From Rhodopseudomonas infernalis (lineage in GTDB: Bacteria > Pseudomonadota > Alphaproteobacteria > Rhizobiales > Xanthobacteraceae), in the NCBI RefSeq assembly GCF_022271405.1, contig NZ_JAJNAL010000007.1:1-64000 (forward strand): 64,000 nt of DNA. Direction: 5' to 3'. The notes beneath the pieces were generated by a model. The model did no database searches and was not told the origin of the DNA. It was given only the letters and a program-made list of their open reading frames with translations. Within the stretch, counting starts at the first letter, position 1, and the number at the start of each line of letters is the position of its first letter. A program made the position numbers and the translations under genes. This document shows, piece after piece, positions 1-64,000 of the stretch.

Positions 1-7
1 GGGGCCC

Positions 8-25
8 CCGCCCCGGAATGACGGA
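8..25. repeat. End of a CCCCGGAATGACGG-type intergenic repeat, cut by the window edge
   Basis: The first bases contain a short CCCCGGAATGACGG segment. The same words close both long repeat copies near 46 kb. It is probably the distal arm of one more copy whose other arm lies outside the window, just downstream of the CNNM-type gene. Confidence 0.4.
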
Positions 26-40
26 ACGCTCAGCCAGTCG

Positions 41-1336
41 TCACGCCGCCGCCTCGACGTCGGCGATCCGGGTCGCCAGGATCTTGTCGATGCGCCGGCC
101 GTCGAGATCGAGGATCTCGATCTGCCAGCCCTGATACTCGAACTTGTCGCCGATGCTGGGTAGTGCGCCGTAGTGCTGCAGCACCAGGCCGGCGACGGTG
201 TGGTAGTCGCGATGCGGCGGGATCGACACCGGCAGCAGGTCGCCGAACTCGTCGACCGGCATCCAGCCGGCGATCAGGTAGGAGCCGTCCTCGCGGCGCA
301 CCGCGGCGGGCTCGGGTGGGCCTTCCTCGTTGCCGAACGCGCCGACGATCGACTCCAGAATGTCGGCGGTGGTGACGACGCCCTCGAACGCGCCGAATTC
401 GTCATAGACCAGCGCCATGTGCACCGAGGACTGCCGCAGCGTCGCCAGCACGTCGCGGGCGTCGGCCGAGGAGGGGATCACGGGCGCATCGCGCACCAGC
501 GCGCGCAAGTCCGGCTTGTCGCCGCGCAGATAGACTTCGAGCATGTCCTTGGCCTGGATGATGCCGATCGGATCGTCGCGCTCGCCATCGGTCACCGGCA
601 GGCGCGAATGCGGGCTGCTGAGGAACGCCTCGCGGATATCCTCCAGCGAGTCGCCGAGGTCGACCAGATCGACCTCCGGCCGCGGCGTCATCACCGCGCC
701 GACCGGCCGGTCGCCGAGCCGCATCACGCCGGCGATCATCTCGCGCTCGCCGGGTTCGAGCACGCCGGCCGTCTCCGCCTCCATCACCAGATTGTGGATC
801 TCCTCCTCGGAGATCTTGTCCTGCATCACGCCGCTCTGACCGAGCAGGCTGAGGATCGCCTTGCCGGAGAAATCGAGCACGAACACCAAGGGCCGCGAAA
901 CCTTGGCGATCAGCGCCATCGCCGGCGCGACCTTGGCGGCAACGGCTTCGGGATTGCGCAGCGCGACCTGCTTGGGCACCAGCTCGCCGACGATCAGCGT
1001 CGCGTAAGTGATCAGCGCCACCACCAGGCCGAAGCCGAGAATGTCGGCGAACGGCACCGACAGCGTGGTCAGGTACTCGGTCAGCCGCTGGCCGAGCGTG
1101 GCACCCGAGAATGCACCGGACAGCACGCCGACCAGCGTGATGCCGATCTGCACGGTCGACAGAAACTTGCCCGGGTCCTCGGACAGCTTCAGCGCCTGCT
1201 TGGCACCGCGGACGTTCTTTTGCGCCAGCAGGGCCAGCCGGGCCGGACGGGAGGAGACGATCGCCAGCTCAGACATCGCGAGCAATCCGTTGGCGACGAT
1301 GAGCGTCACCACGATTGCCAATTCCACCGATAGCAT
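41..1336 (-). CDS. CNNM/CorC (HlyC) family membrane protein with CBS pair
   Basis: 431 aa. The N-terminal DUF21/CNNM transmembrane region (about residues 1-180, four hydrophobic segments starting at residue 1) is followed by a CBS pair (about 200-320) and a C-terminal CorC/HlyC domain (about 335-420). That order and length are standard for the family, which is linked to magnesium or cobalt efflux and was historically named hemolysin. Transport function is family knowledge, not shown here. The ATG lies 13 bases after a GGAGG, rather far, so the true start is not certain. It follows mazG on the same strand by 84 bases and could be cotranscribed. Confidence 0.88.
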   Translation of the reverse strand: MLSVELAIVVTLIVANGLLAMSELAIVSSRPARLALLAQKNVRGAKQALKLSEDPGKFLSTVQIGITLVGVLSGAFSGATLGQRLTEYLTTLSVPFADILGFGLVVALITYATLIVGELVPKQVALRNPEAVAAKVAPAMALIAKVSRPLVFVLDFSGKAILSLLGQSGVMQDKISEEEIHNLVMEAETAGVLEPGEREMIAGVMRLGDRPVGAVMTPRPEVDLVDLGDSLEDIREAFLSSPHSRLPVTDGERDDPIGIIQAKDMLEVYLRGDKPDLRALVRDAPVIPSSADARDVLATLRQSSVHMALVYDEFGAFEGVVTTADILESIVGAFGNEEGPPEPAAVRREDGSYLIAGWMPVDEFGDLLPVSIPPHRDYHTVAGLVLQHYGALPSIGDKFEYQGWQIEILDLDGRRIDKILATRIADVEAAA

Positions 1337-1420
1337 GGCGCCTGCGCCGCCTCCTTTGCTGGTTTCACCAGGGCTGAAGATAGGGTGTCGCAGGCTCGAC
1401 CGGAACCGGCCCGGGCAGCT

Positions 1421-2254
1421 TTATCTCGGTTTGTCGGCGGTTTCGGCGAGCTTGGCCTCGTTCCACAGCGCATCCATCTCGGCCAGCGAGGCGGTTTCCG
1501 GCGACTGGCCGCGGTCGGCGAGGGCGCGTTCGATGTAGTGGAAGCGGCGTTCGAACTTGGCGTTGGTGCCGCGCAGCGCCATTTCCGGGTCGGCACCGGT
1601 GTGGCGGGCGAGATTGACCAGCGCGAACATCAGGTCGCCGGTCTCCTGCGCCATCTCGGTCTTGTCGCCGCGGTCGAGCGCGGCCTCGATCTCGTCGGCT
1701 TCCTCGCGGATTTTCTTCAGCACCTCGCGCGGGTCGTTCCAGTCGAACCCGACCTTGGACGCCTTGCGCTGCAGCTCCATGGCGCGCGACAGCGCCGGCT
1801 GCCCGGCCTTGACGCCGGCGAGCACCGAACTTGGCGGAGGCTCGACGCCGCCACGGCGGGCGGCACGCTCGGCCTTCTCCTCGGCCTTGATCTGGTCCCA
1901 GACGCCCTCGACATGCGACGGCGCGATGTTGCCGTCGGCGTCGGCGAACACATGCGGATGGCGGCGGATCATCTTGCGGGTGACCGCCTCGACCACGTCG
2001 CCGAACGCGAAAGCGCCGCGCTCCTCGGCGATCCGGGAGTGAAACACCACCTGCAGCAGCAGGTCGCCGAGCTCGTCGCGCAGGTCCTCGAGATCGCCCT
2101 GGGCGATCGCCTCGGCGACCTCGAACGCCTCCTCGATGGTGTAGGGCGCGATCGTCGCGAAATCCTGCTCGAGGTCCCACGGGCAGCCGGTGCCCGGCGT
2201 GCGCAGCTGGGCCATGATCTCGATCAGGCGGGAGATGTCGCGGGAAGGGGTCAT
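1421..2254 (-). CDS. mazG: Nucleoside triphosphate pyrophosphohydrolase MazG
   Basis: 277 aa. It hydrolyses (d)NTPs to the monophosphate plus pyrophosphate and is thought to clear damaged nucleotides. Two MazG domains are visible. The first holds GCPWD, the EEAFEV helix and the RDELGDLLLQ metal-binding helix in the N-terminal half; the second holds an EADEIEAA / QETGDLMFALV pair near residues 190-225. The ATG at 2254 is preferred over a longer reading frame because homologues begin with this short polar leader and the upstream part runs towards the divergent queC promoter. Confidence 0.93.
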   Translation of the reverse strand: MTPSRDISRLIEIMAQLRTPGTGCPWDLEQDFATIAPYTIEEAFEVAEAIAQGDLEDLRDELGDLLLQVVFHSRIAEERGAFAFGDVVEAVTRKMIRRHPHVFADADGNIAPSHVEGVWDQIKAEEKAERAARRGGVEPPPSSVLAGVKAGQPALSRAMELQRKASKVGFDWNDPREVLKKIREEADEIEAALDRGDKTEMAQETGDLMFALVNLARHTGADPEMALRGTNAKFERRFHYIERALADRGQSPETASLAEMDALWNEAKLAETADKPR

Positions 2255-2367
2255 GGCAGGGTCCGGTATGAGGCGGCTGGGCCTTCCTATGCCGCAACCA
2301 CGCGGCGCGGCCCAGCAAAAATCCACGTGATTTGGCGGCGGCGTTGCACAGTGCTAGAGGCAGCCGT

Positions 2368-3081
2368 ATGACCGACCTTCCATCCGACAAGACCGCGCTG
2401 GTGCTGTTCTCCGGCGGGCAGGATTCCGCGACGTGCCTCGCCTGGGCGCTGGCGCGGTTCGCCCGTGTCGAGACCATCGGCTTCGACTACGGCCAGCGCC
2501 ACGCCGTCGAACTCGATTGCCGCGACAGACTGCTCGACGGCTTCCGCGCCATCAATCCGGATTGGGCCGCCAAACTCGGCGACAGCCACACGCTGGCGAT
2601 CCCGACTCTGAGCGCGATCTCCGACACCGCACTGACGCGCGACGTCGAAATCGCCATGGGGGCCGACGGCCTGCCCAATACGTTCGTGCCCGGTCGCAAC
2701 CTGATCTTCCTGACCTTCGCGGCGGCGCTGGCCTATCGCCGCGGCATCGCCGACATCGTCGGCGGCATGTGCGAGACCGACTACTCCGGCTATCCGGATT
2801 GCCGCAACGACACCATCCAGGCGCTGCAGGGCGCGATCAGCCTCGGCATGGCGCGCGAGGTCGAGCTGCACACGCCGCTGATGTGGCGCGACAAGGCCGA
2901 CACCTGGCAACTGGCCCACGATCTCGGCGGCACCGCACTGGTCGACCTGATCCGCGAGCATTCGCACACCTGCTATCTCGGCGAACGCGGTGCGCGGCAC
3001 GATTGGGGCTATGGCTGCGGCGAATGCCCCGCCTGTGCGTTGCGGGCCAAAGGCTGGCGTGAGTATCAGGCGCGCACGTAG
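2368..3081 (+). CDS. queC: 7-cyano-7-deazaguanine synthase QueC
   Basis: 237 aa, normal family length. It makes preQ0 from 7-carboxy-7-deazaguanine, ammonia and ATP in the queuosine tRNA pathway. The PP-loop SGGQDS is at residues 15-20, and a C-terminal zinc site is formed by the CGECPAC motif plus an upstream Cys. The ATG at 2368 places the PP-loop where homologues have it. It is divergent from mazG with 113 bases between. No other queuosine gene is nearby. Confidence 0.96.
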
Positions 3082-3142
3082 CCGGCCCAGGCGTCATCTG
3101 CCTCACACTTGCGCATGATAGATTTCGGGCGCGCTGCTCGCG

Positions 3143-3703
3143 ATGATCGCTGCAGCATCGGCGAGCGCAAGGGATCACTTGTCGTCTTCTCGGTTGCAGT
3201 CTTGCGCACTGCCGCGTCTCGCTACTACGGCGCTTGCGCTGGTCTGCTTGACGGGCGCGCCGGTCGCGGCGGCGGACTGCGATCCGGATGCGACCACTCC
3301 AGCGCAGGGTCGGTTCAAATCCGTCACCGCTTACTTCAATAACGAGATCGCCACCCGCAAGCTGCCGGGCATCCGGAATGGCAATCCGGCGGCGTTCACC
3401 GCGATGACCACCGACCATATCGGCCCGGACTCGGGCGTCGAGCGCGATTACTTCTATTTCCCGGGGGACGGCTTCGGTTACGGCTACGGATTCGCGGTCC
3501 GCACCGATCCGGGCGAGGCGAAACCACCGCCGCCGGGTTCGCTCGGCGAGCTGAAATGGGACGGCGGCGCCGGCACGTATTTCGGCGTCGATCGCAAGCT
3601 CGGGCTGATCACCATCCTGATGGAGCAGACAGAGACCGAACGCGGCCGGGTCGGGCCGGCGTTCAAGAAGCTGCTCTACGACGGCCTGGCGGTCAGCGAC
3701 TGA
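3143..3703 (+). pseudogene. Internally deleted serine beta-lactamase-fold protein, exported remnant
   Basis: 186 aa open frame. Residues 1 to about 44 look like an export signal ending near PVAAADC. The next stretch (FKSVTAYFNNEIATRKLPG) resembles the N-terminal helix of class C beta-lactamase/esterase-like proteins. The remainder (GYGFAVRT, WDGGAGTYFGVD, ITILMEQT) resembles their C-terminal third, including the KTG-equivalent sheet, here WDGGAG. The roughly 200 residues that normally hold the SxxK and YxN catalytic motifs are absent, yet the frame stays open. I infer an in-frame internal deletion and no hydrolase activity; it may still be expressed. Its 3' end overlaps the converging acyltransferase gene by 28 bases. 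Confidence 0.6.
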
Positions 3704-4821
3704 ATCAGCGAGCGGCGTCCCGCAAATGTGTTCCACGCCGACAGCGCCATCCGGCCTTTCACGCTCATCGGCCGTTCCAGCGTCAGCAACGGCTCCGCCT
3801 CGCAGCCAAGGCGCTTCTTGTAGTCGTAGCCACCGGCGCCGAGATCGAAACGGCGCACGCCGTTGTCGATCAACCAGCGAATGAGTTCGGTCGCCAGCAC
3901 GATGCCCGGCGAGCAACGGCTCCATTGCTCGCCAAGATGCGCCAGCCGGACCGTCGTGCAGGTCTGCTGATGCAGCAGGCTGTAGGCGATCGCCACCACG
4001 GTGCCGCCGGACTCAAGCACCGAGAGCATCGCAAAACCCGGATCGGAACGCTGTGCCAGCACGGCGCGGTAGAAGTCCGAATAGACCGGGCGGTCGAGCA
4101 CGTAGCGCTTGCCGCGCGCCGCGATCCTGGCGCGCTGCAGGCTGTCGAGGCTGTCGAGCAAATGGTCCGCTTCGGCTTGATCGGTGATCATGCGCACCGT
4201 GAAGCCGCCGTGGACGTCGAACGCGCGGTGATGCTGTCGCAGCGCCTTGCGAAACTTGCGGGGGCGGGCGGCGAGATAGTCGTCCCAGCTCGCGGGCAGC
4301 GTCATGACATTGCGGACCGAACCACGCGAGGTGTCCGGCAGCAGCGCCAGCGGATTGAGGCGCCTGCCGACGGCGAGCGGAAGGTTGCGGACACGCAGCA
4401 CATCGGCCGGCGGCAGCACGGCGGCGACAGCTTCGAACGCTTCGGCCGCAGCTTCAGGCGTCGATGGCGCGGCCGGGCCGAGCAGCGGAAACGCGTAATC
4501 GGAAACCGACAAATCGGCGAATTCGATCAGGCTGACGCCGTAGAACCGCCGCAGCACCAGCGGCAGCAGCATCGCGATCTCGCCGCGCCGGTTGTCGCGG
4601 ACGGTGATGAGCAACGGTTCGAGATCGGCCGCCGGCCCGAGCACGTTAAGCCAGGCGTCGAGCCAGCGCGGCGATTGGAATGGCGTCAGGACGCCTTCAG
4701 GTTCCAGCGCCGCGGCGCGGGCCAGGAAGGAGCCGATGTCGTGGGTGCAGTCTGCGATGTAACGGCCGGTCGCTTCCGCCGCCCACTCGGCGGATCGCTC
4801 GCACGCTTCGATCGGCAACAT
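3676..4821 (-). CDS. GNAT/FemAB-like acyltransferase of the CelD/BcsL type
   Basis: 381 aa. The pattern matches the CelD (BcsL) acetyltransferase group: an N-terminal strand region with FQSPRWLDAW, then a GNAT-like second half with KFRKALRQHHRAF, long charged helices, and a C-terminal FDLGAGGYDYKKRLGCE segment typical of FemAB/CelD enzymes. Such proteins act in exopolysaccharide or cell-surface modification, but the substrate here is unknown. No polysaccharide genes are adjacent. It ends inside the 3' end of the serine-hydrolase remnant on the opposite strand. Confidence 0.75.
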   Translation of the reverse strand: MLPIEACERSAEWAAEATGRYIADCTHDIGSFLARAAALEPEGVLTPFQSPRWLDAWLNVLGPAADLEPLLITVRDNRRGEIAMLLPLVLRRFYGVSLIEFADLSVSDYAFPLLGPAAPSTPEAAAEAFEAVAAVLPPADVLRVRNLPLAVGRRLNPLALLPDTSRGSVRNVMTLPASWDDYLAARPRKFRKALRQHHRAFDVHGGFTVRMITDQAEADHLLDSLDSLQRARIAARGKRYVLDRPVYSDFYRAVLAQRSDPGFAMLSVLESGGTVVAIAYSLLHQQTCTTVRLAHLGEQWSRCSPGIVLATELIRWLIDNGVRRFDLGAGGYDYKKRLGCEAEPLLTLERPMSVKGRMALSAWNTFAGRRSLIQSLTARPS

Positions 4822-4986
4822 CGACCCTCAACTCACCACGCCGTTGGACGACCAAAGCCGCGCAATGCGGCAGAGTGACGGATCAACTCAAATTTGGCGT
4901 TGATCTTGTCCAGTCTGCACGATTTTTGGAACAGCAAAGTTAACGGCGCCTCCCGTGGATCGCTCGATTTGAAGCAAGCGCGGAAC

Positions 4987-5379
4987 TCAATGGGGCTTGC
5001 AGAAATCGTCCGGCACCAGCGCGATCGGCTGGCCGTGCGGCGTGCGGTCGGCGGCGCGGTCCCAGGCATCGCGATACTGCATCTGGGTTTCCCGACTGGC
5101 GACGCCCTTGGCGGCGATCATGCGTTCCAAAGTCGCGAGCCAGTGCTGGTAGTACGTCTCGCCGGTGTCGGGATCGCCGCGCTGCTGCGCGCGGGTGATT
5201 TCCTCGGCGAGCGCTGCGGCCCATTCGGGCCAGGTGAACAGCCCGCGCGCGTGCAGCGTCACCGCCATGGCGAAGGCGTGCGCCTCCCACGGCTCGCGGA
5301 ACACCGGGCCGTCGTGATCGCGCGGCAGATCGGGCAGGGCGTCGGATGCCAGGGCCGCGGCGCGGGCGTCGGGCGTCAT
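4987..5379 (-). CDS. Nitrile hydratase activator/accessory protein (cobalt type)
   Basis: 130 aa. It resembles the N-terminal half of nitrile hydratase beta subunits (FREPWEAHAFAMAV, then a Y-x-HWLATLERMI helix), which is the signature of the small activator proteins that deliver cobalt to the alpha subunit by subunit swapping. The start at 5379 shares one base with the beta-subunit stop (TGATG), so translation is probably coupled. It is the last gene of the alpha-beta-activator operon. The C-terminal PDDFCKPH tail carries a possible metal ligand pair (Cys, His). Confidence 0.88.
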   Translation of the reverse strand: MTPDARAAALASDALPDLPRDHDGPVFREPWEAHAFAMAVTLHARGLFTWPEWAAALAEEITRAQQRGDPDTGETYYQHWLATLERMIAAKGVASRETQMQYRDAWDRAADRTPHGQPIALVPDDFCKPH

Positions 5380-6035
5380 CACGCCGGCTCCAGATAGCTG
5401 TCCCAGGCGTCGACCGAGACGCGCAGCGACGGCTCGGCCGCGTCGCCCCAGATCTGGCGGCCGTCGAACGTCACGGTGTACAGCCATTGCGGCTGCTCAC
5501 CCTGGCCGAGCGCATTGGCGTCGGGGAATACGTGCGCGCCGTGCAGCAGTTCGATCACACCGACATGGCCGCGGACATAGCGCGGCAGCCGCGTGTGGGT
5601 GCGCGGATGCATCGTCTTGGCGCGGACGCGGTCGCCGACTTTGAACCGCGCAAGGGCCGCGGCCGGCCGTTCCGTGGGGCCGCCGCGCGCCAGCATCGGG
5701 CCGACCTCTTCGGCCGCAAGCGCCGCGACGTCGCGGCGGGGATGCAGCGGTCGGCCCTCGGCGACCTCGTCCGGAGCGACCAGATCGCGCTCCGCCATCA
5801 GCCGTTCCAGCCCGGCGATCCAGATCTGGTAGTAGCTCTTGGACAGATAGTCGGCCGGCGAGCGGTTCTCGCGGGCGAACCGCGTCATATCCAGATTCCA
5901 GCCCCCGGGCCGCGCCATCGCCAGCGTCAGCGCGAAGGCGCGGCGCTCCCAGGCGTCATGAAACGCCGGCTCGTTGGGTTCGGGGATGACGGGGCCGAAG
6001 CCGTCCATCCCGCCCATGTCGTGCGCGCCGTCCAT
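5379..6035 (-). CDS. nthB: Nitrile hydratase subunit beta
   Basis: 218 aa. It forms the heterodimer that hydrates nitriles to amides. It begins with the typical [14 protein letters not shown] leader, has the helical AFHDAWERRAFALT region, and ends with an SH3-like barrel (FKVGDRVRAK, RYVRGHVGVIE, WLYTVTFDGRQIWG). The ATG at 6035 is used rather than the preceding GTG because it gives the family N-terminus and a one-base TGATG overlap with the alpha-subunit stop. Confidence 0.95.
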   Translation of the reverse strand: MDGAHDMGGMDGFGPVIPEPNEPAFHDAWERRAFALTLAMARPGGWNLDMTRFARENRSPADYLSKSYYQIWIAGLERLMAERDLVAPDEVAEGRPLHPRRDVAALAAEEVGPMLARGGPTERPAAALARFKVGDRVRAKTMHPRTHTRLPRYVRGHVGVIELLHGAHVFPDANALGQGEQPQWLYTVTFDGRQIWGDAAEPSLRVSVDAWDSYLEPA

Positions 6036-6679
6036 CACGCCGTCTCCGCTGGCGAGCGGGCGAGGCCGGTGCCGATCATGCTGTCGCGTGTGACGAGATC
6101 GGCGAGGCGGTCTTCGGCGAAACCGTCAGTGCCCTCGGGCCGCATCGGCACCACCAAATAGCGGATCTCGGCAGTCGAATCCCAAACGCGGATCGCGGTG
6201 TCGCCCGGCAACGTGACGCCGAAATCGGCCAGCACCGCGCGCGGCTCCTTGACGGTCCGCGACCGATACGGCGCGGATTTGTACCAGACCGGCGGCAGGC
6301 CGAGCACCGACCACGGATAACAGGAGCACAGCGTGCACACGACCATGTTGTGGGTCGCCGGTGTGTTTTCGACCGCGACGATGTGCTCGCCCTGGCGACC
6401 GCTGTAGCCGAGCTCGGCGATCGCAGCGGTGGCATCCTTCAGCAACCGCTCGCGATAGGCCGGATCGCTCCAGGCCTTGGCGACGACGCGCGCGCCGTTG
6501 CGCGGCCCGACCTTGGTTTCGTAGGTCTCGATCAGCACGTCGAGCGCCGCGGGATCGACGTAGCCCTTCTCGGTCAGAATGGTTTCGAGCGCGCGGACCC
6601 GCAGCTCGGTTTCCGACAGTTCGGAATGATCGTGGTCGTGATGATGATGGTGCGCATGCGCGTCGGGCTGGCTGCTCAT
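6035..6679 (-). CDS. nthA: Nitrile hydratase subunit alpha, cobalt type
   Basis: 214 aa catalytic subunit. The metal claw C115-T-L-C118-S119-C120-Y is present; Thr after the first Cys and Tyr after the last are the cobalt-type pattern (the iron type has Ser and Thr). The N-terminus is rich in histidine (residues 8-18 are nearly all His/Asp), which is unusual and may help capture metal. A start at 6691 would add four residues; neither start has a clear ribosome binding site. It is first gene of the operon. No amidase or nitrilase gene lies next to it, so the fate of the amide is not encoded locally. Confidence 0.95.
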
Positions 6680-6768
6680 GCGACGCAACATAGAGGGGAA
6701 AATGTCGCGCTGTCGAGCCGGGAAGCTGTTAGTCTTCGGGCAATCAAGAACGACGACCGGGAGGCAGC

Positions 6769-7575
6769 GTGACCGATTTCGTGAGCATTGAGCGTGGGCT
6801 CGGCCCGGAGGGCCGCGTCGCGGTCGTTCGGTTCGATCGCCGCGATGGCATCAACGCGCTGTCGCCCGAGGCGATGCGGCAACTGACCGAGGCAGCGCGC
6901 AGCTTCGAGGATGACGGCGACACCTCGGTGGTGGTGCTCACCGGCGGCGCCAAGGCGTTCAGCGCCGGCTTCGACCTCAAGGACGCGGAAGGCCGCGGCC
7001 GCGCCGAGATGGACCTCGGCGCGCTGCGCCGACATCTCAAGCTAGGGCCGCGATTGACGCGCGCCTGGCAGGAGATGGAACAGGTCACGATCGCGGCGAT
7101 CGAAGGCTTCTGCGTCGGCGGCGGCATCGCGCTGGCCGTGGCGCTGGATTTCCGGGTGATGGCGCGCGATGCGCACATTCGCGTGCCGGAGATCGGGCTC
7201 GGCATGAACATGAGCTGGCAGAGCGTGCCGCGCATGCTGCATCTCATGGGGCCGGCGCGGACCAAGCAGGCGGTGATCCTGGCCGACGACCGGATCGGCG
7301 CGGACGAGGCCTCCGCATGGGGACTGGTCGAGCACCTCGCCGAACCGGGGCAGGCGCTGGCGGGGGCGATGGCGCTCGCCGAGAAGGTCGCGGCGCAGCC
7401 GCCGATGTCGGTGGCGATGACCAAGCTGACCGTCAACCGGCTGGCGCATGCGCTCGACGACTTGGCCAGCCACATGGACCTCGACCAGTTCGCCCTGGCG
7501 GGCATGAGCCAGGACCACAAGGAAGGCGTCGCCGCGTTCCTGCAGCGCCGCACGCCGCGGTTTCGCGGCCGCTGA
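6769..7575 (+). CDS. Enoyl-CoA hydratase/isomerase family protein
   Basis: 268 aa crotonase-fold protein. It has the two oxyanion-hole elements: SAGFDLKDA near residue 65 and [19 protein letters not shown] near 105-123. The usual catalytic Glu positions are partly changed (the second lies near [10 protein letters not shown]), so hydratase activity is likely but the exact reaction is open. It starts with GTG at 6769 behind GGGAGG. It is divergent from the nitrile hydratase operon and followed at 21 bases by a YdhR-like gene. Confidence 0.85.
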
Positions 7576-7596
7576 CCTGACAATCAGGAGAAATCG

Positions 7597-7914
7597 ATGA
7601 TCACCACCATCGTGCAGTTCGCTCTGTCAGAGCCGATCAGCCTCGAGGACGCGGCGCAGCGGTTTAAGGGCAGCGCACCCAAGTATCAAAAGATGCCGGG
7701 GCTGATCCGCAAGTACTACATCCGCGCCGAGGACGGCCGCAGTGCCGGCGGCGTGTATCTGTGGGAGTCGCGGCAGGCGGCCGAGGCGGTCTACGCCGGC
7801 GAATGGCGGACGCGGGTTGCGCAGCTGTATGGCGCCGAGCCGGTGATCGCGTGGTTCGACAGTCCGGTCATCGTCGACAACACCGCCGGCGGCGCGATTA
7901 CGACGGCGGCCTGA
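7597..7914 (+). CDS. YdhR-like dimeric alpha-beta barrel protein (putative monooxygenase)
   Basis: 105 aa. It begins MITTIVQFALSEPIS and has the pattern KMPGLIRKYYI ... GGVYLWESRQAAEAVY typical of YdhR/monooxygenase-fold proteins of the dimeric alpha/beta barrel class. It follows the enoyl-CoA hydratase gene by 21 bases with an AGGAG-type ribosome binding site, so the two are probably one transcript. The substrate is unknown. Confidence 0.75.
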   Translation: MITTIVQFALSEPISLEDAAQRFKGSAPKYQKMPGLIRKYYIRAEDGRSAGGVYLWESRQAAEAVYAGEWRTRVAQLYGAEPVIAWFDSPVIVDNTAGGAITTAA

Positions 7915-7978
7915 ATCTCAGGAATCTGAAGCACATCGCAGTCGTTGCTGACGTTGCACTTGAGTTGTGGCGCCGCGA

Positions 7979-8194
7979 TCAGCTGAGCGCGCGGCCGAGT
8001 GCGAAGCCCAGCCCGACGATCAAACAGCCACCCGCCGCATAAGCCAAATAGTCCGGGTTGTTGCACAACATTTGCGAGACGCCGCAGACGCGTGTGGCCC
8101 AGGGCGTGCCGTAATAGAGCTGACCGTGTGCCGTGTGAAATACGGCGGCCGCAGCACCGAGCGCCGCGGCGAGAAAAATGAAAATCGATGCCAT
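7979..8194 (-). CDS. Small two-helix membrane protein, function unknown
   Basis: 71 aa. Two hydrophobic segments (about residues 3-20 and 48-68) flank a short polar loop with two cysteines (VCGVSQMLCNN), which could form a disulfide if the loop faces the periplasm. ATG with a GGGGG-type ribosome binding site seven bases upstream. It converges with the YdhR-like gene. I do not recognise a characterised family. Confidence 0.6.
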   Translation of the reverse strand: MASIFIFLAAALGAAAAVFHTAHGQLYYGTPWATRVCGVSQMLCNNPDYLAYAAGGCLIVGLGFALGRALS

Positions 8195-8427
8195 CCAGAT
8201 ACCCCCGACTCGTTGAATAGTGTCTGAGGCCCTGCATGGCCGAGCAATTGATCAGGATCAATTCTCACAGTGGGTCTGCTTTTGATAGAATTACCGTCGT
8301 CCTCCTGGGGACCCGCTGGGCCCCATCCTTCGCGGCGCGCTACGCGCACCTCAAGATGACGAACTCCGCACTTCAGAAGACAGCGTCGCCTCAATCAATC
8401 GATGATGCGGTCAGGCGGCGGTAGCAT

Positions 8428-10485
8428 TCAGCGCCACATGCCGCGCATCCGGGCGCCGATGTCGATCGGCGGGGCCTTGCGGGTCGGGTAGCCGGGGGAG
8501 GCGGTGGCCTTGGGCCAGTTCACCCGCTCGAACGCGCCGAGCAGGCGGTCGGGGATGAAGCGGCTGCGCGATGCGTAGACGTGGCGGTCGCCCATTGCGG
8601 CCTGGCCGTGGGTGAAGAACCGCTGCGGCACGACCAGATGCAGGTCGTCCTTGGCCCGCGTCATCGCCACGTAGAGCAGGCGGCGCTCTTCCTCGATCTC
8701 GGCCGAGGTGCCGGTGCCGAGGTCGGACGGCATGCAGCCATCTACCACGTTGAGCACGAACACCGACTTCCATTCCTGGCCCTTGGCGGAGTGGATGGTC
8801 GACAGGATCAGGTAGTCCTCGTCGAGCATCGGCACGCCGGCCTGGTCGGACGTGGCGTCCGGCGGATCGAGCGTCAGTTCGGTGAGGAAGCGCTCGCGGG
8901 ACGGATAGCCCGAGGCGATCTGCGCCAGCTGCACCAGATCGGCCCGGCGCGCTTCGGCATCGTCATGAATGCGGTCGAGATGCGGCTCGTACCATTGCCG
9001 CGCGTATTCGATTTCGTTCGGCCAGCCGGCGCCGTCGCGCAACGTGCCGACCGCGTCGACGAAGCCGCGCCAGTCGCCGGCGCGCGGCGGCGCCGGCAGA
9101 TCGGCGAGGGCGGCGAGCGGATCGGCCGCGGAGCCGATCGCATCCAGCACCTTCTGCGCCGACGCCGGGCCGACGCCCTGCATCAGCAGCAGCACGCGGA
9201 AGCCGGCAACGCGGTCGCGCGGATTTTGCACGAAGCGCAGCAGCGCCAGCATGTCCTTGACGTGGGCAGCGTCGAGAAACTTCAGGCCGCCGAACTTGAC
9301 AAACGGGATGTTGCGGCGGGTCAGCTCGAGCTCGAGCGGCGCCGAATGCGACGAGGTGCGAAACAGCACCGCCTGCTGCTTCAGCGTCGCGCCGCCTTCG
9401 CGATTGTCGAGCACGCGCTCGACGATGTAGCGCGCCTGGTCGGCCTCGTCGCGGACGCCGACGAGCTGCGGCGGCGAGCCGATCGCGCGGTCGGTCCAGA
9501 GGTTCTTGGTGAAGCGCTCGCGGGCAAGATCGATCACCGCGTTGGCGGCGCCAAGGATCGCCTGCGTCGAGCGATAATTGCGGTCGAGCGTGATCAGGCG
9601 GGCCGGCGGACTGAAGGCTTTCGGAAAGTCGAGGATGTTGCGCACCGTGGCGGCGCGAAACGAATAGATCGCCTGGGCATCGTCGCCGACCACGGTCAGG
9701 CCATGCCCGTCGGGCTTGAGCCCGAGCAGCACCTGCGCCTGCAGCGCGTTCGTGTCCTGATACTCGTCGACCAGCACGTGGTCGAACCGGCCGCCGATCT
9801 CCTCGGCCAGCTCAGGCTCGGCCATGGTCTGCGCCCAGTACAGCAGCAGATCATCGTAATCGAGCACGTTGTGGCGCTGCTTGGCGTCGACATAGCCGGC
9901 GAATAACTGCTTCAGCTCGCCCGCCCAGCCTGCGCACCACGGATAGTTGGCGCCGAGCACCTGATCGAGCGCGAGCGAGGCATTGACGCAGCGCGAGTAG
10001 ATCGACAGGCAAGTGCCCTTGGTCGGAAACCGGCTCTCGGTCTTGGAGAAGCCGAGATCGTGGCGAACCAGATTCATCAGGTCGGCGGAGTCTTCGCGAT
10101 CGTGGATCGTGAAGGCCGGATCGAGCCCGATGCGCTCGGCGTGCTCGCGTAGCAGCCGCGCACCGATGCCGTGGAAGGTGCCGGCCCAGCTCAGCGCGCC
10201 GTTGAGCGCACCGGCGCGGTCGCCCATCACCTTGCGGGCGATGCGCTCGACCCGCCGCGTCATTTCGGCGGAGGCGCGGCGCGAGAAGGTCATCAGCAGG
10301 ATGCGATGCGGATCTGCGCCGTTCAGCACCAGATGCGCGACGCGGTGTGCCAACGTGTTGGTCTTGCCGCTGCCGGCGCCGGCGATCACCAGCAGCGGCG
10401 GGTACGACGGCGCGCCGACGCCATGCTCGACGGCGCAGCGCTGCTCCGGATTGAGGCTTTCAAGATAGGGCGCGATGGCGGGCAC
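8428..10485 (-). CDS. Superfamily I 3'-5' DNA helicase, UvrD/Rep family
   Basis: 685 aa. Helicase motif I AGAGSGKT lies at residues 35-42, motif II (DEYQDTN) near 235, motif III GDDAQAIYSFR, motif IV RNYRST, and motif V/VI STIHSAKGQEWKSVF and LLYVAMTRAKDDLHL near the C-terminus. It is shorter than classic UvrD/PcrA (about 720-780 aa) and lacks their C-terminal extension, so it is best called a UvrD-family paralogue. It stands alone, divergent from the collagen-like gene. Confidence 0.92.
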   Translation of the reverse strand: MPAIAPYLESLNPEQRCAVEHGVGAPSYPPLLVIAGAGSGKTNTLAHRVAHLVLNGADPHRILLMTFSRRASAEMTRRVERIARKVMGDRAGALNGALSWAGTFHGIGARLLREHAERIGLDPAFTIHDREDSADLMNLVRHDLGFSKTESRFPTKGTCLSIYSRCVNASLALDQVLGANYPWCAGWAGELKQLFAGYVDAKQRHNVLDYDDLLLYWAQTMAEPELAEEIGGRFDHVLVDEYQDTNALQAQVLLGLKPDGHGLTVVGDDAQAIYSFRAATVRNILDFPKAFSPPARLITLDRNYRSTQAILGAANAVIDLARERFTKNLWTDRAIGSPPQLVGVRDEADQARYIVERVLDNREGGATLKQQAVLFRTSSHSAPLELELTRRNIPFVKFGGLKFLDAAHVKDMLALLRFVQNPRDRVAGFRVLLLMQGVGPASAQKVLDAIGSAADPLAALADLPAPPRAGDWRGFVDAVGTLRDGAGWPNEIEYARQWYEPHLDRIHDDAEARRADLVQLAQIASGYPSRERFLTELTLDPPDATSDQAGVPMLDEDYLILSTIHSAKGQEWKSVFVLNVVDGCMPSDLGTGTSAEIEEERRLLYVAMTRAKDDLHLVVPQRFFTHGQAAMGDRHVYASRSRFIPDRLLGAFERVNWPKATASPGYPTRKAPPIDIGARMRGMWR

Positions 10486-10729
10486 GAATCAGCGTCGGTC
10501 AGAATGAAGGCCGACGCTCCCAGATTCCTGCTTTGTTCGCAACGGCGTTCTAGCGCCCGGGCGGCTGGCCCGGCAAGCCGCGGCGGAACCGAGCTGGGGG
10601 CAAAAATGTCACAGAGTGCCGGCTATGCGACGACGCATGTTGGGTTATGCTTCGGGAGGTCGCGGACGGTCTGCGACGGGTGGCAGGGCGGCATATTGCA
10701 AAGCGCCACGAGCCAGAGAGGGGAACTGG

Positions 10730-11245
10730 ATGTTGCGAGGATCCATCATTGCTGGGGCTGCGATCGTGGTGATGACGTCGGCACATGCGCAGGCGCTCGA
10801 TCTCGACACGGTGGCGATCCAGAGCGGCAAGCTGGTGATCACCGGCAAGACCACCAAGCCGGGGCAGGAGGTCGAAGTCGTCGGCACCGGCGACAAGGTC
10901 AAGAGTTCGTCCTCGCGTCGCTTCCGCTTCTCGCTCAGCTATCTGCCCGAAACCTGCAAGCTCGATCTCAAGGCCGGCGAGGAGATGGCCAAGGATTTGA
11001 TCGTCGCCAATTGCGGGACGCGTGGCGCGAAGGGCGAGGCTGGTGCCGCTGGTCCCGCCGGCCCGCAAGGCCCCGCCGGACCGAAGGGTGATGCGGGTGC
11101 TGCTGGTCCGGCCGGACCTGCGGGCCCCGCAGGCCCGAAGGGTGACACCGGCCCCGCCGGGCCGAAAGGCGAGCCAGGCCCGAAGGGCGATGCCGGCACG
11201 GCCGGACCGAAGGGCGAGCAGGGCGAGGCCGCGCCGAAGAATTAA
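10730..11245 (+). CDS. Secreted collagen-like repeat protein
   Basis: 171 aa. ATG at 10730 follows a strong AGAGAGGGG site. A signal peptide (about residues 1-23, ending AHAQA) precedes a small beta-rich domain of about 70 residues with two cysteines (ETCKLDL, VANCG). Residues 96-167 are 24 uninterrupted Gly-X-Y triplets rich in GPA, GPK and GDA, and a four-residue tail follows. Gly-X-Y runs of this length can form collagen triple helices in bacteria. Role unknown; a surface or periplasmic trimer is plausible. A strong hairpin follows the stop codon. Confidence 0.88.
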
Positions 11246-11259
11246 TGCTCGGTGCTCGG

Positions 11260-11300
11260 CCGCTGCCGACGGCTGCACGCTGCACAGCCGTCGGTGGCGG
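11260..11300 (+). terminator. Strong GC-rich hairpin after the collagen-like gene
   Basis: A 16-base-pair stem (two G-T pairs) with a nine-base loop starts 15 bases after the collagen-like stop codon. No T-run follows, so it is not a textbook intrinsic terminator. It could protect the mRNA 3' end or act with Rho. Confidence 0.45.
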
Positions 11301-11475
11301 CACCAATCGCTCGTTCCTGGCGCGCCGGTCACCGCCATGACGCTCGAAAGCACCAGGCCGTTCGCCGCAGGCGCGCTGCTGTTGACATATCGGATCGAGA
11401 GCGGCCGGGCGTAAGTCGCGGAACCGACGCTGCGACCGGAGGTTGGACCCCCGTTCAACCTTCCGGAGCAGCGTC

Positions 11476-13251
11476 TTGAAAGTCAGCGATTTCATCGTCG
11501 AGCGGCTGCACGCCTGGGGCGTGCGGCGGATCTTCGGCTATTCGGGCGACGGCATCAACGGCGTACTCGGCGCGCTGCAACGCGCCGGCAGCATCGAGTT
11601 CGTGCAGGCGCGGCACGAAGAGATGGCCGCCTTCATGGCGGTGGCGCACGCCAAGTTCACCGGCGAGCTCGGCGTCTGCCTGTCGACCGGCGGGCCCGGC
11701 GCTACCCACATGATCACCGGCCTCTACGACGCCAAGCTCGACCACGCACCGGTGCTGGCGATCTGCGGCCAGGCCGAGGCGACGGTGCGCGGCGCCAGCT
11801 ATCAGCAGGAGCTCAACCTCGACCGGATGTTCGCCGACGTCGCGGATTTTGTGCAGGAGCTATCCGCGCCGGCGCAGGCGCGGCATCTGGTCGACCGCGC
11901 AATTCGGATCGCGACGGCGCGCAATGGCGTCTCGGTGCTGGTGCTGCCGAAGGATCTGCAGGATCAGACCTACGAGGAGCCGCAGGTCGCGCATGGCTTC
12001 ACCCGCTCCGGCGTCGGCTACACGCGGCCGCGCGTGGTGCCGTATCCGGACGATCTGCAGCGCGCCGCCGACGTGCTCAACGCCGGCGACAAGGTCGCCA
12101 TTCTGGTCGGCGCGGGCGGCCGTCATGCCGCGAACGAACTCGTCGCGGTCGCCGATGCGCTCGGCGCCGGCATCGCCAAGGCGCTGCTCGGCAAGGACGT
12201 GCTGCCTGACGATCTGCCCTACGTCACCGGCGCGATCGGACTGCTCGGCACCGAGCCGAGCTGGGACTTGATGCAGAACTGCGACACGCTGCTGATGGTC
12301 GGTACCGGCTTTCCGTGGGCGGAGTTTCTGCCGAAGGACGGCAAGGTGAGGGCGGTGCAGATCGATATCGAGCCGGCGATGCTGTCGCTACGCTACCCGG
12401 CCGAGGTCAACCTGCACGGCGACGCCGCCGAGACGCTGAAGCTGCTGCTGCCGTTGTTGAAGCCGAAGACCGACGGCGCGTGGCGCAAGACCATCGCCAG
12501 CGGGCTCGACAACTGGTGGAAGAAGCTGGAGGCGCGCGCGATGACGGCGGCCAAGCCGGTCAATCCGCAGCGCGTGGTCTGGGAGATGTCGCCGCTGCTG
12601 CCGGCCGACACCATCGTCACCAGCGACAGCGGCTCCTGCGCCAACTGGTACGCACGCGACTATCGCGTCAAGCGCGGGCAGGCGGCGTCGTTGTCGGGCG
12701 GGCTGGCGTCGATGGGCGCGGCGGTGCCGTATGCGATCGGCGCCAAGTTCGCGCATCCGACACGGCCGGTGGTGGCGCTGGTCGGCGACGGCGCGATGCA
12801 GATGAACAATCTTGCCGAACTGATCACCGTGCAGAAGTACTGGCAGCAATGGGCCGATCCGCGCTTCGTGGTCTGCGTGTTCAACAACGAGGACCTCAAC
12901 GAAGTCACCTGGGAGCAGCGGGTGATGGAAGGCAATCCGCGGTTCGACGCCTCGCAGTCGATCCCGAATTTTGCCTACGCCAAATTCGCCGAGCTGATCG
13001 GCTTCACCGGCATCTATGTCGACGACCCCGACGGGCTCGCGGCAGCCTGGCGCCGCGCGCTGTCGAGCGATCGGCCGGTGGTGATCGAGGTCAAGACCGA
13101 CCCCGACGTCGCGCCGCTGCCGCCGCACGTCACGCTGAAGCAGGCGCGCGGCTTCCTGTCATCGATCGTCAAAGGCGATTCCGGCAGCGGCGGCGTGATC
13201 GCCGAAACCGCGGCGCAGCTGCTGAATGCCGTGGTGGGCAAGAAGGAGTGA
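11476..13251 (+). CDS. Thiamine diphosphate-dependent enzyme, PoxB/acetolactate synthase-like
   Basis: 591 aa. The three ThDP-enzyme domains are visible: N-terminal Pyr domain with RHEEMAAFMA (catalytic Glu), middle domain with VAILVGAGG, and C-terminal PP domain with GDGAMQMN and a downstream NN that bind magnesium-ThDP. It resembles pyruvate:quinone oxidoreductase-like proteins (FGYSGDGINGVLGAL) more than acetohydroxyacid synthase; no regulatory subunit gene is nearby. The TTG at 11476 is chosen because a GGAG lies eight bases upstream and homologues begin with KVSDFI; another TTG at 11443 sits too close to its GGAGG. Confidence 0.85.
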   Translation: MKVSDFIVERLHAWGVRRIFGYSGDGINGVLGALQRAGSIEFVQARHEEMAAFMAVAHAKFTGELGVCLSTGGPGATHMITGLYDAKLDHAPVLAICGQAEATVRGASYQQELNLDRMFADVADFVQELSAPAQARHLVDRAIRIATARNGVSVLVLPKDLQDQTYEEPQVAHGFTRSGVGYTRPRVVPYPDDLQRAADVLNAGDKVAILVGAGGRHAANELVAVADALGAGIAKALLGKDVLPDDLPYVTGAIGLLGTEPSWDLMQNCDTLLMVGTGFPWAEFLPKDGKVRAVQIDIEPAMLSLRYPAEVNLHGDAAETLKLLLPLLKPKTDGAWRKTIASGLDNWWKKLEARAMTAAKPVNPQRVVWEMSPLLPADTIVTSDSGSCANWYARDYRVKRGQAASLSGGLASMGAAVPYAIGAKFAHPTRPVVALVGDGAMQMNNLAELITVQKYWQQWADPRFVVCVFNNEDLNEVTWEQRVMEGNPRFDASQSIPNFAYAKFAELIGFTGIYVDDPDGLAAAWRRALSSDRPVVIEVKTDPDVAPLPPHVTLKQARGFLSSIVKGDSGSGGVIAETAAQLLNAVVGKKE

Positions 13252-13263
13252 GCGGAGACCGCG

Positions 13264-13641
13264 CTAGCCGCGGTCGTTCGGTTCGCCGTTGCGTGGCGCC
13301 GGATCGGCCGGGATGCCCGGGCGCTTTTCCGCGGTGTCGCGGAACAGGGCGGCGCGGGTCAGAAGCATCAGTGTCACCGGCGTGGTGATGGTGACGAAGC
13401 CGAGGATCAGCACCTCGTGCAGCAGCGGGCGCATCTGTAGCAGCGAGAAGCACAGCATCGAGGCGCCGCAGATGAATGCGGTGCCGAGCGAGGTGCCGAG
13501 TGTCGGCGCGTGGGCGCGCTGATAGAAGCCGTCGAGCCGCAGCAGCCCGAGCGAACCGATCAGGGTGATGCCGGCGCCGAGCAGCAGCAGGAACGCGATA
13601 GCCCAGGCCGCCCAGGCCGGAAGATCCGCCGCGTGGCTCAT
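13264..13641 (-). CDS. phaG: Multisubunit cation/proton antiporter subunit G (PhaG/MnhG)
   Basis: 125 aa with three hydrophobic segments. GLLRLDGFYQRAHAPTLGTSLGT is cut short here to its core, LRLDGFYQRAHAPT, which is the hallmark of MnhG/PhaG. It is the last gene of the Pha/Mrp operon, and its ATG overlaps the phaF stop by four bases. The C-terminal tail is polar and rich in Pro and Arg. Confidence 0.93.
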   Translation of the reverse strand: MSHAADLPAWAAWAIAFLLLLGAGITLIGSLGLLRLDGFYQRAHAPTLGTSLGTAFICGASMLCFSLLQMRPLLHEVLILGFVTITTPVTLMLLTRAALFRDTAEKRPGIPADPAPRNGEPNDRG

Positions 13642-13919
13642 TCGATCACCTCGCCGCGCATCAGGAATTTGGACAGCGCCACGGTGCCGACGAAGCCGAG
13701 CAAAGCGATGATCAGCGCCGCCTCGAAATACACGTTGCTGCCGGTGCGGATGCCGATGGTCAGCATCAGCAGCATGGCGTTGATGTACATCGTGTCGAGC
13801 CCCAGCACGCGGTCCTGCGCGCGCGGGCCGTTCAGCATCCGATACGCCGCACAGGCCATCGCCAGGGCCAGCATGCCCTGCGCGATCCCGATCGCCCAGA
13901 TCAAAACCAAGCTGCTCAT
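13638..13919 (-). CDS. phaF: Multisubunit cation/proton antiporter subunit F (PhaF/MnhF)
   Basis: 93 aa, three transmembrane helices. The central NGPRAQDRVLGLDTMYINA segment is the conserved core of MnhF/PhaF. ATG at 13919 overlaps the phaE stop by four bases (ATGA), which excludes the longer reading frame. Confidence 0.93.
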   Translation of the reverse strand: MSSLVLIWAIGIAQGMLALAMACAAYRMLNGPRAQDRVLGLDTMYINAMLLMLTIGIRTGSNVYFEAALIIALLGFVGTVALSKFLMRGEVIE

Positions 13920-14404
13920 TCGAAGATCTCCAACAGCAGACGCTCGTAGCGGCCCTTGATGCGCTCGACCCATTCGGTCTCGTCGACCAGATCGAGCACG
14001 TGAAGCTGCAGGATTCCGGACTCCAGATTGTAGTTCACCCACAGCGTGCCGGGCGTCGAGGTGATGATACAGGCCAGCACGGCGAGGCCCTGGCGGCTGC
14101 GCAGGTCGAGCGGAATGTCGACGAAGCCGGAGGTGATGTTGTGGCGCTGGCCGCCGAGCACGATCGCGGCGACCGCGATATTCGAGCGGATCACATCCAT
14201 CAGGACCAGCGTCGCGAGCCGGATTATCGCGACTGGATTATGCACCGCCTTGGCGTCGGGCTGCAGCATGCGCAGCAGCCAACCGCCGAGCACGGCGAAC
14301 AGGGTGCCGAGCAGGATCGCGCCGAGCGCCAGCGACTGGCTCAGCCACAGCCACATCGCCAGCAGGCACAGCGAGATCAGCGGGAAGGGGAGCAGCCGGC
14401 TCAT
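13916..14404 (-). CDS. phaE: Multisubunit cation/proton antiporter subunit E (PhaE/MnhE)
   Basis: 162 aa. Two N-terminal hydrophobic segments are followed by a cytoplasmic part with TPGTLWVNYN and LHVLDL, both typical of MnhE. ATG at 14404 overlaps the phaD stop by four bases. The longer reading frame upstream lies inside phaD and is rejected. Confidence 0.92.
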   Translation of the reverse strand: MSRLLPFPLISLCLLAMWLWLSQSLALGAILLGTLFAVLGGWLLRMLQPDAKAVHNPVAIIRLATLVLMDVIRSNIAVAAIVLGGQRHNITSGFVDIPLDLRSRQGLAVLACIITSTPGTLWVNYNLESGILQLHVLDLVDETEWVERIKGRYERLLLEIFE

Positions 14405-16032
14405 GAGCCGCCCCCGGTCTTGACCCTCGTGTCCGCCGGCGCCAGCACGCTGCCGGTGTAGACGCCTGGCGCGTGCAGCGAATTGGCGGCGCCCTGCATG
14501 TAGTTCATCACCGGCTGGGCCCGCACCGTCATGGTGGCGCAGCCGAGCAGCAGCAGGACGATCGGCAGGATTTCCACCAGCCGCACGCGCGGGTCGGCGC
14601 GCTCGGTCGGTGTCCACAGCGTGCGGATGCCGGCGCGGGTCAGCGCGATGAGCATCGTCAGGCCCGACAGCATCAGCAGCGCCAGCAGCGCCCAGTGCAG
14701 GGCCGAGATTTGCGAGGCGGAGTCCTCGCCGATCAGCGCGGTCAGCATCGCGAATTTGGCGATGAAGCCCGACACCGGCGGCAGCCCGGCGATCACCGCG
14801 GCGCAGCCGACGAAGCACCAGCCGAGGATCGCCATCGAGGCGGGGATCACCAGCCCGACCTCCTCGGCATCCGGATCGTCCGGCAGGCCTTCGCCATAGG
14901 CCTCACGGGTCACCGCCAGCATGTCGGCGCCGGGATCGCGGCCGCGCTCCAGCAGTTCGATCAGCATGAAGAAGGCGGCGATCGCCAGCGTCGAACTGAC
15001 CAGATAGAACAGTGCCGACGCCGTGACGGCGGATTTTCCGGCGGCGGCCGCGACCGCCAGCACGGTGCCGGACGACACCAGCACCGCATAGCCGGCGAGC
15101 CGCGAGATCTCCTGCGACGCCAGCGCGCCGACCAGCCCGAACACGATCGTCGCCATGCCGGCCGCGATCATCACGTCATGGCCGAACAGCGCCGAGCCGC
15201 CGCTGCCGGCGCCGAAGAACAACAGCGACAGCCGCAGCAGGATGTAGACCCCGACCTTGCTCATGATCGCGAAGATCGCGGCGACCGGCGCGGCTGCGGC
15301 CGCATAGGTGGTCGGCAGCCAGAAGCACAGCGGCCACATCCCGGCCTTGACCAGAAACGCGACGCCGAGCACCGCGGCGCCGGCTTCCAGCAGCGCGCGG
15401 TCCTGCGGCGGCACCTGCGGGATCCGGACCGCCAGATCGGCCATGTTGAGCGTGCCGGTGACCGCGTAGATCAGGCTGACGCCGATCAGAAACAGCAGCG
15501 AGGCCGCGAGGTTGATGGCGATGTAGTGCAGCCCGGCGCGGACGCGCGCCTGGCCGGAGCCGTGCAGCACCAGGCCATAGGATGCGGCGAGCAGCAGTTC
15601 GAAGAACACGAACAGATTGAACAGATCGCCGGTCAGGAACGCGCCGTTTAGGCCCATCAGCAGAAACTGGAACAGCGAGTGGAAGTGCGCGCCGCCGCGG
15701 TGCCAGCGCGCCAGTGCGAAGGTGACGGAGGCGAAGGCGAGGATACTGGTGAGCGCCAGCATCAGCGCCGACAGCCGATCGGCGACCAGCACGATCGCGA
15801 ACGGCGCCGGCCAGTCGCCGAGCCGGTACACGCCGATCGAGGCGACGCCTTCCGCAGTCGGCGTATCCGCCGCGCGCATCAGCAGCAGCGCGACCAACCC
15901 CATGATGAGGATCGAGCCGAGATTGGCGGCGGCCTTCACCTGCTGATAGCGCTCGTCGATCAGCACCATGGAGGCGCCGACGAACAGCGGCAGCAGGATC
16001 GGCAGGATGATGAGGTGATCGATCCAGTTCAT
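14401..16032 (-). CDS. phaD: Multisubunit cation/proton antiporter subunit D (PhaD/MnhD)
   Basis: 543 aa, about 14 transmembrane helices. It is homologous to the NuoL/M/N proton-pumping subunits of complex I and keeps the conserved helix Lys/Glu pattern (for example FQFLLMGLNGAFLTGDLFNLFVFFE, seen around residue 120-145, and a HWLLPTTYA-like LPTTYAAAAAPV near 240). It shares one base (TGATG) with the phaC stop. Together with PhaA it forms the ion-translocating core. Confidence 0.94.
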   Translation of the reverse strand: MNWIDHLIILPILLPLFVGASMVLIDERYQQVKAAANLGSILIMGLVALLLMRAADTPTAEGVASIGVYRLGDWPAPFAIVLVADRLSALMLALTSILAFASVTFALARWHRGGAHFHSLFQFLLMGLNGAFLTGDLFNLFVFFELLLAASYGLVLHGSGQARVRAGLHYIAINLAASLLFLIGVSLIYAVTGTLNMADLAVRIPQVPPQDRALLEAGAAVLGVAFLVKAGMWPLCFWLPTTYAAAAAPVAAIFAIMSKVGVYILLRLSLLFFGAGSGGSALFGHDVMIAAGMATIVFGLVGALASQEISRLAGYAVLVSSGTVLAVAAAAGKSAVTASALFYLVSSTLAIAAFFMLIELLERGRDPGADMLAVTREAYGEGLPDDPDAEEVGLVIPASMAILGWCFVGCAAVIAGLPPVSGFIAKFAMLTALIGEDSASQISALHWALLALLMLSGLTMLIALTRAGIRTLWTPTERADPRVRLVEILPIVLLLLGCATMTVRAQPVMNYMQGAANSLHAPGVYTGSVLAPADTRVKTGGGS

Positions 16033-16373
16033 CAGTCGTGGTCTCGGCCGTCGACGTGGTCGGTTCCGGTCAGGCCGCGCGACGCCAGCAGCACGACGAG
16101 GAACAGCGCCGTGGTCGCAAACCCGATGACGATCGCTGTCAGCACCAGCGCCTGCGGCACGGGATCGGCGATCAGCGCCGGATTGCCGGCCTGGCCTTTC
16201 TCAAGCACCGCGGCGGCGCCGACCCGCAGGCGGCCCATGCTGAAGATGAACAAATTGACCGCATAGGACAGCAGCGCCAGGCCGATGATGACCTGGAAGG
16301 TGCGCGGACGCAGCAGGAGCCAGACTCCGGAGCCGGTCAGCGCGGCGATGGCAAGTGAGACGATCAGTTCCAT
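16032..16373 (-). CDS. phaC: Multisubunit cation/proton antiporter subunit C (PhaC/MnhC)
   Basis: 113 aa with three transmembrane helices, homologous to NuoK. IIGLALLSYAVNLFIF and DPVPQALVLTAIVIGFATTA are the signature segments. Here phaC denotes the antiporter subunit, not PHA synthase. Its ATG overlaps the phaAB stop by one base. Confidence 0.93.
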   Translation of the reverse strand: MELIVSLAIAALTGSGVWLLLRPRTFQVIIGLALLSYAVNLFIFSMGRLRVGAAAVLEKGQAGNPALIADPVPQALVLTAIVIGFATTALFLVVLLASRGLTGTDHVDGRDHD

Positions 16374-19291
16374 CAGCTGTTCTCGGGCGTGGTGGCGCGG
16401 GCGCTCGGCGGCTGCCGGTGCGCGCGGATCGATTGGTGCGCCAGCGCGATCAGCATCAGCGTGGTGGCGCCGACCACCAGCGCAAACACGCCGAGGTCGA
16501 ACAGCGCGGCGCTGGCGAGCGGCACCTTGCCGATCCAGGGAATGTCCGCATAGGCGAAGGCCGAGGTGAGGAACGGCTGGGCGAACGGCAGCGCCGCGAG
16601 GCCGGTCGCCAGAGCAAGTAACAGGCCGCTGCCGATCCAGCGCAGCGGATGCACGCGCAGCCGCGCTTCGAGCCAGCGGGTGCCGCCGGCCATGTATTGC
16701 AGGATCAGCGCTGCGGCCATCGCGATGCCGGCGACGAAGCCGCCGCCCGGCTGGTCGTGACCACGCAGAAGCAGATACATCGCGGCGATGAAGATGAACG
16801 GAAACAGCAGCTGCATGATCACCGCCGGCACGGCGAGATAGTCCGCGGCGGTGTCGCCCTTGCTACGTCCTTCATGCGCGTCGTCGTGCTCGTCCTGCAG
16901 CCGCTGCTGCTCGGGCAGATCGATGCTGTCGGACGCAGGACGGAAGCGGCGCAGCAGCGCGAACACCGACAGCGCCACCACCGCCAGCACGGTGATCTCG
17001 CCGAGCGTATCGAAGCCGCGGAAGTCGACCAGGATCACATTGACGACGTTGGTACCGCCGCCATCTTCATAGGCGTGCCGCAGGAAGAAGTCCGAGATGC
17101 TGTTCGGCGCCGGCCGCGTCATCGCCGCATAGGCCAGCAGCGAGATGCCGGCGCCCGCGGCGGCCGCTACCGCCATGTCGCGAAGCCGCTGGGTGCGGAG
17201 CAGGAGAGGACGCGCCGAGGTGTTCTCGCCGCTCTCGACCTGCTTCGGCAGCCAGCGCAGACCAAGCAGCAGCAGCACGGTGGTGACGATCTCGACGCCG
17301 ATCTGCGTCAGCGCCAGATCGGGCGCCGAGAACCACACGAAGGTCAAGCAGGTCGTCAGCCCGGAGCCGCCGATCAGGATCAGCGCCGCGAGGCGGTGGA
17401 ATTTGGCCACGGCCGCGCCGCCGAGCGCACAGGCGATGCCGACCGACCAGACCACCGCGAGTACCGGGTCGATGTTGTTGAACAGCACCGGCGCCAGCCG
17501 CAGCCCGTGCTCGAACACGGCCCAGGATCCGCCGAGCAGCGCGGCGCAGATCAGCAGCAGCAGTTGCGGCTGCAGCCGGCGCGTGCCGATCACCTGTTCG
17601 ATCGCGCGGGCCCAGCGCCACGACACCGTCACCAGCACGCGATCGAAGATCCGCTGGGTCTTGAAGCGGCCGTTGAATAGCGAGCTCGTCAGGCCTTCCT
17701 GCAGCGGCTTGCGCAGCATCACATAGAGCAACACGCCGCCGACCAGCGCGATCACGCTCATCAGCAGCGGCCAGTTGAGGCCGTGCCACACCGCGAGGCT
17801 GTAATAGGGCGTGGCGGTGCCCATCACCGACTCGACGGCGACGTGCAGGAACGGCCCGATCGTCAGCGACGGCACGATGCCGACCACCAGACAGGTCAGC
17901 ACCAGCAGTTCGACCGGGAAGCGCATCCAGCGCGGCGGCTCGTGCGGCACGCGCGGCAGATCGGTCGGCGGCGGGCCGAAGAACACCTCGCGGATGAAGC
18001 GCAGCGAGTAGGCCACCGTGAACATGCTGGCCAGCGTGACGATATAGGGCAGGGCATCGTCGAGCATCGAGCCGTCATGGGTCTCGATGGTTTCGGCGAA
18101 GAACATCTCCTTGGAGAGGAAGCCGTTGAGCAGCGGCACGCCGGCCATCGCCGACGCGGCGACGATCGCCAGCGCGCCTGTCTTGGGCATGAACTTCCAC
18201 AGGCCGCTGAGGCGGCGCAGGTCGCGCGTGCCGGTCTCGTGGTCGATGATGCCGGCCGCCATGAACAGCGACGCCTTGAAGGTTGCGTGGTTGAAGATGT
18301 GGAAGATCGCCGCGACCAGCGCCAGCGGCCGGTCGAGCCCGATCAGCAGCGTAATCAAGCCGAGATGGCTGATCGTCGAATAGGCGAGCAGGCCCTTGAG
18401 GTCGCGCTGGAACACCGCGAGGTAGGCGCCGACGATGAAGGTGGCCAGCCCGGTGGTGCCGACGATCCACAGCCATTCGTTGGTGTTGCCCATCACCGGC
18501 CACAGCCGCACCAGCAGGAAGACGCCGGCCTTCACCATCGTGGCGGAATGCAGATAGGCCGACACCGGCGTCGGCGCGGTCATCGCCCGCGGCAGCCAGA
18601 AGTGGAACGGAAACTGCGCGCTCTTGGTCAGCGCGCCGAGCAGCACCAGGATCAGCGCCGGCACATACAGCGCGTGATCGCGGATCTGGTCGCCGGCCGA
18701 CAGCACCGCGCTGAGGTCGTAGCTGCCGACAATGTGGCCGAGCACGATGACGCCGGCGAACAGGCACAGGCCGCCGGCTCCGGTCACCGTCAGGGCGACG
18801 CGGGCGCCTTCGCGCGCTGCGGCGTTGTGGTGCCAGTAGCCGATCAGCAGGAACGAGAACAGGCTGGTGAGTTCCCAGAAGAACACCAGCTGGATCAGAT
18901 TGCCCGACAGCACGATGCCGAGCATCGCGCCCATGAAGCCCTGCAGGAATGAGAAAAACCGCGGCACCGGGTCGGACGGCGACATGTAGTAGCGCGCATA
19001 CAGCACGACCAGCGCGCCGATGGCGGTGATCAGGCAGGCAAACGCCCAGGCGAAGCCGTCGAGCCGCAGCGTAAAGGTCAGGCCGAACTGCGGCAGCCAG
19101 GCGAATTGGTGCTGGATCGGAGCCCCGGCCGAGCCGGGATACAGCCAGGCCAGCAGCCCAAGGCAGCCGAGCGCCACGAGCGCGGCGAGCCATGCCTCGG
19201 CGTTGCGGGCATTGGCGGGCAGGAGGGCAGCAACCAGGGCACCGGCGAACGGAAGGAGGAGGACCGCAAGAAGAAACTCGTTCTGCGGCAT
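16373..19291 (-). CDS. phaA: Fused antiporter subunit A/B (PhaAB, MnhA-MnhB)
   Basis: 972 aa. The first roughly 800 residues are the NuoL-like MnhA subunit with many helices and conserved elements such as WELTSLFSFLLIGYWH and SAYLHSATMVKAGVFL. The last roughly 150 residues (IMQLLFPFIFIAAMYLLLRGHDQPGGGF) are MnhB. Such A-B fusion defines group 2 Mrp systems, which include the rhizobial Pha potassium/proton antiporter needed for pH adaptation. Whether this one moves Na+ or K+ cannot be read from sequence. The ATG at 19291 follows AAGGAG at good spacing. First gene of the operon. Confidence 0.94.
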   Translation of the reverse strand: MPQNEFLLAVLLLPFAGALVAALLPANARNAEAWLAALVALGCLGLLAWLYPGSAGAPIQHQFAWLPQFGLTFTLRLDGFAWAFACLITAIGALVVLYARYYMSPSDPVPRFFSFLQGFMGAMLGIVLSGNLIQLVFFWELTSLFSFLLIGYWHHNAAAREGARVALTVTGAGGLCLFAGVIVLGHIVGSYDLSAVLSAGDQIRDHALYVPALILVLLGALTKSAQFPFHFWLPRAMTAPTPVSAYLHSATMVKAGVFLLVRLWPVMGNTNEWLWIVGTTGLATFIVGAYLAVFQRDLKGLLAYSTISHLGLITLLIGLDRPLALVAAIFHIFNHATFKASLFMAAGIIDHETGTRDLRRLSGLWKFMPKTGALAIVAASAMAGVPLLNGFLSKEMFFAETIETHDGSMLDDALPYIVTLASMFTVAYSLRFIREVFFGPPPTDLPRVPHEPPRWMRFPVELLVLTCLVVGIVPSLTIGPFLHVAVESVMGTATPYYSLAVWHGLNWPLLMSVIALVGGVLLYVMLRKPLQEGLTSSLFNGRFKTQRIFDRVLVTVSWRWARAIEQVIGTRRLQPQLLLLICAALLGGSWAVFEHGLRLAPVLFNNIDPVLAVVWSVGIACALGGAAVAKFHRLAALILIGGSGLTTCLTFVWFSAPDLALTQIGVEIVTTVLLLLGLRWLPKQVESGENTSARPLLLRTQRLRDMAVAAAAGAGISLLAYAAMTRPAPNSISDFFLRHAYEDGGGTNVVNVILVDFRGFDTLGEITVLAVVALSVFALLRRFRPASDSIDLPEQQRLQDEHDDAHEGRSKGDTAADYLAVPAVIMQLLFPFIFIAAMYLLLRGHDQPGGGFVAGIAMAAALILQYMAGGTRWLEARLRVHPLRWIGSGLLLALATGLAALPFAQPFLTSAFAYADIPWIGKVPLASAALFDLGVFALVVGATTLMLIALAHQSIRAHRQPPSARATTPENS

Positions 19292-19502
19292 CCTGGCTCC
19301 TTTCAAACGTGAATCGTCTTCCGCTGCCCTCTTGGCGACGTGCTTCGTATGCCTTTATGCGGCTGACGGGCCTTGGAAACAAGGGCAAGGGGAGATTCGG
19401 AGTGTATCGGCTGAACGCTCGATTGTCGGCGTGACAAGCTGCGACAAATTGAGGCGAAGTCGTTCACGACTGATCAAAACTCGAAGTTGCCGGACAGGCC
19501 GC

Positions 19503-20426
19503 TCAATTCAGCTCGGCGGCAACCCGCTGCAGCTTGTCGCGTAGCCACCTGTGACCCGGATCGGTGGTATGACGCGGATGCCAATACATGGCCTCGTGGA
19601 TATCCGGGACGGCGATCGGCGTTTCCAACAGCTTGATGTCGGCGCTGCCGAGCAGCCGCCTCGCGGCCCGCTCCAGCACCAGACTGACCATGCGGGTGCC
19701 CTGGATCAGAAATGGGTTGAGCAGGAAGCTCTCGACCGTGACCTCGATCCGGCGCCGGATGCCGAGGTCGACCAAATGCTGATCGGCAAGATTGAGCTGC
19801 CGGTCGTTGCCGATGCCGTAGACCAGATGCGGCAGGTCGAGGAAGCACCGCTCGGTGAGAACGTTGTCCCGGATGTCGGGATGGCGCGCGTCGACGGCGC
19901 AGAGCCACCGATCGGTCAATAGAAGCGAACTGGGGTAGTCGCTTGTCGTGAACAGTTCGACCGGCTCGATGACAATGTCGGCCTGATTGGTGTGCAGGAC
20001 GCGCGCCGCATCGCGCGCTCGCGGCACGAGGTGGATCGTCACATTCGGGGCCTCGCTGGTGATCGCGCGGACAAGCGGTGCCAGGAGGATCAAGCCGGCG
20101 TAGTCCGATGCGCTGATCGAAAACGTCCGCACGTCGCTCGCCGGATCGAAACCGGGGCGGCGCAGCAGCGTCTGCTCGATCTTGCCGAGTGCCTCCTTCA
20201 GCGGAACGATCAGATCCTCCGCATTCCGCGTCAGCACCAGGTCGCGCCCGACGCGGACAAGCAGCGGGTCGTGGAAAATATCGCGCAGACGCGCGAGTGC
20301 GGCACTCACTGCCGACTGGCTGAGCCCGATCCGTTCGCCAGCGCGACTGACGTTTCGCTCGGCCAGCAGGGCGTCGAGGATCACGAGCAAATTCAGGTCG
20401 ATGTTTCGCAAATTCACGCTGTTCAT
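19503..20426 (-). CDS. LysR-type regulator, divergent from the aromatic monooxygenase cluster
   Basis: 307 aa. The N-terminal winged helix-turn-helix (residues about 9-68: LNLLVILDALLAERNVSRAG ... GLSQSAVSAALARLR, NodD-like) is followed by the periplasmic-binding-like effector domain. It is transcribed away from the flavin reductase gene across a 298-base shared regulatory region, the usual arrangement for a LysR protein that controls its neighbour in response to an aromatic inducer. The inducer is not known. Confidence 0.9.
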   Translation of the reverse strand: MNSVNLRNIDLNLLVILDALLAERNVSRAGERIGLSQSAVSAALARLRDIFHDPLLVRVGRDLVLTRNAEDLIVPLKEALGKIEQTLLRRPGFDPASDVRTFSISASDYAGLILLAPLVRAITSEAPNVTIHLVPRARDAARVLHTNQADIVIEPVELFTTSDYPSSLLLTDRWLCAVDARHPDIRDNVLTERCFLDLPHLVYGIGNDRQLNLADQHLVDLGIRRRIEVTVESFLLNPFLIQGTRMVSLVLERAARRLLGSADIKLLETPIAVPDIHEAMYWHPRHTTDPGHRWLRDKLQRVAAELN

Positions 20427-20724
20427 CCCGCGCAGGCGACGTCGAGCGTAGCAACTTGCTCGAAGCTGCGCTACCGAGCGCGATCGTTCGCCGCATTGCG
20501 ACGGCGCGGCGCCGACGCGCTACCTGTTGCATCGCGGGATGATTGCCGACGGATTGCGCAACATGCTCATTGCCTGTGCCGCCGACGCTGCATCCGCGTG
20601 CAGGACTGCCAGCGGCGCAGTGAGCTATCGATGCCACGGATAGTTGGGATACAGATTATCGATTAGACCCGAACTACGCACACCACTTAGCCTCTGCGTC
20701 GGCAATGTCGCAAAGAGGCGCGCA
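20427..20724. promoter_or_regulatory. Divergent control region between lysR and the monooxygenase cluster
   Basis: 298 bases with no gene. It should hold both promoters and the LysR binding sites. The most AT-rich part is near 20640-20670 (GATACAGATTATCGATTAG), about 60-80 bases before the flavin reductase start; the word TATCGAT occurs twice (near 20626 and 20659). I could not single out one convincing T-N11-A operator. Confidence 0.5.
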
Positions 20725-21285
20725 ATGAGCACAGTGGAAGCGGGCACAACGAGCCCCCAAAGCATTCTTCCCGTCCGGTCCGGTTTGGACGCTGTCTCGT
20801 TTCGCAGCGCGATGCGTCAGTTCGTCGGCAGCGTCAGCGTGGTCACCACCTGGCATGGCCAGCGGCCGTGGGGCATGACGATCAATTCGTTCACCTCGGT
20901 GTGCATGGACCCGCCGACCATCCTGGTCTGCCTCAATGCCAGAACGCTGACAGCATCGCACGTGCGCAGTTGCGGCCGTTTCGGCGTCAACCTTCTCAGC
21001 CGCGATCAACGCCCGATCTCCGAATTGTGCGCGCGGCCGGAGGTCGACAAGTACATCGAAGAGCATGTGGTCGCTCCGCGCGGCCCCTCGCGAGACGCTG
21101 GGCCGCCGCAGCTGCTCGGCTCGCTGGCGGCGTTCGACTGTCGGACCATCGAGCAGATCACCGTCGGCAGCCATCTCGTGGCGATCGCGGTCGTCGAAGC
21201 CGTCGACCTGCCCGGCGCGGCGGCGCCGCTGCTCTACGGCCAGGGCCGTTACATGGACGGCATTGAGTCGACGGGGCTCACATGA
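20725..21285 (+). CDS. Flavin reductase (HpaC/TcpX-like) for a two-component monooxygenase
   Basis: 186 aa. It belongs to the FMN-binding split-barrel flavin reductase family: FRSAMRQFVGSVSVVTT, WGMTINSFTSVCMDPPTILVCLN and the GVNLLS segment are diagnostic. It would supply reduced FAD/FMN to the HpaB-like oxygenase two genes downstream. ATG at 20725 follows AGAGG. It overlaps the NTF2-like gene by four bases (ATGA). Confidence 0.88.
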   Translation: MSTVEAGTTSPQSILPVRSGLDAVSFRSAMRQFVGSVSVVTTWHGQRPWGMTINSFTSVCMDPPTILVCLNARTLTASHVRSCGRFGVNLLSRDQRPISELCARPEVDKYIEEHVVAPRGPSRDAGPPQLLGSLAAFDCRTIEQITVGSHLVAIAVVEAVDLPGAAAPLLYGQGRYMDGIESTGLT

Positions 21286-21674
21286 CCTCCGCGGCGGCCG
21301 CTCTCGACATCGCCCGGCAGCTCTACGCCGCTTACGACAGCCACGACGCCGAAGCGATCGGGCGGCTGTATCACGACGATGCGACGCACGACGAAATTGC
21401 GCAGCTTCGCACCAAGCGCGGCGCAGGCGAGATCGCCGCCGGCATGCAGAAACTGTTCGCCTGGCTGCCCGATGTCCGCTGGCAAATTGGAGCGATCGTA
21501 GCGGGGCAGGAGGGGACCATCGCTGTCGCTTACGAGATGCGCGCAACGGCGCCTCGCAAGAACGGCGCAGATGTATCGCTGCGCGGCATCCAGCTGATCA
21601 CCATCGACGCGGGGCGCATCCGCCACAGCGAAGATTACTGGGACGCTGCAACGTTCCAGCGACAAGTATCCTGA
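21282..21674 (+). CDS. NTF2/SnoaL-like protein in the monooxygenase operon
   Basis: 130 aa cone-fold protein (LYAAYDSHDAEAIGRLYHDDAT, then a WLPDVRW strand and RGIQLITIDAGRI). It is translationally coupled to the flavin reductase by a four-base overlap and ends 20 bases before the oxygenase. NTF2-fold members include isomerases, dehydratases and non-catalytic binding proteins; this one is not a standard partner in characterised chlorophenol or resorcinol clusters, so its role is open. Confidence 0.75.
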   Translation: MTSAAAALDIARQLYAAYDSHDAEAIGRLYHDDATHDEIAQLRTKRGAGEIAAGMQKLFAWLPDVRWQIGAIVAGQEGTIAVAYEMRATAPRKNGADVSLRGIQLITIDAGRIRHSEDYWDAATFQRQVS

Positions 21675-21694
21675 CAACAGAGGAGGGTGTGACT

Positions 21695-23275
21695 ATGAGA
21701 ACCGGTGCTGAATATCTGCAATCGCTGCGTGACGGCCGCCGTGTCTATGTCGGCGGCGAACTGATCGAGGATGTCACGGCGCATCCAATGACCAAGGGCT
21801 ACGCCCACGCCATCGCCGCGTATTACGACCTTCATCTCGATCCCAAGAACCAGGACATCGCGACGTTCGTCGACGACACCGGACAGCGGCAGTCGATGCA
21901 TTGGTTCCTGCCGCGGTCGAAGGCAGACGTGGTCAAGCGCCGGCAGTACTGCGATTTTCTGTGCCGGCACTTCAAGGGCGGCATCTTCACACGGCCGCCG
22001 GCCGGCATGAACGTCGTGATGTTCACCCAGGTCGACGACCAGAAGCCGTGGTCGGAGAATTCGCGCTTCACCGGCACGCCGCGCGACCTCTCGGGCAACA
22101 TCCAGCGGCAATGGGAGGAGGTGACCTCGCAGGATCTGGCGATTTCGCCGATGTTCCTCGACGTCCAATTCGACCGCGGCCGCGACGACGCGATGGCCGA
22201 GACGCCGATGCTCAAGATCGTCGAGGAGTGCGACGACGGCATCTTGGTGCGCGGATGGAAGGCGATCGGCACCTCGGTCCCATTCGTCAACCATCTGCTG
22301 ATCGGCAATCTGTGGCGCCCGGGCCAGACTGCGGAGCAGACCGTCTACGCGCTGGTGCCGATCGCCACCAAGGGCATTTCCGTAGTCGCGCGCAAGTCGA
22401 ACGCCCAGCCCGACGCCGATCCGTACGATCGGCCGCTGGCGACGATCGGCGATGAGCTCGACGCCATGGTGTATTTCGACGACGTGCTGATCCCGTGGGA
22501 TCGCGTCCAGCACATCGGCAATCCGGACCACGCCAAATGGTATCCGCAGCGTCAGTTCGACTGGGTGCATCTCGAGACGCAGATCCGGCATTGCGTTCAT
22601 GCCGAGCTGATGGTCGGCCTGGCGCTGCTGCTGACGCAATCGCTCGGGACCGCGTCCAGTCCGGTGGTCCAGGCTCAACTCGCCGAACTGATCCGTTTCC
22701 GCGAAACCTGCCGGGCCTTCATGATCGCGGCGGAAGAAACCGGCTTCGCGACGCCGGGCGGGCTGTTCAAGCCGAACAACATCTACATCGATTTCGGCCG
22801 CGCCTATTATCTCGAAAACCAGAACAAGATGGTCAACACGCTGATCGATTTCTGCGGGCGCGGCGTGGTAATCCAGCCGTCGAAACGCGAGATGGAGGAT
22901 CCGTATCTCGGACCGAAGCTCGCCGAGGCGCTCCGCGGCGCCGAGATCAGCGCCTACGACCGCATCAAGATCTTCCGCCAGATCAGCGAGCGGTTCCTAA
23001 CCGAATGGGGGAACCGCCACGAGATGTTCGAGAAGTTCAACGGCACGCCGCTGTATCTGATTAATCTGCTGACCATGCAGCGCACCGAGTATCAGGTCGA
23101 CGGCCCGCTGACCGAACTCGCCCGGCAGGTGCTCGGCTTCGGCGACACCGCCGAACTCGGCAAGCGCGCACAGGAGGCGGAGAAGAATTCGCACTATGCG
23201 AGCGTTCGTTTCCAGCCCGACTACGCCAAGGCGCAGGACGTGCACGAGGGCTACATGAACGACGCCGCCGAATGA
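21695..23275 (+). CDS. FADH2-dependent aromatic monooxygenase, HpaB/TcpA/HadA type
   Basis: 526 aa, the family length (about 515-530). It begins MRTGAEYLQSLRDGR like TcpA, HadA and HpaB. It has acyl-CoA-dehydrogenase-like folds with VRGWKAIGTSVPF, DELDAMVYFDDVLIPW, VQHIGNPDHAKWYPQRQFDW and NGTPLYLINLLTMQRTEY as recognisable conserved blocks. Best guess: ortho- or para-hydroxylation of a phenol, nitrophenol or resorcinol to a trihydroxy compound, using reduced flavin from the upstream reductase. The ATG is seven bases after AGGAGGG. Substrate unproven. Confidence 0.85.
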   Translation: MRTGAEYLQSLRDGRRVYVGGELIEDVTAHPMTKGYAHAIAAYYDLHLDPKNQDIATFVDDTGQRQSMHWFLPRSKADVVKRRQYCDFLCRHFKGGIFTRPPAGMNVVMFTQVDDQKPWSENSRFTGTPRDLSGNIQRQWEEVTSQDLAISPMFLDVQFDRGRDDAMAETPMLKIVEECDDGILVRGWKAIGTSVPFVNHLLIGNLWRPGQTAEQTVYALVPIATKGISVVARKSNAQPDADPYDRPLATIGDELDAMVYFDDVLIPWDRVQHIGNPDHAKWYPQRQFDWVHLETQIRHCVHAELMVGLALLLTQSLGTASSPVVQAQLAELIRFRETCRAFMIAAEETGFATPGGLFKPNNIYIDFGRAYYLENQNKMVNTLIDFCGRGVVIQPSKREMEDPYLGPKLAEALRGAEISAYDRIKIFRQISERFLTEWGNRHEMFEKFNGTPLYLINLLTMQRTEYQVDGPLTELARQVLGFGDTAELGKRAQEAEKNSHYASVRFQPDYAKAQDVHEGYMNDAAE

Positions 23276-23346
23276 TCCAGTGCCGGAGCGCGGAGAGGAT
23301 CCGCGCTCCGGCCATCGTTAGGCTAGGTCAAGACCGGGCACCGAGC

Positions 23347-24246
23347 ATGAGAAACTTCGACGAGACGACGATCACCGAGGCGGTGCTCGGCCGGCTGACC
23401 GGCGCAAGCGATCCACGGATCATGGAGATCAGTGCGGCCTTGGTGCGCCACTTGCACGCCTTCGTCAGCGAGGTCCGCCCAACCGTCGCCGAATGGCAAG
23501 CCGGCATCGCGTTCCTGACCGAGACCGGCCGGATGTGCAGTGACACGCGGCAGGAATTCGTTCTGCTGTCGGATACGCTGGGCGTGTCGATGCTGGTCGA
23601 CGCCATCAATCACAGCACGCGCGGCACCACTGAATCCACCGTGCTCGGTCCGTTCTACGTCGAAGGTGCGCCGACCATGTTCAATGGCGATGACATTTCG
23701 GCGGGACTCGCCGGCGAGCCGCTGATCGTCACGGGCTCGGTCCGCGGCGGCGATGGCGCGCCCGTCGCCGGCGCACTCGTCGATGTGTGGCACTCGGACG
23801 GCGGCGGCTTCTACGACGTCCAGCAGCTTGACCGCGCCGGCGGGCTGGCGATGCGGGCACGGCTCGTCACCGGCGTCGATGGGGGCTTTCGGTTTTGGAC
23901 CATCAAGCCGGCAGCCTATCCGGTTCCCCACGACGGCCCGGTCGGCAGGATGTTGCAGAAGCAAGGGCGGCATCCGTGGCGACCGGCCCATGTACACTTC
24001 ATGATCCAGGCTGCCGGCTACGCCCAGCTGATCACGCACATCTTCGCGGAGGGCGATCCCTATCTGAATTCCGATGTAGTCTTCGGCGTCAAGGACAGCT
24101 TGATCCGGCCATTCGTCGCGATGGCTGCCGGCGCCGCGCCCGATGGTTCGGATCGCAGCTCGGGCTTCTTCCATCTGCACTACGACTTCGCGCTGGAGCG
24201 CGATCCAGAATGCAGACAGGCCGACCTAAAGGTGGCAGCGCGCTGA
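23347..24246 (+). CDS. Intradiol ring-cleavage dioxygenase, probably hydroxyquinol 1,2-dioxygenase
   Basis: 299 aa. The non-heme iron(III) ligands are all present: Tyr156 (GGFYDV), Tyr191 (AAYPVP) and His215/His217 (PAHVHF). The N-terminal dimerisation domain and the GTTESTVLGPFYVEGAP motif fit the catechol/hydroxyquinol 1,2-dioxygenase branch. The context (TcpA/HadA-like oxygenase upstream) favours hydroxyquinol, giving maleylacetate. No maleylacetate reductase gene is beside it. The ribosome binding site is weak, and 71 bases separate it from the oxygenase. Confidence 0.85.
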   Translation: MRNFDETTITEAVLGRLTGASDPRIMEISAALVRHLHAFVSEVRPTVAEWQAGIAFLTETGRMCSDTRQEFVLLSDTLGVSMLVDAINHSTRGTTESTVLGPFYVEGAPTMFNGDDISAGLAGEPLIVTGSVRGGDGAPVAGALVDVWHSDGGGFYDVQQLDRAGGLAMRARLVTGVDGGFRFWTIKPAAYPVPHDGPVGRMLQKQGRHPWRPAHVHFMIQAAGYAQLITHIFAEGDPYLNSDVVFGVKDSLIRPFVAMAAGAAPDGSDRSSGFFHLHYDFALERDPECRQADLKVAAR

Positions 24247-24252
24247 TTGAAC

Positions 24253-25107
24253 TCACGCGGCGGGCGCGCTCGTGGTGAGGTCGAGCGACTTCGCCGAAGA
24301 CGGCTCTCGTCCAGCGATGCGGTCGTATTCGGCGCGGATCAGTTGCTTGCCGTAGATGCGCTCGAGCCTGCGGACCGTGAAGTGGCCGCGCGCGACATCC
24401 TGGAAATGGTCGATGAACGCGTAATTGATGGCGGCACCGCCGATCGCGCCGGCGACCGGAAGCGCCTGCGCCGCGACTTTCTGCGAGACCACCATGCCGA
24501 AGCGCGCTGCCACCTGGGTGACGAATTTCACCAGGATCGACGCGCCCTCATTGGCGATGCCGCGCTCGGCGATCAACCGGGCGGCTTCCGACACCGTCTT
24601 GGCGAGCACGGCGCGGGTAGCGAAATAGCCGCTCTCCGTCGCGTCGGTCGAGCCGGCGCGACCGCCCAGCGCGAACACTTCGACACAGGCGAGGGCGGCT
24701 TCGGGATCGCTCAGGTCTTCGCCTTCGCTTTTGGCGATCTCGGCGATGGCTCGCAGCATGATGACCGTGGAGACGGGAAGCTCGACTGGCAGCGCTGCAA
24801 GCCCGAAGGTCCCGCCGACCGCGCCTGAGGCCGCAGCAAGGGCGCGGTGCAGACGCGGCGACCCCGACGAACGCGACGCCGGCAGTGTGCGAAGCGCCAC
24901 CTTGAGCGCAGCTTCCAGGCCTTTGGACGTGGCCGACGAGATCGCCTTGGCGACCGTGGCGGGAAGGGCGAAGCCGATCAGTTCGACGGGCTTGCCGGCG
25001 AGACTGGTGAGCCGGCCCGCCAGGCTGGGATGTTCGAGCAAGCCGACGGCTCGCCGAAGCGCGTCGAGATCCTGCGGCGGAAGTTCAGTGACGTTTTGAA
25101 GGGACAA
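24253..25107 (-). CDS. EcsC family protein
   Basis: 284 aa. It matches the EcsC family: LTSLAGKPVEL, then a Gly/Ala-rich hydrophobic hairpin (AAASGAVGGTFGLAALPVELPVSTVIMLRAIAEIA region, residues about 92-127), and a second hydrophobic stretch near residue 220 (LPVAGAIGGAAINYAFIDHFQDVARGHF region). EcsC proteins lie beside ABC transporters in Gram-positives, but here no transporter is adjacent. The only good start is TTG at 25107, so the N-terminus is uncertain. It converges with the dioxygenase (six bases apart) and is divergent from the sirtuin gene. Confidence 0.8.
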   Translation of the reverse strand: MSLQNVTELPPQDLDALRRAVGLLEHPSLAGRLTSLAGKPVELIGFALPATVAKAISSATSKGLEAALKVALRTLPASRSSGSPRLHRALAAASGAVGGTFGLAALPVELPVSTVIMLRAIAEIAKSEGEDLSDPEAALACVEVFALGGRAGSTDATESGYFATRAVLAKTVSEAARLIAERGIANEGASILVKFVTQVAARFGMVVSQKVAAQALPVAGAIGGAAINYAFIDHFQDVARGHFTVRRLERIYGKQLIRAEYDRIAGREPSSAKSLDLTTSAPAA

Positions 25108-25239
25108 ATCGTTCGATCCTGCGGGTTCCGGAGAGAACGAAACCGGGCGGGTGCGGTTCCCGCGCCCGGCGATGATCGCCGGATCGTGGCCGGCAAGCCT
25201 GGTAGCAGCGCGGCCTGGGGCTGCCTATCTACACCGGAC

Positions 25240-26046
25240 ATGACAAACAATGATCTCAAGGCCTTCGTCGAGGGCCACCAGCGGCTGTTCGTCCTGACCG
25301 GAGCAGGCTGCAGTACGAACTCCGGCATTCCGGACTATCGGGATGCGGACGGCAGCTGGAAACGCACGCCGCCAGTGCAGTTTCAGGCTTTCATCGGCGG
25401 CGATGCCACCAGGCGCCGCTATTGGGCCCGCAGCATGATCGGCTGGCGCCGTTTCGGTCAGGCCAAGCCGAACGATACCCATCATGCGCTGGCGCGGCTG
25501 GAGGCCAGCGGCCGCAGCCGGATGCTGCTGACGCAGAATGTCGACCGCCTGCACCAGGCGGCCGGCAGCAGGGAGGTCGTCGACCTGCACGGACGGCTCG
25601 ATCTGGTTCGCTGCATGGCGTGTGCAGCCACCCTCCGCCGCGCCGACTTCCAGGACGAACTGACCCGGCTCAATGCCGCCTGGGCCGACCTCGATGCGGC
25701 GGCCTTGCCGGATGGCGACGCCGAGCTCGACCATCAGGACTTCTCGACCTTCGTGGTGCCGGACTGTCCGACCTGTGGGGGCATGATGAAGCCCGACGTC
25801 GTGTTCTTCGGCGAGGCCGTTCCGAAGGACAAGGTCGCCATGGCGATGGAGACCCTCGGCCAAGCCGACGCCATGCTGGTGGTCGGCTCCTCGCTGATGG
25901 TCTACTCGGGATTCCGATTTGTTCAGGCGGCCGCGAAGCTCGGCATTCCGATCGCCGCGGTCAATCTGGGCCGGACCCGTGCCGACGATCTCCTGACCCT
26001 CAAAGTCGAGGACCGCTGCGAGGCGGCGCTGTCGTTTCTGCTGTAG
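25240..26046 (+). CDS. NAD-dependent deacylase, sirtuin (class II/SIRT4-like)
   Basis: 268 aa. The Rossmann motif GAGCS is at residues 21-25 and GIPDYRD at 29-35. QNVDRLH and the catalytic His in LHGRLD follow. The zinc ribbon is intact with CMAC and CPTC pairs, separated by a long insert of about 45 residues as in the class II sirtuins. It removes acyl groups from protein lysines while consuming NAD+. ATG at 25240; the ribosome binding site is weak. It precedes the B12 riboswitch by about 120 bases and is not part of that operon. Confidence 0.92.
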   Translation: MTNNDLKAFVEGHQRLFVLTGAGCSTNSGIPDYRDADGSWKRTPPVQFQAFIGGDATRRRYWARSMIGWRRFGQAKPNDTHHALARLEASGRSRMLLTQNVDRLHQAAGSREVVDLHGRLDLVRCMACAATLRRADFQDELTRLNAAWADLDAAALPDGDAELDHQDFSTFVVPDCPTCGGMMKPDVVFFGEAVPKDKVAMAMETLGQADAMLVVGSSLMVYSGFRFVQAAAKLGIPIAAVNLGRTRADDLLTLKVEDRCEAALSFLL

Positions 26047-26170
26047 GCCAAGCGCGTGTGATCCGCGCAGTGCGCCACGTCCTCGATCCCGACATCCTTG
26101 ACTAAAGGATGATTACCTAAGGGGCTGCCCTGAATTGTGCGGCGGGATCGCGCGTGCTTTACGGGCGAAT

Positions 26171-26345
26171 GGACCGGTGCCCTTCGCAAGAAGGGTGAAA
26201 CGGGAATGCGGTGCGGGGCGGTTGCCCCAATGCCGCGGCTGCCCTCGCAACTGTGAGCGGATTGGAGTGTCCTCGATGCCACTGGCCTTTCGGCCGGGAA
26301 GGCGGACATCTCCGCAAATCCGCGAGCCAGGAGACCGGCCGGTCC
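26171..26345 (+). ncRNA. Cobalamin riboswitch upstream of the btuCDF-type importer
   Basis: The aptamer landmarks appear in order: GGTGCCC with an AAGGGTGAAACGGGAATGCGG segment, the core GCAACTGTGAGCGG near 26247-26260, GCCACTGG at 26278-26285, CCGGGAAGGCGG at 26294-26304, and the B12-box-like GAGCCAGGAGACC at 26324-26335. It ends about 40 bases before the first downstream start codon. Binding of adenosylcobalamin is expected to repress the importer genes by hiding the ribosome binding site or by termination; I did not resolve which. Confidence 0.93.
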
Positions 26346-26386
26346 TTGTGTAACTCGTTCGGCGATGGGCCGACGGAGGACTGAAC

Positions 26387-26440
26387 ATGAAGATTTCGGA
26401 TGCGCCGCGCTGCGGCGTCGAATGCCGTGCGCGCTGCTGA
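26387..26440 (+). CDS. 17-residue leader reading frame overlapping the permease start
   Basis: ATG at 26387 sits six bases after GGAGGA (26375-26380), the best ribosome binding site between the riboswitch and the permease. It reads MKISDAPRCGVECRARC and stops with TGA at 26440. The permease ATG (26400) lies inside it in another frame and has no ribosome binding site of its own. Either this is a leader peptide that couples translation, or the permease really starts here and a frameshift (natural or sequencing) separates the two frames. Confidence 0.3.
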   Translation: MKISDAPRCGVECRARC

Positions 26441-27434
26441 TCGGGCTGTGCTGCCGGTCCTGGCGTGCGTCGTCATCGTGCTGTTCTTGCTGTCGCTCGG
26501 AGTCGGTCCCGTCCGGCTGTCGATCGGTTCGGTGATCACGGCGCTGTTCGGCGGCGGCAGCGACACGGAGCGATCGATCGTCCAGGACATCCGCCTGCCG
26601 CGCGCGATCCTTGCGGTCGCGATCGGCGCAATGCACGGCCTAGCCGGCGCCGCGCTGCAGGGCCTGCTGCGCAATCCACTGGCGTCACCCTCGCTGTTCG
26701 GCGCACCGCAGGCGGCCGCTTTTGGCGCCGTGCTGGTGATTTCGCTCGGCCTCGCCGACGCACTGTCGTTCCTGCTACCGCTGTCGGCGATCGCAATGGC
26801 GTTCGTCTCGGTGTTCATCCTGATCGCGGTCGCCGGGCGCAGCGCCAATCTGCTGCTGCTGATCCTCGCCGGCCTGGCGCTGTCGAGCCTCGCCGGCGCG
26901 GCGACCTCGCTGGCGCTCAATCTCGCGTCCAATCCGTTCGCCGCGCTGGAGATCTCGTTCTGGCTGCTCGGCTCACTCGAGGACCGCAGCTTCCAGCACG
27001 TCGCGTTGGCGTTGCCGTTCATGGTCTGCGGCGCGGCGCTGCTGCTGACGCGCGGCGAGGCGTTTCGCGTGCTCAGCCTCGGCGAGGAGGCCGCGCAAAG
27101 CCTCGGCGTCGACGTTGGGCGGCTGCGGCTGCAGGTGATCCTCGGCGTCGCGCTCGGTGTCGGCGCCGCCGTCTCCGTCTCCGGGACGATCGGCTTTATC
27201 GGTCTGGTGATCCCGCATCTGATGCGCCCGCTGGTCGGGCACGATCCGGGCCGGCTGCTGCTGCCGAGCGCGTTCGGCGGCGCGGCCTTGCTGCTCGCCG
27301 CCGACGTTGCGGTGCGCCTGATCCCGTCGAGCAGCGGCATCAAGGTCGGCGTGCTGACGGCGCTGATCGGCGTCCCGTTCTTTCTCTATCTGGTGGTGCG
27401 TGAGCGCCGCGCACTCGGCGGCAGCATGGCATGA
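26400..27434 (+). CDS. btuC: FecCD/BtuC-type ABC transporter permease, probably for cobalamin
   Basis: 344 aa with about 10 transmembrane segments. The family blocks are clear: QDIRLPRAILAVAIGAMHGLAGAALQ, RNPLASPSLFGAPQ, and SVSGTIGFIGLVIPHLMR. The B12 riboswitch directly upstream makes corrinoid the likely cargo. The ATG at 26400 gives a reasonable N-terminus but lacks a ribosome binding site (see the overlapping leader). Its stop overlaps the ATPase start by four bases. Confidence 0.88.
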   Translation: MRRAAASNAVRAADRAVLPVLACVVIVLFLLSLGVGPVRLSIGSVITALFGGGSDTERSIVQDIRLPRAILAVAIGAMHGLAGAALQGLLRNPLASPSLFGAPQAAAFGAVLVISLGLADALSFLLPLSAIAMAFVSVFILIAVAGRSANLLLLILAGLALSSLAGAATSLALNLASNPFAALEISFWLLGSLEDRSFQHVALALPFMVCGAALLLTRGEAFRVLSLGEEAAQSLGVDVGRLRLQVILGVALGVGAAVSVSGTIGFIGLVIPHLMRPLVGHDPGRLLLPSAFGGAALLLAADVAVRLIPSSSGIKVGVLTALIGVPFFLYLVVRERRALGGSMA

Positions 27435-28219
27435 CCCAGAACGATTACTTCGTCGCCGACGGGCTGCGGGTCAGCCTCGGCGGCCGTGTGTTGGTGCAGC
27501 CGCTCTCGTTCGGCTTGCCGCGCGGCTGCATGGCGGTGGTCGTGGGCCCGAGCGGCGCCGGCAAGACCACGCTGCTGCGCGCGCTTGCCGGACTCGTGAC
27601 GGCGGAGGGCCGGGTGCTGATCGGCGGCGAGGATGTCGCCCGGATGCCGGTGCGGGAGCGCGCGCGGCGGCTTGCTTACGTGCCGCAAGGCGAGGCGGTG
27701 CATTGGCCGCTGCCGGTCCGCGACGTCGTCGCGCTGGGCCGCTATCCGCATGGCGGCGCCGATCCGCGCCGGCTTGGGGCGGGCGATCTCGACGCTGTGA
27801 GCCGCGCCCTCGACGACGTCGACCTGGTGCCGCTGCAGCATCGCCCCGTCACCGAATTGTCCGGCGGCGAGCGGCGGCGCGTCGCGATCGCGCGGGCCCT
27901 GGCGACGGGCGCGCCGGTCCTGCTCGCCGACGAGCCGATCGCTTCTCTCGATCCCTACTTCCAGCTCTCGGTGATGGCGCTGCTGCGGCGGCAGGCCCGC
28001 GCCGGCGCGCTGGTGATTGTCGTCACCCACGATATCGGCCTCGCGGCGCGGTTCGCCGACCAGGTGCTGATGCTGCGCGACGGCAGGCTGGCGGCGATGG
28101 GCCCGCCGGCCGCCGTGCTGGCGCCGCCGCAACTCGCCGAGGTGTTCGCGATCGATGCGTACCGTGCCGATCACGAGGCGCAGCCGGTGCTGGTGCCGTG
28201 GGCGATGCGGAGCGCGTGA
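27431..28219 (+). CDS. btuD: ABC transporter ATP-binding protein, BtuD type
   Basis: 262 aa. Walker A GPSGAGKTT is near residues 38-46, the signature LSGGERRRVAIARAL near 145, Walker B VLLADEPIASLD near 165, and the switch His in VVTHDI near 200. It drives corrinoid import together with the permease and binding protein of this operon. It overlaps the permease by four bases and the next gene by one base (TGATG). Confidence 0.9.
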   Translation: MTQNDYFVADGLRVSLGGRVLVQPLSFGLPRGCMAVVVGPSGAGKTTLLRALAGLVTAEGRVLIGGEDVARMPVRERARRLAYVPQGEAVHWPLPVRDVVALGRYPHGGADPRRLGAGDLDAVSRALDDVDLVPLQHRPVTELSGGERRRVAIARALATGAPVLLADEPIASLDPYFQLSVMALLRRQARAGALVIVVTHDIGLAARFADQVLMLRDGRLAAMGPPAAVLAPPQLAEVFAIDAYRADHEAQPVLVPWAMRSA

Positions 28220-29091
28220 TGCGAAAGTGGTTGCTCATTCTGTCGATCAGTTGCGTTACGCTGATCGCCGCACCATCGGCCGCGGCCGCCGCGGTCAAGC
28301 GGATCGCGTCGATCAACATGTGCACCGATCAGTTGCTGCTGGCGCTGGCCGATCCCGATCAGATCGTCGGGCTCGGTCCCTATGCGCGCGATCCGCATCT
28401 GTCGTGGCTGGCCAGGGAGGCCCAACGCTATCCGAAACTGTCGGGCGAGGCGGAAGACCTGCTGATACTTGCGCCCGACGTCATCCTGGCGGGACGCTAT
28501 GGCAAGCGCGCGACGCGTGAGATCCTGCGCGCAAAGAAGCTGTCGGTCCAGGAATTCGACACGCCGCGCAGCATCGACGACGTCAAGGCGCAGATCGCGC
28601 GGGTAGGTGGGCTGGTCGGGCATCCGGAACGCGCCGATGCGGTCATCGCCGAGCTCGACCGCGCCATCGTGCGGGCGACGGCTGCGGCGGCAAGACACCC
28701 CGCGCGGGTGTTGGCGTTGTCGCGGCGCGGCTGGGTGACGGGCAGCGACAGCCTGCTGAGTTCGCTGCTGAAGACCGCCGGCCTGTCCAACGCCGCAACC
28801 GACCTCGGCTATGCCTATGGCGGCTTCGCATCGCTGGAGACGATCGTCGCGGCGCGGCCGGACCTGTTGTTACTTGCCGAGGATCAGCCGGCGGCCGAGG
28901 ACCAGGGCAAGGCCCTGCTGCTGCATCCGTCGATCCAGCACGCCTATCCGCCGAGCCGCCGCATCGTCATTCCGGAGCCGCTGACGATCTGCGGCGGCGC
29001 CATGTTCGCAGTGGCGCTGGACCGGCTGGTCGAGGCGATCGAACGCATCGATCATGCGCAGAGTGTGACTGTCGGCGGTGCGGGCCGTTGA
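28219..29091 (+). CDS. btuF: Periplasmic corrinoid-binding protein, BtuF type
   Basis: 290 aa. A signal peptide (about residues 1-24, ending SAAAAA) is followed by the type III binding-protein fold: KRIASINMCTDQLLLAL, then VGLGPYARD, DLLILAPDVILAG, and in the C-terminal lobe LETIVAARPDLLLLAE. Last gene of the importer operon. The INMCTDQ motif is typical of alphaproteobacterial cobalamin-linked binding proteins. The outer-membrane receptor gene btuB is not in the window. Confidence 0.85.
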   Translation: MRKWLLILSISCVTLIAAPSAAAAAVKRIASINMCTDQLLLALADPDQIVGLGPYARDPHLSWLAREAQRYPKLSGEAEDLLILAPDVILAGRYGKRATREILRAKKLSVQEFDTPRSIDDVKAQIARVGGLVGHPERADAVIAELDRAIVRATAAAARHPARVLALSRRGWVTGSDSLLSSLLKTAGLSNAATDLGYAYGGFASLETIVAARPDLLLLAEDQPAAEDQGKALLLHPSIQHAYPPSRRIVIPEPLTICGGAMFAVALDRLVEAIERIDHAQSVTVGGAGR

Positions 29092-29131
29092 TGCGATGAG
29101 TCCTCGCGCGCGTGATCCTTCGATCGGCTGC

Positions 29132-29461
29132 TCAACGCTCGGACGGAGCGTCTTTGATCCGCTTGGGATCCTGCTCGCTGCCGTCCCAGATCCGGGGCTT
29201 TTCGAGCCAGCGCTGGATGAAATTCCAGGAACGGCGATAGCCGTTATGCGGCAGCGTGCAGGCGCTGCAGTCCTTGCGCAGCATGCCGTTACGGTCGGTG
29301 AACACCTGATACGGCCCGGGGCAATCATAGGCGATCAGCGGGCAGTAGCAGAACAGGCAGTTGAACTCGCGCTCGACGCCCGGGTGGCACGGCAAGAACG
29401 GGCAGGCCTCGTTGGTGAATCCCTTGAAGGCTTCGTTGGTGGTGGTGTCTTTCGGTTCCAT
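29132..29461 (-). CDS. Cysteine-rich small-domain protein under B12 riboswitch control
   Basis: 109 aa with nine cysteines. The pattern NEACPFLPCHPGVEREFNC (CPF-x-PCH), then LFCYCPL, YDCPGPY and KDCSACTLPH, matches the cysteine-rich small domain found beside corrinoid genes in many bacteria. It probably binds metal or an Fe-S cluster; function unknown. ATG at 29461 is chosen because conserved sequence starts shortly after; the longer frame to 29557 has no ribosome binding site. A second cobalamin riboswitch lies about 195 bases upstream on the same strand. Confidence 0.8.
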   Translation of the reverse strand: MEPKDTTTNEAFKGFTNEACPFLPCHPGVEREFNCLFCYCPLIAYDCPGPYQVFTDRNGMLRKDCSACTLPHNGYRRSWNFIQRWLEKPRIWDGSEQDPKRIKDAPSER

Positions 29462-29654
29462 GGCGGCTCGATGGCAAACGCCGTCCGGGCCGCGCGCAGG
29501 CGAGGCGACGCGGACCGACGGATAGCGACGCCGTGCTGCGGCGTCAGGACAAGTCATGGGGGAGGCGGCGCGCTAGGCGCCCGGCAAATGCCGCTTAGTC
29601 GACCGCTGTCATCGCGTGCTCCTGCTATCGACCCGCCGTCGATCCGAGTTGAAC

Positions 29655-29835
29655 CACGCCTGCGGCCGGTCTCCTGGCTCGCGGATAGGGGCCGGATCGC
29701 CTTCCCGCGTCGCATCGCGACGCAGTGGCCTGATGATCCGGACAGATCCGCTTACAGTTGCGGGGGCAGCTGCGGCATGGGCGATCTCTCGCCGCACCGC
29801 ATTCCCAGTTTCACCTCTCGTACGAGAGGCACCGT
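29655..29835 (-). ncRNA. Second cobalamin riboswitch (minus strand)
   Basis: Read on the minus strand from about 29835, the landmarks run GGTGCCTC, a GTGAAACTGGGAATGCGG segment, GCAACTGTAAGCGG, GCCACTG, GGGAAGGCG, and finally GAGCCAGGAGACCGG at 29667-29681. These are the same blocks as in the plus-strand riboswitch at 26.2 kb. It controls the cysteine-rich small-domain gene. The remaining bases between it and that gene (29558-29654) and towards the phosphatase (29836-29896) show no gene. Confidence 0.93.
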
Positions 29836-29896
29836 AGGCAACGCGAAGCACAGCATGCCGCGCGGCGGCACGCAAGACCAAAGCGAACTCTTCGAA

Positions 29897-30412
29897 CTAA
29901 CTCGTTCGTCCGAGCGGCAGTTCGAACGACGGCACGTCGCCGTCGACCTCGCGGCCGCGACCGATGCCGGCGATGGCGTCGACCATGCGTCCGCGACGCG
30001 CCAGCAGATCGTCCGCCAACGCGACGATCAGTTTGTTCGGCGTCGCGGTCGGCGAGGCGCGCCGCAGCGCATCGGCGATCATCACTTCGTCGCCCGGCGC
30101 GCGCTCGCAGGCCATCACATAGGCGGCCGCCGGCGAACGGCTCACGCCCATCCAGCAATGCACCAGAACGTCGTCCTGCGCGTTGCAGCCGCGCGCGAAG
30201 TCGATGATCCGGCGCACGATCGCATCGTCCGGCGCGACATGAACCGAGCCGGCGACGTCGACGTCGTTGAAGGCGAGGATCAGGCGATCATCCGGCAGCC
30301 AGCTTTCATCGAACACCACGCGCTGCCACGGCGCCATCAGCGACAGCGATCGCACCGGGCGGCGCTCGGCGACAAGGCGAGGGGCGTGATCGAGCGCGCT
30401 GACAATGATCAT
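29897..30412 (-). CDS. Dual-specificity/tyrosine phosphatase-like protein
   Basis: 171 aa. The P-loop HCWMGVSRS at residues 85-93 supplies the catalytic Cys86 and Arg92 of the HCx5R family. An upstream FNDVD segment (residues 48-52) may hold the general acid. Its location between B12-riboswitch genes and cobQ suggests a link to cobamide metabolism, where phosphatases remove phosphates from loop precursors, but a role in signalling is equally possible. Head-to-head with cobQ (110 bases apart). Confidence 0.75.
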   Translation of the reverse strand: MIIVSALDHAPRLVAERRPVRSLSLMAPWQRVVFDESWLPDDRLILAFNDVDVAGSVHVAPDDAIVRRIIDFARGCNAQDDVLVHCWMGVSRSPAAAYVMACERAPGDEVMIADALRRASPTATPNKLIVALADDLLARRGRMVDAIAGIGRGREVDGDVPSFELPLGRTS

Positions 30413-30522
30413 GGCGGCGTCCTATCCGGCACGGCGCCGCACCCGTCAAGCCCGCCGCGATCCGATCTTCGTCGTGCCGACAAACGACCTCAGCCGATTT
30501 CTTCTTCCAACCGAGTATAGCC

Positions 30523-32097
30523 ATGACCATCGACGTCGACGAACTGATTTCCCGTATCCGCTATTCGGCTCGTCCGGAGACCGGTCCTCGCCGCGCCCGC
30601 GCGCTGATGATCCAGGGCACCAGTTCGGATGTCGGCAAGAGCATGGTGGTGGCCGGGCTGTGCCGTGCCTACGCGCGGCGCGGACTGGCGGTGCGTCCGT
30701 TCAAGGCGCAGAACATGAGTAACAACGCGGCCGTCGCGGCAGACTCCGATCTGCCGCCCGGGCCGGACGGAACGGCGCCGCGCGGCGAGATCGGCCGCGC
30801 GCAGGCGCTGCAGGCGCGGGCCTGCGGCGTGCCGCCATCGATCCACATGAACCCGGTGCTGCTGAAGCCGCAGAGCGAGATCGGCGCGCAGGTGGTGCTG
30901 CGGGGGCGGGTGCTCGGCAACTGTCCGGCGCGGATCTATCACCACATGCGGCAGCGGCTGATCCCGGCGGTGCTCGACAGTTTCGAGCGCGTCGCCGCCG
31001 AGTCCGATCTGGTGCTGGTGGAGGGCGCCGGCAGCGGCGCCGAGGTTTATCTGCGTGCCTCCGACATCACCAACATGCGGTTTGCAGAGGCGGCCGATCT
31101 GCCGGTCGTATTTCTGTCAGACATCGACCGCGGCGGCACCATGGCGGCGCTGGTCGGCAGCTACGTACTTCTCAGCGAGGCCGATCGGGCGCGTGTCGTC
31201 GGCTACCTGATCAACAAATTCCGCGGCGACTTCTCGCTGTTCGAGCCCGGATGCCGCACCATCACCGAACAGACCGGCTGGCCGTTCCTCGGCGTGCTGC
31301 GCTGGTTTCCCGGCGCCGACCGTTTGCCGGCCGAAGACTCGCTGGCGCTGGAACGCGCGGCTGCGGCGAGCCGCGGACGGTTGAAAATCGCCGTGCCGCG
31401 GCTGGCGCGCGTTGCCAATTTCGACGATCTCGATCCACTGGTCGCAGAGCCCGATATCGATCTGCGCTGGATCCAGCCCGGCTCGCCGATTCCGGCCGAT
31501 ATCGACGTGGTGATCCTGCCGGGCTCCAAGGCGACGCGCAGCGAACTGGATATGATCCGGCGCGAAGGCTGGGACATCGACATCCAGGCCCATGTCCGGC
31601 GCGGCGGCCGCGTGGTGGGGCTGTGCGCCGGCTTCCAGATGCTCGGCCGCGTCGTCCGCGATCCGCTTGGCCTCGAAGGTCCTCCCGGCGAGACCGCCGG
31701 GCTCGGCCTGCTGGACATTGAAACCGAAATCTCCGGCGACAAACGGCTCGTTGAGATCGACGCCCGCGACGGCCTCAGCGGCTGCCGCGTCACCGGCTAC
31801 GAAATGCATATGGGCCGGACCATCGGCGCCGGCCTGGCGCGGCCGTGGCTGACGCTGGACGACGGCGCCGGCAAGCTTCGGCCCGAAGGCGCGATGTCGG
31901 CTGATGGCCGGGTCGTCGGCGGCTATCTGCACGGCATCTTCGGCGGCGACGATTTCCGGTCGGCCTGGCTGGGGCAGGTCGGCGCCGCAACCTCGGGCCT
32001 CGATTTCGAACGCCGCATCGACGACGCACTCGAGACGCTAGCCGACCATTGCGAAAGCAATCTCGACCTCGATGCACTGCTGGCCTTGGCGCGTTGA
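30523..32097 (+). CDS. cobQ: Cobyric acid synthase CobQ
   Basis: 524 aa. It amidates the b, d, e and g carboxylates of adenosylcobyrinic acid a,c-diamide with glutamine and ATP. The P-loop-like GTSSDVGKS is at residues 32-40, followed by FKAQNMSNNA. The C-terminal glutamine amidotransferase domain has the nucleophile Cys in VVGLCAGFQMLGR and the closing GGYLHGIFGGD. ATG at 30523 lacks a strong ribosome binding site, but the length suits the family with a short N-terminal extension. Confidence 0.95.
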   Translation: MTIDVDELISRIRYSARPETGPRRARALMIQGTSSDVGKSMVVAGLCRAYARRGLAVRPFKAQNMSNNAAVAADSDLPPGPDGTAPRGEIGRAQALQARACGVPPSIHMNPVLLKPQSEIGAQVVLRGRVLGNCPARIYHHMRQRLIPAVLDSFERVAAESDLVLVEGAGSGAEVYLRASDITNMRFAEAADLPVVFLSDIDRGGTMAALVGSYVLLSEADRARVVGYLINKFRGDFSLFEPGCRTITEQTGWPFLGVLRWFPGADRLPAEDSLALERAAAASRGRLKIAVPRLARVANFDDLDPLVAEPDIDLRWIQPGSPIPADIDVVILPGSKATRSELDMIRREGWDIDIQAHVRRGGRVVGLCAGFQMLGRVVRDPLGLEGPPGETAGLGLLDIETEISGDKRLVEIDARDGLSGCRVTGYEMHMGRTIGAGLARPWLTLDDGAGKLRPEGAMSADGRVVGGYLHGIFGGDDFRSAWLGQVGAATSGLDFERRIDDALETLADHCESNLDLDALLALAR

Positions 32098-32138
32098 TTG
32101 ATCGCGCTTTGCTGTGACGGCGCCGGGGGGCTCGCTGC

Positions 32139-32669
32139 TCAGTCCTCGTCCTGCCACCTGCGCAGAGCGGTCTGGTCATGATAGGCCATGCGGTCCGGTG
32201 TGGTGATGAACTCCATCGTCGTCCCCCAGGGCATCCGGCAGTAACAGACCTTGTTTCCGGGCGCCTTTTCGGTCGCATAGGGAATTGCGCGCGGCGCGCT
32301 GAGCGGGGTGCCTCCGGCCCTTTCGAAGCGCGCGACCGCGGCGTCGATGTCGTCGGTGTAGACACCGAAGTGCGTGATGCCGAAGTCGCTCGCCCGGACC
32401 GGCTGGGCTTGCTCGGGTCCGTGCATCTCGAACAGCTCGATGTCGGGTCCGGTGCCGATCTTGACCATCGCCTGCGCACGCACGACCGTTCCCGGAACAG
32501 CGCCGGTGGCCCGCTCGAACTCGGCGCCCTGCCGTGGCGGATCCTGCGGGCCGAACGACTGATAGATCACCTGGCCGCCGAAGGCTTCGACCAGAAACTC
32601 TTTAGCTGCTTCGATGTCGGGCACCGTGATGCCGATATGATTGACACCGCGAATAACGGGGGTGGTCAT
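32139..32669 (-). CDS. VOC family (glyoxalase-fold) protein
   Basis: 176 aa. Two vicinal-oxygen-chelate modules: VNHIGITVPDIEAAKEFLVEAFG at the N-terminus, then ITHFGVYTDDIDAAVARFERAGG. Possible metal ligands are His (VNHIGI), Glu (DIELFEMHG), His (ITHFGV) and Glu (TTMEFI). It could be a dioxygenase or lyase of a catabolic route. ATG at 32669 follows AGGAAG. It is the last gene of a three-gene minus-strand group with an alpha/beta hydrolase and an SDR. Confidence 0.8.
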   Translation of the reverse strand: MTTPVIRGVNHIGITVPDIEAAKEFLVEAFGGQVIYQSFGPQDPPRQGAEFERATGAVPGTVVRAQAMVKIGTGPDIELFEMHGPEQAQPVRASDFGITHFGVYTDDIDAAVARFERAGGTPLSAPRAIPYATEKAPGNKVCYCRMPWGTTMEFITTPDRMAYHDQTALRRWQDED

Positions 32670-32773
32670 GACTGCTTCCTTTCTTTGAAGTCGATCCATG
32701 GCGTTCGCTGCGGGGCGCGATGAGCCCGCAGTGTCGCGATCGGCCGGCGCCGCGAACACATGGGCGCCGCGTG

Positions 32774-33622
32774 TCACTTGGCTTTGACGAAGTCGATCAG
32801 AGCGGCCGCGACTTCATCGGGCCGTTCGTCCGCGACATAGTGGCTGCACCGTGCAATGGAGCCGCCGGTTACGTTGCCGGCGAACTCCTCGAGCATCGGG
32901 ACCATGTGCGGACCGAAGCGCTGATCGCCGCCGAGGCCGAGCACCGGGATCTCGAGCGGTCGCATCTTGTAGTCGAGCGCGGCCGCGTGATCGGCGGCGA
33001 GGGTGCGATACCATTCCATGCCGCCGCGGGTGCGGCCAGGGAGGGCCATCGCTCGCGCGTAGATCTCGATGTCGGCGGGATTGAAGGTGCTGTGATCGTA
33101 GAAGCGCTCAGCCATGAAGGTCGAGATGTAGTCGTAGTCGCGGCCATGCAGCAGGCGCTCGGGTAAATCCCGGTTCATGTGAAAACCGAAATGCCAGAGC
33201 CGTGCGGTCGTTGCCTCCCATCCGGTCCAGCCGGGAAGCGGAACGTCGAGGACGGCCAGGTGGGTGACGGCGGCGCGATAGAGCGCGGCCTGCGGCAACG
33301 CCACCATGCCGCCGATGTCATGGCCGCACACAGCGTAGCGTTGATGCCCGAGAGCAACCATGACCTCATGCGCGTCGCGCGCCATCGTCGCCTTGTCGTA
33401 GCCGCCCTGCGGGCAGTCGGAAAAGCCCGCGCCGCGCAGATCGACGGCCACGACGCTGAAATGCTCGGCGAGCAATGGCATCACATGATGCCATTCCCAC
33501 CAGGTCTCCGGCCAGCCGTGCAGCAGCAGGATCGGCGGACCTGAGCCCCCTGTCACCGCGTTGATCTTGATGCCATTCACCGGCACGAGCTGCTGGGTAA
33601 ACCCGCTCAAAGTTGCGATCAT
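32774..33622 (-). CDS. Alpha/beta hydrolase, epoxide hydrolase/dehalogenase-like
   Basis: 282 aa. HGWPETWWEW (HGxP oxyanion motif) is at residues 35-44, and the nucleophile is Asp102 in GHDIGG, which points to epoxide hydrolase or haloacetate dehalogenase chemistry rather than a Ser esterase. The C-terminal CSHYVADERPDEV segment supplies the catalytic His. It lies 51 bases downstream of the SDR gene on the same strand and probably shares its transcript. Confidence 0.85.
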   Translation of the reverse strand: MIATLSGFTQQLVPVNGIKINAVTGGSGPPILLLHGWPETWWEWHHVMPLLAEHFSVVAVDLRGAGFSDCPQGGYDKATMARDAHEVMVALGHQRYAVCGHDIGGMVALPQAALYRAAVTHLAVLDVPLPGWTGWEATTARLWHFGFHMNRDLPERLLHGRDYDYISTFMAERFYDHSTFNPADIEIYARAMALPGRTRGGMEWYRTLAADHAAALDYKMRPLEIPVLGLGGDQRFGPHMVPMLEEFAGNVTGGSIARCSHYVADERPDEVAAALIDFVKAK

Positions 33623-33673
33623 GATCGCCGTCCGGTCGATGTTGGAGGTTCAAACAGAGTTCGCGACCAGCGC

Positions 33674-34498
33674 TCAGCGCGGGTCGAAATCGGTGGCGAT
33701 CGTGATGTCGCGCCAGGCGTCGATATCGCTGCGGAAGGCTGCCAGCTTTCGCTCAGCGGCCGCGTGAGCGACCGGGCCGAGCGGCAGATGCAGCGGGGCG
33801 TGATCGTCATCGACGGCCTGAATGATCACCGCGATGGCCTTGTCGGGATCGCCGGCCTGACTGCCGTTGTTGGTTTCGCGATAGTGCCTGCGCGAGGTCC
33901 CGGCATATTCCGGCATCTCATTGGCCGCGACTGTGATCGAACGGCCCAAGAAATCCGTGCGAAACGGACCGGGCTCGACGATCAGCACGCGGATGGCGAA
34001 CGGCTTCAGCTCGGCGGCGAGCGCTTCGGAAATCCCTTCGACGGCGAACTTGGCGGCGTTGTAGTAACCGCCGCCGCCACCGCCCGCGATGCCGGCGACC
34101 GACGACATGTTGACGATTGCTCCGCCGGAACGTCGCAGCACGGGTAGGGCGGCTCTGGTGGTTTCGATCAGACCGAAGACGTTCACCTCGAACATCGGGC
34201 GATACTCTTCTGGCGTGCCTTCCTCGATCGCGCCGTGCAGGCCGTAGCCGGCATTGTTCACGAGCACGTCGAACCCGCCGAAGGTCTCGACCGCCTTTGC
34301 GACCGCCGCCTTGGCTGCCGCCGCATCTGTCACATCAAGCGGCACGGCGATCATCCGGCCGCCGAACGGCTCGGTCATTTTTTCGATCGCGCGGGCGTTT
34401 CGGGTGGTCGCGATGACTTGATCGCCGCGCCGAGCTGCAGCGAGCGCGAGCCGCTGGCCGAAGCCGCTGGAGCAGCCTGTGATGAGCCAGGTTTTCAT
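33674..34498 (-). CDS. Short-chain dehydrogenase/reductase
   Basis: 274 aa classical SDR. The NAD(P) motif TGCSSGFG is at residues 7-14, NNAG at 81-84, catalytic Ser in MSSVAG and YxxxK at Tyr146-Lys150. The Arg in TTRNAR after the second strand suggests NADPH preference. A glycine run (AGGGGGGYYNAAK) before the active Tyr is unusual. First gene of the SDR-hydrolase-VOC group and divergent from a LysR gene. Confidence 0.9.
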   Translation of the reverse strand: MKTWLITGCSSGFGQRLALAAARRGDQVIATTRNARAIEKMTEPFGGRMIAVPLDVTDAAAAKAAVAKAVETFGGFDVLVNNAGYGLHGAIEEGTPEEYRPMFEVNVFGLIETTRAALPVLRRSGGAIVNMSSVAGIAGGGGGGYYNAAKFAVEGISEALAAELKPFAIRVLIVEPGPFRTDFLGRSITVAANEMPEYAGTSRRHYRETNNGSQAGDPDKAIAVIIQAVDDDHAPLHLPLGPVAHAAAERKLAAFRSDIDAWRDITIATDFDPR

Positions 34499-34603
34499 TG
34501 CGTTTTCTCCGTGTGTTTTGCGGACGACGCCGAGCTGTCGTCCTCAAGCCGCCAACCTAGGGTGCTTAGATTTGTTCTTTGAGTGACATAATTGTATTCT
34601 CGG

Positions 34604-34619
34604 CGTTCAATTCTGAACG
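34604..34619. promoter_or_regulatory. Inverted repeat before the second lysR gene
   Basis: CGTTCA-ATTC-TGAACG is a perfect 6-base inverted repeat with a four-base spacer, 11 bases before the LysR ATG and in the 132-base region shared with the divergent SDR operon. It is a candidate operator. The region just before it (34565-34603) is AT-rich and should carry the promoters. Confidence 0.4.
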
Positions 34620-34630
34620 GGTATGGCAAC

Positions 34631-35491
34631 ATGGAATGGAGTGACGTCAGGGTGTTTCTCGCCGTTGCGCGATCCGGCACGCTCGGCGGCGCCGCGCGTA
34701 CGTTGCAGACGAGCCATCCAACCGTCGGCAGGCGCCTGCGCGCGCTCGAGCAGGCGATCGGTCACACGCTGTTCCAGCGGACTGCCGACGGTCTTGTGCT
34801 GACCGAAGAGGGCCACGGGATCATCGCGCTGGCAGAGCAGATGGAAGAGGGCGCTCTGGCGATGGAGCGCCGGCTGGCGGGGCAGGAGCAGACTCTCAAA
34901 GGCAGCCTGCGGATTTCATCGGCGGACTGGTTCGGGGCCTATGTGCTGCCGCCGATCCTGGCGGATTTCGCGAACGCCTACCCCAATGTCGACGTCGAGA
35001 TCCTGACCGGCACGCGGCTGTTCAACCTCGCGCAACGCGAAGCCGACGTCGCTTTCCGCATCGTGCCGTTCAACACGGCCGACGTCGTTCAACGGCGGCT
35101 GTTCCGGCTCGAATACGCCGTTTACATCGCCGAGGAGTCGCCTGACCCGAAATACGGCGACGGGGCCGGTTTCCGGCTGATCACCCACGACACGTCTACG
35201 GGACATTTCCCCGACATCGCGTGGCTCATCGAGAGTTTCCCCAACGCGAGGCCGGTGCTGCGGTCGAACAACCGCAACGTCCAGGGGCGCATGTGCCGGC
35301 AAGGCGTCGGCATCGCTGTGCTGCCGCGCGTGGTCGGCAATCAGATCCCGGGGATCCGCAGGCTCGACCTGCCGACACAGCCGCCAGCGCGAGACATCTG
35401 GATGGGATACCACCGCGATCTTCGGCGCCTTCAGCGCCTCCGTGCGTTCATCGCGAACGTCTCGAACCATCTCGTCAACGCGACCGCATGA
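34631..35491 (+). CDS. LysR-type regulator divergent from the SDR operon
   Basis: 286 aa. The N-terminal helix-turn-helix (WSDVRVFLAVARSGTLGGAA ... QTSHPTVGRRLRALE) is followed by a short LysR effector domain. This subgroup (WSDVRVFL, HPTVGRR) commonly regulates a divergent oxidoreductase gene. ATG at 34631 gives the standard N-terminus. It likely controls the SDR-hydrolase-VOC genes and itself. Confidence 0.88.
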   Translation: MEWSDVRVFLAVARSGTLGGAARTLQTSHPTVGRRLRALEQAIGHTLFQRTADGLVLTEEGHGIIALAEQMEEGALAMERRLAGQEQTLKGSLRISSADWFGAYVLPPILADFANAYPNVDVEILTGTRLFNLAQREADVAFRIVPFNTADVVQRRLFRLEYAVYIAEESPDPKYGDGAGFRLITHDTSTGHFPDIAWLIESFPNARPVLRSNNRNVQGRMCRQGVGIAVLPRVVGNQIPGIRRLDLPTQPPARDIWMGYHRDLRRLQRLRAFIANVSNHLVNATA

Positions 35492-35549
35492 TGCGCGTCC
35501 GGACTTCGCCGGAGATACGGCCAACCATCGGACTTTTCGCGTAGCGAGC

Positions 35550-35628
35550 AGCCCGCGCAGGAGCGCAGCGATGTGCGGGACATTGGTGGCTCGGCCGCGT
35601 CCCGCATGTCGCTGCGCTCATGCGGGCT
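35550..35628. repeat. Palindromic repeat between convergent genes
   Basis: Two arms of about 30 bases (35550-35581 and 35599-35628; core GAGCGCAGCGATGTGCGGGA and its complement) differ at only a few positions and surround a 17-base loop. It lies between the LysR gene and the converging transporter, where it could serve as a two-way transcription stop. The style is that of the abundant palindromes in Bradyrhizobium/Rhodopseudomonas genomes. Confidence 0.75.
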
Positions 35629-35661
35629 ACATTTGCTCCTCACACGAGCGACGATCTGAGG

Positions 35662-36963
35662 CTATATCTCGGCCTTTCGCGCGGCGAAGATGCAGAGCAG
35701 CGAGACCAAAGCGGCTGCCAGCTGATAGTAGCCGACATAGCTCATGCCGTAATTGGCCTGTAGCCAGGTCGCGATATAGGGCGCCAGCGACGCGCCGAAA
35801 ATCCCGGCCATGTTGAAGGTGATCGACGAGCCGGTGTAGCGCACCCGGGTCGGGAACGGCGCCGCCAGCGCAGCGCCGATCACGCCGTAGTTCAGGCCGA
35901 ACAGCAGCATGCCGACGGTGGTGAAGGCGTAGATGCCGGGCAGGCCGGCGGTCAGCAGCGGCGCCAGCGCGAACGAGAACAGGCCGAGGATGATCGTGCT
36001 GCCGAGCAGCAGGGCGCGGCGTCCGAAGCGGTCGCCGAGCTTGCCGGCGGCGATCGTGGAGACGCCGAACAGCACCGAGCCGTAGACCTGCACCAACAGC
36101 GCGTCGCGGAACGACACCCCGGCGACCTTGACGTTGTAGGACAACAGATACGCGGTGCAGATGTAGAACGCCACGAAGGTGATCAGCGCCATGAAGGTGC
36201 TGATCGCCATGTTGCGCTTGTGATGACGGAATACTTCCACCACCGGCACGGAGACACGTTCGGCCTTGTCGATCGCCTTCTGGAATTCGGGCGTCTCGGT
36301 GATCGACAGCCGCACCCACAGGCCGATCGCGATCAGCGCGATCGAGGCGATGAACGGGATGCGCCAGCCCCAGTTGAGCAGCGCGTCCTGCGACATGAAA
36401 TGCAGCAGCAGCCAGAACACACCCGAGGCCAGAAACAGCCCGACCGGCGCGCCGAGCTGCGGAAACATGCCGTACCAGCTCCGCTTGCCGTCGGGCGCGT
36501 TCTCGGTGGCGAGCAGCACCGCGCCGCCCCATTCGCCGCCCAGGCCAAATCCCTGGCCGAACCGGCACAGCGCCAGCATCAGCGGCGCCAGCACGCCGAT
36601 CTGTTGGTAGCCCGGCAACAGGCCGATCACCACCGTCGAAATCCCCATGGTCAGCAGCGCCGCGACCAGCGTCGTCTTGCGGCCGACCTTGTCGCCGAAA
36701 TGGCCGAAGATGATGGCGCCGAGCGGACGGGCGAAGAACGCGATCGAGAACGTCGCGAACGACGCCAGCAGCGCCGTCATCGGATCGCTGTTGGGAAAGA
36801 ACAGCGTCGGAAACACCAGCACCGCGGCGGTGGCGTAGACGTAGAAGTCGAAGAACTCGACCGTGGTGCCGATCAGGCTCGCCAGCAACACCTGCGCGGG
36901 TGAGTTCAACGGTTTGCCGCGTCCGGCCGCGGTGGCCGGGGGCACGAAATTGGTGGCGTCCAT
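35662..36963 (-). CDS. MFS transporter, metabolite:H+ symporter (MHS) type
   Basis: 433 aa with 12 predicted transmembrane segments. TTVEFFDFYVYATAAVLVFP in helix 1, RPLGAIIFGHFGDKVGRKTTL between helices 2 and 3, and GFGLGGEWGGAVLLATENAP in helix 5 are signatures of the MHS family (KgtP, ProP, ShiA relatives). It imports a carboxylate or osmolyte with protons; the substrate is not predictable. Monocistronic. Confidence 0.9.
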   Translation of the reverse strand: MDATNFVPPATAAGRGKPLNSPAQVLLASLIGTTVEFFDFYVYATAAVLVFPTLFFPNSDPMTALLASFATFSIAFFARPLGAIIFGHFGDKVGRKTTLVAALLTMGISTVVIGLLPGYQQIGVLAPLMLALCRFGQGFGLGGEWGGAVLLATENAPDGKRSWYGMFPQLGAPVGLFLASGVFWLLLHFMSQDALLNWGWRIPFIASIALIAIGLWVRLSITETPEFQKAIDKAERVSVPVVEVFRHHKRNMAISTFMALITFVAFYICTAYLLSYNVKVAGVSFRDALLVQVYGSVLFGVSTIAAGKLGDRFGRRALLLGSTIILGLFSFALAPLLTAGLPGIYAFTTVGMLLFGLNYGVIGAALAAPFPTRVRYTGSSITFNMAGIFGASLAPYIATWLQANYGMSYVGYYQLAAALVSLLCIFAARKAEI

Positions 36964-37245
36964 GAGTGCTGATCCGTCGGATGCGGTTTCGCCCGCATCT
37001 GCGTGCGGTCAACCAGGAGAGGCAGCGACTTACCGCAATATTCCGCGCCGGCCAACCGCATCGCCGCCATGCCGCCCATGTCCCACGGGCGGGCCGGGGC
37101 GATTTCAGGGAGGCTGATGACCCTGCCTTAGGATCGACAGCAAGGCGGTAGGCCTTACACGGCGCGGCCCTGGCAAGCCGGTCAATACAGCTAACCAAGG
37201 AGGGCGGTGCCTGAATACTCCTCATTCAGCCTCCGCAATTGGGGC
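36964..37245. other. Intergenic region with no recognisable gene
   Basis: It separates the divergent transporter and the membrane-protein/regulator operon and should hold the transporter promoter. I found no RNA gene, long palindrome or plausible small reading frame with a ribosome binding site. The right end is AT-richer and leads into the promoter described next. Confidence 0.6.
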
Positions 37246-37287
37246 TTGCGTTGGCTTTGTACCGACGTATACTTTGCGATACAAAGT
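37246..37287 (+). promoter_or_regulatory. Candidate promoter and operator copy 1 (ACTTTG-N5-CAAAGT)
   Basis: TTGCGT (37246-37251) and TATACT (37268-37273), 16 bases apart, fit a sigma70-type promoter. The perfect 6-base inverted repeat ACTTTG-CGATA-CAAAGT at 37271-37287 overlaps the -10 element, a position suited to repression. The membrane-protein ATG follows at 37298 behind a GAGGTGGGG site. The same arms recur at 38323-38339. Confidence 0.6.
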
Positions 37288-37297
37288 GAGGTGGGGC

Positions 37298-37915
37298 ATG
37301 CGCGATCTCGACAAGGCCTTGGCTGACATCTTCGCCATTCGCACCCAGATCGCTGCGGGCACGGCGTTCCGTGGCTACGGCCCGGCTGCACTGGCGGGTA
37401 CCGCCGGCCTGGCTGTGGTCACCACGATCGTGCAGTCGCTCTGGCTCGACGACCCGAACAGCCAGCTGCTTGCGTTCTTCTCGGGCTGGATCGCGACCGC
37501 GCTGTTGTCCGCAAGTTTGATCTGGCTCGAGATGCGGGCGCGTTCGCGGCGTCACCATTCGGGTCTCGCCGATGCGATGATCCATCAGGCGGTCGAACAA
37601 TTCGTGCCCGCCGGCGTGGCGGGAGCCTTGCTCGGTGTGACGCTCTGGAAGTTTGCCCCTGGGACGCTCTGGATGCTGCCCGGCTTGTGGCATGTCCTCG
37701 TCGGCCTCGGGATTTTCGCTTCTGCTCGGATGCTGCCGCGCCCGGTGGCACTGGTCGGCGCATGGTACTTCGTCGCGGGATTTAGCGTGCTGGCGCTCAG
37801 CAGCGAAAGTGCGGCCGTCTCGCCGCTGACGATGGGTGTTCCGTTCGTGGTCGGTCAATTGCTGATGGCTGCCGTGCTGCGGTTTGCGTCGGGAGACGAC
37901 GATGCCGAAGCCTGA
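37298..37915 (+). CDS. Polytopic membrane protein cotranscribed with a winged-helix regulator
   Basis: 205 aa with about six hydrophobic segments (near residues 28-48, 58-78, 105-125, 128-147, 150-168 and 175-195). No catalytic motif is recognised. The N-terminus (DLDKALADIFAIRTQIA) is a short amphipathic helix. Its end overlaps the regulator gene by 14 bases, so the two are coupled; small membrane proteins paired with this regulator type are common, but the function is unknown. Confidence 0.8.
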   Translation: MRDLDKALADIFAIRTQIAAGTAFRGYGPAALAGTAGLAVVTTIVQSLWLDDPNSQLLAFFSGWIATALLSASLIWLEMRARSRRHHSGLADAMIHQAVEQFVPAGVAGALLGVTLWKFAPGTLWMLPGLWHVLVGLGIFASARMLPRPVALVGAWYFVAGFSVLALSSESAAVSPLTMGVPFVVGQLLMAAVLRFASGDDDAEA

Positions 37916-38282
37916 CACGAGCGCTGCACCGTTCTCCTATGAGGGGCTGGATCGTGTAATCCACGAGAAGGCGAGGCTGGGGATGCTGACCTCGCTGATG
38001 GCGCATCCGAAGGGGTTGGCATTCGCAGATCTGAAGAAGTTGTGCGGACTGACCGATGGCAATCTCAGTCGGCACCTTCAGGTGTTGCAGGAAGCCGGGA
38101 TGGTCGAGGTCACCAAGGGATATGAGGCCAACCGGCCGCTCACGACCTGTCGTTTGACGAAGACCGGCCGCCGTCAGTTTCTCGATTACCTGGCCGTGCT
38201 GGAGCAACTCGTGCGCGACGCCGCCAAGGCGGCCGGTAGTAGCGATCCGCTGCCGACCGGACTTCAAACACGCCCTGCCTGA
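37902..38282 (+). CDS. Winged-helix transcriptional regulator (HTH_34-like)
   Basis: 126 aa. The pattern LDRVIHEKARLGMLTSL, then LKKLCGLTDGNLSRHLQVLQEAGMVEV and a wing with KTGRRQFLDYL is that of the small winged-helix (PF13601-type) repressors. No metal-binding cysteines or effector domain are visible. It most likely binds the ACTTTG-N5-CAAAGT palindromes that flank its own operon, giving autoregulation. ATG at 37902. Confidence 0.85.
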   Translation: MPKPDTSAAPFSYEGLDRVIHEKARLGMLTSLMAHPKGLAFADLKKLCGLTDGNLSRHLQVLQEAGMVEVTKGYEANRPLTTCRLTKTGRRQFLDYLAVLEQLVRDAAKAAGSSDPLPTGLQTRPA

Positions 38283-38322
38283 AATTCGTCACGCCTGAAC
38301 TACGCCCCTTTTTTGCATGGAG

Positions 38323-38339
38323 ACTTTGTGATGCAAAGT
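38323..38339 (+). promoter_or_regulatory. Candidate operator copy 2 at the cis-prenyltransferase start
   Basis: ACTTTG-TGATG-CAAAGT has arms identical to the copy at 37271-37287 and also a five-base spacer. It straddles the uppS-like start codon (ATG 38331-38333). A repressor here would block initiation or early elongation and would tie the prenyltransferase and radical SAM genes to the regulator just upstream. Confidence 0.55.
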
Positions 38340-39053
38340 AATCTACATCCCAAACTACATGTCGGCATCATCATGGACGGCAACGGGCGATGGGCGACGC
38401 GGCGAGGGTTGTCGCGCCTGCGCGGGCATCAGGCCGGTGTCGAGGCGATCCGTCGCGTGGTGGAGGCCGCGCCGGAGCAGGGCATCGGCACGCTGACGCT
38501 GTTCGCATTCTCCAGCGACAATTGGCGACGGCCGAGATCCGAAGTCTCGGCGCTGATGGCGCTGTTGCGCTCGTACCTGGTGAACGAGGTCAGGCGTCTG
38601 GTCGACAACGGCATCCGCCTGACAGTCATTGGGCGTCGCGACCGTCTGCCGGACGGCATCGCCGCAACGATCGGACGTGCCGAAGCGGTGACCGCTGGTG
38701 GCGACGCTCTCAACTTGCGCATCGCCGTCGATTACTCGGCACGAGATGCGATCGTGAGTGCCGCTTTGCGTGCCGGCGGAATGGAAAATTGCAGCCGCGA
38801 CACCTTTTCCGACCTCGTCACAGGTGGATCGAAGCTTCGCGACGTCGACCTCATCATCCGCACCAGCGGCGAGCGGCGGCTGTCCGACTTCCTGCTTTGG
38901 GAAAGCGCGTATGCCGAATTGTACTTCACCGACCGGATGTGGCCGGACTTCGATGCCGACGATCTCGCCGACGCCATGACGTCGTTCCACGGCCGCGAGC
39001 GCCGGTTCGGCGGCCTGCCATCTGCGAAACGCGATCTTTCGATCAGCGCCTAG
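38331..39053 (+). CDS. uppS: Cis-prenyltransferase (UppS family), probably a second copy
   Basis: 240 aa. All motifs for chain elongation with isopentenyl diphosphate are kept: IMDGNGRWA with catalytic Asp16, GHQAG, FSSDNWRRP, IRTSGERRLSDFLLWES and YAELYFTD. It should be active. The housekeeping uppS usually sits in a frr-uppS-cdsA operon, so this lone copy beside a radical SAM gene may make a dedicated polyprenyl diphosphate; chain length is unknown. ATG at 38331 lies eight bases after GGAG and inside operator copy 2. Confidence 0.88.
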   Translation: MQSNLHPKLHVGIIMDGNGRWATRRGLSRLRGHQAGVEAIRRVVEAAPEQGIGTLTLFAFSSDNWRRPRSEVSALMALLRSYLVNEVRRLVDNGIRLTVIGRRDRLPDGIAATIGRAEAVTAGGDALNLRIAVDYSARDAIVSAALRAGGMENCSRDTFSDLVTGGSKLRDVDLIIRTSGERRLSDFLLWESAYAELYFTDRMWPDFDADDLADAMTSFHGRERRFGGLPSAKRDLSISA

Positions 39054-39069
39054 GCGAAGGGACTCCGTG

Positions 39070-40596
39070 ATGCGTATCCTTCTGGTCAACGTTGCCCATC
39101 CCGCGATCGGCAGCCGGATTCCGAGCGATCACTTGCCGCCGCTGGGCCTGCTCGCGATCGGCGGGCCGCTGATCGATGACGGCCACGACGTGCGTTTGCT
39201 CGATGCCGAGTTCGGCCCGATATCGACCGCGCAGATCGTCGAACAGGCACGCGACGTCCGTCCCGATGCGGTGCTGTTCGGCCATTCCGGGTCGACCTCC
39301 GGCCACCCGGTCATCGCCGAAGTCGCTCAGGCGATCGCGCATGCCATTCCCGGCGTAGCCATCGTCTACGGAGGCGTGTTTCCGACCTACCACTGGCAGG
39401 AGATCCTCGACGCCGAGCCGTACGTCACGGCTATCGTGCGTGGGGAGGGCGAGGAGACGGCGCGGCGTTTAATGACCGCGCTCGATGGTGGCGATGATCT
39501 CGCGGGCGTCCGTGGGATTGCCTACCGCAGAGCCGGGCAAGCCTGCGCGACGCCGCCGGCCGTAGTGATCGGCGATCTCGACGCCTATCGGATCGGCTGG
39601 GAGCTGATTGACCACGCTCGCTACAGCTATTGGGGCGGACTGCGCGCCGTCGTGGTGCAGTTCTCGCGCGGCTGCCCGCATCTGTGCAGTTACTGCGGAC
39701 AACGCGGCTTCTGGACGCGCTGGCGGCACCGCGATCCGGTGCTGTTCGCCAAGGAGCTCGCGCGGCTGCATCGGGAGCAGGGCGTCAAGGTCGTCAACTT
39801 TGCCGACGAGAACCCGACGGTGTCGAAGAAGGTCTGGCAGACGTTCATCGAGGCGTTGATCGCGGAGGAGGTCGATCTGATCCTGGTGGGGTCGACCAGG
39901 GCCGACGACATCGTCCGCGACGCCGACATTCTGCATCTGTACAAGCAGGCCGGCTGGGATCGCTTTCTGCTGGGGCTGGAGAACACCGACGACGCCACGC
40001 TGGCGCTGATCCGCAAGGGTGCGGCGACGACCACCGATCGGGAGGCCATCCGTCTGCTGCGTCGGCACGGCATCCTGTCGATGGCCACCTGGGTGGTCGG
40101 CTTCGTCGAGGAGACCGACCGCGATCACTGGCGCGGGCTGCGCCAGCTACTGTCCTATGATCCCGACCAGATCCAGATGCTGTACGCAACGCCGCACCGC
40201 TGGACGCCGTATTTCGGCCAGGCCGCCGAACGCCGGGTGATCACGACCGACCGGCGGCACTGGGACTACAAGCATCAGGTCCTCGCCAATCGCAACATGC
40301 CGCCGTGGCGCGTCCTGCTCTGGTTCAAGTTCACCGAGGTGGTGCTTCAGGCCCGCCCGAAGGCGCTGTGGCGCACCTACTTGGAGCGCCGCCGGCGCCT
40401 GCGTCACGCGATGCGATGGTACACGCGGATCGGACGCCGGGTCTGGCCCTACGAGATCTGGCAGTTCCTGCGAACCCAGCATTTGAAGATCGGACCGACC
40501 GTCGGTGAATTCTGGGGTGACGGACAAGCGGTCGACGAAAACGCGATGGCCACATCGCGGCCACGACGCCAGCTTCCCAATCAAAGCGCCGCCTGA
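39070..40596 (+). CDS. BchE-like B12-binding-fold radical SAM protein
   Basis: 508 aa. The N-terminal about 150 residues form a B12-binding-like fold (MRILLVNV, PPLGLLAIGG, VYGGVFPTYHWQEIL), without the classic DxHxxG lower-ligand motif. The radical SAM cluster is Cys202-x3-Cys206-x2-Cys209 (CPHLCSYC), followed by FADENPTVSKK and YATPHRWTPYF, which parallel the anaerobic Mg-protoporphyrin ester cyclase BchE. The basic C-terminal part is also BchE-like. It lies 16 bases after the prenyltransferase gene, so both probably act on one product. GTG at 39067 is an alternative start. Confidence 0.8.
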   Translation: MRILLVNVAHPAIGSRIPSDHLPPLGLLAIGGPLIDDGHDVRLLDAEFGPISTAQIVEQARDVRPDAVLFGHSGSTSGHPVIAEVAQAIAHAIPGVAIVYGGVFPTYHWQEILDAEPYVTAIVRGEGEETARRLMTALDGGDDLAGVRGIAYRRAGQACATPPAVVIGDLDAYRIGWELIDHARYSYWGGLRAVVVQFSRGCPHLCSYCGQRGFWTRWRHRDPVLFAKELARLHREQGVKVVNFADENPTVSKKVWQTFIEALIAEEVDLILVGSTRADDIVRDADILHLYKQAGWDRFLLGLENTDDATLALIRKGAATTTDREAIRLLRRHGILSMATWVVGFVEETDRDHWRGLRQLLSYDPDQIQMLYATPHRWTPYFGQAAERRVITTDRRHWDYKHQVLANRNMPPWRVLLWFKFTEVVLQARPKALWRTYLERRRRLRHAMRWYTRIGRRVWPYEIWQFLRTQHLKIGPTVGEFWGDGQAVDENAMATSRPRRQLPNQSAA

Positions 40597-40786
40597 GTGG
40601 GGTGCGTGACGGACGGCGCTCCAGCGGCCCAGGCCCATATCCGTAATTCGCATAAGGTATATTATGGAATATCATTATTGATCTGGATTGTCAGTACCTT
40701 GCGCGGGCATGCGAATATTGGCGCGACTTGCCACTGCTCGGCGCGCACGGTGCATCACACGCCGCAACGCGGCGCGCTGCGCTGTC

Positions 40787-40867
40787 GTAGGATGGGTTGA
40801 GCGCAGCGAAACCCATCGACCACGTGCACGGCACTTGATGGGTTTCGCTGCGCTCAACCCATCCTAC
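40787..40867. repeat. Perfect 31-base inverted repeat
   Basis: Arms 40787-40817 and 40837-40867 are exact complements over 31 bases (core GGATGGGTTGAGCGCAGCGA) around a 19-base loop. No T-run. It is a dispersed palindrome of the kind common in this bacterial group and may fold in RNA or block exonucleases. Confidence 0.85.
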
Positions 40868-40881
40868 GCACTGTGTCTGGC

Positions 40882-40978
40882 CCGCCGATCCGGGACCCCG
40901 GTTCTTTGACGTCCATCCGAACACGAACTGCCGGCTCTGTGTCTGGCTTCCCCAGAAACCGGGGCCCCGGATCGGCGG
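40882..40978. repeat. 24-base inverted repeat of another family
   Basis: Arms 40882-40905 and 40955-40978 (CCGCCGATCCGGGACCCCGG and its near complement) match with a single internal difference. A 49-base unpaired middle separates them. It begins only 14 bases after the previous palindrome, and the word GTGTCTGG appears just outside arm 1 and again near arm 2. Confidence 0.75.
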
Positions 40979-41165
40979 CGCGTTGCGCCTTGTCCGGGGC
41001 ACGTGGCTTGGGCCGATTGCCTAAGCACGCGGCTGGACAACTCCGGTGGCGGCCGTCCGCCAGCCGGAAATCGCTTGACCGGCTGGGCCGAAATGATGAC
41101 CAAAGGCGCGTCGACTTTTCGGGTCTGGTCGAACACAAAAAAGACGGGTCAAGGAGGAAGCGAAG

Positions 41166-42185
41166 ATGAGCGTGTCACGCAGGATGGTGTTGAAGGCTTC
41201 GGCGGCAGCGGCCGTTGTCGGCGGCGTCGGGGCGCCGTGGGTGGCGCGCGCGGCGGAGGCCGAGTTCGTCTACAAGTATGCCAACAACCTGCCCGACAGC
41301 CATCCGCTCAACGTCCGCGCCCGCGAGATGTCGGCGGCGATCAAGGCCGAGACGGGTGGCCGGTTCGACCTCCAGGTGTTCCCGAACAACCAGCTCGGCT
41401 CCGACACCGACGTGCTGAGCCAGATCCGCTCAGGCGGCGTCGAGTTCTTCACGCTGTCCGGCCTGATCCTGTCGACGCTGGTGCCGGCAGCCTCGATCAA
41501 TGGCATCGGCTTCGCATTCCCGGACTACGACACGGTCTGGAAGGCCATGGACGGCGAACTCGGCGCCCATGTCCGCGGCGAGATCAACAAGGCCGGCCTG
41601 ATCGTGATGGACAAGATCTGGGACAACGGCTTCCGCCAGACTACGTCGTCGACGCGGCCGATCAACGGTCCCGAGGACTTCAAGGGCTTCAAGATCCGCG
41701 TGCCGGTGTCGCCGCTGTGGACCTCGATGTTCAAGGCGTTCGATGCGGCGCCCGCCTCCATCAACTTTAGCGAAGTCTATTCGGCGCTGCAGACCAAGGT
41801 GGTCGAAGGCCAGGAAAATCCGCTGGTGCTGATCTCGACCGCGAAGCTGTACGAAGTGCAGAAGTACTGCTCGCTGACCAACCACATGTGGGACGGCTTC
41901 TGGTTCCTGGCCAACCGCCGCGCCTGGGAACGGCTGCCGGCGGACGTGCGCGAGATCGTCGCCAAGAACATCAACGCGGCAGCGATGAAGGAACGCGAAG
42001 ACACCGCCAAGCTCAACGCCACCGTCAAGGAAGAGCTGACCGCCAAGGGCCTGATCTTCAATCAGCCGACGGTGACGCCGTTCCGCGACAAGCTGCGCAG
42101 CGCCGGCTTCTATGCCGAATGGAAAGGCAAATACGGCGAGCAGGCTTGGTCGCTGCTCGAAAAGTCTGTCGGCAAGCTGGCGTAA
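41166..42185 (+). CDS. TRAP transporter solute-binding protein (DctP family)
   Basis: 339 aa. The signal has a twin-arginine motif (SRRMVLK, residues 4-10) and ends near ARAAEA, so export by Tat is likely. The mature part has the DctP pattern: KYANNLPDSHPLN, FPNNQLGSDTDVLSQIRSG, and the substrate-Arg region FKGFKIRVPVSPLW. It delivers an organic acid to the fused DctQM downstream. Strong AAGGAGG ribosome binding site. First gene of the operon. Confidence 0.92.
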   Translation: MSVSRRMVLKASAAAAVVGGVGAPWVARAAEAEFVYKYANNLPDSHPLNVRAREMSAAIKAETGGRFDLQVFPNNQLGSDTDVLSQIRSGGVEFFTLSGLILSTLVPAASINGIGFAFPDYDTVWKAMDGELGAHVRGEINKAGLIVMDKIWDNGFRQTTSSTRPINGPEDFKGFKIRVPVSPLWTSMFKAFDAAPASINFSEVYSALQTKVVEGQENPLVLISTAKLYEVQKYCSLTNHMWDGFWFLANRRAWERLPADVREIVAKNINAAAMKEREDTAKLNATVKEELTAKGLIFNQPTVTPFRDKLRSAGFYAEWKGKYGEQAWSLLEKSVGKLA

Positions 42186-42191
42186 GCCGCG

Positions 42192-44075
42192 ATGGCTGAT
42201 GCCCCGGTCTCCGAACTGACGGCTGCCGAGCCGCTGGTGCTGCCGACGCGCCGATCGCTGATCGGCACGTTGGAGGCCGGGCTCGGCCGGCTGGTCGAAA
42301 TCCCCGCGGCCATTCTGGTGGTCGCGGAGATCGTCGTGCTGTTTGCCGGCGTGGTGTCGCGCTACGTGTTTCACAGCCCGCTGATCTGGTCGGACGAGCT
42401 CGCCTCGATCCTGTTCCTGTGGCTGGCGATGTTCGGCGCGGCGGTCGCATTCCGCCGCGGCGAGCACATGCGGATGACCGCGCTGGTGGCAAAAGCGACG
42501 CCGCGGAGCCGGGCGTTTCTCGACCTGGTGGCGATCTGCGCCGCGCTGGCATTCCTGCTGCTGATCGCGGCGCCGGCCACCGAATACGCCTACGAGGAAA
42601 GCTACATCACGACGCCGGCGCTGTCGCTCGCCAACAGCTGGCGCGCCGCGGCGCTGCCGGTCGGCACCGGGCTGATGGCGGTGTTCGCGCTGCTGCGGCT
42701 GATCCGGTTCGGCGACTGGCGGCTGGTCGGGACAGCCGCCCTCACCGTCGCGCTGCTGATCGGCGTCTTCTGGCTGGCGCAGCCGCTGTTCAAGCCGCTC
42801 GGCAACATCAATCTGCTGATCTTCTTCGTCGGCGTCGCCGGGCTGTGCGTGTTCGCCGGCGTGCCGATCGCGTTCGGATTCGGCCTGTCGATCTACGGCT
42901 ATCTGGCGCTGACGACGCGGACGCCGCTGATGGTGCTGGTCGGCCGGATGGACGAGGGCATGAGCCACCTGATCCTGCTGTCCGTGCCGCTGTTCGTCTT
43001 CCTCGGCCTGCTGATCGAGATGACCGGGATGGCGCGGGCGATGGTGGCGTTTCTCGCCAGCCTGCTCGGCCATGTCCGCGGCGGCCTGCACTACGTGCTG
43101 GTCGGCGCGATGTATCTGGTGTCCGGCATTTCCGGCTCCAAGGCTGCCGACATGGCGGCCGTCGCGCCGGTGCTGTTTCCGGAGATGAAGGAGCGCGGCG
43201 CGAAGCCGGGCGATCTCGTCGCCCTGCTCTCCGCGACCGGCGCACAGACCGAAACCATCCCGCCGAGCCTGGTGCTGATCACCATCGGTTCGGTCACCGG
43301 CGTGTCGATCTCGGCGCTGTTCACCGGCGGCCTGCTGCCCGGCGTGGTGCTGGCGATCACGCTGTCGACGCTGGTGTGGTGGCGCTATCGCGACGAGGAT
43401 CTCAGCCACATCAAGCGCGCCAGCCGCGCCCAGATCGGCAAACTGCTGATCATCGCCCTGCCCGCATTGGCACTGCCGTTCGTGATCCGCGCGGCCGTGG
43501 TCGAAGGCGTCGCCACCGCCACCGAGGTCTCGACCATCGGGATTGTCTATGCGGTGCTGGCCGGCCTGCTGATCTATCGCAAGTTCGACTTCAAGCGGCT
43601 GCTGCCGATGCTGATCGAGACCGCGGCGCTGTCCGGTGCGATCCTGCTGATCATCGGCACCGCCACCGGCATGGCCTGGGGCCTGACGCAGTCCGGGTTC
43701 TCCCGGTCGCTGGCGACGGCGATGACCGGCCTGCCCGGCGGCCCGCCGACCTTCCTGGCGGTGTCGATCGTCGCTTTCGTGATCCTCGGCAGCGTGCTCG
43801 AAGGTATTCCGGCGATCGTGCTGTTCGGCCCGCTGCTGTTTCCGATCGCCCGCGCCGTCGGCATTCACGAGGTGCATTATGCGATGGTCGTGATCCTGGC
43901 GATGGGCATCGGATTGTTCGCACCGCCGTTCGGCGTCGGCTATTATGCGGCCTGTGCGATCGGCCGGGTCGATCCGGCCGAGGGCGTGCGCCCGATCTGG
44001 GGTTATCTGCTGGCGCTGATGGTCGGCCTGATCATCGTCGCGGCGGTGCCGTGGATTTCGATCGGATTTCTGTAG
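42192..44075 (+). CDS. Fused TRAP transporter permease DctQM
   Basis: 627 aa. Residues 1 to about 185 form the small DctQ-type subunit (four helices; VSRYVFHSPLIWSDELASILFLWLAM region). The rest is the DctM-type subunit with about 12 helices (GVPIAFGFGLSIYGYLAL, then VGAMYLVSGISGSKAADMAAVAPVL, and a C-terminal IGLFAPPFGVGYYAAC). The Q-M fusion is common in TRAP systems. It uses the sodium or proton gradient to import the DctP-bound acid. It follows dctP by six bases. Confidence 0.92.
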   Translation: MADAPVSELTAAEPLVLPTRRSLIGTLEAGLGRLVEIPAAILVVAEIVVLFAGVVSRYVFHSPLIWSDELASILFLWLAMFGAAVAFRRGEHMRMTALVAKATPRSRAFLDLVAICAALAFLLLIAAPATEYAYEESYITTPALSLANSWRAAALPVGTGLMAVFALLRLIRFGDWRLVGTAALTVALLIGVFWLAQPLFKPLGNINLLIFFVGVAGLCVFAGVPIAFGFGLSIYGYLALTTRTPLMVLVGRMDEGMSHLILLSVPLFVFLGLLIEMTGMARAMVAFLASLLGHVRGGLHYVLVGAMYLVSGISGSKAADMAAVAPVLFPEMKERGAKPGDLVALLSATGAQTETIPPSLVLITIGSVTGVSISALFTGGLLPGVVLAITLSTLVWWRYRDEDLSHIKRASRAQIGKLLIIALPALALPFVIRAAVVEGVATATEVSTIGIVYAVLAGLLIYRKFDFKRLLPMLIETAALSGAILLIIGTATGMAWGLTQSGFSRSLATAMTGLPGGPPTFLAVSIVAFVILGSVLEGIPAIVLFGPLLFPIARAVGIHEVHYAMVVILAMGIGLFAPPFGVGYYAACAIGRVDPAEGVRPIWGYLLALMVGLIIVAAVPWISIGFL

Positions 44076-44125
44076 CGGCGTCGCGGGCTCGGACGGAGCG
44101 ACGCCACGTCAAGTGAGAGGTGGTC

Positions 44126-45775
44126 ATGAGCGCTCCCCAGGGTCATTACAGCATCGGGCTCGACAAGACGCCGGCCAACTACGTGCCGCTGTCGCCGCTG
44201 AGCTTTCTCGAGCGCTCCGCCAACGTCTATCCGGACCTCACCAGCGTGGTCTATGAGGGGCGGCACTACACCTGGAAGGAAACCCGCGCGCGCTGCCGGC
44301 GCTTCGCCTCGTGGCTGGTGCGCAGCGGCATCGGCCGCGGCGACACCGTGGCGGTGATGCTGCCCAACGTGCCGGCGATGGTCGAGGCGCATTTCGCGGT
44401 GCCAATGGCCGGCGCGGTGCTGAACGCGCTGAATATCCGGCTCGACGCGCCGGCGATCGCGTTCCAGCTCGAGCACGGCGGCGCCAAGATCATTCTGGTC
44501 GATCCGGAATTTTCGGCCGTGATCGCCGAGGCACTGAAGCTGATGAAATCGCCGAAGCCGCTGGTGATCGACGTCGACGACAAGATGTTTCCCGGCAGCC
44601 ATCGCATCGGCGAACTCGAATACGAATACGCGGTCGCGTCCGGCGATCCGTCGTTCACCGGCGAGCGGCCGCAGGACGAGTGGGACGCGATCTCGCTCGG
44701 CTACACGTCCGGCACCACCGGCAATCCCAAGGGCGTGGTGACGCATCACCGCGGCGCTTATCTCAACGCCGTCAGCAACATCCTTGCGGCCAATCTCGGC
44801 GCCCATCCGGTGTATCTGTGGACGCTGCCGATGTTTCACTGCAACGGCTGGTGCTTCCCGTGGACGCTGGCCGCCGCCGCCGGCGTCAACGTCTGCCTGC
44901 GCAAGGTCGATCCGGCCAAGATCTTCGAACTGATCCCCAAGCACGGCGTCACCCACATGTGCGGCGCGCCGATCGTCTTCAATGCGCTGATCAACGCGCC
45001 GGACGCGCCGAAGGGCGCGGCTGCCAAGCCGGTCGTCGGCCTGATCGCGGGCGCGGCGCCGCCGGTGGCGGTGCTGGCCGGCGCCGAGACCATCGGCATC
45101 AAGCTGACCCACGTCTACGGCCTGACCGAAGTCTATGGCCCCGCCTCGGTCTGCGCCGAGCAGCCCGGCTGGGACGATCTCAGCGTCGCCGAGCGCGCCC
45201 AGCTCAAGCGCCGGCAGGGCGTGCCCTACCCACTGCAGGAAGCCGTCACCGTGCTCGATCCCGAGACGATGCGGGAAGTGCCGCGCGACGGCGAGACCAT
45301 CGGCGAGGTGATGTTCCGCGGCAACATCGTGATGAAGGGCTATCTCAAGAACGAGAAGGCCACCAAGGAAGCCCTCGCCGGCGGCTGGTTTCACACCGGC
45401 GACCTCGGCGTGCTCGACGCCGAAGGCTACGTCATCATCAAGGACCGCTCCAAGGACATCATCATCTCCGGCGGCGAGAACGTCTCCTCGGTCGAGGTCG
45501 AGGACGTGCTATACAAACACCCCGCGATCCTGTTCGCCGCCGTGGTTGCCAAGCCCGATCCGAAATGGGGCGAAGTCCCCTGCGCCTTCGTCGAGCTGAA
45601 GGATGGTGCGAACGCCTCGGAGGCCGAGATCATCGCCTACTGCCGCGAACACCTCCCCGGCTTCAAGACCCCGAAGACCATCGTGTTCTCGGCGATCCCC
45701 AAGACCTCGACCGGCAAGATCCAGAAATTCATGCTGCGCGATCAGGTGAAGTCGGCGAAGGCGATCAGCGAGTAG
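44126..45775 (+). CDS. AMP-forming acyl-CoA synthetase
   Basis: 549 aa ANL-superfamily ligase. The P-loop YTSGTTGNPKGV is at about residues 193-204, followed by TLPMFHCNGWCFPW, YGLTEVYGPASVC, the GWFHTGDLG hinge region, and the C-terminal catalytic Lys in KTSTGKIQKF. It resembles medium-chain or methylthiopropionate-CoA ligases. Encoded 50 bases after the TRAP permease, it probably activates the imported carboxylate. ATG at 44126 follows GAGAGG at five bases. Confidence 0.88.
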   Translation: MSAPQGHYSIGLDKTPANYVPLSPLSFLERSANVYPDLTSVVYEGRHYTWKETRARCRRFASWLVRSGIGRGDTVAVMLPNVPAMVEAHFAVPMAGAVLNALNIRLDAPAIAFQLEHGGAKIILVDPEFSAVIAEALKLMKSPKPLVIDVDDKMFPGSHRIGELEYEYAVASGDPSFTGERPQDEWDAISLGYTSGTTGNPKGVVTHHRGAYLNAVSNILAANLGAHPVYLWTLPMFHCNGWCFPWTLAAAAGVNVCLRKVDPAKIFELIPKHGVTHMCGAPIVFNALINAPDAPKGAAAKPVVGLIAGAAPPVAVLAGAETIGIKLTHVYGLTEVYGPASVCAEQPGWDDLSVAERAQLKRRQGVPYPLQEAVTVLDPETMREVPRDGETIGEVMFRGNIVMKGYLKNEKATKEALAGGWFHTGDLGVLDAEGYVIIKDRSKDIIISGGENVSSVEVEDVLYKHPAILFAAVVAKPDPKWGEVPCAFVELKDGANASEAEIIAYCREHLPGFKTPKTIVFSAIPKTSTGKIQKFMLRDQVKSAKAISE

Positions 45776-45867
45776 TACGGGCGGTCGCCCTGCCCCGCTG
45801 GCGCTGAGTGCGGCAGCGTGCTGACGGCGCTTCGTAGCAGTGAAGTCGTATAGTCGATGACGCGCGC

Positions 45868-46012
45868 CGTCATTCCGGGGCGCGCCATCGGACGGCCTCC
45901 AGCGGCCGATGGTGCGAACCCGGAATCTCGAAATTGGTGCGCGAGGCGTCGGCCGCGCTGTGCCCGTGGCAGATTCCGGGTTCGCTCGCTGCGCTCGCGC
46001 CCCGGAATGACG
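45868..46012. repeat. Long intergenic repeat, copy 1
   Basis: 145 bases that start CGTCATTCCGGGGCGCG and end with the complementary CGCGCCCCGGAATGACG, so the ends pair. The interior (GGCGTCGGCCGCGCTGTGCC and surroundings) is shared with copy 2. Compared with copy 2 it carries about 27 extra bases near the left end. Confidence 0.8.
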
Positions 46013-46125
46013 GGGCTGAGGTGGTGGCGCGATTGAAATGTGGCACGACCTGAAATCGAAACGTGCTCGACTTCGAACTCGTGAAGTTGCGTCGAGGATC
46101 GCACTTCCATCCTCTCAACCCGCAC

Positions 46126-46243
46126 CGTCGTTCCGGGGCGCGAAGCGAACCCGGAACCTCGAGGTTGGTGTGCGAGGCATCGGCCGCGCTGTGCCTGTGG
46201 CAGATTTCGGGTTCGCTCGCTGCGCTCGCGCCCCGGAATGACG
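46126..46243. repeat. Long intergenic repeat, copy 2
   Basis: 118 bases, same order as copy 1 and about 90 percent identical over the shared part by eye. It has the same terminal inverted arms. It lies 27 bases before the 3' end of the EAL-domain gene. The bases between and around the copies (45776-45867 and 46013-46125) show no gene. Confidence 0.8.
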
Positions 46244-46269
46244 AGGCCAATGGTGTGGTGGCTGCCCGC

Positions 46270-48006
46270 TCAGGCCCGTTTGCCCTGCCTGCCAAGGTCG
46301 GCTGGTCCACGGTCGGCATGCTCCATGCGATGATGCTGCATGCGGAGTTGGGCGAGGCCGACGGCGCGTCCGAGGTCGTTGGCCGGCACCGGCCGTGCAA
46401 AGTAGTAGCCCTGGAACGTCGAGCAGCCCCGCGTCAACAGGTGCCGCACCTCCTCCTCGCGTTCCGCGCCTTCGGCCAGCACGTTGATGCCGAGGCCCCG
46501 TGACAGCGCAATCAGCGCGTCGCAGATCGCCTGGCTCTCGCCCGAGCTGTCGACGTGATGGACGAACTCGCGATCGATCTTGAGCTTGTTGAACGGCAAT
46601 TTGCGCAGATAGCTCATGCTGGCGTAGCCGGTGCCGAAATCGTCCAGCGCGATGCCGACGCCGAGATCGCGGAGCGCCGTGAAGACCCGGCGGGTGTGCG
46701 CATGGTCGGCCATCGCCGCCGTCTCGGTCAGCTCGATCTCCAGCCGGTCGGGGCTGATCCCGGCGGCCTCGATCGCGCCGCGCACATGCGGGACCAGATC
46801 CTTGTCGAGAAACTGCCGGGCCGACAGATTCACCGCGAGGCGGATGTCGCCGAGTTCGGAGCGCGCCCACTCCCGGATCTGCGTGCATGCGCGCGACAAC
46901 ATCCACAGGCCGATCGGCCGGATCAGGTCGGTGGCTTCGGCGAGCGGAATGAACTCGGCCGGCGAAACCATGCCCCGCTCAGGATGGTGCCAGCGCAGCA
47001 GCGCTTCGGCGCCGACCACGCTGTGGCTGTCGAGATCGACGATCGGCTGATAGTTCAGATCGAGCTGGCCGTCCGGCAATGCGCGACGCAGATCATGCTC
47101 CAGTTCGAAGCGCGACCGCGCGGCCCTTGTCGCTGCCGCCGAGTGCAGCACCAGCGGCATCGCCGGGCCACTCTGGGTCGCCGCGGCCGCAGCCGCGTCG
47201 AGCAGATTCTCGGCGCTGGCGCCGTCGGCCGGATGGAACGCGAGGCCGGATTGCAGAAACGGGTCGAGCACGATGCCGCCGAGCGCAAACTCACCGGACG
47301 ACGACTTGACCACGTCGCGAATACGGAATCCCAGTGCCGCCTGGCTGTCAGCATTGGTGTCCGTCGTCCCCAGGATCGCCAGTTCGGCGCGGCCCGGGCG
47401 CGCGAGCATCTTGCCCTCAGCGACGAACGAGCCGAGCCGCCGGGCCAGGATCGCCATCGCGCGTTCGGCGGCGCTGTTACCATAGGCGTTCGTGACGCGC
47501 GCATGATCGGCGAAGCGGACCACCGCCAAGGCCACGCCGGAGCCCTGCTCGATTGCCTGGGCGGTCGACGCAAGCAACTGCCGGCGGTTGGGTAGCCCGG
47601 TCGCTTCGTCGACGTGTTCGAGGCGGTCGAGCGTGGTTTCGAGATGGTCGATCGTCTCGGCCGCGCAGGCCATCAGCCGGCCGGCCTCGTCGGTGTAGTG
47701 GCGCGGCAGCTTGCCGAGGTTGCGGTCGCAGCGGAAGCCCTCGAGCGCCTGCGCGGTCAGCAGCACCGGGCTTAACAACTTGCTCAGCACGAACAGAGTG
47801 AGGCCGCTTCCGAGCAGCGTCGCCAGCAGCGTCACTACCAGGGTGTCGACGAACTCTCCCCAATGTTCGGCGTTGAGGGCGGCGATATAGAGCACGACGA
47901 CGACCAGCGGAACGTGGATGCCGAGGAAAGCGACCAGCATGATCTTCAGCCGGTAGCTCAATGCACCTAATCGAGACATCTGATCGTATAGCCAAAGGTC
48001 AGGCAC
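46270..48006 (-). CDS. Membrane protein with degenerate GGDEF and intact EAL domain
   Basis: 578 aa. Two transmembrane helices (within the first about 75 residues) precede a HAMP-like linker. The GGDEF domain keeps DEATGLPNRRQL but the GGDEF loop reads RPGRAEL, so it should not make c-di-GMP. The EAL domain (last about 260 residues) keeps AEALLRW, NLSARQF, ELTET, DDFGTGYAS and QGYYFARP, so phosphodiesterase activity is expected. GTG at 48006 has GGAGG five bases upstream; GTG 48024 and ATG 47979 are alternatives. Confidence 0.85.
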   Translation of the reverse strand: MPDLWLYDQMSRLGALSYRLKIMLVAFLGIHVPLVVVVLYIAALNAEHWGEFVDTLVVTLLATLLGSGLTLFVLSKLLSPVLLTAQALEGFRCDRNLGKLPRHYTDEAGRLMACAAETIDHLETTLDRLEHVDEATGLPNRRQLLASTAQAIEQGSGVALAVVRFADHARVTNAYGNSAAERAMAILARRLGSFVAEGKMLARPGRAELAILGTTDTNADSQAALGFRIRDVVKSSSGEFALGGIVLDPFLQSGLAFHPADGASAENLLDAAAAAATQSGPAMPLVLHSAAATRAARSRFELEHDLRRALPDGQLDLNYQPIVDLDSHSVVGAEALLRWHHPERGMVSPAEFIPLAEATDLIRPIGLWMLSRACTQIREWARSELGDIRLAVNLSARQFLDKDLVPHVRGAIEAAGISPDRLEIELTETAAMADHAHTRRVFTALRDLGVGIALDDFGTGYASMSYLRKLPFNKLKIDREFVHHVDSSGESQAICDALIALSRGLGINVLAEGAEREEEVRHLLTRGCSTFQGYYFARPVPANDLGRAVGLAQLRMQHHRMEHADRGPADLGRQGKRA

Positions 48007-48103
48007 ACCGGCCTCCGTGCACACTACGCATCTCGCTTAGTATGCAGGGACAATGTATTAGCAAAGTCCGAATGACGTGTGTGCAACCCGCGCACCGCGC
48101 CGA

Positions 48104-48124
48104 CGTACCACGCTTCGTGGTACG
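48104..48124. repeat. Short perfect hairpin between the MBL hydrolase and the EAL gene
   Basis: CGTACCACG-CTT-CGTGGTACG forms nine base pairs around a three-base loop, with CCGA/TCGG just outside. It lies after the MBL gene (minus strand). No T-run follows on either strand, so termination is possible but not shown. Confidence 0.5.
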
Positions 48125-48262
48125 CGAGGTCGGCGGATAAAGCTCGTACTACGCGAAAAGGCTCTTGAATCAACATCAAATGATCAACCGGGAACTACGC
48201 GTGTGGTTCCTTCCAGGAACCCCCATGCCGCATTCTCACGGTGTCATTCCGCGACCCAGAGG

Positions 48263-49063
48263 TCAGCCCACAACTTCCAGTCGCATTCCGTCGAACCCTG
48301 GTACGACACCCGCCGGTAGCTCTTTGCGCAGCGTCTCGTAGTCGATGTCGGCGTGCATGTTGGTAATCACCGCGCGCTTCGGCTTGAAGCGATCGACCCA
48401 TTTCAGCGCGGCTTCGATGTTGAAGTGGCTGCCGTGGTGCTTGTAGCGCAGGCCGTCGATGATCCAGAGGTCGAGGCCTTCGAGACGCGGAAAGCTGTCG
48501 GCCGGAATGTCGTGCACGTCAGGCGTGTAGGCGGCGCTGCCGATGCGATAGCCGAGCGCCGGGATGTCACCGTGCTGGACCAGGAACGGCGCCAGCGTCA
48601 GCTCGCCGCCTGCCCCTGCGATGCTGCGGGTTTCGCCGGCCTCGATCGAATGCGCATCCAGGATCGGCGGATAGGAGCTGCCGGGGGGCGTCTCGAAACA
48701 ATAGGCGAAGCGCAGCAGCACGTGATCGGCGGTCGACTTGTTGAGATAGACCGGAATGCGCCGCCGCATCGCCATCACCACCGAACGCAGATCGTCGATG
48801 CCGTGGGTCTGGTCGGCGTGCTCGTGGGTGAGGAAGACGGCGTCGAGATGATCGACGTCGGCGTCGATCAGTTGCTCGCGCAGATCCGGCGAGGTGTCGA
48901 TCAGCACACGGGTGATACCGTCCGGCGTGACGCGCTCGGCGAGCAGCGAGCAGCGGCGACGACGGTTCTTCGGGTTGGACGGATCGGCGGCGCCCCAGCC
49001 GAGTGCGGGGCGTGGTACGCCGGCGGACGAACCCGAGCCGAGGATGGTGAGCGTCAGCGTCAT
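48263..49063 (-). CDS. MBL-fold metallo-hydrolase (PhnP-like)
   Basis: 266 aa. The metal site HEHADQTHG (His80, His82, Asp84, His87) sits after an N-terminal GSGSSAGVPRPALGWG loop, which is typical of the PhnP-like phosphodiesterase group. Additional His/Asp ligands occur in VQHGDIPALGYRI and ITNMHADIDY. It ends the tmk-holB-metG-tatD run, 22 bases after tatD, a position shared by many alphaproteobacteria. Confidence 0.9.
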   Translation of the reverse strand: MTLTLTILGSGSSAGVPRPALGWGAADPSNPKNRRRRCSLLAERVTPDGITRVLIDTSPDLREQLIDADVDHLDAVFLTHEHADQTHGIDDLRSVVMAMRRRIPVYLNKSTADHVLLRFAYCFETPPGSSYPPILDAHSIEAGETRSIAGAGGELTLAPFLVQHGDIPALGYRIGSAAYTPDVHDIPADSFPRLEGLDLWIIDGLRYKHHGSHFNIEAALKWVDRFKPKRAVITNMHADIDYETLRKELPAGVVPGFDGMRLEVVG

Positions 49064-49085
49064 GCGGCCTCCGTCGCGGAATGGA

Positions 49086-49874
49086 TCAGGCGGCGGCGGG
49101 CGCCGGCACCTTGCCGAACAGGCGGAAGAAGTTCTCGGTCGTCTGCCGTGCGATCTCGTCCGGCGTCACGCCGCGGACCTCGGCCAGCACCTTGGCGGTC
49201 TCGACCACATAGGCCGGCTCGTTGCGCTTGCCGCGATATTTGCCGGGCGCCAGATACGGCGAGTCGGTCTCGACCAGCACGCGGTCGGCCGGCAGTTCGG
49301 CGGCGAGGTCGCGCAGCGCCTGCGATTTCTTGAAGGTCAGGATGCCGGTGAAGCCGATCAGCAGGCCGAGATCGATCGCCTGCAGCGCGAGGTCGCGGCC
49401 GCCGGTGTAGCAATGCAGCACCGCGCGAAACGCGCCCTTGCCCATCTCGTCTTCGAGGATGCGGCCGCAATTCTCGTCCGCCTCGCGGGTGTGGATCACA
49501 AGCGGCAGTCCGGTTTCGCGCGCCGCGGCGATGTGGGTGCGGAAGCCCCGCTCCTGCGCATCGCGCGAGCCGTGCTCGTAGAAGTAATCGAGCCCCGCCT
49601 CGCCGAACGCCACCACTTTCGGATGCTGCGCCAGCTTGACCAGCTCGTCGGCGCTGATGCCGTCTTCTTCGTCGGCCTGGTGCGGATGGGTGCCGACCGA
49701 GCAATAGACGTTCGGGAAGCGGTCAGCGATCGCCAGCAGCTCCGGAAGCCGCTTGACCCGAGTCGAGATAGTTACCATCCGCCCCACCCCGCTCGCCTCG
49801 GCGCGGGCGACGATGCCGGCGAGATCTTCGGCAAAGTCGGGGAAGTCAAGATGGCAGTGGCTATCGATCAGCAT
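49086..49874 (-). CDS. tatD: TatD family metal-dependent hydrolase (DNase)
   Basis: 262 aa. The HxH metal pair is His6/His8 (DSHCHLDF). GEAGLDYF, VIHTREAD, LHCYTGG and ETDSPYLAP are the standard family motifs with all metal ligands. The ATG at 49874 is used instead of a longer frame because it lies one base after the metG stop and starts directly with the catalytic strand. Confidence 0.95.
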   Translation of the reverse strand: MLIDSHCHLDFPDFAEDLAGIVARAEASGVGRMVTISTRVKRLPELLAIADRFPNVYCSVGTHPHQADEEDGISADELVKLAQHPKVVAFGEAGLDYFYEHGSRDAQERGFRTHIAAARETGLPLVIHTREADENCGRILEDEMGKGAFRAVLHCYTGGRDLALQAIDLGLLIGFTGILTFKKSQALRDLAAELPADRVLVETDSPYLAPGKYRGKRNEPAYVVETAKVLAEVRGVTPDEIARQTTENFFRLFGKVPAPAAA

Positions 49875-49875
49875 G

Positions 49876-51420
49876 CTACGCAGTCGCCGGCTCGACATAG
49901 CGTGGGAAGATCGGCGCCGGCGCCAGCAGCGGCGTGCCCGGCACGATCCGCGTCGGCAGCGCCGCGAAGTCGCGCGCGTCCGCGGCGACGCCGAGGATGT
50001 CGAGCAGCTTCGCCGCCGAGCCCGGCATCACCGGCTGCGCCAGAATGCCGACCTGCCGGAGCACTTCGGCGGTGACGTACAGCACCGTCTTCTGCCGCGC
50101 CGGATCGGTCTTGGCGAGCGCCCACGGCGCTTCGCCGGCGAAGTAGCGGTTGGCTTCCGCCACCACCGCCCACACCGCGTTGAGCGCGTGATGGATCTGC
50201 TGCGTCGCCATCGCGCTGCGCGCCTGCGCGACCATGCCGTCGGCCATCGCCAGCATCGCCTTGTCGGCCTCGCTGAACTCGCCATGCGCCGGCACCTGGG
50301 CATCGCACTGCTTGGCCACCATGGTCAGCGAGCGCTGCGCCAGATTGCCGAGATCGTTGGCGAGGTCGGCGTTGATGCGGTTGACGATCGCCTCGTGATT
50401 GTAGCTGCCGTCGGAGCCGAACGGCACCTCGCGCAGGAAGAAGTAGCGCACCTGATCGACGCCGTACTGGTCGGCGAGATTGAACGGGTCGACGATGTTG
50501 CCGACCGACTTCGACATCTTCTCGCCCTTGTTGAACAGGAAGCCGTGGGCGTAGACGCGCTTCTGGATCGGAATGCCCGCCGACATCAGGAAAGCAGGCC
50601 AATACACCGCGTGGAAGCGGATGATGTCCTTGCCGATGACGTGGACGTCCGCCGGCCAGTAATGCCAGTTGGCGTCGCTCTCGTCGGGGAAGCCGACGCC
50701 GGTGATGTAGTTGGTCAGCGCGTCGACCCAGACATACATCACGTGCTCCGGATCGCCCGGCACCTTGACGCCCCAGTCGAACGTGGTGCGTGACACCGAC
50801 AGATCCTTCAGCCCGCCCTTGACGAAGCTGACCACCTCGTTGCGGCGCGCGTCGGGGCCGATGAAGTCCGGCTGGTCTTCGTACAGCTTGAGCAGCTTGT
50901 CCTGATAGGCCGACAGCTTGAAGAAGTAGCTCTTCTCCTCGACCCACTCCACCGGCGTGCCCTGTGGGCCGCGGCGCACCTGGTCGTCACCGACGACGGT
51001 CTCGTCCTCGGCGTAATAGGCCTCGTCGCGGACCGAGTACCAGCCGGCATAGCTGTCGAGATAGATGTCGCCATTGGCCTGCATCCGCTTCCAGATTTCC
51101 TGGACGGAGCGGTGATGCTGCTCTTCCGAGGTGCGGATGAAGCGGTCGTAGGAGATGCCGAAGCGGTCGTCCATGTCGCGGAAGCGGCCGGCATTGCGGG
51201 CGGCGAGCTCCGCCGGTGTCAGGCCTTCGCGCTGCGCGGTCTGGATCATCTTCAGACCATGCTCATCCGTGCCGGTCAGGAAGAACACGTCCTTGCCGTC
51301 GAGCCGCTGGAATCGCGCCAGCGCGTCGGTCGCGATCGCCTCATAGGCGTGGCCGATATGCGGCGCGCCGTTCGGATAGGAGATCGCCGTGGTGATGTAG
51401 AATGATTGTCGCTGCGCCAT
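49876..51420 (-). CDS. metG: Methionyl-tRNA synthetase
   Basis: 514 aa. The class I motifs are HIGH (residues 21-24) and KMSKS (about 300-304). The connective domain (about 115-160) has no CxxC knuckles, and the protein has a single Cys, so this is the zinc-free short form without the C-terminal dimer domain of E. coli MetG. The GTDEHG methionine pocket is intact. It lies between holB and tatD in the conserved operon. Confidence 0.96.
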
Positions 51421-51500
51421 GTGCGCGGCCGCCTTTCAATAGATCGATCGTTTGAGCGGCGGCGAGGACCATCAGCCGGCAGATCACGGCCGAAACGGCG

Positions 51501-52541
51501 TCAGCGCACCGCCTCCGCGAGCTGCCCGAACACCGAGAAAACCAGCGGCTTGCGCTCGAGATTATAGGCTTCGGTGTCGCGCGCGGCGCGGCCGATCTTT
51601 TCCCACACCTCCGCCAGCCGTGCAAGGCGCGGCAGTTCCGCATTGGCGTCGGGCGTGCGCAGCCGGCCGGCCACCCAGCGGTCCACGCTATCCACGAAGG
51701 CCTGCAGGGTCGCGCGGTCGGTACCGCCGATCGCCTCGCCAAGCGCATGCAGCGCGCGCGGATCGACATTTGGCAGGCTGTCGAGCAGCGCGGTCGTCTT
51801 CTGGTGCAGCGTCAGCGCGTCGCCGCCGAGCAGCGTCAGCGCGCGCGACACGCTGCCCTCAGACGCGGCCGCGGCGTCGGCAAGTTTAGGATCGCCGGCC
51901 TCGAGATCGGTCGCAGCGACTGCGGCCCGGATGACGTCGTCGGTCGACAGCGATCGCAGCATCAGCTTGCGGCAGCGGGACAGGATGGTCGGCAGGACGC
52001 GCGCCGGCGAGTTGCTGATCAACAGAAACAGCGACCGCTGCGGCGGCTCCTCGATCACCTTGAGCAACGCGTTGGCCGAGGACGCGTTGAGATCGTCGAC
52101 GGTATCGACGATGCAGACGCGCCAGCCCTCGACCGCGGCGGTCGAGCCGAAGAAGCCGATGGTCTCGCGTGACTCGTCGACGGTGATGACATTGCGCAGC
52201 ACGCCCTTGTCGTTGAGCGAGCGCTCCAGCGTCAGCAGCCCGCCATGCGCCTCGGCCGCAACCAGGCGGACGATCGGATGCTCGGGATCGAGCGCCAGCG
52301 TCGCGGCGCCCTGCACGGCGTCCGATTGCGGATCGCGATGCGCGAGCACGAACCGCGCCATCCGGTAGGCCAGCGTCGCCTTGCCGATGCCCTGCGCGCC
52401 GCCGATCAGCCAGGCATGGGCGATGCGGCCGCTGCGATAGGCGTCGAGCAGCGCCTGCTCGGCGGCGGCGTGGCCGAACAGCGCCGTGGTCTCGCGCGGC
52501 GGGCGGGCGACGATGTCGGCGGAAACCTTGCGGGCGCTCAT
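51501..52541 (-). CDS. holB: DNA polymerase III subunit delta prime
   Basis: 346 aa clamp-loader subunit. The AAA+ fold shows a modified P-loop (IGGAQGIGKATLAYRMA), DLNASSANALLKVIEEPP and the sensor-like RVLPTILSRCRKL. The degenerate P-loop (GIGKAT) fits delta prime, which need not hydrolyse ATP. Its start overlaps the tmk stop by four bases. Confidence 0.93.
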   Translation of the reverse strand: MSARKVSADIVARPPRETTALFGHAAAEQALLDAYRSGRIAHAWLIGGAQGIGKATLAYRMARFVLAHRDPQSDAVQGAATLALDPEHPIVRLVAAEAHGGLLTLERSLNDKGVLRNVITVDESRETIGFFGSTAAVEGWRVCIVDTVDDLNASSANALLKVIEEPPQRSLFLLISNSPARVLPTILSRCRKLMLRSLSTDDVIRAAVAATDLEAGDPKLADAAAASEGSVSRALTLLGGDALTLHQKTTALLDSLPNVDPRALHALGEAIGGTDRATLQAFVDSVDRWVAGRLRTPDANAELPRLARLAEVWEKIGRAARDTEAYNLERKPLVFSVFGQLAEAVR

Positions 52542-53290
52542 GCCGAACGCGCCTTGGTTTTGGCTTTGGCGCCAGACTTTGGTCGCGCTTTCGCGCCGGG
52601 CTTATCGGCCGGCGTGGCCCGTGGCCAGCCGAGCAAGCGCTCCTGTACCGCCCGCCAGATCCGATCGGCAACCAGCTTCGGCTCGCCTTCCGCGTCCACC
52701 AACACACAGCGCTCCGGCTCGGCCGTGGCAATCTGCCGATAGGCGTCGCGCAGTCGGCGATGGAAGTCGGTCGTCTCGCCCTCGAACCGATCGGGCGCCG
52801 CGGTGCCGCGACGTATCGCAGCACGCTTGAGCCCGATCTCGACCGGAATGTCGAGGATCACGGTGAGGTCCGGCTTCATCGCCCCGATGGTGACATCCTG
52901 CAGCGCGTTGAGCAGCGCCGGGCTGACGTCGCCGAGCTTGCCCTGATACACGCGGGTCGAATCGTAAAAGCGGTCGCATAACACCCAGACGCCGCGCGCC
53001 AGCGCCGGTTCGATCAGGGTGCGGACATGATCGTCGCGGGCGGCGGCGAACAGCAGCGCTTCGGCCTGCGAGCCGCCGATCAGGTGACCGATCCCGGACA
53101 GCAGCAGATGCCGGATGATCTCCGCGCCCGGCGAGCCGCCTGGCTCCCGTGTCACCAGCGTCTGCAGCCCGGACGTCTGCAGCCGATCGGCCAGCAGCTT
53201 GATCTGGGTCGATTTGCCGGCACCCTCGCCGCCTTCGAATGTGATGAAGCGGCCGCGGGATGAGGCGGTTTGGGGGCTTTGTTCAACCAT
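52538..53290 (-). CDS. tmk: Thymidylate kinase
   Basis: 250 aa. It phosphorylates dTMP to dTDP. P-loop EGGEGAGKST (residues 19-28), the DR[FY] motif CDRFYDSTRVYQG, TREPGG, and the LID region RRGTAAPDRFE are present. The C-terminus is extended by about 25 Lys/Ala/Pro-rich residues not seen in most homologues. ATG follows the dac stop by two bases. Confidence 0.95.
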   Translation of the reverse strand: MVEQSPQTASSRGRFITFEGGEGAGKSTQIKLLADRLQTSGLQTLVTREPGGSPGAEIIRHLLLSGIGHLIGGSQAEALLFAAARDDHVRTLIEPALARGVWVLCDRFYDSTRVYQGKLGDVSPALLNALQDVTIGAMKPDLTVILDIPVEIGLKRAAIRRGTAAPDRFEGETTDFHRRLRDAYRQIATAEPERCVLVDAEGEPKLVADRIWRAVQERLLGWPRATPADKPGAKARPKSGAKAKTKARSA

Positions 53291-53292
53291 TC

Positions 53293-54549
53293 TCAGAGCT
53301 TCGCCATGCCGGCGCGAAACGCCCCGATCACCAGTTCACTGGCGCCGTCCATGGCGCGTCGCATGGTCGAGCCGACCGGATTGGCCTCGGCGGCCTGCAG
53401 CGGGATTTCAACCGCCAGCGCGGGACCGCGCCATACCCGCACCACGCCGATCCGGCGGCCCGGCTCAACCGGCGCGGCCACCGGCCCGGTGTACACGACC
53501 CGCGCGATCAGCTTGTCGCTGCCGTTCTTGCGCACCATCACCCGCACCGGCTCGGCCGGCATCAGCGGCACGTAGCGCTTCTCGCCGCCGAACACCCGGG
53601 CGTAGCCCACGGTCGCGTCCGAGGCGAACAGCGCGCGCGATTCGAAATTGCGGAAGCCCCATTCCAGCAGCTTCTTGGCCTCGGTGGCGCGGTCGTCGAT
53701 ATCGTCGACGCCGTTGACCACCACGATCAGCCGCATGCCGTTCTGCACCGCCGAGCCGACCAGACCGTAGCCGCCGTCCTTGGTGTAGCCGGTCTTCAGG
53801 CCGTCGGCGCCCGGCATCAGATTGAGCAGCGGATTGCGGTTGGTCTGGCGGATCTTGTTCCAGGTGAATTCCTTCTCGCCGAACAGCTTGTAGTAGTCCG
53901 GATAGGTCAGGACGATGTGGCGCGCGAGCCGGCCGAGCTCGCGCACGCTCATCTTGTTGGCCGGGTCCGGCAGGCCGTTGGAATTCGCGAACGTCGACTG
54001 CGTCAGCCCGATCTCGCGCGCACGCTTGTTCATCCGCTCGACGAACGCCTGCTCGGTACCGGCGATGCCCTCGGCGAGCGCGATGCAGGAATCGTTGCCG
54101 CTCTGGATGATGGCGCCCTTCAGCAGATCATCGACCGCGACCTTGCTGTGAATTTCCGCGAACATCGTCGAGTTGCCGGCCGGCGCGCCGCCGCGGCGCC
54201 ACGCATATTCGCTGATCTTGTATTCGTCGGTGAGCTTGATCTCGCCCTTGGTCAGCAGGTTGAAGACCAGCTCGACCGTCATCAGCTTCATCATGCTGGA
54301 CGGCGGCCGCAGTTCGTCGGCGTTCTTCTCGAACAGCACGCTGCCGCTCTCGGCGTCGATCAGAATCGCGCTCGGCACGTCGGTGTCGTAGCCGCCGACG
54401 ACTTCCTCTTTCTTGGCGCCCTGCACGCTCTGGTTCGCGGCCAGCACCGGGCCGGCGCCGACCGCCATCGCCAGCATGCCGGCCAGCAGCACGCGCCATG
54501 GCGATGCGGGACGCGAGCAAAGACGAAACGGCGACGTCAGCAGAGCCAT
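53293..54549 (-). CDS. dacC: D-alanyl-D-alanine carboxypeptidase (PBP5/6 type)
   Basis: 418 aa. A signal peptide (about residues 1-38, ending VLAANQ) precedes the DD-peptidase domain with SxxK at Ser85-Lys88, SGN at 150-152 and KTG at 252-254. The C-terminal PBP5-associated beta domain is present, with an amphipathic tail for membrane attachment. It trims peptidoglycan pentapeptides in the periplasm. First gene of the run that continues into tmk and holB. Confidence 0.94.
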   Translation of the reverse strand: MALLTSPFRLCSRPASPWRVLLAGMLAMAVGAGPVLAANQSVQGAKKEEVVGGYDTDVPSAILIDAESGSVLFEKNADELRPPSSMMKLMTVELVFNLLTKGEIKLTDEYKISEYAWRRGGAPAGNSTMFAEIHSKVAVDDLLKGAIIQSGNDSCIALAEGIAGTEQAFVERMNKRAREIGLTQSTFANSNGLPDPANKMSVRELGRLARHIVLTYPDYYKLFGEKEFTWNKIRQTNRNPLLNLMPGADGLKTGYTKDGGYGLVGSAVQNGMRLIVVVNGVDDIDDRATEAKKLLEWGFRNFESRALFASDATVGYARVFGGEKRYVPLMPAEPVRVMVRKNGSDKLIARVVYTGPVAAPVEPGRRIGVVRVWRGPALAVEIPLQAAEANPVGSTMRRAMDGASELVIGAFRAGMAKL

Positions 54550-54713
54550 AGAGCAACTTCCGGGAGCGGCTTCGGACCAGGGTGCGCGTGTCCCACACCA
54601 GGTCCGGACAGCATGTCGCGGGCCATTTTCGTTTGTGGTGACACAGGATCGATCCTATCGTGAGCGCCGCTGCGCTTCCACATAAACTCCAATCAATTCA
54701 GGGCGGAAACGGA

Positions 54714-55661
54714 ATGGAATCGACGAGGACCGTCGCGGTCAACGGGATCGAATTGTTCGTGCGCGAGCGGGGCGAAGGTCCGCTGGTGCTGCTGTGTCAC
54801 GGCTGGCCGGAGCTGTCCTATTCGTGGCGCCACCAGATCGGTGCGATCGCGGACGCTGGGTTCCGGGTCGTCGCCCCCGACATGCGCGGCTTCGGCCGGT
54901 CGAGCGCGCCGCAGCCGATCGAGGCCTACAGCATCTTCGATCTGGTCGGCGACATGGTGGCTCTCGTCGCCGAGTTGAAACAGACCAGCGCGGTGATCAT
55001 CGGCCACGATTGGGGCGCGCCGGTCGCCTGGCATGCGGCGCAGTTCCGGCCGGATCTGTTCACCGCTGTCGCCGGCCTCAGCGTGCCGCCGCCCTGGCGC
55101 GGCAAAGGCCGGCCGCTCGAGCTGCTGCAGGCCGCCGGCATCTCGAATTTCTATTGGCAGTATTTCCAGACGCCCGGTGTCGCCGAGGCGGAGTTCGAAC
55201 GTGACACTGCTGCGACGATGCGCGGAATGCTGTGCGGCGGCTTTGCCGATCCGGCGCGCTCGCTGTTCGTGCCGGAAGGTCGCGGCTTCATCGGCCGCTC
55301 CGCCGCCACGCTGCCGCTGCCCGACTGGCTGAACGAAGCCGACCTCGCCTTCTTCATCGAACAGTACAAGCAGAGCGGATTCCGCGGCGGCCTGAACTGG
55401 TACCGCAACATCGACCGCAACTGGGATCTGACCGCGCCGTGGCAAGGCGCGCAGATCCGACAGCCGGCGCTGTTCATCGCCGGCGCCAACGACCCGGTGA
55501 TCTCCGACAAGATGAACGGCAAGCACGTCGCCGCGATGGAAAAGGTGCTGCCCAATCTCAAGCGGAAGCTGATTATCGAAGGCGCCGGGCACTGGATCCA
55601 GCAGGAGAAACCGGCCGAAGTGAATGCGGCGCTGATCGAGTTCCTGAAGCAGGTGAGCTGA
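54714..55661 (+). CDS. Epoxide hydrolase-like alpha/beta hydrolase
   Basis: 315 aa. HGWPELSYSW (residues 29-38) carries the HGxP motif and Asp99 in GHDWGA is the nucleophile; the cap domain has NWYRNIDRNW with a Tyr suited to epoxide opening, and GAGHWIQQEKP supplies the His. ATG at 54714 after GGCGGAAACGGA. It points opposite to dac and rlpA and separates them, and a dispersed repeat lies just downstream, so it may be a later insertion. Confidence 0.9.
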   Translation: MESTRTVAVNGIELFVRERGEGPLVLLCHGWPELSYSWRHQIGAIADAGFRVVAPDMRGFGRSSAPQPIEAYSIFDLVGDMVALVAELKQTSAVIIGHDWGAPVAWHAAQFRPDLFTAVAGLSVPPPWRGKGRPLELLQAAGISNFYWQYFQTPGVAEAEFERDTAATMRGMLCGGFADPARSLFVPEGRGFIGRSAATLPLPDWLNEADLAFFIEQYKQSGFRGGLNWYRNIDRNWDLTAPWQGAQIRQPALFIAGANDPVISDKMNGKHVAAMEKVLPNLKRKLIIEGAGHWIQQEKPAEVNAALIEFLKQVS

Positions 55662-55709
55662 GCGCTCACCAACACGCAGCTGACGCGACGAGGCACGAGC
55701 CTCTCCCCC

Positions 55710-55799
55710 CGTCATGCCCGGGCTCGTCCCGGGCATCCACGCCTTGCTGGCGGAAATGCAGGACAGGCGTGGATGGCCGGGACAAGCCCGGCCATGACG
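55710..55799. repeat. Dispersed palindrome CGTCATGCCCGGG..., copy A
   Basis: Arms CGTCATGCCCGGGCTCGTCC and the complementary GGACAAGCCCGGCCATGACG end a 90-base element; inner words GGCATCCACGCC and GGCGTGGATGGCC also pair. The same element occurs at 62623-62714. It lies after the epoxide hydrolase-like gene. Confidence 0.85.
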
Positions 55800-55862
55800 A
55801 AGGCTTCAATGTGGCAGTGACTATCGAACGTCCTCAGACGTGACCAAATTTATCGAGGCGGT

Positions 55863-56807
55863 CTAGTACAAACCCCGGGCCGACAGCAGGCTGCCGATCT
55901 CGTCCTTGGCGCGCGGCGCGCTTGCGACCGGCTGCGGCTCGGCCGACGCGTAGTTGCCGTCCTGGTCGTAGGACACGGCGCGGGTATTGCGGGCCAGGGA
56001 GCGGCCGCTGCTGCGCGAGCGCGAGGCGGAGATTTCCGAGGTGGCGCTGACCGAGGCGACGTCGACCGCAGTGTTGCCGAGGGAGTAAGGGCGCCCTTCC
56101 GGCATCGGAACGTCGCCACGAATGGCGTGGCTTGCGACTCCGCCACCCTGCATGTCAGGCACGAAGGCGCGGGCCGAAGCGATCCGCACCGAGGATGGCG
56201 CCGGCGCCGGCTCGTTCATGCGCAGGGTCGCCAGAAGCTGGCGGTCGTCGGAGCCTTCGAGCGGTGCCCGGCCGACATATTCGACCCGCACGCGGGCTGT
56301 GCCTTTGTGTTTGAATTCAAGAAGTTCGGCGGCTTTGTTCGAAACGTCGATGAGCCGGTTGCCGTGATACGGACCGCGGTCATTGATACGCACGACCAGC
56401 GAGCGGCCGTTGCTCAGATTGGTGACGCGCGCATAGGACGGAATCGGAAGGGTCGGATGCGCCGCCGACAGCGACGCCATGTCGAACACTTCGCCATTGG
56501 CCGTCAGCCGGCCATGGAAGTCGTTGCCGTACCAGGACGCCAACCCTTCGGCACGGTAGTTGGCGTCTTCCTGCGGGACGTAGACCCGTCCGGCGACCGT
56601 ATAAGGCTTGCCGACCCGATAGGTGCCGCCGCCTTTGGGTACCGGCTCGCCCGGGCCGACGACGCGCGGGCTCGACGAAACACCGTATTTCGGATCGACG
56701 CGGCTGAGCGTACCGTTCTGGGCGCAGTTGGCCAGAGCCAGACACGCGCCTGCAGCGGCAACCGCTCGTGCGGCGCGGCTCAACGAATCTCGCTCGCGAG
56801 TCCCCAT
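55863..56807 (-). CDS. rlpA: RlpA-like septal ring lytic transglycosylase/lipoprotein
   Basis: 314 aa. An N-terminal export signal (AVAAAGACLALANCAQNG, possible lipobox at the last Cys) is followed by a double-psi beta-barrel RlpA domain: ASWYGNDFHGRLTANGEVFDM and VVRINDRGPYHGNRLIDVS hold the family His and Asp. No C-terminal SPOR domain is visible; the tail is Ser/Ala-rich and ends ARGLY. It cleaves naked glycan strands at the septum in characterised members. ATG at 56807 follows GGGGAT. Confidence 0.9.
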   Translation of the reverse strand: MGTRERDSLSRAARAVAAAGACLALANCAQNGTLSRVDPKYGVSSSPRVVGPGEPVPKGGGTYRVGKPYTVAGRVYVPQEDANYRAEGLASWYGNDFHGRLTANGEVFDMASLSAAHPTLPIPSYARVTNLSNGRSLVVRINDRGPYHGNRLIDVSNKAAELLEFKHKGTARVRVEYVGRAPLEGSDDRQLLATLRMNEPAPAPSSVRIASARAFVPDMQGGGVASHAIRGDVPMPEGRPYSLGNTAVDVASVSATSEISASRSRSSGRSLARNTRAVSYDQDGNYASAEPQPVASAPRAKDEIGSLLSARGLY

Positions 56808-57052
56808 AGATCCCCAAATATCATGATCATGGTCTGCTGCCCAATTCGGACCTGCACGAGCCACGAGATCGCCACCACCCCACAACGGCAGCGAAGCGTG
56901 ACCATATCGCAGAGCGAACAAGGCGAAAATGGGGAGACCGGCGGTATGGTTAATGCGGTGATACGTTTCGCGGGCCTCGCGACGCGCACGGCTGTGCTTG
57001 CGTCGCAGGCGATTTGACGGAATGCTCGGGCGACCGTGCAGAGGAATCGTCC

Positions 57053-58231
57053 GTGACCATCCCCGTTCTCGATCGCGTCCAGAACCGCAACGACCTCGCA
57101 TGGGCGATCGCCGTCGGCGGCATCAGTACCGTGGCGTTCGGCGCCCTGCTCTACGCGTCCTGGCATTTTGCCGGCACGTTGTTCCTGATCTTCGCCGGCA
57201 TCCTGTTCGGGGTCTTCCTCAATGCGCTGACCGACCTGCTCGGCAAAGTCGTCGGCGGCCCGCACGGTGCGCGCCTCACTCTGGTGTGCTTCCTGCTGGC
57301 GGCGGTGTTTGTCGGTATCGCGGCGCTCGGCGGCAGCACGATCGCCCAGCAGGCGACCGCACTGTCGGGCACGATCAAGACCCAGATCGTCAACGTGAAG
57401 ACCTTCCTCGAGCGCCAGGGCGTCGACACCAGCTTCATGGAACTCAGTCCGGCCATCAACGCTGCGAATACTGCCAATGCCGGCAGCACCGCGGCCGAGC
57501 CGCAGCCGGCGCCGCAGCCGCGCAACCTGCCGAGCGCCGGCGAGATCGCCTCGGGCGGCGGCGCCATCGTCAGCCAGACGCTGAAGCTGATCCTCGGCAC
57601 CATCGGCGCTGTCGGCAATTTCTTTATCGTGCTGTTTCTCGGCCTCGCCTTCGCGGCGCAGCCGGATGTCTATCGCCGCGGCCTCGAACGCGTCGCTCCG
57701 TTGCGCTATCGCCCGCAGGCCAGCGCCATCGTCACCGACACCGGCGACATGCTCAAGCGCTGGCTGCTGGCGCAGCTGATCACGATGACGGCGGTGTTCG
57801 CGGTGACGGCGACCGGGCTGACACTGATCGGGATTCCCGGGGCCTTCATCCTCGGCATTCAGGCCGGACTGCTGGCGTTCATCCCGACTGTGGGCGCGAT
57901 CCTCGGCGGGCTGATCATCGTGCTCGCGGCGATCGCCTCGGGGTGGTTTGCCGTGGTCAGCGCCTTCGTCCTGTTCCTGGGCGTGCACGCGCTGGAGAGT
58001 TACATCCTGACGCCGCTGATCCAGCGTCAGGCCATCGACATTCCGCCGGCGACGCTGTTCGCGATGCAGATCCTGCTCGGCATCATCTTCGGCCTGTGGG
58101 GCCTGGCGATGGCACTGCCGCTGATGGCCATCGGCAAGGTGGTGATCAATCACCTCCGTGCCGAGAGCCCGGGACAGGATGTCGTGACGGCCGCGCCGCC
58201 GATCGTGCTGGCGTCTAGCCCGGAATCGTAA
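57053..58231 (+). CDS. AI-2E (PerM) family transporter
   Basis: 392 aa with about eight transmembrane segments. LIFAGILFGVFLNALTD near residue 45, a polar periplasmic insert (about 110-165), and the conserved VLFLGVHALESYILTPLIQ near 310 identify the AI-2E/PerM family. Members move autoinducer-2, protons/Na+ or other small solutes; the cargo here is unknown. GTG at 57053 lies seven bases after GAGGA. The 3' end overlaps the converging ABM gene by 17 bases. Confidence 0.88.
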   Translation: MTIPVLDRVQNRNDLAWAIAVGGISTVAFGALLYASWHFAGTLFLIFAGILFGVFLNALTDLLGKVVGGPHGARLTLVCFLLAAVFVGIAALGGSTIAQQATALSGTIKTQIVNVKTFLERQGVDTSFMELSPAINAANTANAGSTAAEPQPAPQPRNLPSAGEIASGGGAIVSQTLKLILGTIGAVGNFFIVLFLGLAFAAQPDVYRRGLERVAPLRYRPQASAIVTDTGDMLKRWLLAQLITMTAVFAVTATGLTLIGIPGAFILGIQAGLLAFIPTVGAILGGLIIVLAAIASGWFAVVSAFVLFLGVHALESYILTPLIQRQAIDIPPATLFAMQILLGIIFGLWGLAMALPLMAIGKVVINHLRAESPGQDVVTAAPPIVLASSPES

Positions 58232-58517
58232 CCACCGTGCTGGTGTGCTCGACCTCCGGCGGCGCCGCGAAGTAAGCGCTGACCAGGCCGCGCCATTCGG
58301 CGAAGTTCTCCGAGCCGCGGAAGTCCACCGTGTGGTTCTCCAGCGTTTCCCATTTCACCATCAGCCGGTAGCGCTGCGGCTTCTCGATCGAGCGATGCAG
58401 CTCGAAGCCGTGAAAGCCCTTGGAGCGGCCGAACGCGGCGCCGGCTTTGGCGACGGCGGCCTCGAAGTCGGCTTCGCTGCCCGGCTTGATGTCGATCTGG
58501 GCGATTTCGGTGATCAT
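58215..58517 (-). CDS. ABM-domain (antibiotic biosynthesis monooxygenase-like) protein
   Basis: 100 aa dimeric alpha/beta barrel protein: MITEIAQIDIKPGSEADFEAAV, GFHGFELHRS and LMVKWETLENHTV are typical of ABM-domain proteins. Some members are heme-degrading or quinone monooxygenases, but no heme-specific residues stand out. Its last 17 bases overlap the end of the AI-2E transporter gene on the other strand. Confidence 0.85.
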   Translation of the reverse strand: MITEIAQIDIKPGSEADFEAAVAKAGAAFGRSKGFHGFELHRSIEKPQRYRLMVKWETLENHTVDFRGSENFAEWRGLVSAYFAAPPEVEHTSTVVTIPG

Positions 58518-58586
58518 GCGCGCTCCCTTGCGTTTCGTGAGGCACGAGCCTTATCGCACCCCGCGCCGCAAATGAAGCCGGCCCCC

Positions 58587-58664
58587 GTCATTGCGAGCGT
58601 AGCGAAGCAATCCATGCCACGGGCGGGGCGTTGGATTGCTTCGTCGCTGCGCTACTCGCAATGA
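58587..58664. repeat. Dispersed palindrome GTCATTGCGAGCG...
   Basis: Arms 58587-58614 (GTCATTGCGAGCGTAGCGAA and on) and 58632-58664 pair, with a five-base bulge, around GGCGGGGCGT. It lies between the ABM gene and the diguanylate cyclase. A third palindrome family of the window. Confidence 0.8.
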
Positions 58665-58681
58665 AGGCGACTTTTCGCGCC

Positions 58682-59917
58682 TTACGCGCCCATGCTGATC
58701 GCGTTGCGGACCACCACCTGCTGACGCGACTCGGGTTGCTGCGCGGCGCGGCGGCGGCCCTGCTCCAGCGACAGCGGCTCTTTGGCCGTCGCCACGACGC
58801 GATTTCGGCCGCCGCGCTTGGCCTGGTACAACGCGGTGTCGGCAGCGGCGAGCAGCACGTCGATTTCGATATCGGCCGGCCCGCCGGCGACCCCAATGCT
58901 GACAGTGGTGGCGATGGGGGCGCCGTCGATCTCGAGGCCACAATTCTGGAAGGCTTCGCGCACCCGCTCGGCGGCGGTCATCGCTTCCTCGACCGAGCAC
59001 GGCAGCAGCGCGGCGAATTCCTCGCCGCCGATCCGACCACAGAGATCCGACATCCGCAGCGACCCGGAGACGACGGTGGCGAACAACTTGATGACCTCGT
59101 CACCGGCCGGATGGCCGAAGCGATCGTTGATAGACTTGAAGTGATCGAGATCGAAAATCATCACCGTGACCGGCCGGCCCGCCGCCCCTTCGCGCTCGAT
59201 CATCCGCGCGGTGGCTTCCGAGAAGCCGCGGCGATTGAACAGCCCGGTCAGCGGATCCAGCGACGCCGCGGTCTTGTGGGCCCGCACGGTGCGCTCCGAG
59301 ACCAGCATGAAGATCACGAACACGGTGCCGACGGCGTACAACACCAATTCGATCGCGAAGATCAGCACCCAGACGTTGTTGACGGCGTCGCCCCCCTGCA
59401 TCGGCAGCAGCTCGGCCAACACGATCGGCAGCATCAGCACGGCGCCGTGCAGCAATGGCACCAGCATCGCCGCCCACGGCCGCTTCATGGTCTTGCGGCG
59501 CTCGGCGAACAGCTGCTCAGCGGTGAGCGCCGCATAGATCGCAACGATACCGGCGCCGATAGCGACGCGCAGCCAGCCGGATTCCGCCGGCAGGCTGAAC
59601 ACGGTCGCGAGCCAGGCGACGGCCCCCAGTACCAGCCCCGGCCAGATCGGCTTCAGACCGTGGAATACGCGGGCGGCATTCCACACCATGCCGCAGGCGA
59701 TGAAACCAGCGCTGGCAAGCGCCAGCACGACGACGTCCGGCGCGACCAGTCTAAGAATCTGCCACTGCGCGACCGCCGCTGCTCCGAGCAGATAAGCGTA
59801 TCCCCACCAATTCAGCGCCGGCAGTTTTTCCTGTCGGCCAAAGTAGAGAAGCATTCCCCCGAGTAGCGTGCAGATCAGCGTTGCAACCAGGAATAACGTC
59901 GAAAAATCGAGCGACAT
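58682..59917 (-). CDS. Membrane-bound diguanylate cyclase
   Basis: 411 aa. Six or seven hydrophobic segments fill the first about 195 residues. The GGDEF domain follows: DPLTGLFNRRGF, then FDLDHFKSINDRFGH and an active GGEEF at about residues 296-300. No RxxD inhibitory site is seen five residues before it. It should convert two GTP to c-di-GMP. ATG at 59917 is chosen because the preceding frame is polar and unlikely; the ribosome binding site is weak. Confidence 0.9.
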   Translation of the reverse strand: MSLDFSTLFLVATLICTLLGGMLLYFGRQEKLPALNWWGYAYLLGAAAVAQWQILRLVAPDVVVLALASAGFIACGMVWNAARVFHGLKPIWPGLVLGAVAWLATVFSLPAESGWLRVAIGAGIVAIYAALTAEQLFAERRKTMKRPWAAMLVPLLHGAVLMLPIVLAELLPMQGGDAVNNVWVLIFAIELVLYAVGTVFVIFMLVSERTVRAHKTAASLDPLTGLFNRRGFSEATARMIEREGAAGRPVTVMIFDLDHFKSINDRFGHPAGDEVIKLFATVVSGSLRMSDLCGRIGGEEFAALLPCSVEEAMTAAERVREAFQNCGLEIDGAPIATTVSIGVAGGPADIEIDVLLAAADTALYQAKRGGRNRVVATAKEPLSLEQGRRRAAQQPESRQQVVVRNAISMGA

Positions 59918-60116
59918 GATGCGAAGTCCAGGCAAGTCCAGTGAGCAGGCTGCAACGCGGGAGTGTTGTCGAGATGCCCCGTAACTTCCGCAATCTCGCT
60001 GCACCGCATTGAAATCGCGTATGCGAAACACGTCGCTTTTGAAGGCCTAGTTTCCGCAAATCTGATGCAAATTGCAGTATCAGCCGGGGGAAGTGACTGC
60101 GTGGCGCATCACAAAC

Positions 60117-60144
60117 AAAAAGGGCGCCCCGAAGGACGCCCTTT
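60117..60144 (-). terminator. Intrinsic terminator after rpsI
   Basis: On the minus strand AAAGGGCG-TCCTTCGGGG-CGCCCTTT is followed by TTGTTTG. The eight-base-pair GC-rich stem and T-run form a standard Rho-independent terminator 24 bases after the rpsI stop codon. Confidence 0.88.
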
Positions 60145-60167
60145 CCGCAAAATCGAATGAAGCCAGA

Positions 60168-60644
60168 TCAGCGCTTCGAGAACTGGAAGGACCGGCGGGC
60201 CTTCGCCTTGCCGTACTTCTTACGCTCGACGACGCGCGAGTCGCGGGTCAGGAAGCCGCCCTTCTTGAGGACGCCGCGCAGCTCCGGCTCGAAATTGGTG
60301 AGCGCCTTGGAGATGCCGTGACGAACCGCACCGGCCTGGCCGGACAGACCGCCGCCGGCGACGGTGCAGACCACGTCGTACTGGCCAGCACGCGCCGCGG
60401 CGACCAGCGGCTGCTGGATCATCATGCGCAGCACCGGACGGGCGAAGTAGACTTCCACTTCACGCGCATTGACGGTGACCTTGCCGGCACCCGGCTTGAT
60501 CCAGACGCGGGCGACCGCGTCCTTGCGCTTGCCGGTAGCATAGGCGCGGCCCTGCTTGTCGACCTTCTTGGTGTAGGTCGGCGCGTCCGGAGCCGAAACT
60601 TTCAGCGACGAGAGCTGATCGAGGGACTGCATGGTTTCGGACAT
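60168..60644 (-). CDS. rpsI: 30S ribosomal protein S9
   Basis: 158 aa. [40 protein letters not shown] and the C-terminal [16 protein letters not shown] (ending KR as in all S9) are diagnostic. The about 25-residue N-terminal extension is usual in alphaproteobacteria. It follows rplM by one base. Confidence 0.98.
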
Positions 60645-60645
60645 C

Positions 60646-61110
60646 TTATGCGGCCCTCATGTTCTTGCGATTCATCGCGGCGATGTCGACGGTCTCCGGC
60701 TGCTGAGCTTCGTGCGGGTGCTCGGCGCCCGCGTAGACGCGCAGATTGCCCATCTGGACACGGCCGAGCGGGCCGCGCGGAATCATCCGCTCGATCGCCT
60801 TCTCAAGCACGCGCTCCGGGAAGCGACCTTCGAGGATCGCCTTCGCGGTGCGCTCCTTGATGCCGCCGATGAAGCCGGTGTGGTGATAATAGACCTTGTT
60901 GTCGCGCTTGCGACCGGTCAGCACCACCTTGGCAGCGTTGATGATAATGACGTTGTCGCCGCAGTCGACGTGCGGCGTGTAAGTCGGGAGGTGCTTGCCG
61001 CGCAGCCGCATCGCGACCAGCGTGGCGAGCCGGCCGACCACGAGACCAGTGGCGTCAATAATGACCCACTTCTTCGTGACTTCGGCGGGCTTGGCCGAAA
61101 ACGTCTTCAT
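60646..61110 (-). CDS. rplM: 50S ribosomal protein L13
   Basis: 154 aa. [19 protein letters not shown], the [11 protein letters not shown] segment, HHTGFIGG and the [16 protein letters not shown] region are the L13 signatures. First gene of the rplM-rpsI operon. The leader upstream (61111-61206) has no other gene. Confidence 0.98.
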
Positions 61111-61206
61111 GAGAATTGATCCATGACAGGGGGAAATTCGGCGCAGGACGCCGGACTTGCGCGCTTGTAGATAAGCAGGGCGTTCGCGTCAATCCCCCAA
61201 CATCCG

Positions 61207-61232
61207 GAAAAACCCTTCGATATCAGAGGGTT
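61207..61232 (-). terminator. Intrinsic terminator after the PaaI thioesterase
   Basis: On the minus strand AACCCT-CTGATATCGA-AGGGTT is followed by TTT, so five T in a row end the hairpin. It lies about 33 bases after the thioesterase stop codon and separates it from rplM. Confidence 0.65.
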
Positions 61233-61264
61233 CTAATTATGGTGCAATAATACCGCCAAAAAGG

Positions 61265-61693
61265 TCAAGTCATTGGAATGGAGTAGGTCGACGTGACATG
61301 GGCAATCGGATCGGGCGACGTGCCGGACAGCAGCGAGACCTCACCGACGGCGAGCCGCTTGCCGAGCTTGAGCAGCCGCGCCACGGCGACCACATCCTGA
61401 GCGGGCTGGCCTTTCCGCAGGAAATTGATGTTGAGATTGGTCGTGACGGCGAGCGCGACCGGACCGATCGCCGACAGCAGCACGACGTACATAGCGAAGT
61501 CCGCCAGGGCCATCAGCGTCGGGCCCGACACTGTTCCACCCGGCCGCAGCATGCGATCGCTGTAGCGCTGCCGTAACAGGGACGTGCGACCATCGGCCGA
61601 CTCGATCGAAATATCGCCGTGGCTGAACGCCTGCGGGAACTCGCGCTGTAGAAATTCCTCGAGTTCGGCTACGCTCATTCTCGCATGTGTCAT
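61265..61693 (-). CDS. PaaI-type hotdog thioesterase
   Basis: 142 aa hotdog-fold protein: MLRPGGTVSGPTLMALADFAMYVVLLSAIG forms the central helix with an Asp that is usual at the active site, then TTNLNINFLRKG and VAVARLLKLGKRLAVGEVSL follow. It likely hydrolyses an acyl-CoA. ATG at 61693; the next Met (61678) is an alternative start. It is divergent from an enoyl-CoA hydratase gene, which suggests a shared acyl-CoA role. Confidence 0.85.
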   Translation of the reverse strand: MTHARMSVAELEEFLQREFPQAFSHGDISIESADGRTSLLRQRYSDRMLRPGGTVSGPTLMALADFAMYVVLLSAIGPVALAVTTNLNINFLRKGQPAQDVVAVARLLKLGKRLAVGEVSLLSGTSPDPIAHVTSTYSIPMT

Positions 61694-61781
61694 GTCGTTC
61701 CCGCCCTGCTCTCGCTTCGACGGTTTTGTTACAATAAGGTGACGCTCGTTCCCAGCGCTGGATTCTCGTTCGGATGATTTC

Positions 61782-62609
61782 ATGACAGCCTTGCCGGTCA
61801 TTGCGACGCCGACTTCGTCGCCCATTCTGCTGCGCGAAACGATCGACGGCGGTGTTGCGGTGCTGACGCTGAATCGTCCCGCCGCGCGAAATAGTCTGTC
61901 GCTCGAACTGATCGCCGATCTGCAGGCCGCGCTCGATCTGATCGCGCGCGACGATGGCGTCCGCGCCGTGGTGATCGCCGCGAACGGTCCAGCCTTTTGC
62001 GCCGGCCACGATCTGAAAGAACTCACCGCGCATCGCAATGACGCCGACCGCGGTCGCGCCAGCTTCAGCCGGATCATGACCGCCTGCAGCACGATGATGC
62101 AGGCGATCGTTTTGTCGCCGAAACCGGTCGTCGCCGCCGTGCAGGGCATCGCCACGGCCGCGGGTTGCCAACTGGTCGCGAGCTGCGATCTCGCGGTCGC
62201 CTCCGAGCAAGCCGGCTTTGCCACGCCGGGCGTCGATATCGGCCTGTTTTGCTCGACCCCGATGGTTGCGCTGTCGCGCAACGTTCCGCGCAAGCAGGCG
62301 ATGCATATGCTGCTGACCGGCGAACCCGTGCCGGCCGCCGAGGCGCATGCAATCGGCCTCATCAACAGCGTCGTGCCCCACGGCACCGAGCGCGACGCTG
62401 CGATCGCGCTGGCGCAGAAGATCGCCCGTAAATCCTCGCACACCATCAAGATCGGCAAGGAAGCGTTCTACAAGCAGGCCGAACTCAGCCTGGCCGACGC
62501 CTATCACTACGCCGCGCAAGTGATGACCGAGAACATGATGGCGCAGGACGCCGAAGAAGGCATCGGCGCGTTTCTCGAGAAGCGCGAGCCGGAGTGGAAG
62601 GACAAGTAA
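61782..62609 (+). CDS. Enoyl-CoA hydratase-related protein (ECHDC3-like)
   Basis: 275 aa crotonase. AFCAGHDLKEL (residues about 68-78) and the second oxyanion segment VQGIATAAGCQLVASCDLAVA are present. The usual catalytic Glu positions are replaced by Ala/Gln-like residues (ATAAGCQ, GLFCSTP), as in ECHDC3-type members, so hydratase activity is doubtful. It is divergent from the thioesterase. Confidence 0.85.
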   Translation: MTALPVIATPTSSPILLRETIDGGVAVLTLNRPAARNSLSLELIADLQAALDLIARDDGVRAVVIAANGPAFCAGHDLKELTAHRNDADRGRASFSRIMTACSTMMQAIVLSPKPVVAAVQGIATAAGCQLVASCDLAVASEQAGFATPGVDIGLFCSTPMVALSRNVPRKQAMHMLLTGEPVPAAEAHAIGLINSVVPHGTERDAAIALAQKIARKSSHTIKIGKEAFYKQAELSLADAYHYAAQVMTENMMAQDAEEGIGAFLEKREPEWKDK

Positions 62610-62622
62610 GTCCTCCTCGGCT

Positions 62623-62714
62623 CGTCATGCCCGGCCTTGTGCCGGGCATCCACGCCTTCGGGCGTTGACGTAGGAAGAAGGGCGTGGATGGCCGGGACAA
62701 GCCCGGCCATGACG
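62623..62714. repeat. Dispersed palindrome CGTCATGCCCGG..., copy B
   Basis: 92-base copy of the element at 55710-55799: same order of arms (CGTCATGCCCGG ... GGGCATCCACGCC, then GGCGTGGATGGCCGGGACAA and CCATGACG). It sits right after the enoyl-CoA hydratase gene. Read through, it encodes the peptide MDGRDKPGHDD, which is not a real N-terminus of the next gene. Confidence 0.85.
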
Positions 62715-62737
62715 ACGTCAAACAGAACGGCAACTTG

Positions 62738-63322
62738 ATGAACCACGACACCTACGCCGACACTTACATCCGCCAGATCCTCAACGGCGTGAAGACGATC
62801 GCGATGGTGGGCGCGTCGCCGCAGAATGTGCGGCCGAGTTACTTCGCGTTCAAATATCTCGCCGAGCGCGGCTACGACATGATTCCGATCAACCCCGGCC
62901 AGGTCGGCAAGAGCCTGCTCGGCAAGCCCTTCGTCGCGTCGCTGCGCGACATCGACCGGCCGATCGACATGGTCGACATCTTCCGCGCCTCCGCGCATGT
63001 GATGCCTATCGTCGAGGAATCGCTGGCCTTGGTGCCGCAGCCGAAAGTGATCTGGATGCAGCTCGGCGTTCGCAACGACGAAGCCGCGGCGCTTGCCGAG
63101 GCCGCTGGCGTCAAGGTGGTGATGAACCGCTGCCCGAAGATCGAGTACGGCCGGCTGTCGTCGGAGATCTCGTGGATGGGCGTCAATTCGCGGACGCTCA
63201 GCTCCAAGCGTGCCCCTGCCCCGATCAAGGGCATGCGTCTGTCGCTCGATCGTGCAAGTCTTGCGGGAGCCGATACCGCCGCGTCCGACCGTGCCGTGCG
63301 CGAGCGCGGCGATGGCAGCTAA
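62738..63322 (+). CDS. CoA-binding domain protein (YccU-like)
   Basis: 194 aa. The Rossmann-type CoA-binding fold is clear: KTIAMVGASPQNVRPSYFAFKYLAERGYDMIPINPG, then IDMVDIFRASAHVMPIVEE and KVIWMQLGVRNDEAAALAEAAGV. VVMNRCPKIEY holds the family CPK motif. It resembles the nucleotide-binding part of succinyl-CoA synthetase alpha. The C-terminal about 45 residues are an extension. ATG at 62738 is used because everything before it is repeat. Confidence 0.85.
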   Translation: MNHDTYADTYIRQILNGVKTIAMVGASPQNVRPSYFAFKYLAERGYDMIPINPGQVGKSLLGKPFVASLRDIDRPIDMVDIFRASAHVMPIVEESLALVPQPKVIWMQLGVRNDEAAALAEAAGVKVVMNRCPKIEYGRLSSEISWMGVNSRTLSSKRAPAPIKGMRLSLDRASLAGADTAASDRAVRERGDGS

Positions 63323-63413
63323 GGGAGCGATCGCCGCCGAGCTTGCTTGACCTTCCGCCGGGTTGCGCTCAGATAACGCGAAATCATCAGCCCAATCGAC
63401 GGAGGGATCGACC

Positions 63414-64000
63414 ATGACCGAACGAAGCCCGGGATTTGCCACGCTCGCGATCCACGCCGGCGCGCAGCCAGATCCGACCACCGGGGCACGGGCGACGCCT
63501 ATCTATCAGACCACGTCCTTCGTCTTCAACGACGCCGACCACGCCGCGTCGCTGTTCGGGCTGCAGGCCTTCGGCAACATCTACACCCGCATCACCAACC
63601 CGACGACCTCGGTGCTCGAGGAGCGCGTCGCCGCGCTGGAAGGCGGCACCGCCGCGCTTGCCACGGCGTCCGGCCACGCCGCGCAACTCGTCGCCCTGCA
63701 GCAGCTGCTGCAGCCCGGCGACGAATTCATCGCCGCGTGCAAACTCTATGGCGGCTCGATCAACCAGTTCACCCACGCCTTCAAGAGCTTCGGCTGGAAC
63801 GTGGTGTGGGCCGATCCGGACGATCTGCCGAGCTTCCAACGTGCAGTCAGCCCGAAGACCAAGGCGATCTTCATCGAGTCGATCGCCAACCCGGCCGGCA
63901 GCATCACCGACATCGAGGCGATCGCCGAGGTTGCCCGCAATGCTCACGTGCCGCTGATCGTCGACAACACGCTAGCGACGCCCTATCTGATCCGCCCGAT
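63414..64000 (+). CDS. O-acetylhomoserine sulfhydrylase-like PLP enzyme, 5' part
   Basis: The first 195 codons are in the window and the gene runs off the end. MTERSPGFATLAIHAGAQPDPTTGARATPIYQTTSF, YTRITNPTTSVLEERVAALEGG and the PLP Asp in LIVDNTLATPYL show a Cys/Met-metabolism PLP enzyme of the O-acetylhomoserine aminocarboxypropyltransferase branch. It makes homocysteine from O-acetylhomoserine and sulfide. The ATG follows GGAGGG. The PLP-binding Lys lies beyond the window. Confidence 0.92.
   Translation, partial: MTERSPGFATLAIHAGAQPDPTTGARATPIYQTTSFVFNDADHAASLFGLQAFGNIYTRITNPTTSVLEERVAALEGGTAALATASGHAAQLVALQQLLQPGDEFIAACKLYGGSINQFTHAFKSFGWNVVWADPDDLPSFQRAVSPKTKAIFIESIANPAGSITDIEAIAEVARNAHVPLIVDNTLATPYLIRP

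Follow-up and report, generated by a model that had tools for sequence, protein, structure and literature searches.

In the window (the whole stretch of 64,000 nucleotides of Rhodopseudomonas DNA analysed in this work), four genes follow one another on the + strand, in the order membrane protein, winged-helix regulator, cis-prenyltransferase (called UppS2 here) and radical SAM protein (Table 1). The preliminary description had reported the last two as a pair, an UppS-type enzyme lying 16 bases before a radical SAM protein; both genes are intact and the 16-nt spacing is exact. The two-gene pair is therefore real, but the unit begins two genes earlier, with the membrane protein and the regulator, which had been missed. 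The membrane protein and regulator genes overlap by 14 nt, and 48 nt separate the end of the regulator gene from the start of UppS2. The membrane protein, which has another possible start upstream at 37274, is predicted to form seven helices, one N-terminal and six probably transmembrane. Neither Pfam (at E ≤ 0.001) nor NCBIfam assigns it to a family, and a search of the PDB with its AlphaFold model (pLDDT 86.8) returned no match at E ≤ 0.001.

The next genes (41184–45775) start about 590 nt past the radical SAM gene and were found in this genus only among the loci compared; the neighbours outside the module read as TRAP transporter and acyl-CoA ligase-like genes. A gene for CobQ, cobyric acid synthase, lies upstream of the module (30523–32097; NF001989, 609 bits for a cut-off of 273). 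An ABC permease/ATPase pair (26448–28219), also upstream, resembles BtuCD or iron-siderophore importers and scores under all cut-offs. These genes, 7–12 kb from the module, might be a source of corrinoid close to the cobalamin-type radical SAM gene. A search for a cobalamin riboswitch gave no Rfam match at 34000–46000 of the window, and in seven loci with a lone radical SAM gene (one that has no UppS2 beside it) Rfam returned tRNA only. Further upstream, the − strand encodes a multisubunit monovalent cation/H+ antiporter (13919–19291), with subunits A, D and E assigned by NCBIfam in the three genes tested.

Table 1. Genes of the module and features of the radical SAM protein, in window coordinates
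Feature	Position	Strand	Evidence or remark
Membrane protein	37298..37915	+	205 aa; first module gene
Winged-helix regulator (HTH_34)	37902..38282	+	126 aa; PF13601 74.2 bits, cut-off 27
UppS2, second cis-prenyltransferase	38331..39053	+	240 aa; PF01255, NF011412
BchE-like B12-binding radical SAM protein	39070..40596	+	508 aa; TIGR02026 525 bits
B12-binding domain, residues 22-134	39133..39471	+	PF02310 79.2 bits, cut-off 32.1
Radical SAM core, residues 197-353	39658..40128	+	PF04055 70.4 bits
CPHLCSYC cluster motif, residues 202-209	39673-39696	+	sequence
FADENPT, residues 244-250	39799-39819	+	sequence
Basic, Trp-rich C-terminal helices	40285..40479	+	65 residues: 16 R/K, 3 D/E, 6 W; helices in model

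A second cis-prenyltransferase

UppS2 carries the cis-prenyltransferase domain over its full length (PF01255, 243 bits). It resembles E. coli UppS (PDB 1jp3, 5cqb) in a near full-length match and, when aligned with it, retains the conserved motifs MDGNGRWA, GH, FSS-[DE]-NW, IRT-[SG]-GE and AELYFTD. It also scores 416 bits, for a cut-off of 334, with NF011412/PRK14839 (di-trans,poly-cis-decaprenylcistransferase, within PF01255 and TIGR00055), where the decaprenyl product is a matter of the model's name only; the UppS2 proteins of L034 and L131 exceed the same cut-off (420 and 352 bits). Our literature search found no role or operon for decaprenylcistransferase in Rhodopseudomonas. The loop and helix lengths of UppS2 are similar to those of E. 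coli UppS, which suggests that its product is likely a medium-length Z-polyprenyl diphosphate.

A housekeeping cis-prenyltransferase, 48% identical to UppS2, is also present in the genome (G000:C29). The UppS2 rows of a 64-row tree (SH-aLRT support only) all form one clade, with a support of 100, which agrees with the earlier proposal of a dedicated enzyme. This clade differs from housekeeping UppS by a DYS[ASG]R signature, present in 39 of 39 rows (DYSARD in the window copy), whereas the 23 housekeeping rows read [NS]YG[GAS]R in 16 cases and NYSGR in one (L184), the motif being unreadable in six.

A relative of BchE distinct from BchE

The radical SAM protein has the layout of cobalamin-dependent radical SAM enzymes: a B12-binding domain precedes the radical SAM domain, and the three cysteines of the cluster motif, C202, C206 and C209, are invariant in 39 aligned sequences (the window copy and 38 of the 80 loci described below). 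From these features it is predicted to bind cobalamin and a [4Fe-4S] cluster. The top Foldseek matches of its AlphaFold model (pLDDT 82.6; poor at residues 304–317 and 490–508) are TsrM, CysS, OxsB and TokK (E 2.7e-19 to 2.2e-16), all of them cobalamin radical SAM enzymes, so the modelled fold favours the corrinoid link suggested earlier; AprD4, which is not known to use cobalamin, comes close behind with an about equally good match (E 1.5e-16, TM-score 0.68). The four top matches have the predicted fold in common with the radical SAM protein, but only 16–20% identity, and their substrates are unrelated. The basic helices at the C-terminus of the protein may serve for membrane or phosphate contact.

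The BchE-like organization noticed in the preliminary description was borne out, as the protein shares with BchE the B12-binding and radical SAM domains, the C-x3-C-x2-C motif and the FW and DE-x-P elements. Its TIGR02026 score, above the cut-off of 481 bits, would be compatible with its being BchE itself, the anaerobic Mg-protoporphyrin IX monomethyl ester cyclase, or a reserve copy of that enzyme. We consider this extremely improbable. A genuine BchE, presumably flanked by bchJ and hemN, is encoded elsewhere in the same genome (G000:C17; 792 bits) and is 33–35% identical to the radical SAM protein. Across 339 genomes of the phylum, TIGR02026 scores fall between 741 and 822 bits for five loci and between 520 and 560 bits for eight loci including the window, then at 427 bits or less, which leaves a gap from 560 to 741. 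Four lone relatives tested also pass the cut-off (529–577 bits), and BchE-like proteins score 520–577 bits in all against 741–822 for BchE. In a tree built quickly from 86 rows (SH-aLRT only; 20 of 106 rows were left out, namely 16 close Bradyrhizobium rows, the fragment L205, L022, L162 and L203), the five BchE rows form a clade with a support of 100 and are separated, again with a support of 100, from the 75 others (73 BchE-like rows and two intermediates), on very long branches. Fifty-four positions are more than 97% conserved in the BchE-like rows while the five BchE rows have in common another letter or a gap there, and the basic residues H376, R377, K401 and H402 show this pattern. Bacteriochlorophyll genes are not found among the neighbours of the radical SAM gene, a location that does not fit BchE, and relatives of the protein occur in Stenotrophomonas, Pyxidicoccus and Caulobacter, which to our knowledge are not phototrophs. 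A chlorophyll role was thus rejected on the basis of the tree and of the second, genuine BchE. Synechocystis mutants of three BchE homologue candidates are reported to have shown no cyclase-type phenotype, and the candidates were held not to be BchE (PMC4500134). Another study describes BchE, purified and reconstituted, as forming hydroxy and keto intermediates and as requiring cobalamin for the final cyclisation (PMC13142503).

Conservation of the pair within a four-gene module

Searching 84,980 species genomes with two peptide patterns yielded 384 relatives of the radical SAM protein, of which the best 80 were kept. UppS2 lies directly upstream of the radical SAM gene in 49 of these best 80 of 384, with a gap of 4–294 nt (median 99), so that the neighbourhood comparison called for in the preliminary description shows a pair conserved across genera. 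All four genes are present in the same order in 49 of the 49 UppS2-adjacent loci, which belong to Rhodopseudomonas, Bradyrhizobium, Methylobacterium, Aurantimonas, Rhodobium and others. These four-gene counts rest on tblastn, because the home-made caller that located neighbouring genes overlooks some of them or gives them the wrong orientation; with this caller, no other gene cluster was shared as widely as the four-gene one. The pair is real and conserved, and it is part of a four-gene module. In the other 31 of the 80 loci there is no UppS2 beside the radical SAM gene, and 27 of them have at least 4.3 kb upstream; L053, L082, L107 and L111 are too close to a contig end for a UppS2 neighbour to be judged.

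Genome surveys also associate the module genes. Among 149 genomes of the family, 12 have the radical SAM gene (E ≤ 1e-60), 18 have UppS2 (E ≤ 1e-68), eight have both (Fisher p = 3e-6 for co-occurrence, with kinship ignored) and six have them adjacent; in two of the eight (L030 and L031) UppS2 is elsewhere in the genome, accompanied by a membrane protein and a regulator of its own. In 385 genomes of the class, the membrane protein was found six times (E ≤ 1e-15), each time with the regulator and UppS2 alongside, and the radical SAM gene twice (E ≤ 1e-150). The gene distances of the four module genes correlate (r 0.52–0.78; for each of the six pairs, 0 of 2000 permutations were as high) over 24 chosen adjacent loci, a result that shared species ancestry alone could give. 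In a plasmid collection, the radical SAM protein was present in five records, UppS2 in 59 (the best, from Aureimonas, at 57%), the membrane protein in one and an Ldi-like protein in three.

In the 86-row tree of the radical SAM proteins, the adjacent rows fall in one supported set (96) of 40 rows, which comprises 34 adjacent forms, five lone ones and one undecided, while lone forms of Chloroflexota, Planctomycetota, Myxococcota and one cyanobacterial plasmid are outside. The pairing, as read from this tree, looks like one gain in Hyphomicrobiales followed by losses rather than many independent events. A single gain is also what would be expected if the radical SAM gene had simply landed once behind UppS2 in Hyphomicrobiales and been kept there by shared transcription, and the variable gap between the two genes and their separate losses (see below) would fit such hitch-hiking. 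We nevertheless regard it as rather improbable, given that the order is constant in 49 of 49 adjacent loci from several genera while other neighbours vary, that L104 provides a second link, and that a different B12-radical SAM gene is coupled to UppS2 in L133.

Each gene occurs without the other

Of 18 genomes in which the radical SAM gene is lone, 16 encode just one cis-prenyltransferase and two (L097 and L121) have a second one placed outside the UppS2 clade, so that none of the 18 has an enzyme of this clade; two cis-prenyltransferases were found in four of four adjacent controls. Conversely, 10 of the 18 UppS2-bearing family genomes gave no match to the radical SAM protein at E ≤ 1e-60. 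The Bradyrhizobium-like L034 and L036, whose flanks match B. manausense L057, lack the radical SAM gene, and L035 (G064) has kept a 94-nt radical SAM remnant between flanks that match the same B. manausense locus. A damaged radical SAM copy, in two pieces in different frames, was observed in L024 (G056), and in L044, from R. palustris JSC-3b, the copy meets a stop sooner. In 12 UppS2 loci that have no intact radical SAM gene next to UppS2 (L030, L031, L034–L043), the regulator is always kept and the membrane protein is kept in 11, the contig of L041 ending there. The lone genes and the losses in L034, L036 and L035 indicate that each gene can be maintained in the absence of the other. An obligate partnership of the two enzymes is contradicted by how often each is alone, and this separate persistence is the main evidence against the simple two-step pathway initially envisaged.

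Downstream of UppS2, 11 of the 15 loci that lack a BchE-like gene have no recognised partner (including L038, cut by a contig end), and the four others have Ldi-like and DgkA-like proteins (L131), another radical SAM protein (L133), CreD (L039) or a DUF4153 protein (L132). The DUF4153 gene overlaps UppS2 in L132, and CreD comes after UppS2 in L039. Such partners, together with the wide occurrence of the radical SAM gene alone and of the UppS2 unit without it, would be accounted for if the two enzymes shared regulation and not a substrate, UppS2 raising the undecaprenyl supply in an envelope response that the membrane protein and the regulator control and in which the radical SAM enzyme alters some other envelope or cofactor molecule. 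This explanation has a substantial chance of being correct but appears doubtful to us, as the Ldi-like and DgkA-like partners better suit isoprenoids and as a general link between CreD and the membrane protein–regulator pair was rejected: none of 27 CreD loci in the 385 class genomes has the pair within flanks of at most 1.5 kb.

Isoprenoid-type neighbours

In a Sphingomonadales MAG (L104), the membrane protein and regulator genes are followed by genes for an Ldi-like protein (PF18566, 206 bits), a DgkA-like kinase (PF01219, 112 bits), a 181-aa protein and the BchE-like protein, UppS2 being absent. On the Aureimonas plasmid pAU20b (L214), the membrane protein, regulator and UppS2 genes precede Ldi-like (233 bits) and DgkA-like (100 bits) genes, and in L131 (G296) the same three genes are followed by two whose products are related to the Ldi-like protein (phmmer, 408 bits) and the DgkA-like protein (101 bits) of L104. 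UppS2 and the Ldi-like gene overlap by 4 nt in both L131 and L214. Ldi acts on terpene alcohols, and undecaprenol is phosphorylated by some DgkA-family kinases. Ldi-like and DgkA-like genes were found among all loci compared in L104, L131 and L214 only (plus overlapping stretches), and in 0 of the 49 adjacent loci within the stretches compared; a search for more operons like L104 found the radical SAM gene (E ≤ 1e-120) in one of 147 Sphingomonadales genomes, that of L104 itself. In L133 (G412), UppS2 overlaps by ATGA a gene (L133:9919-11355) for a 478-aa B12-radical SAM protein of another family, whose best models, HpnJ (77 bits) and BchE (65 bits), are both far under cut-off; among the other loci compared, only the overlapping L129 holds a relative of it at E ≤ 1e-25. 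Together, the links in L104, L131, L214 and L133, each seen in one to three loci, are most economically explained by a polyprenyl substrate.

Hopanoids are another isoprenoid class on which the radical SAM enzyme could act, in the manner of HpnP, HpnR and HpnJ. Radical SAM enzymes of hopanoid synthesis exist (PMC12583986), and the HpnR model TIGR04367 does match the window protein, but at 141.7 bits for a cut-off of 650. The squalene cyclase model (TIGR01787, E ≤ 1e-20) has no match in 14 of the 18 lone genomes (three others being over cut-off and one weak) and in two of four UppS2-adjacent genomes, in a survey of genomes of unstated completeness, some of them MAGs. A hopanoid substrate is thus very unlikely.

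A possible regulated isoprenoid-lipid operon

We tentatively favour, at somewhat less than an even chance, a regulated isoprenoid-lipid operon in which a polyprenyl chain, or a product linked to one, would be modified by the cobalamin radical SAM enzyme. Families, motifs, gene order, conservation and clades are read from the sequences, and from them we infer co-expression, regulation, cofactors, substrate and reaction. The winged-helix protein would switch on UppS2, with the membrane protein probably acting as its sensor or partner. UppS2 would extend an allylic diphosphate with IPP, the chemistry of its family, giving a Z-polyprenyl diphosphate whose chain is probably medium-length. Relying on cobalamin, SAM and a [4Fe-4S] cluster, the BchE-like protein would then remove hydrogen from an unactivated carbon, either in this chain or in a lipid that the chain carries, the outcome being methylation, hydroxylation or desaturation without O2. 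Where UppS2 is absent, the radical SAM enzyme would draw on the housekeeping undecaprenyl pool. Methylation, ring contraction and ring formation are described as reactions of cobalamin radical SAM enzymes (PMC13331322).

In support of the isoprenoid-lipid operon are the order fixed in 49 of 80 loci, the correlated distances, the membrane protein always accompanied by the regulator and UppS2 (6/6), the Ldi-like/DgkA-like loci and the L133 overlap, the Foldseek matches and the conservation of the four basic residues. Against it are the 27 of 80 loci without UppS2, the 18 lone genomes devoid of a UppS2-clade enzyme, the survival of UppS2 after radical SAM loss, the apparent single gain of the pairing, the Ldi-like and DgkA-like genes missing from all 49 adjacent loci, the 11 of 15 partnerless UppS2 loci and the AprD4 match. 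In a broader and unlikely form of the proposal, Z-polyprenyl chains would be methylated or oxidised by cobalamin radical SAM enzymes in a new branch of isoprenoid metabolism. Such enzymes would have been recruited at least twice beside UppS2 (the BchE-like protein in most loci, and an unrelated B12-radical SAM protein in L133) and would work in some bacteria with Ldi-like and DgkA-like proteins to supply the envelope with a polyprenol or polyprenyl phosphate in modified form.

Building blocks of the cell wall and of surface glycans travel on polyprenyl phosphates, and we know of no bacterial enzyme described that edits a polyprenyl phosphate chain by cobalamin radical chemistry. We found no paper that joins a cis-prenyltransferase or undecaprenyl with BchE-like or radical SAM enzymes, and none on a BchE radical SAM protein in Bradyrhizobium or on linalool dehydratase with polyprenyl. 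The conserved operon points to an undescribed way of altering isoprenoid chains or their products. If this is correct, a widespread protein labelled bchE in non-phototrophs would gain a real role, and photosynthesis inferred from that label would need correction. As the TIGR02026 cut-off admits BchE-like paralogues, Sphingobium and Allocoleopsis plasmids carry such genes labelled bchE; the BchE-like loci tied to this over-labelling are L161, L162, L112, L122, L120 and L093.
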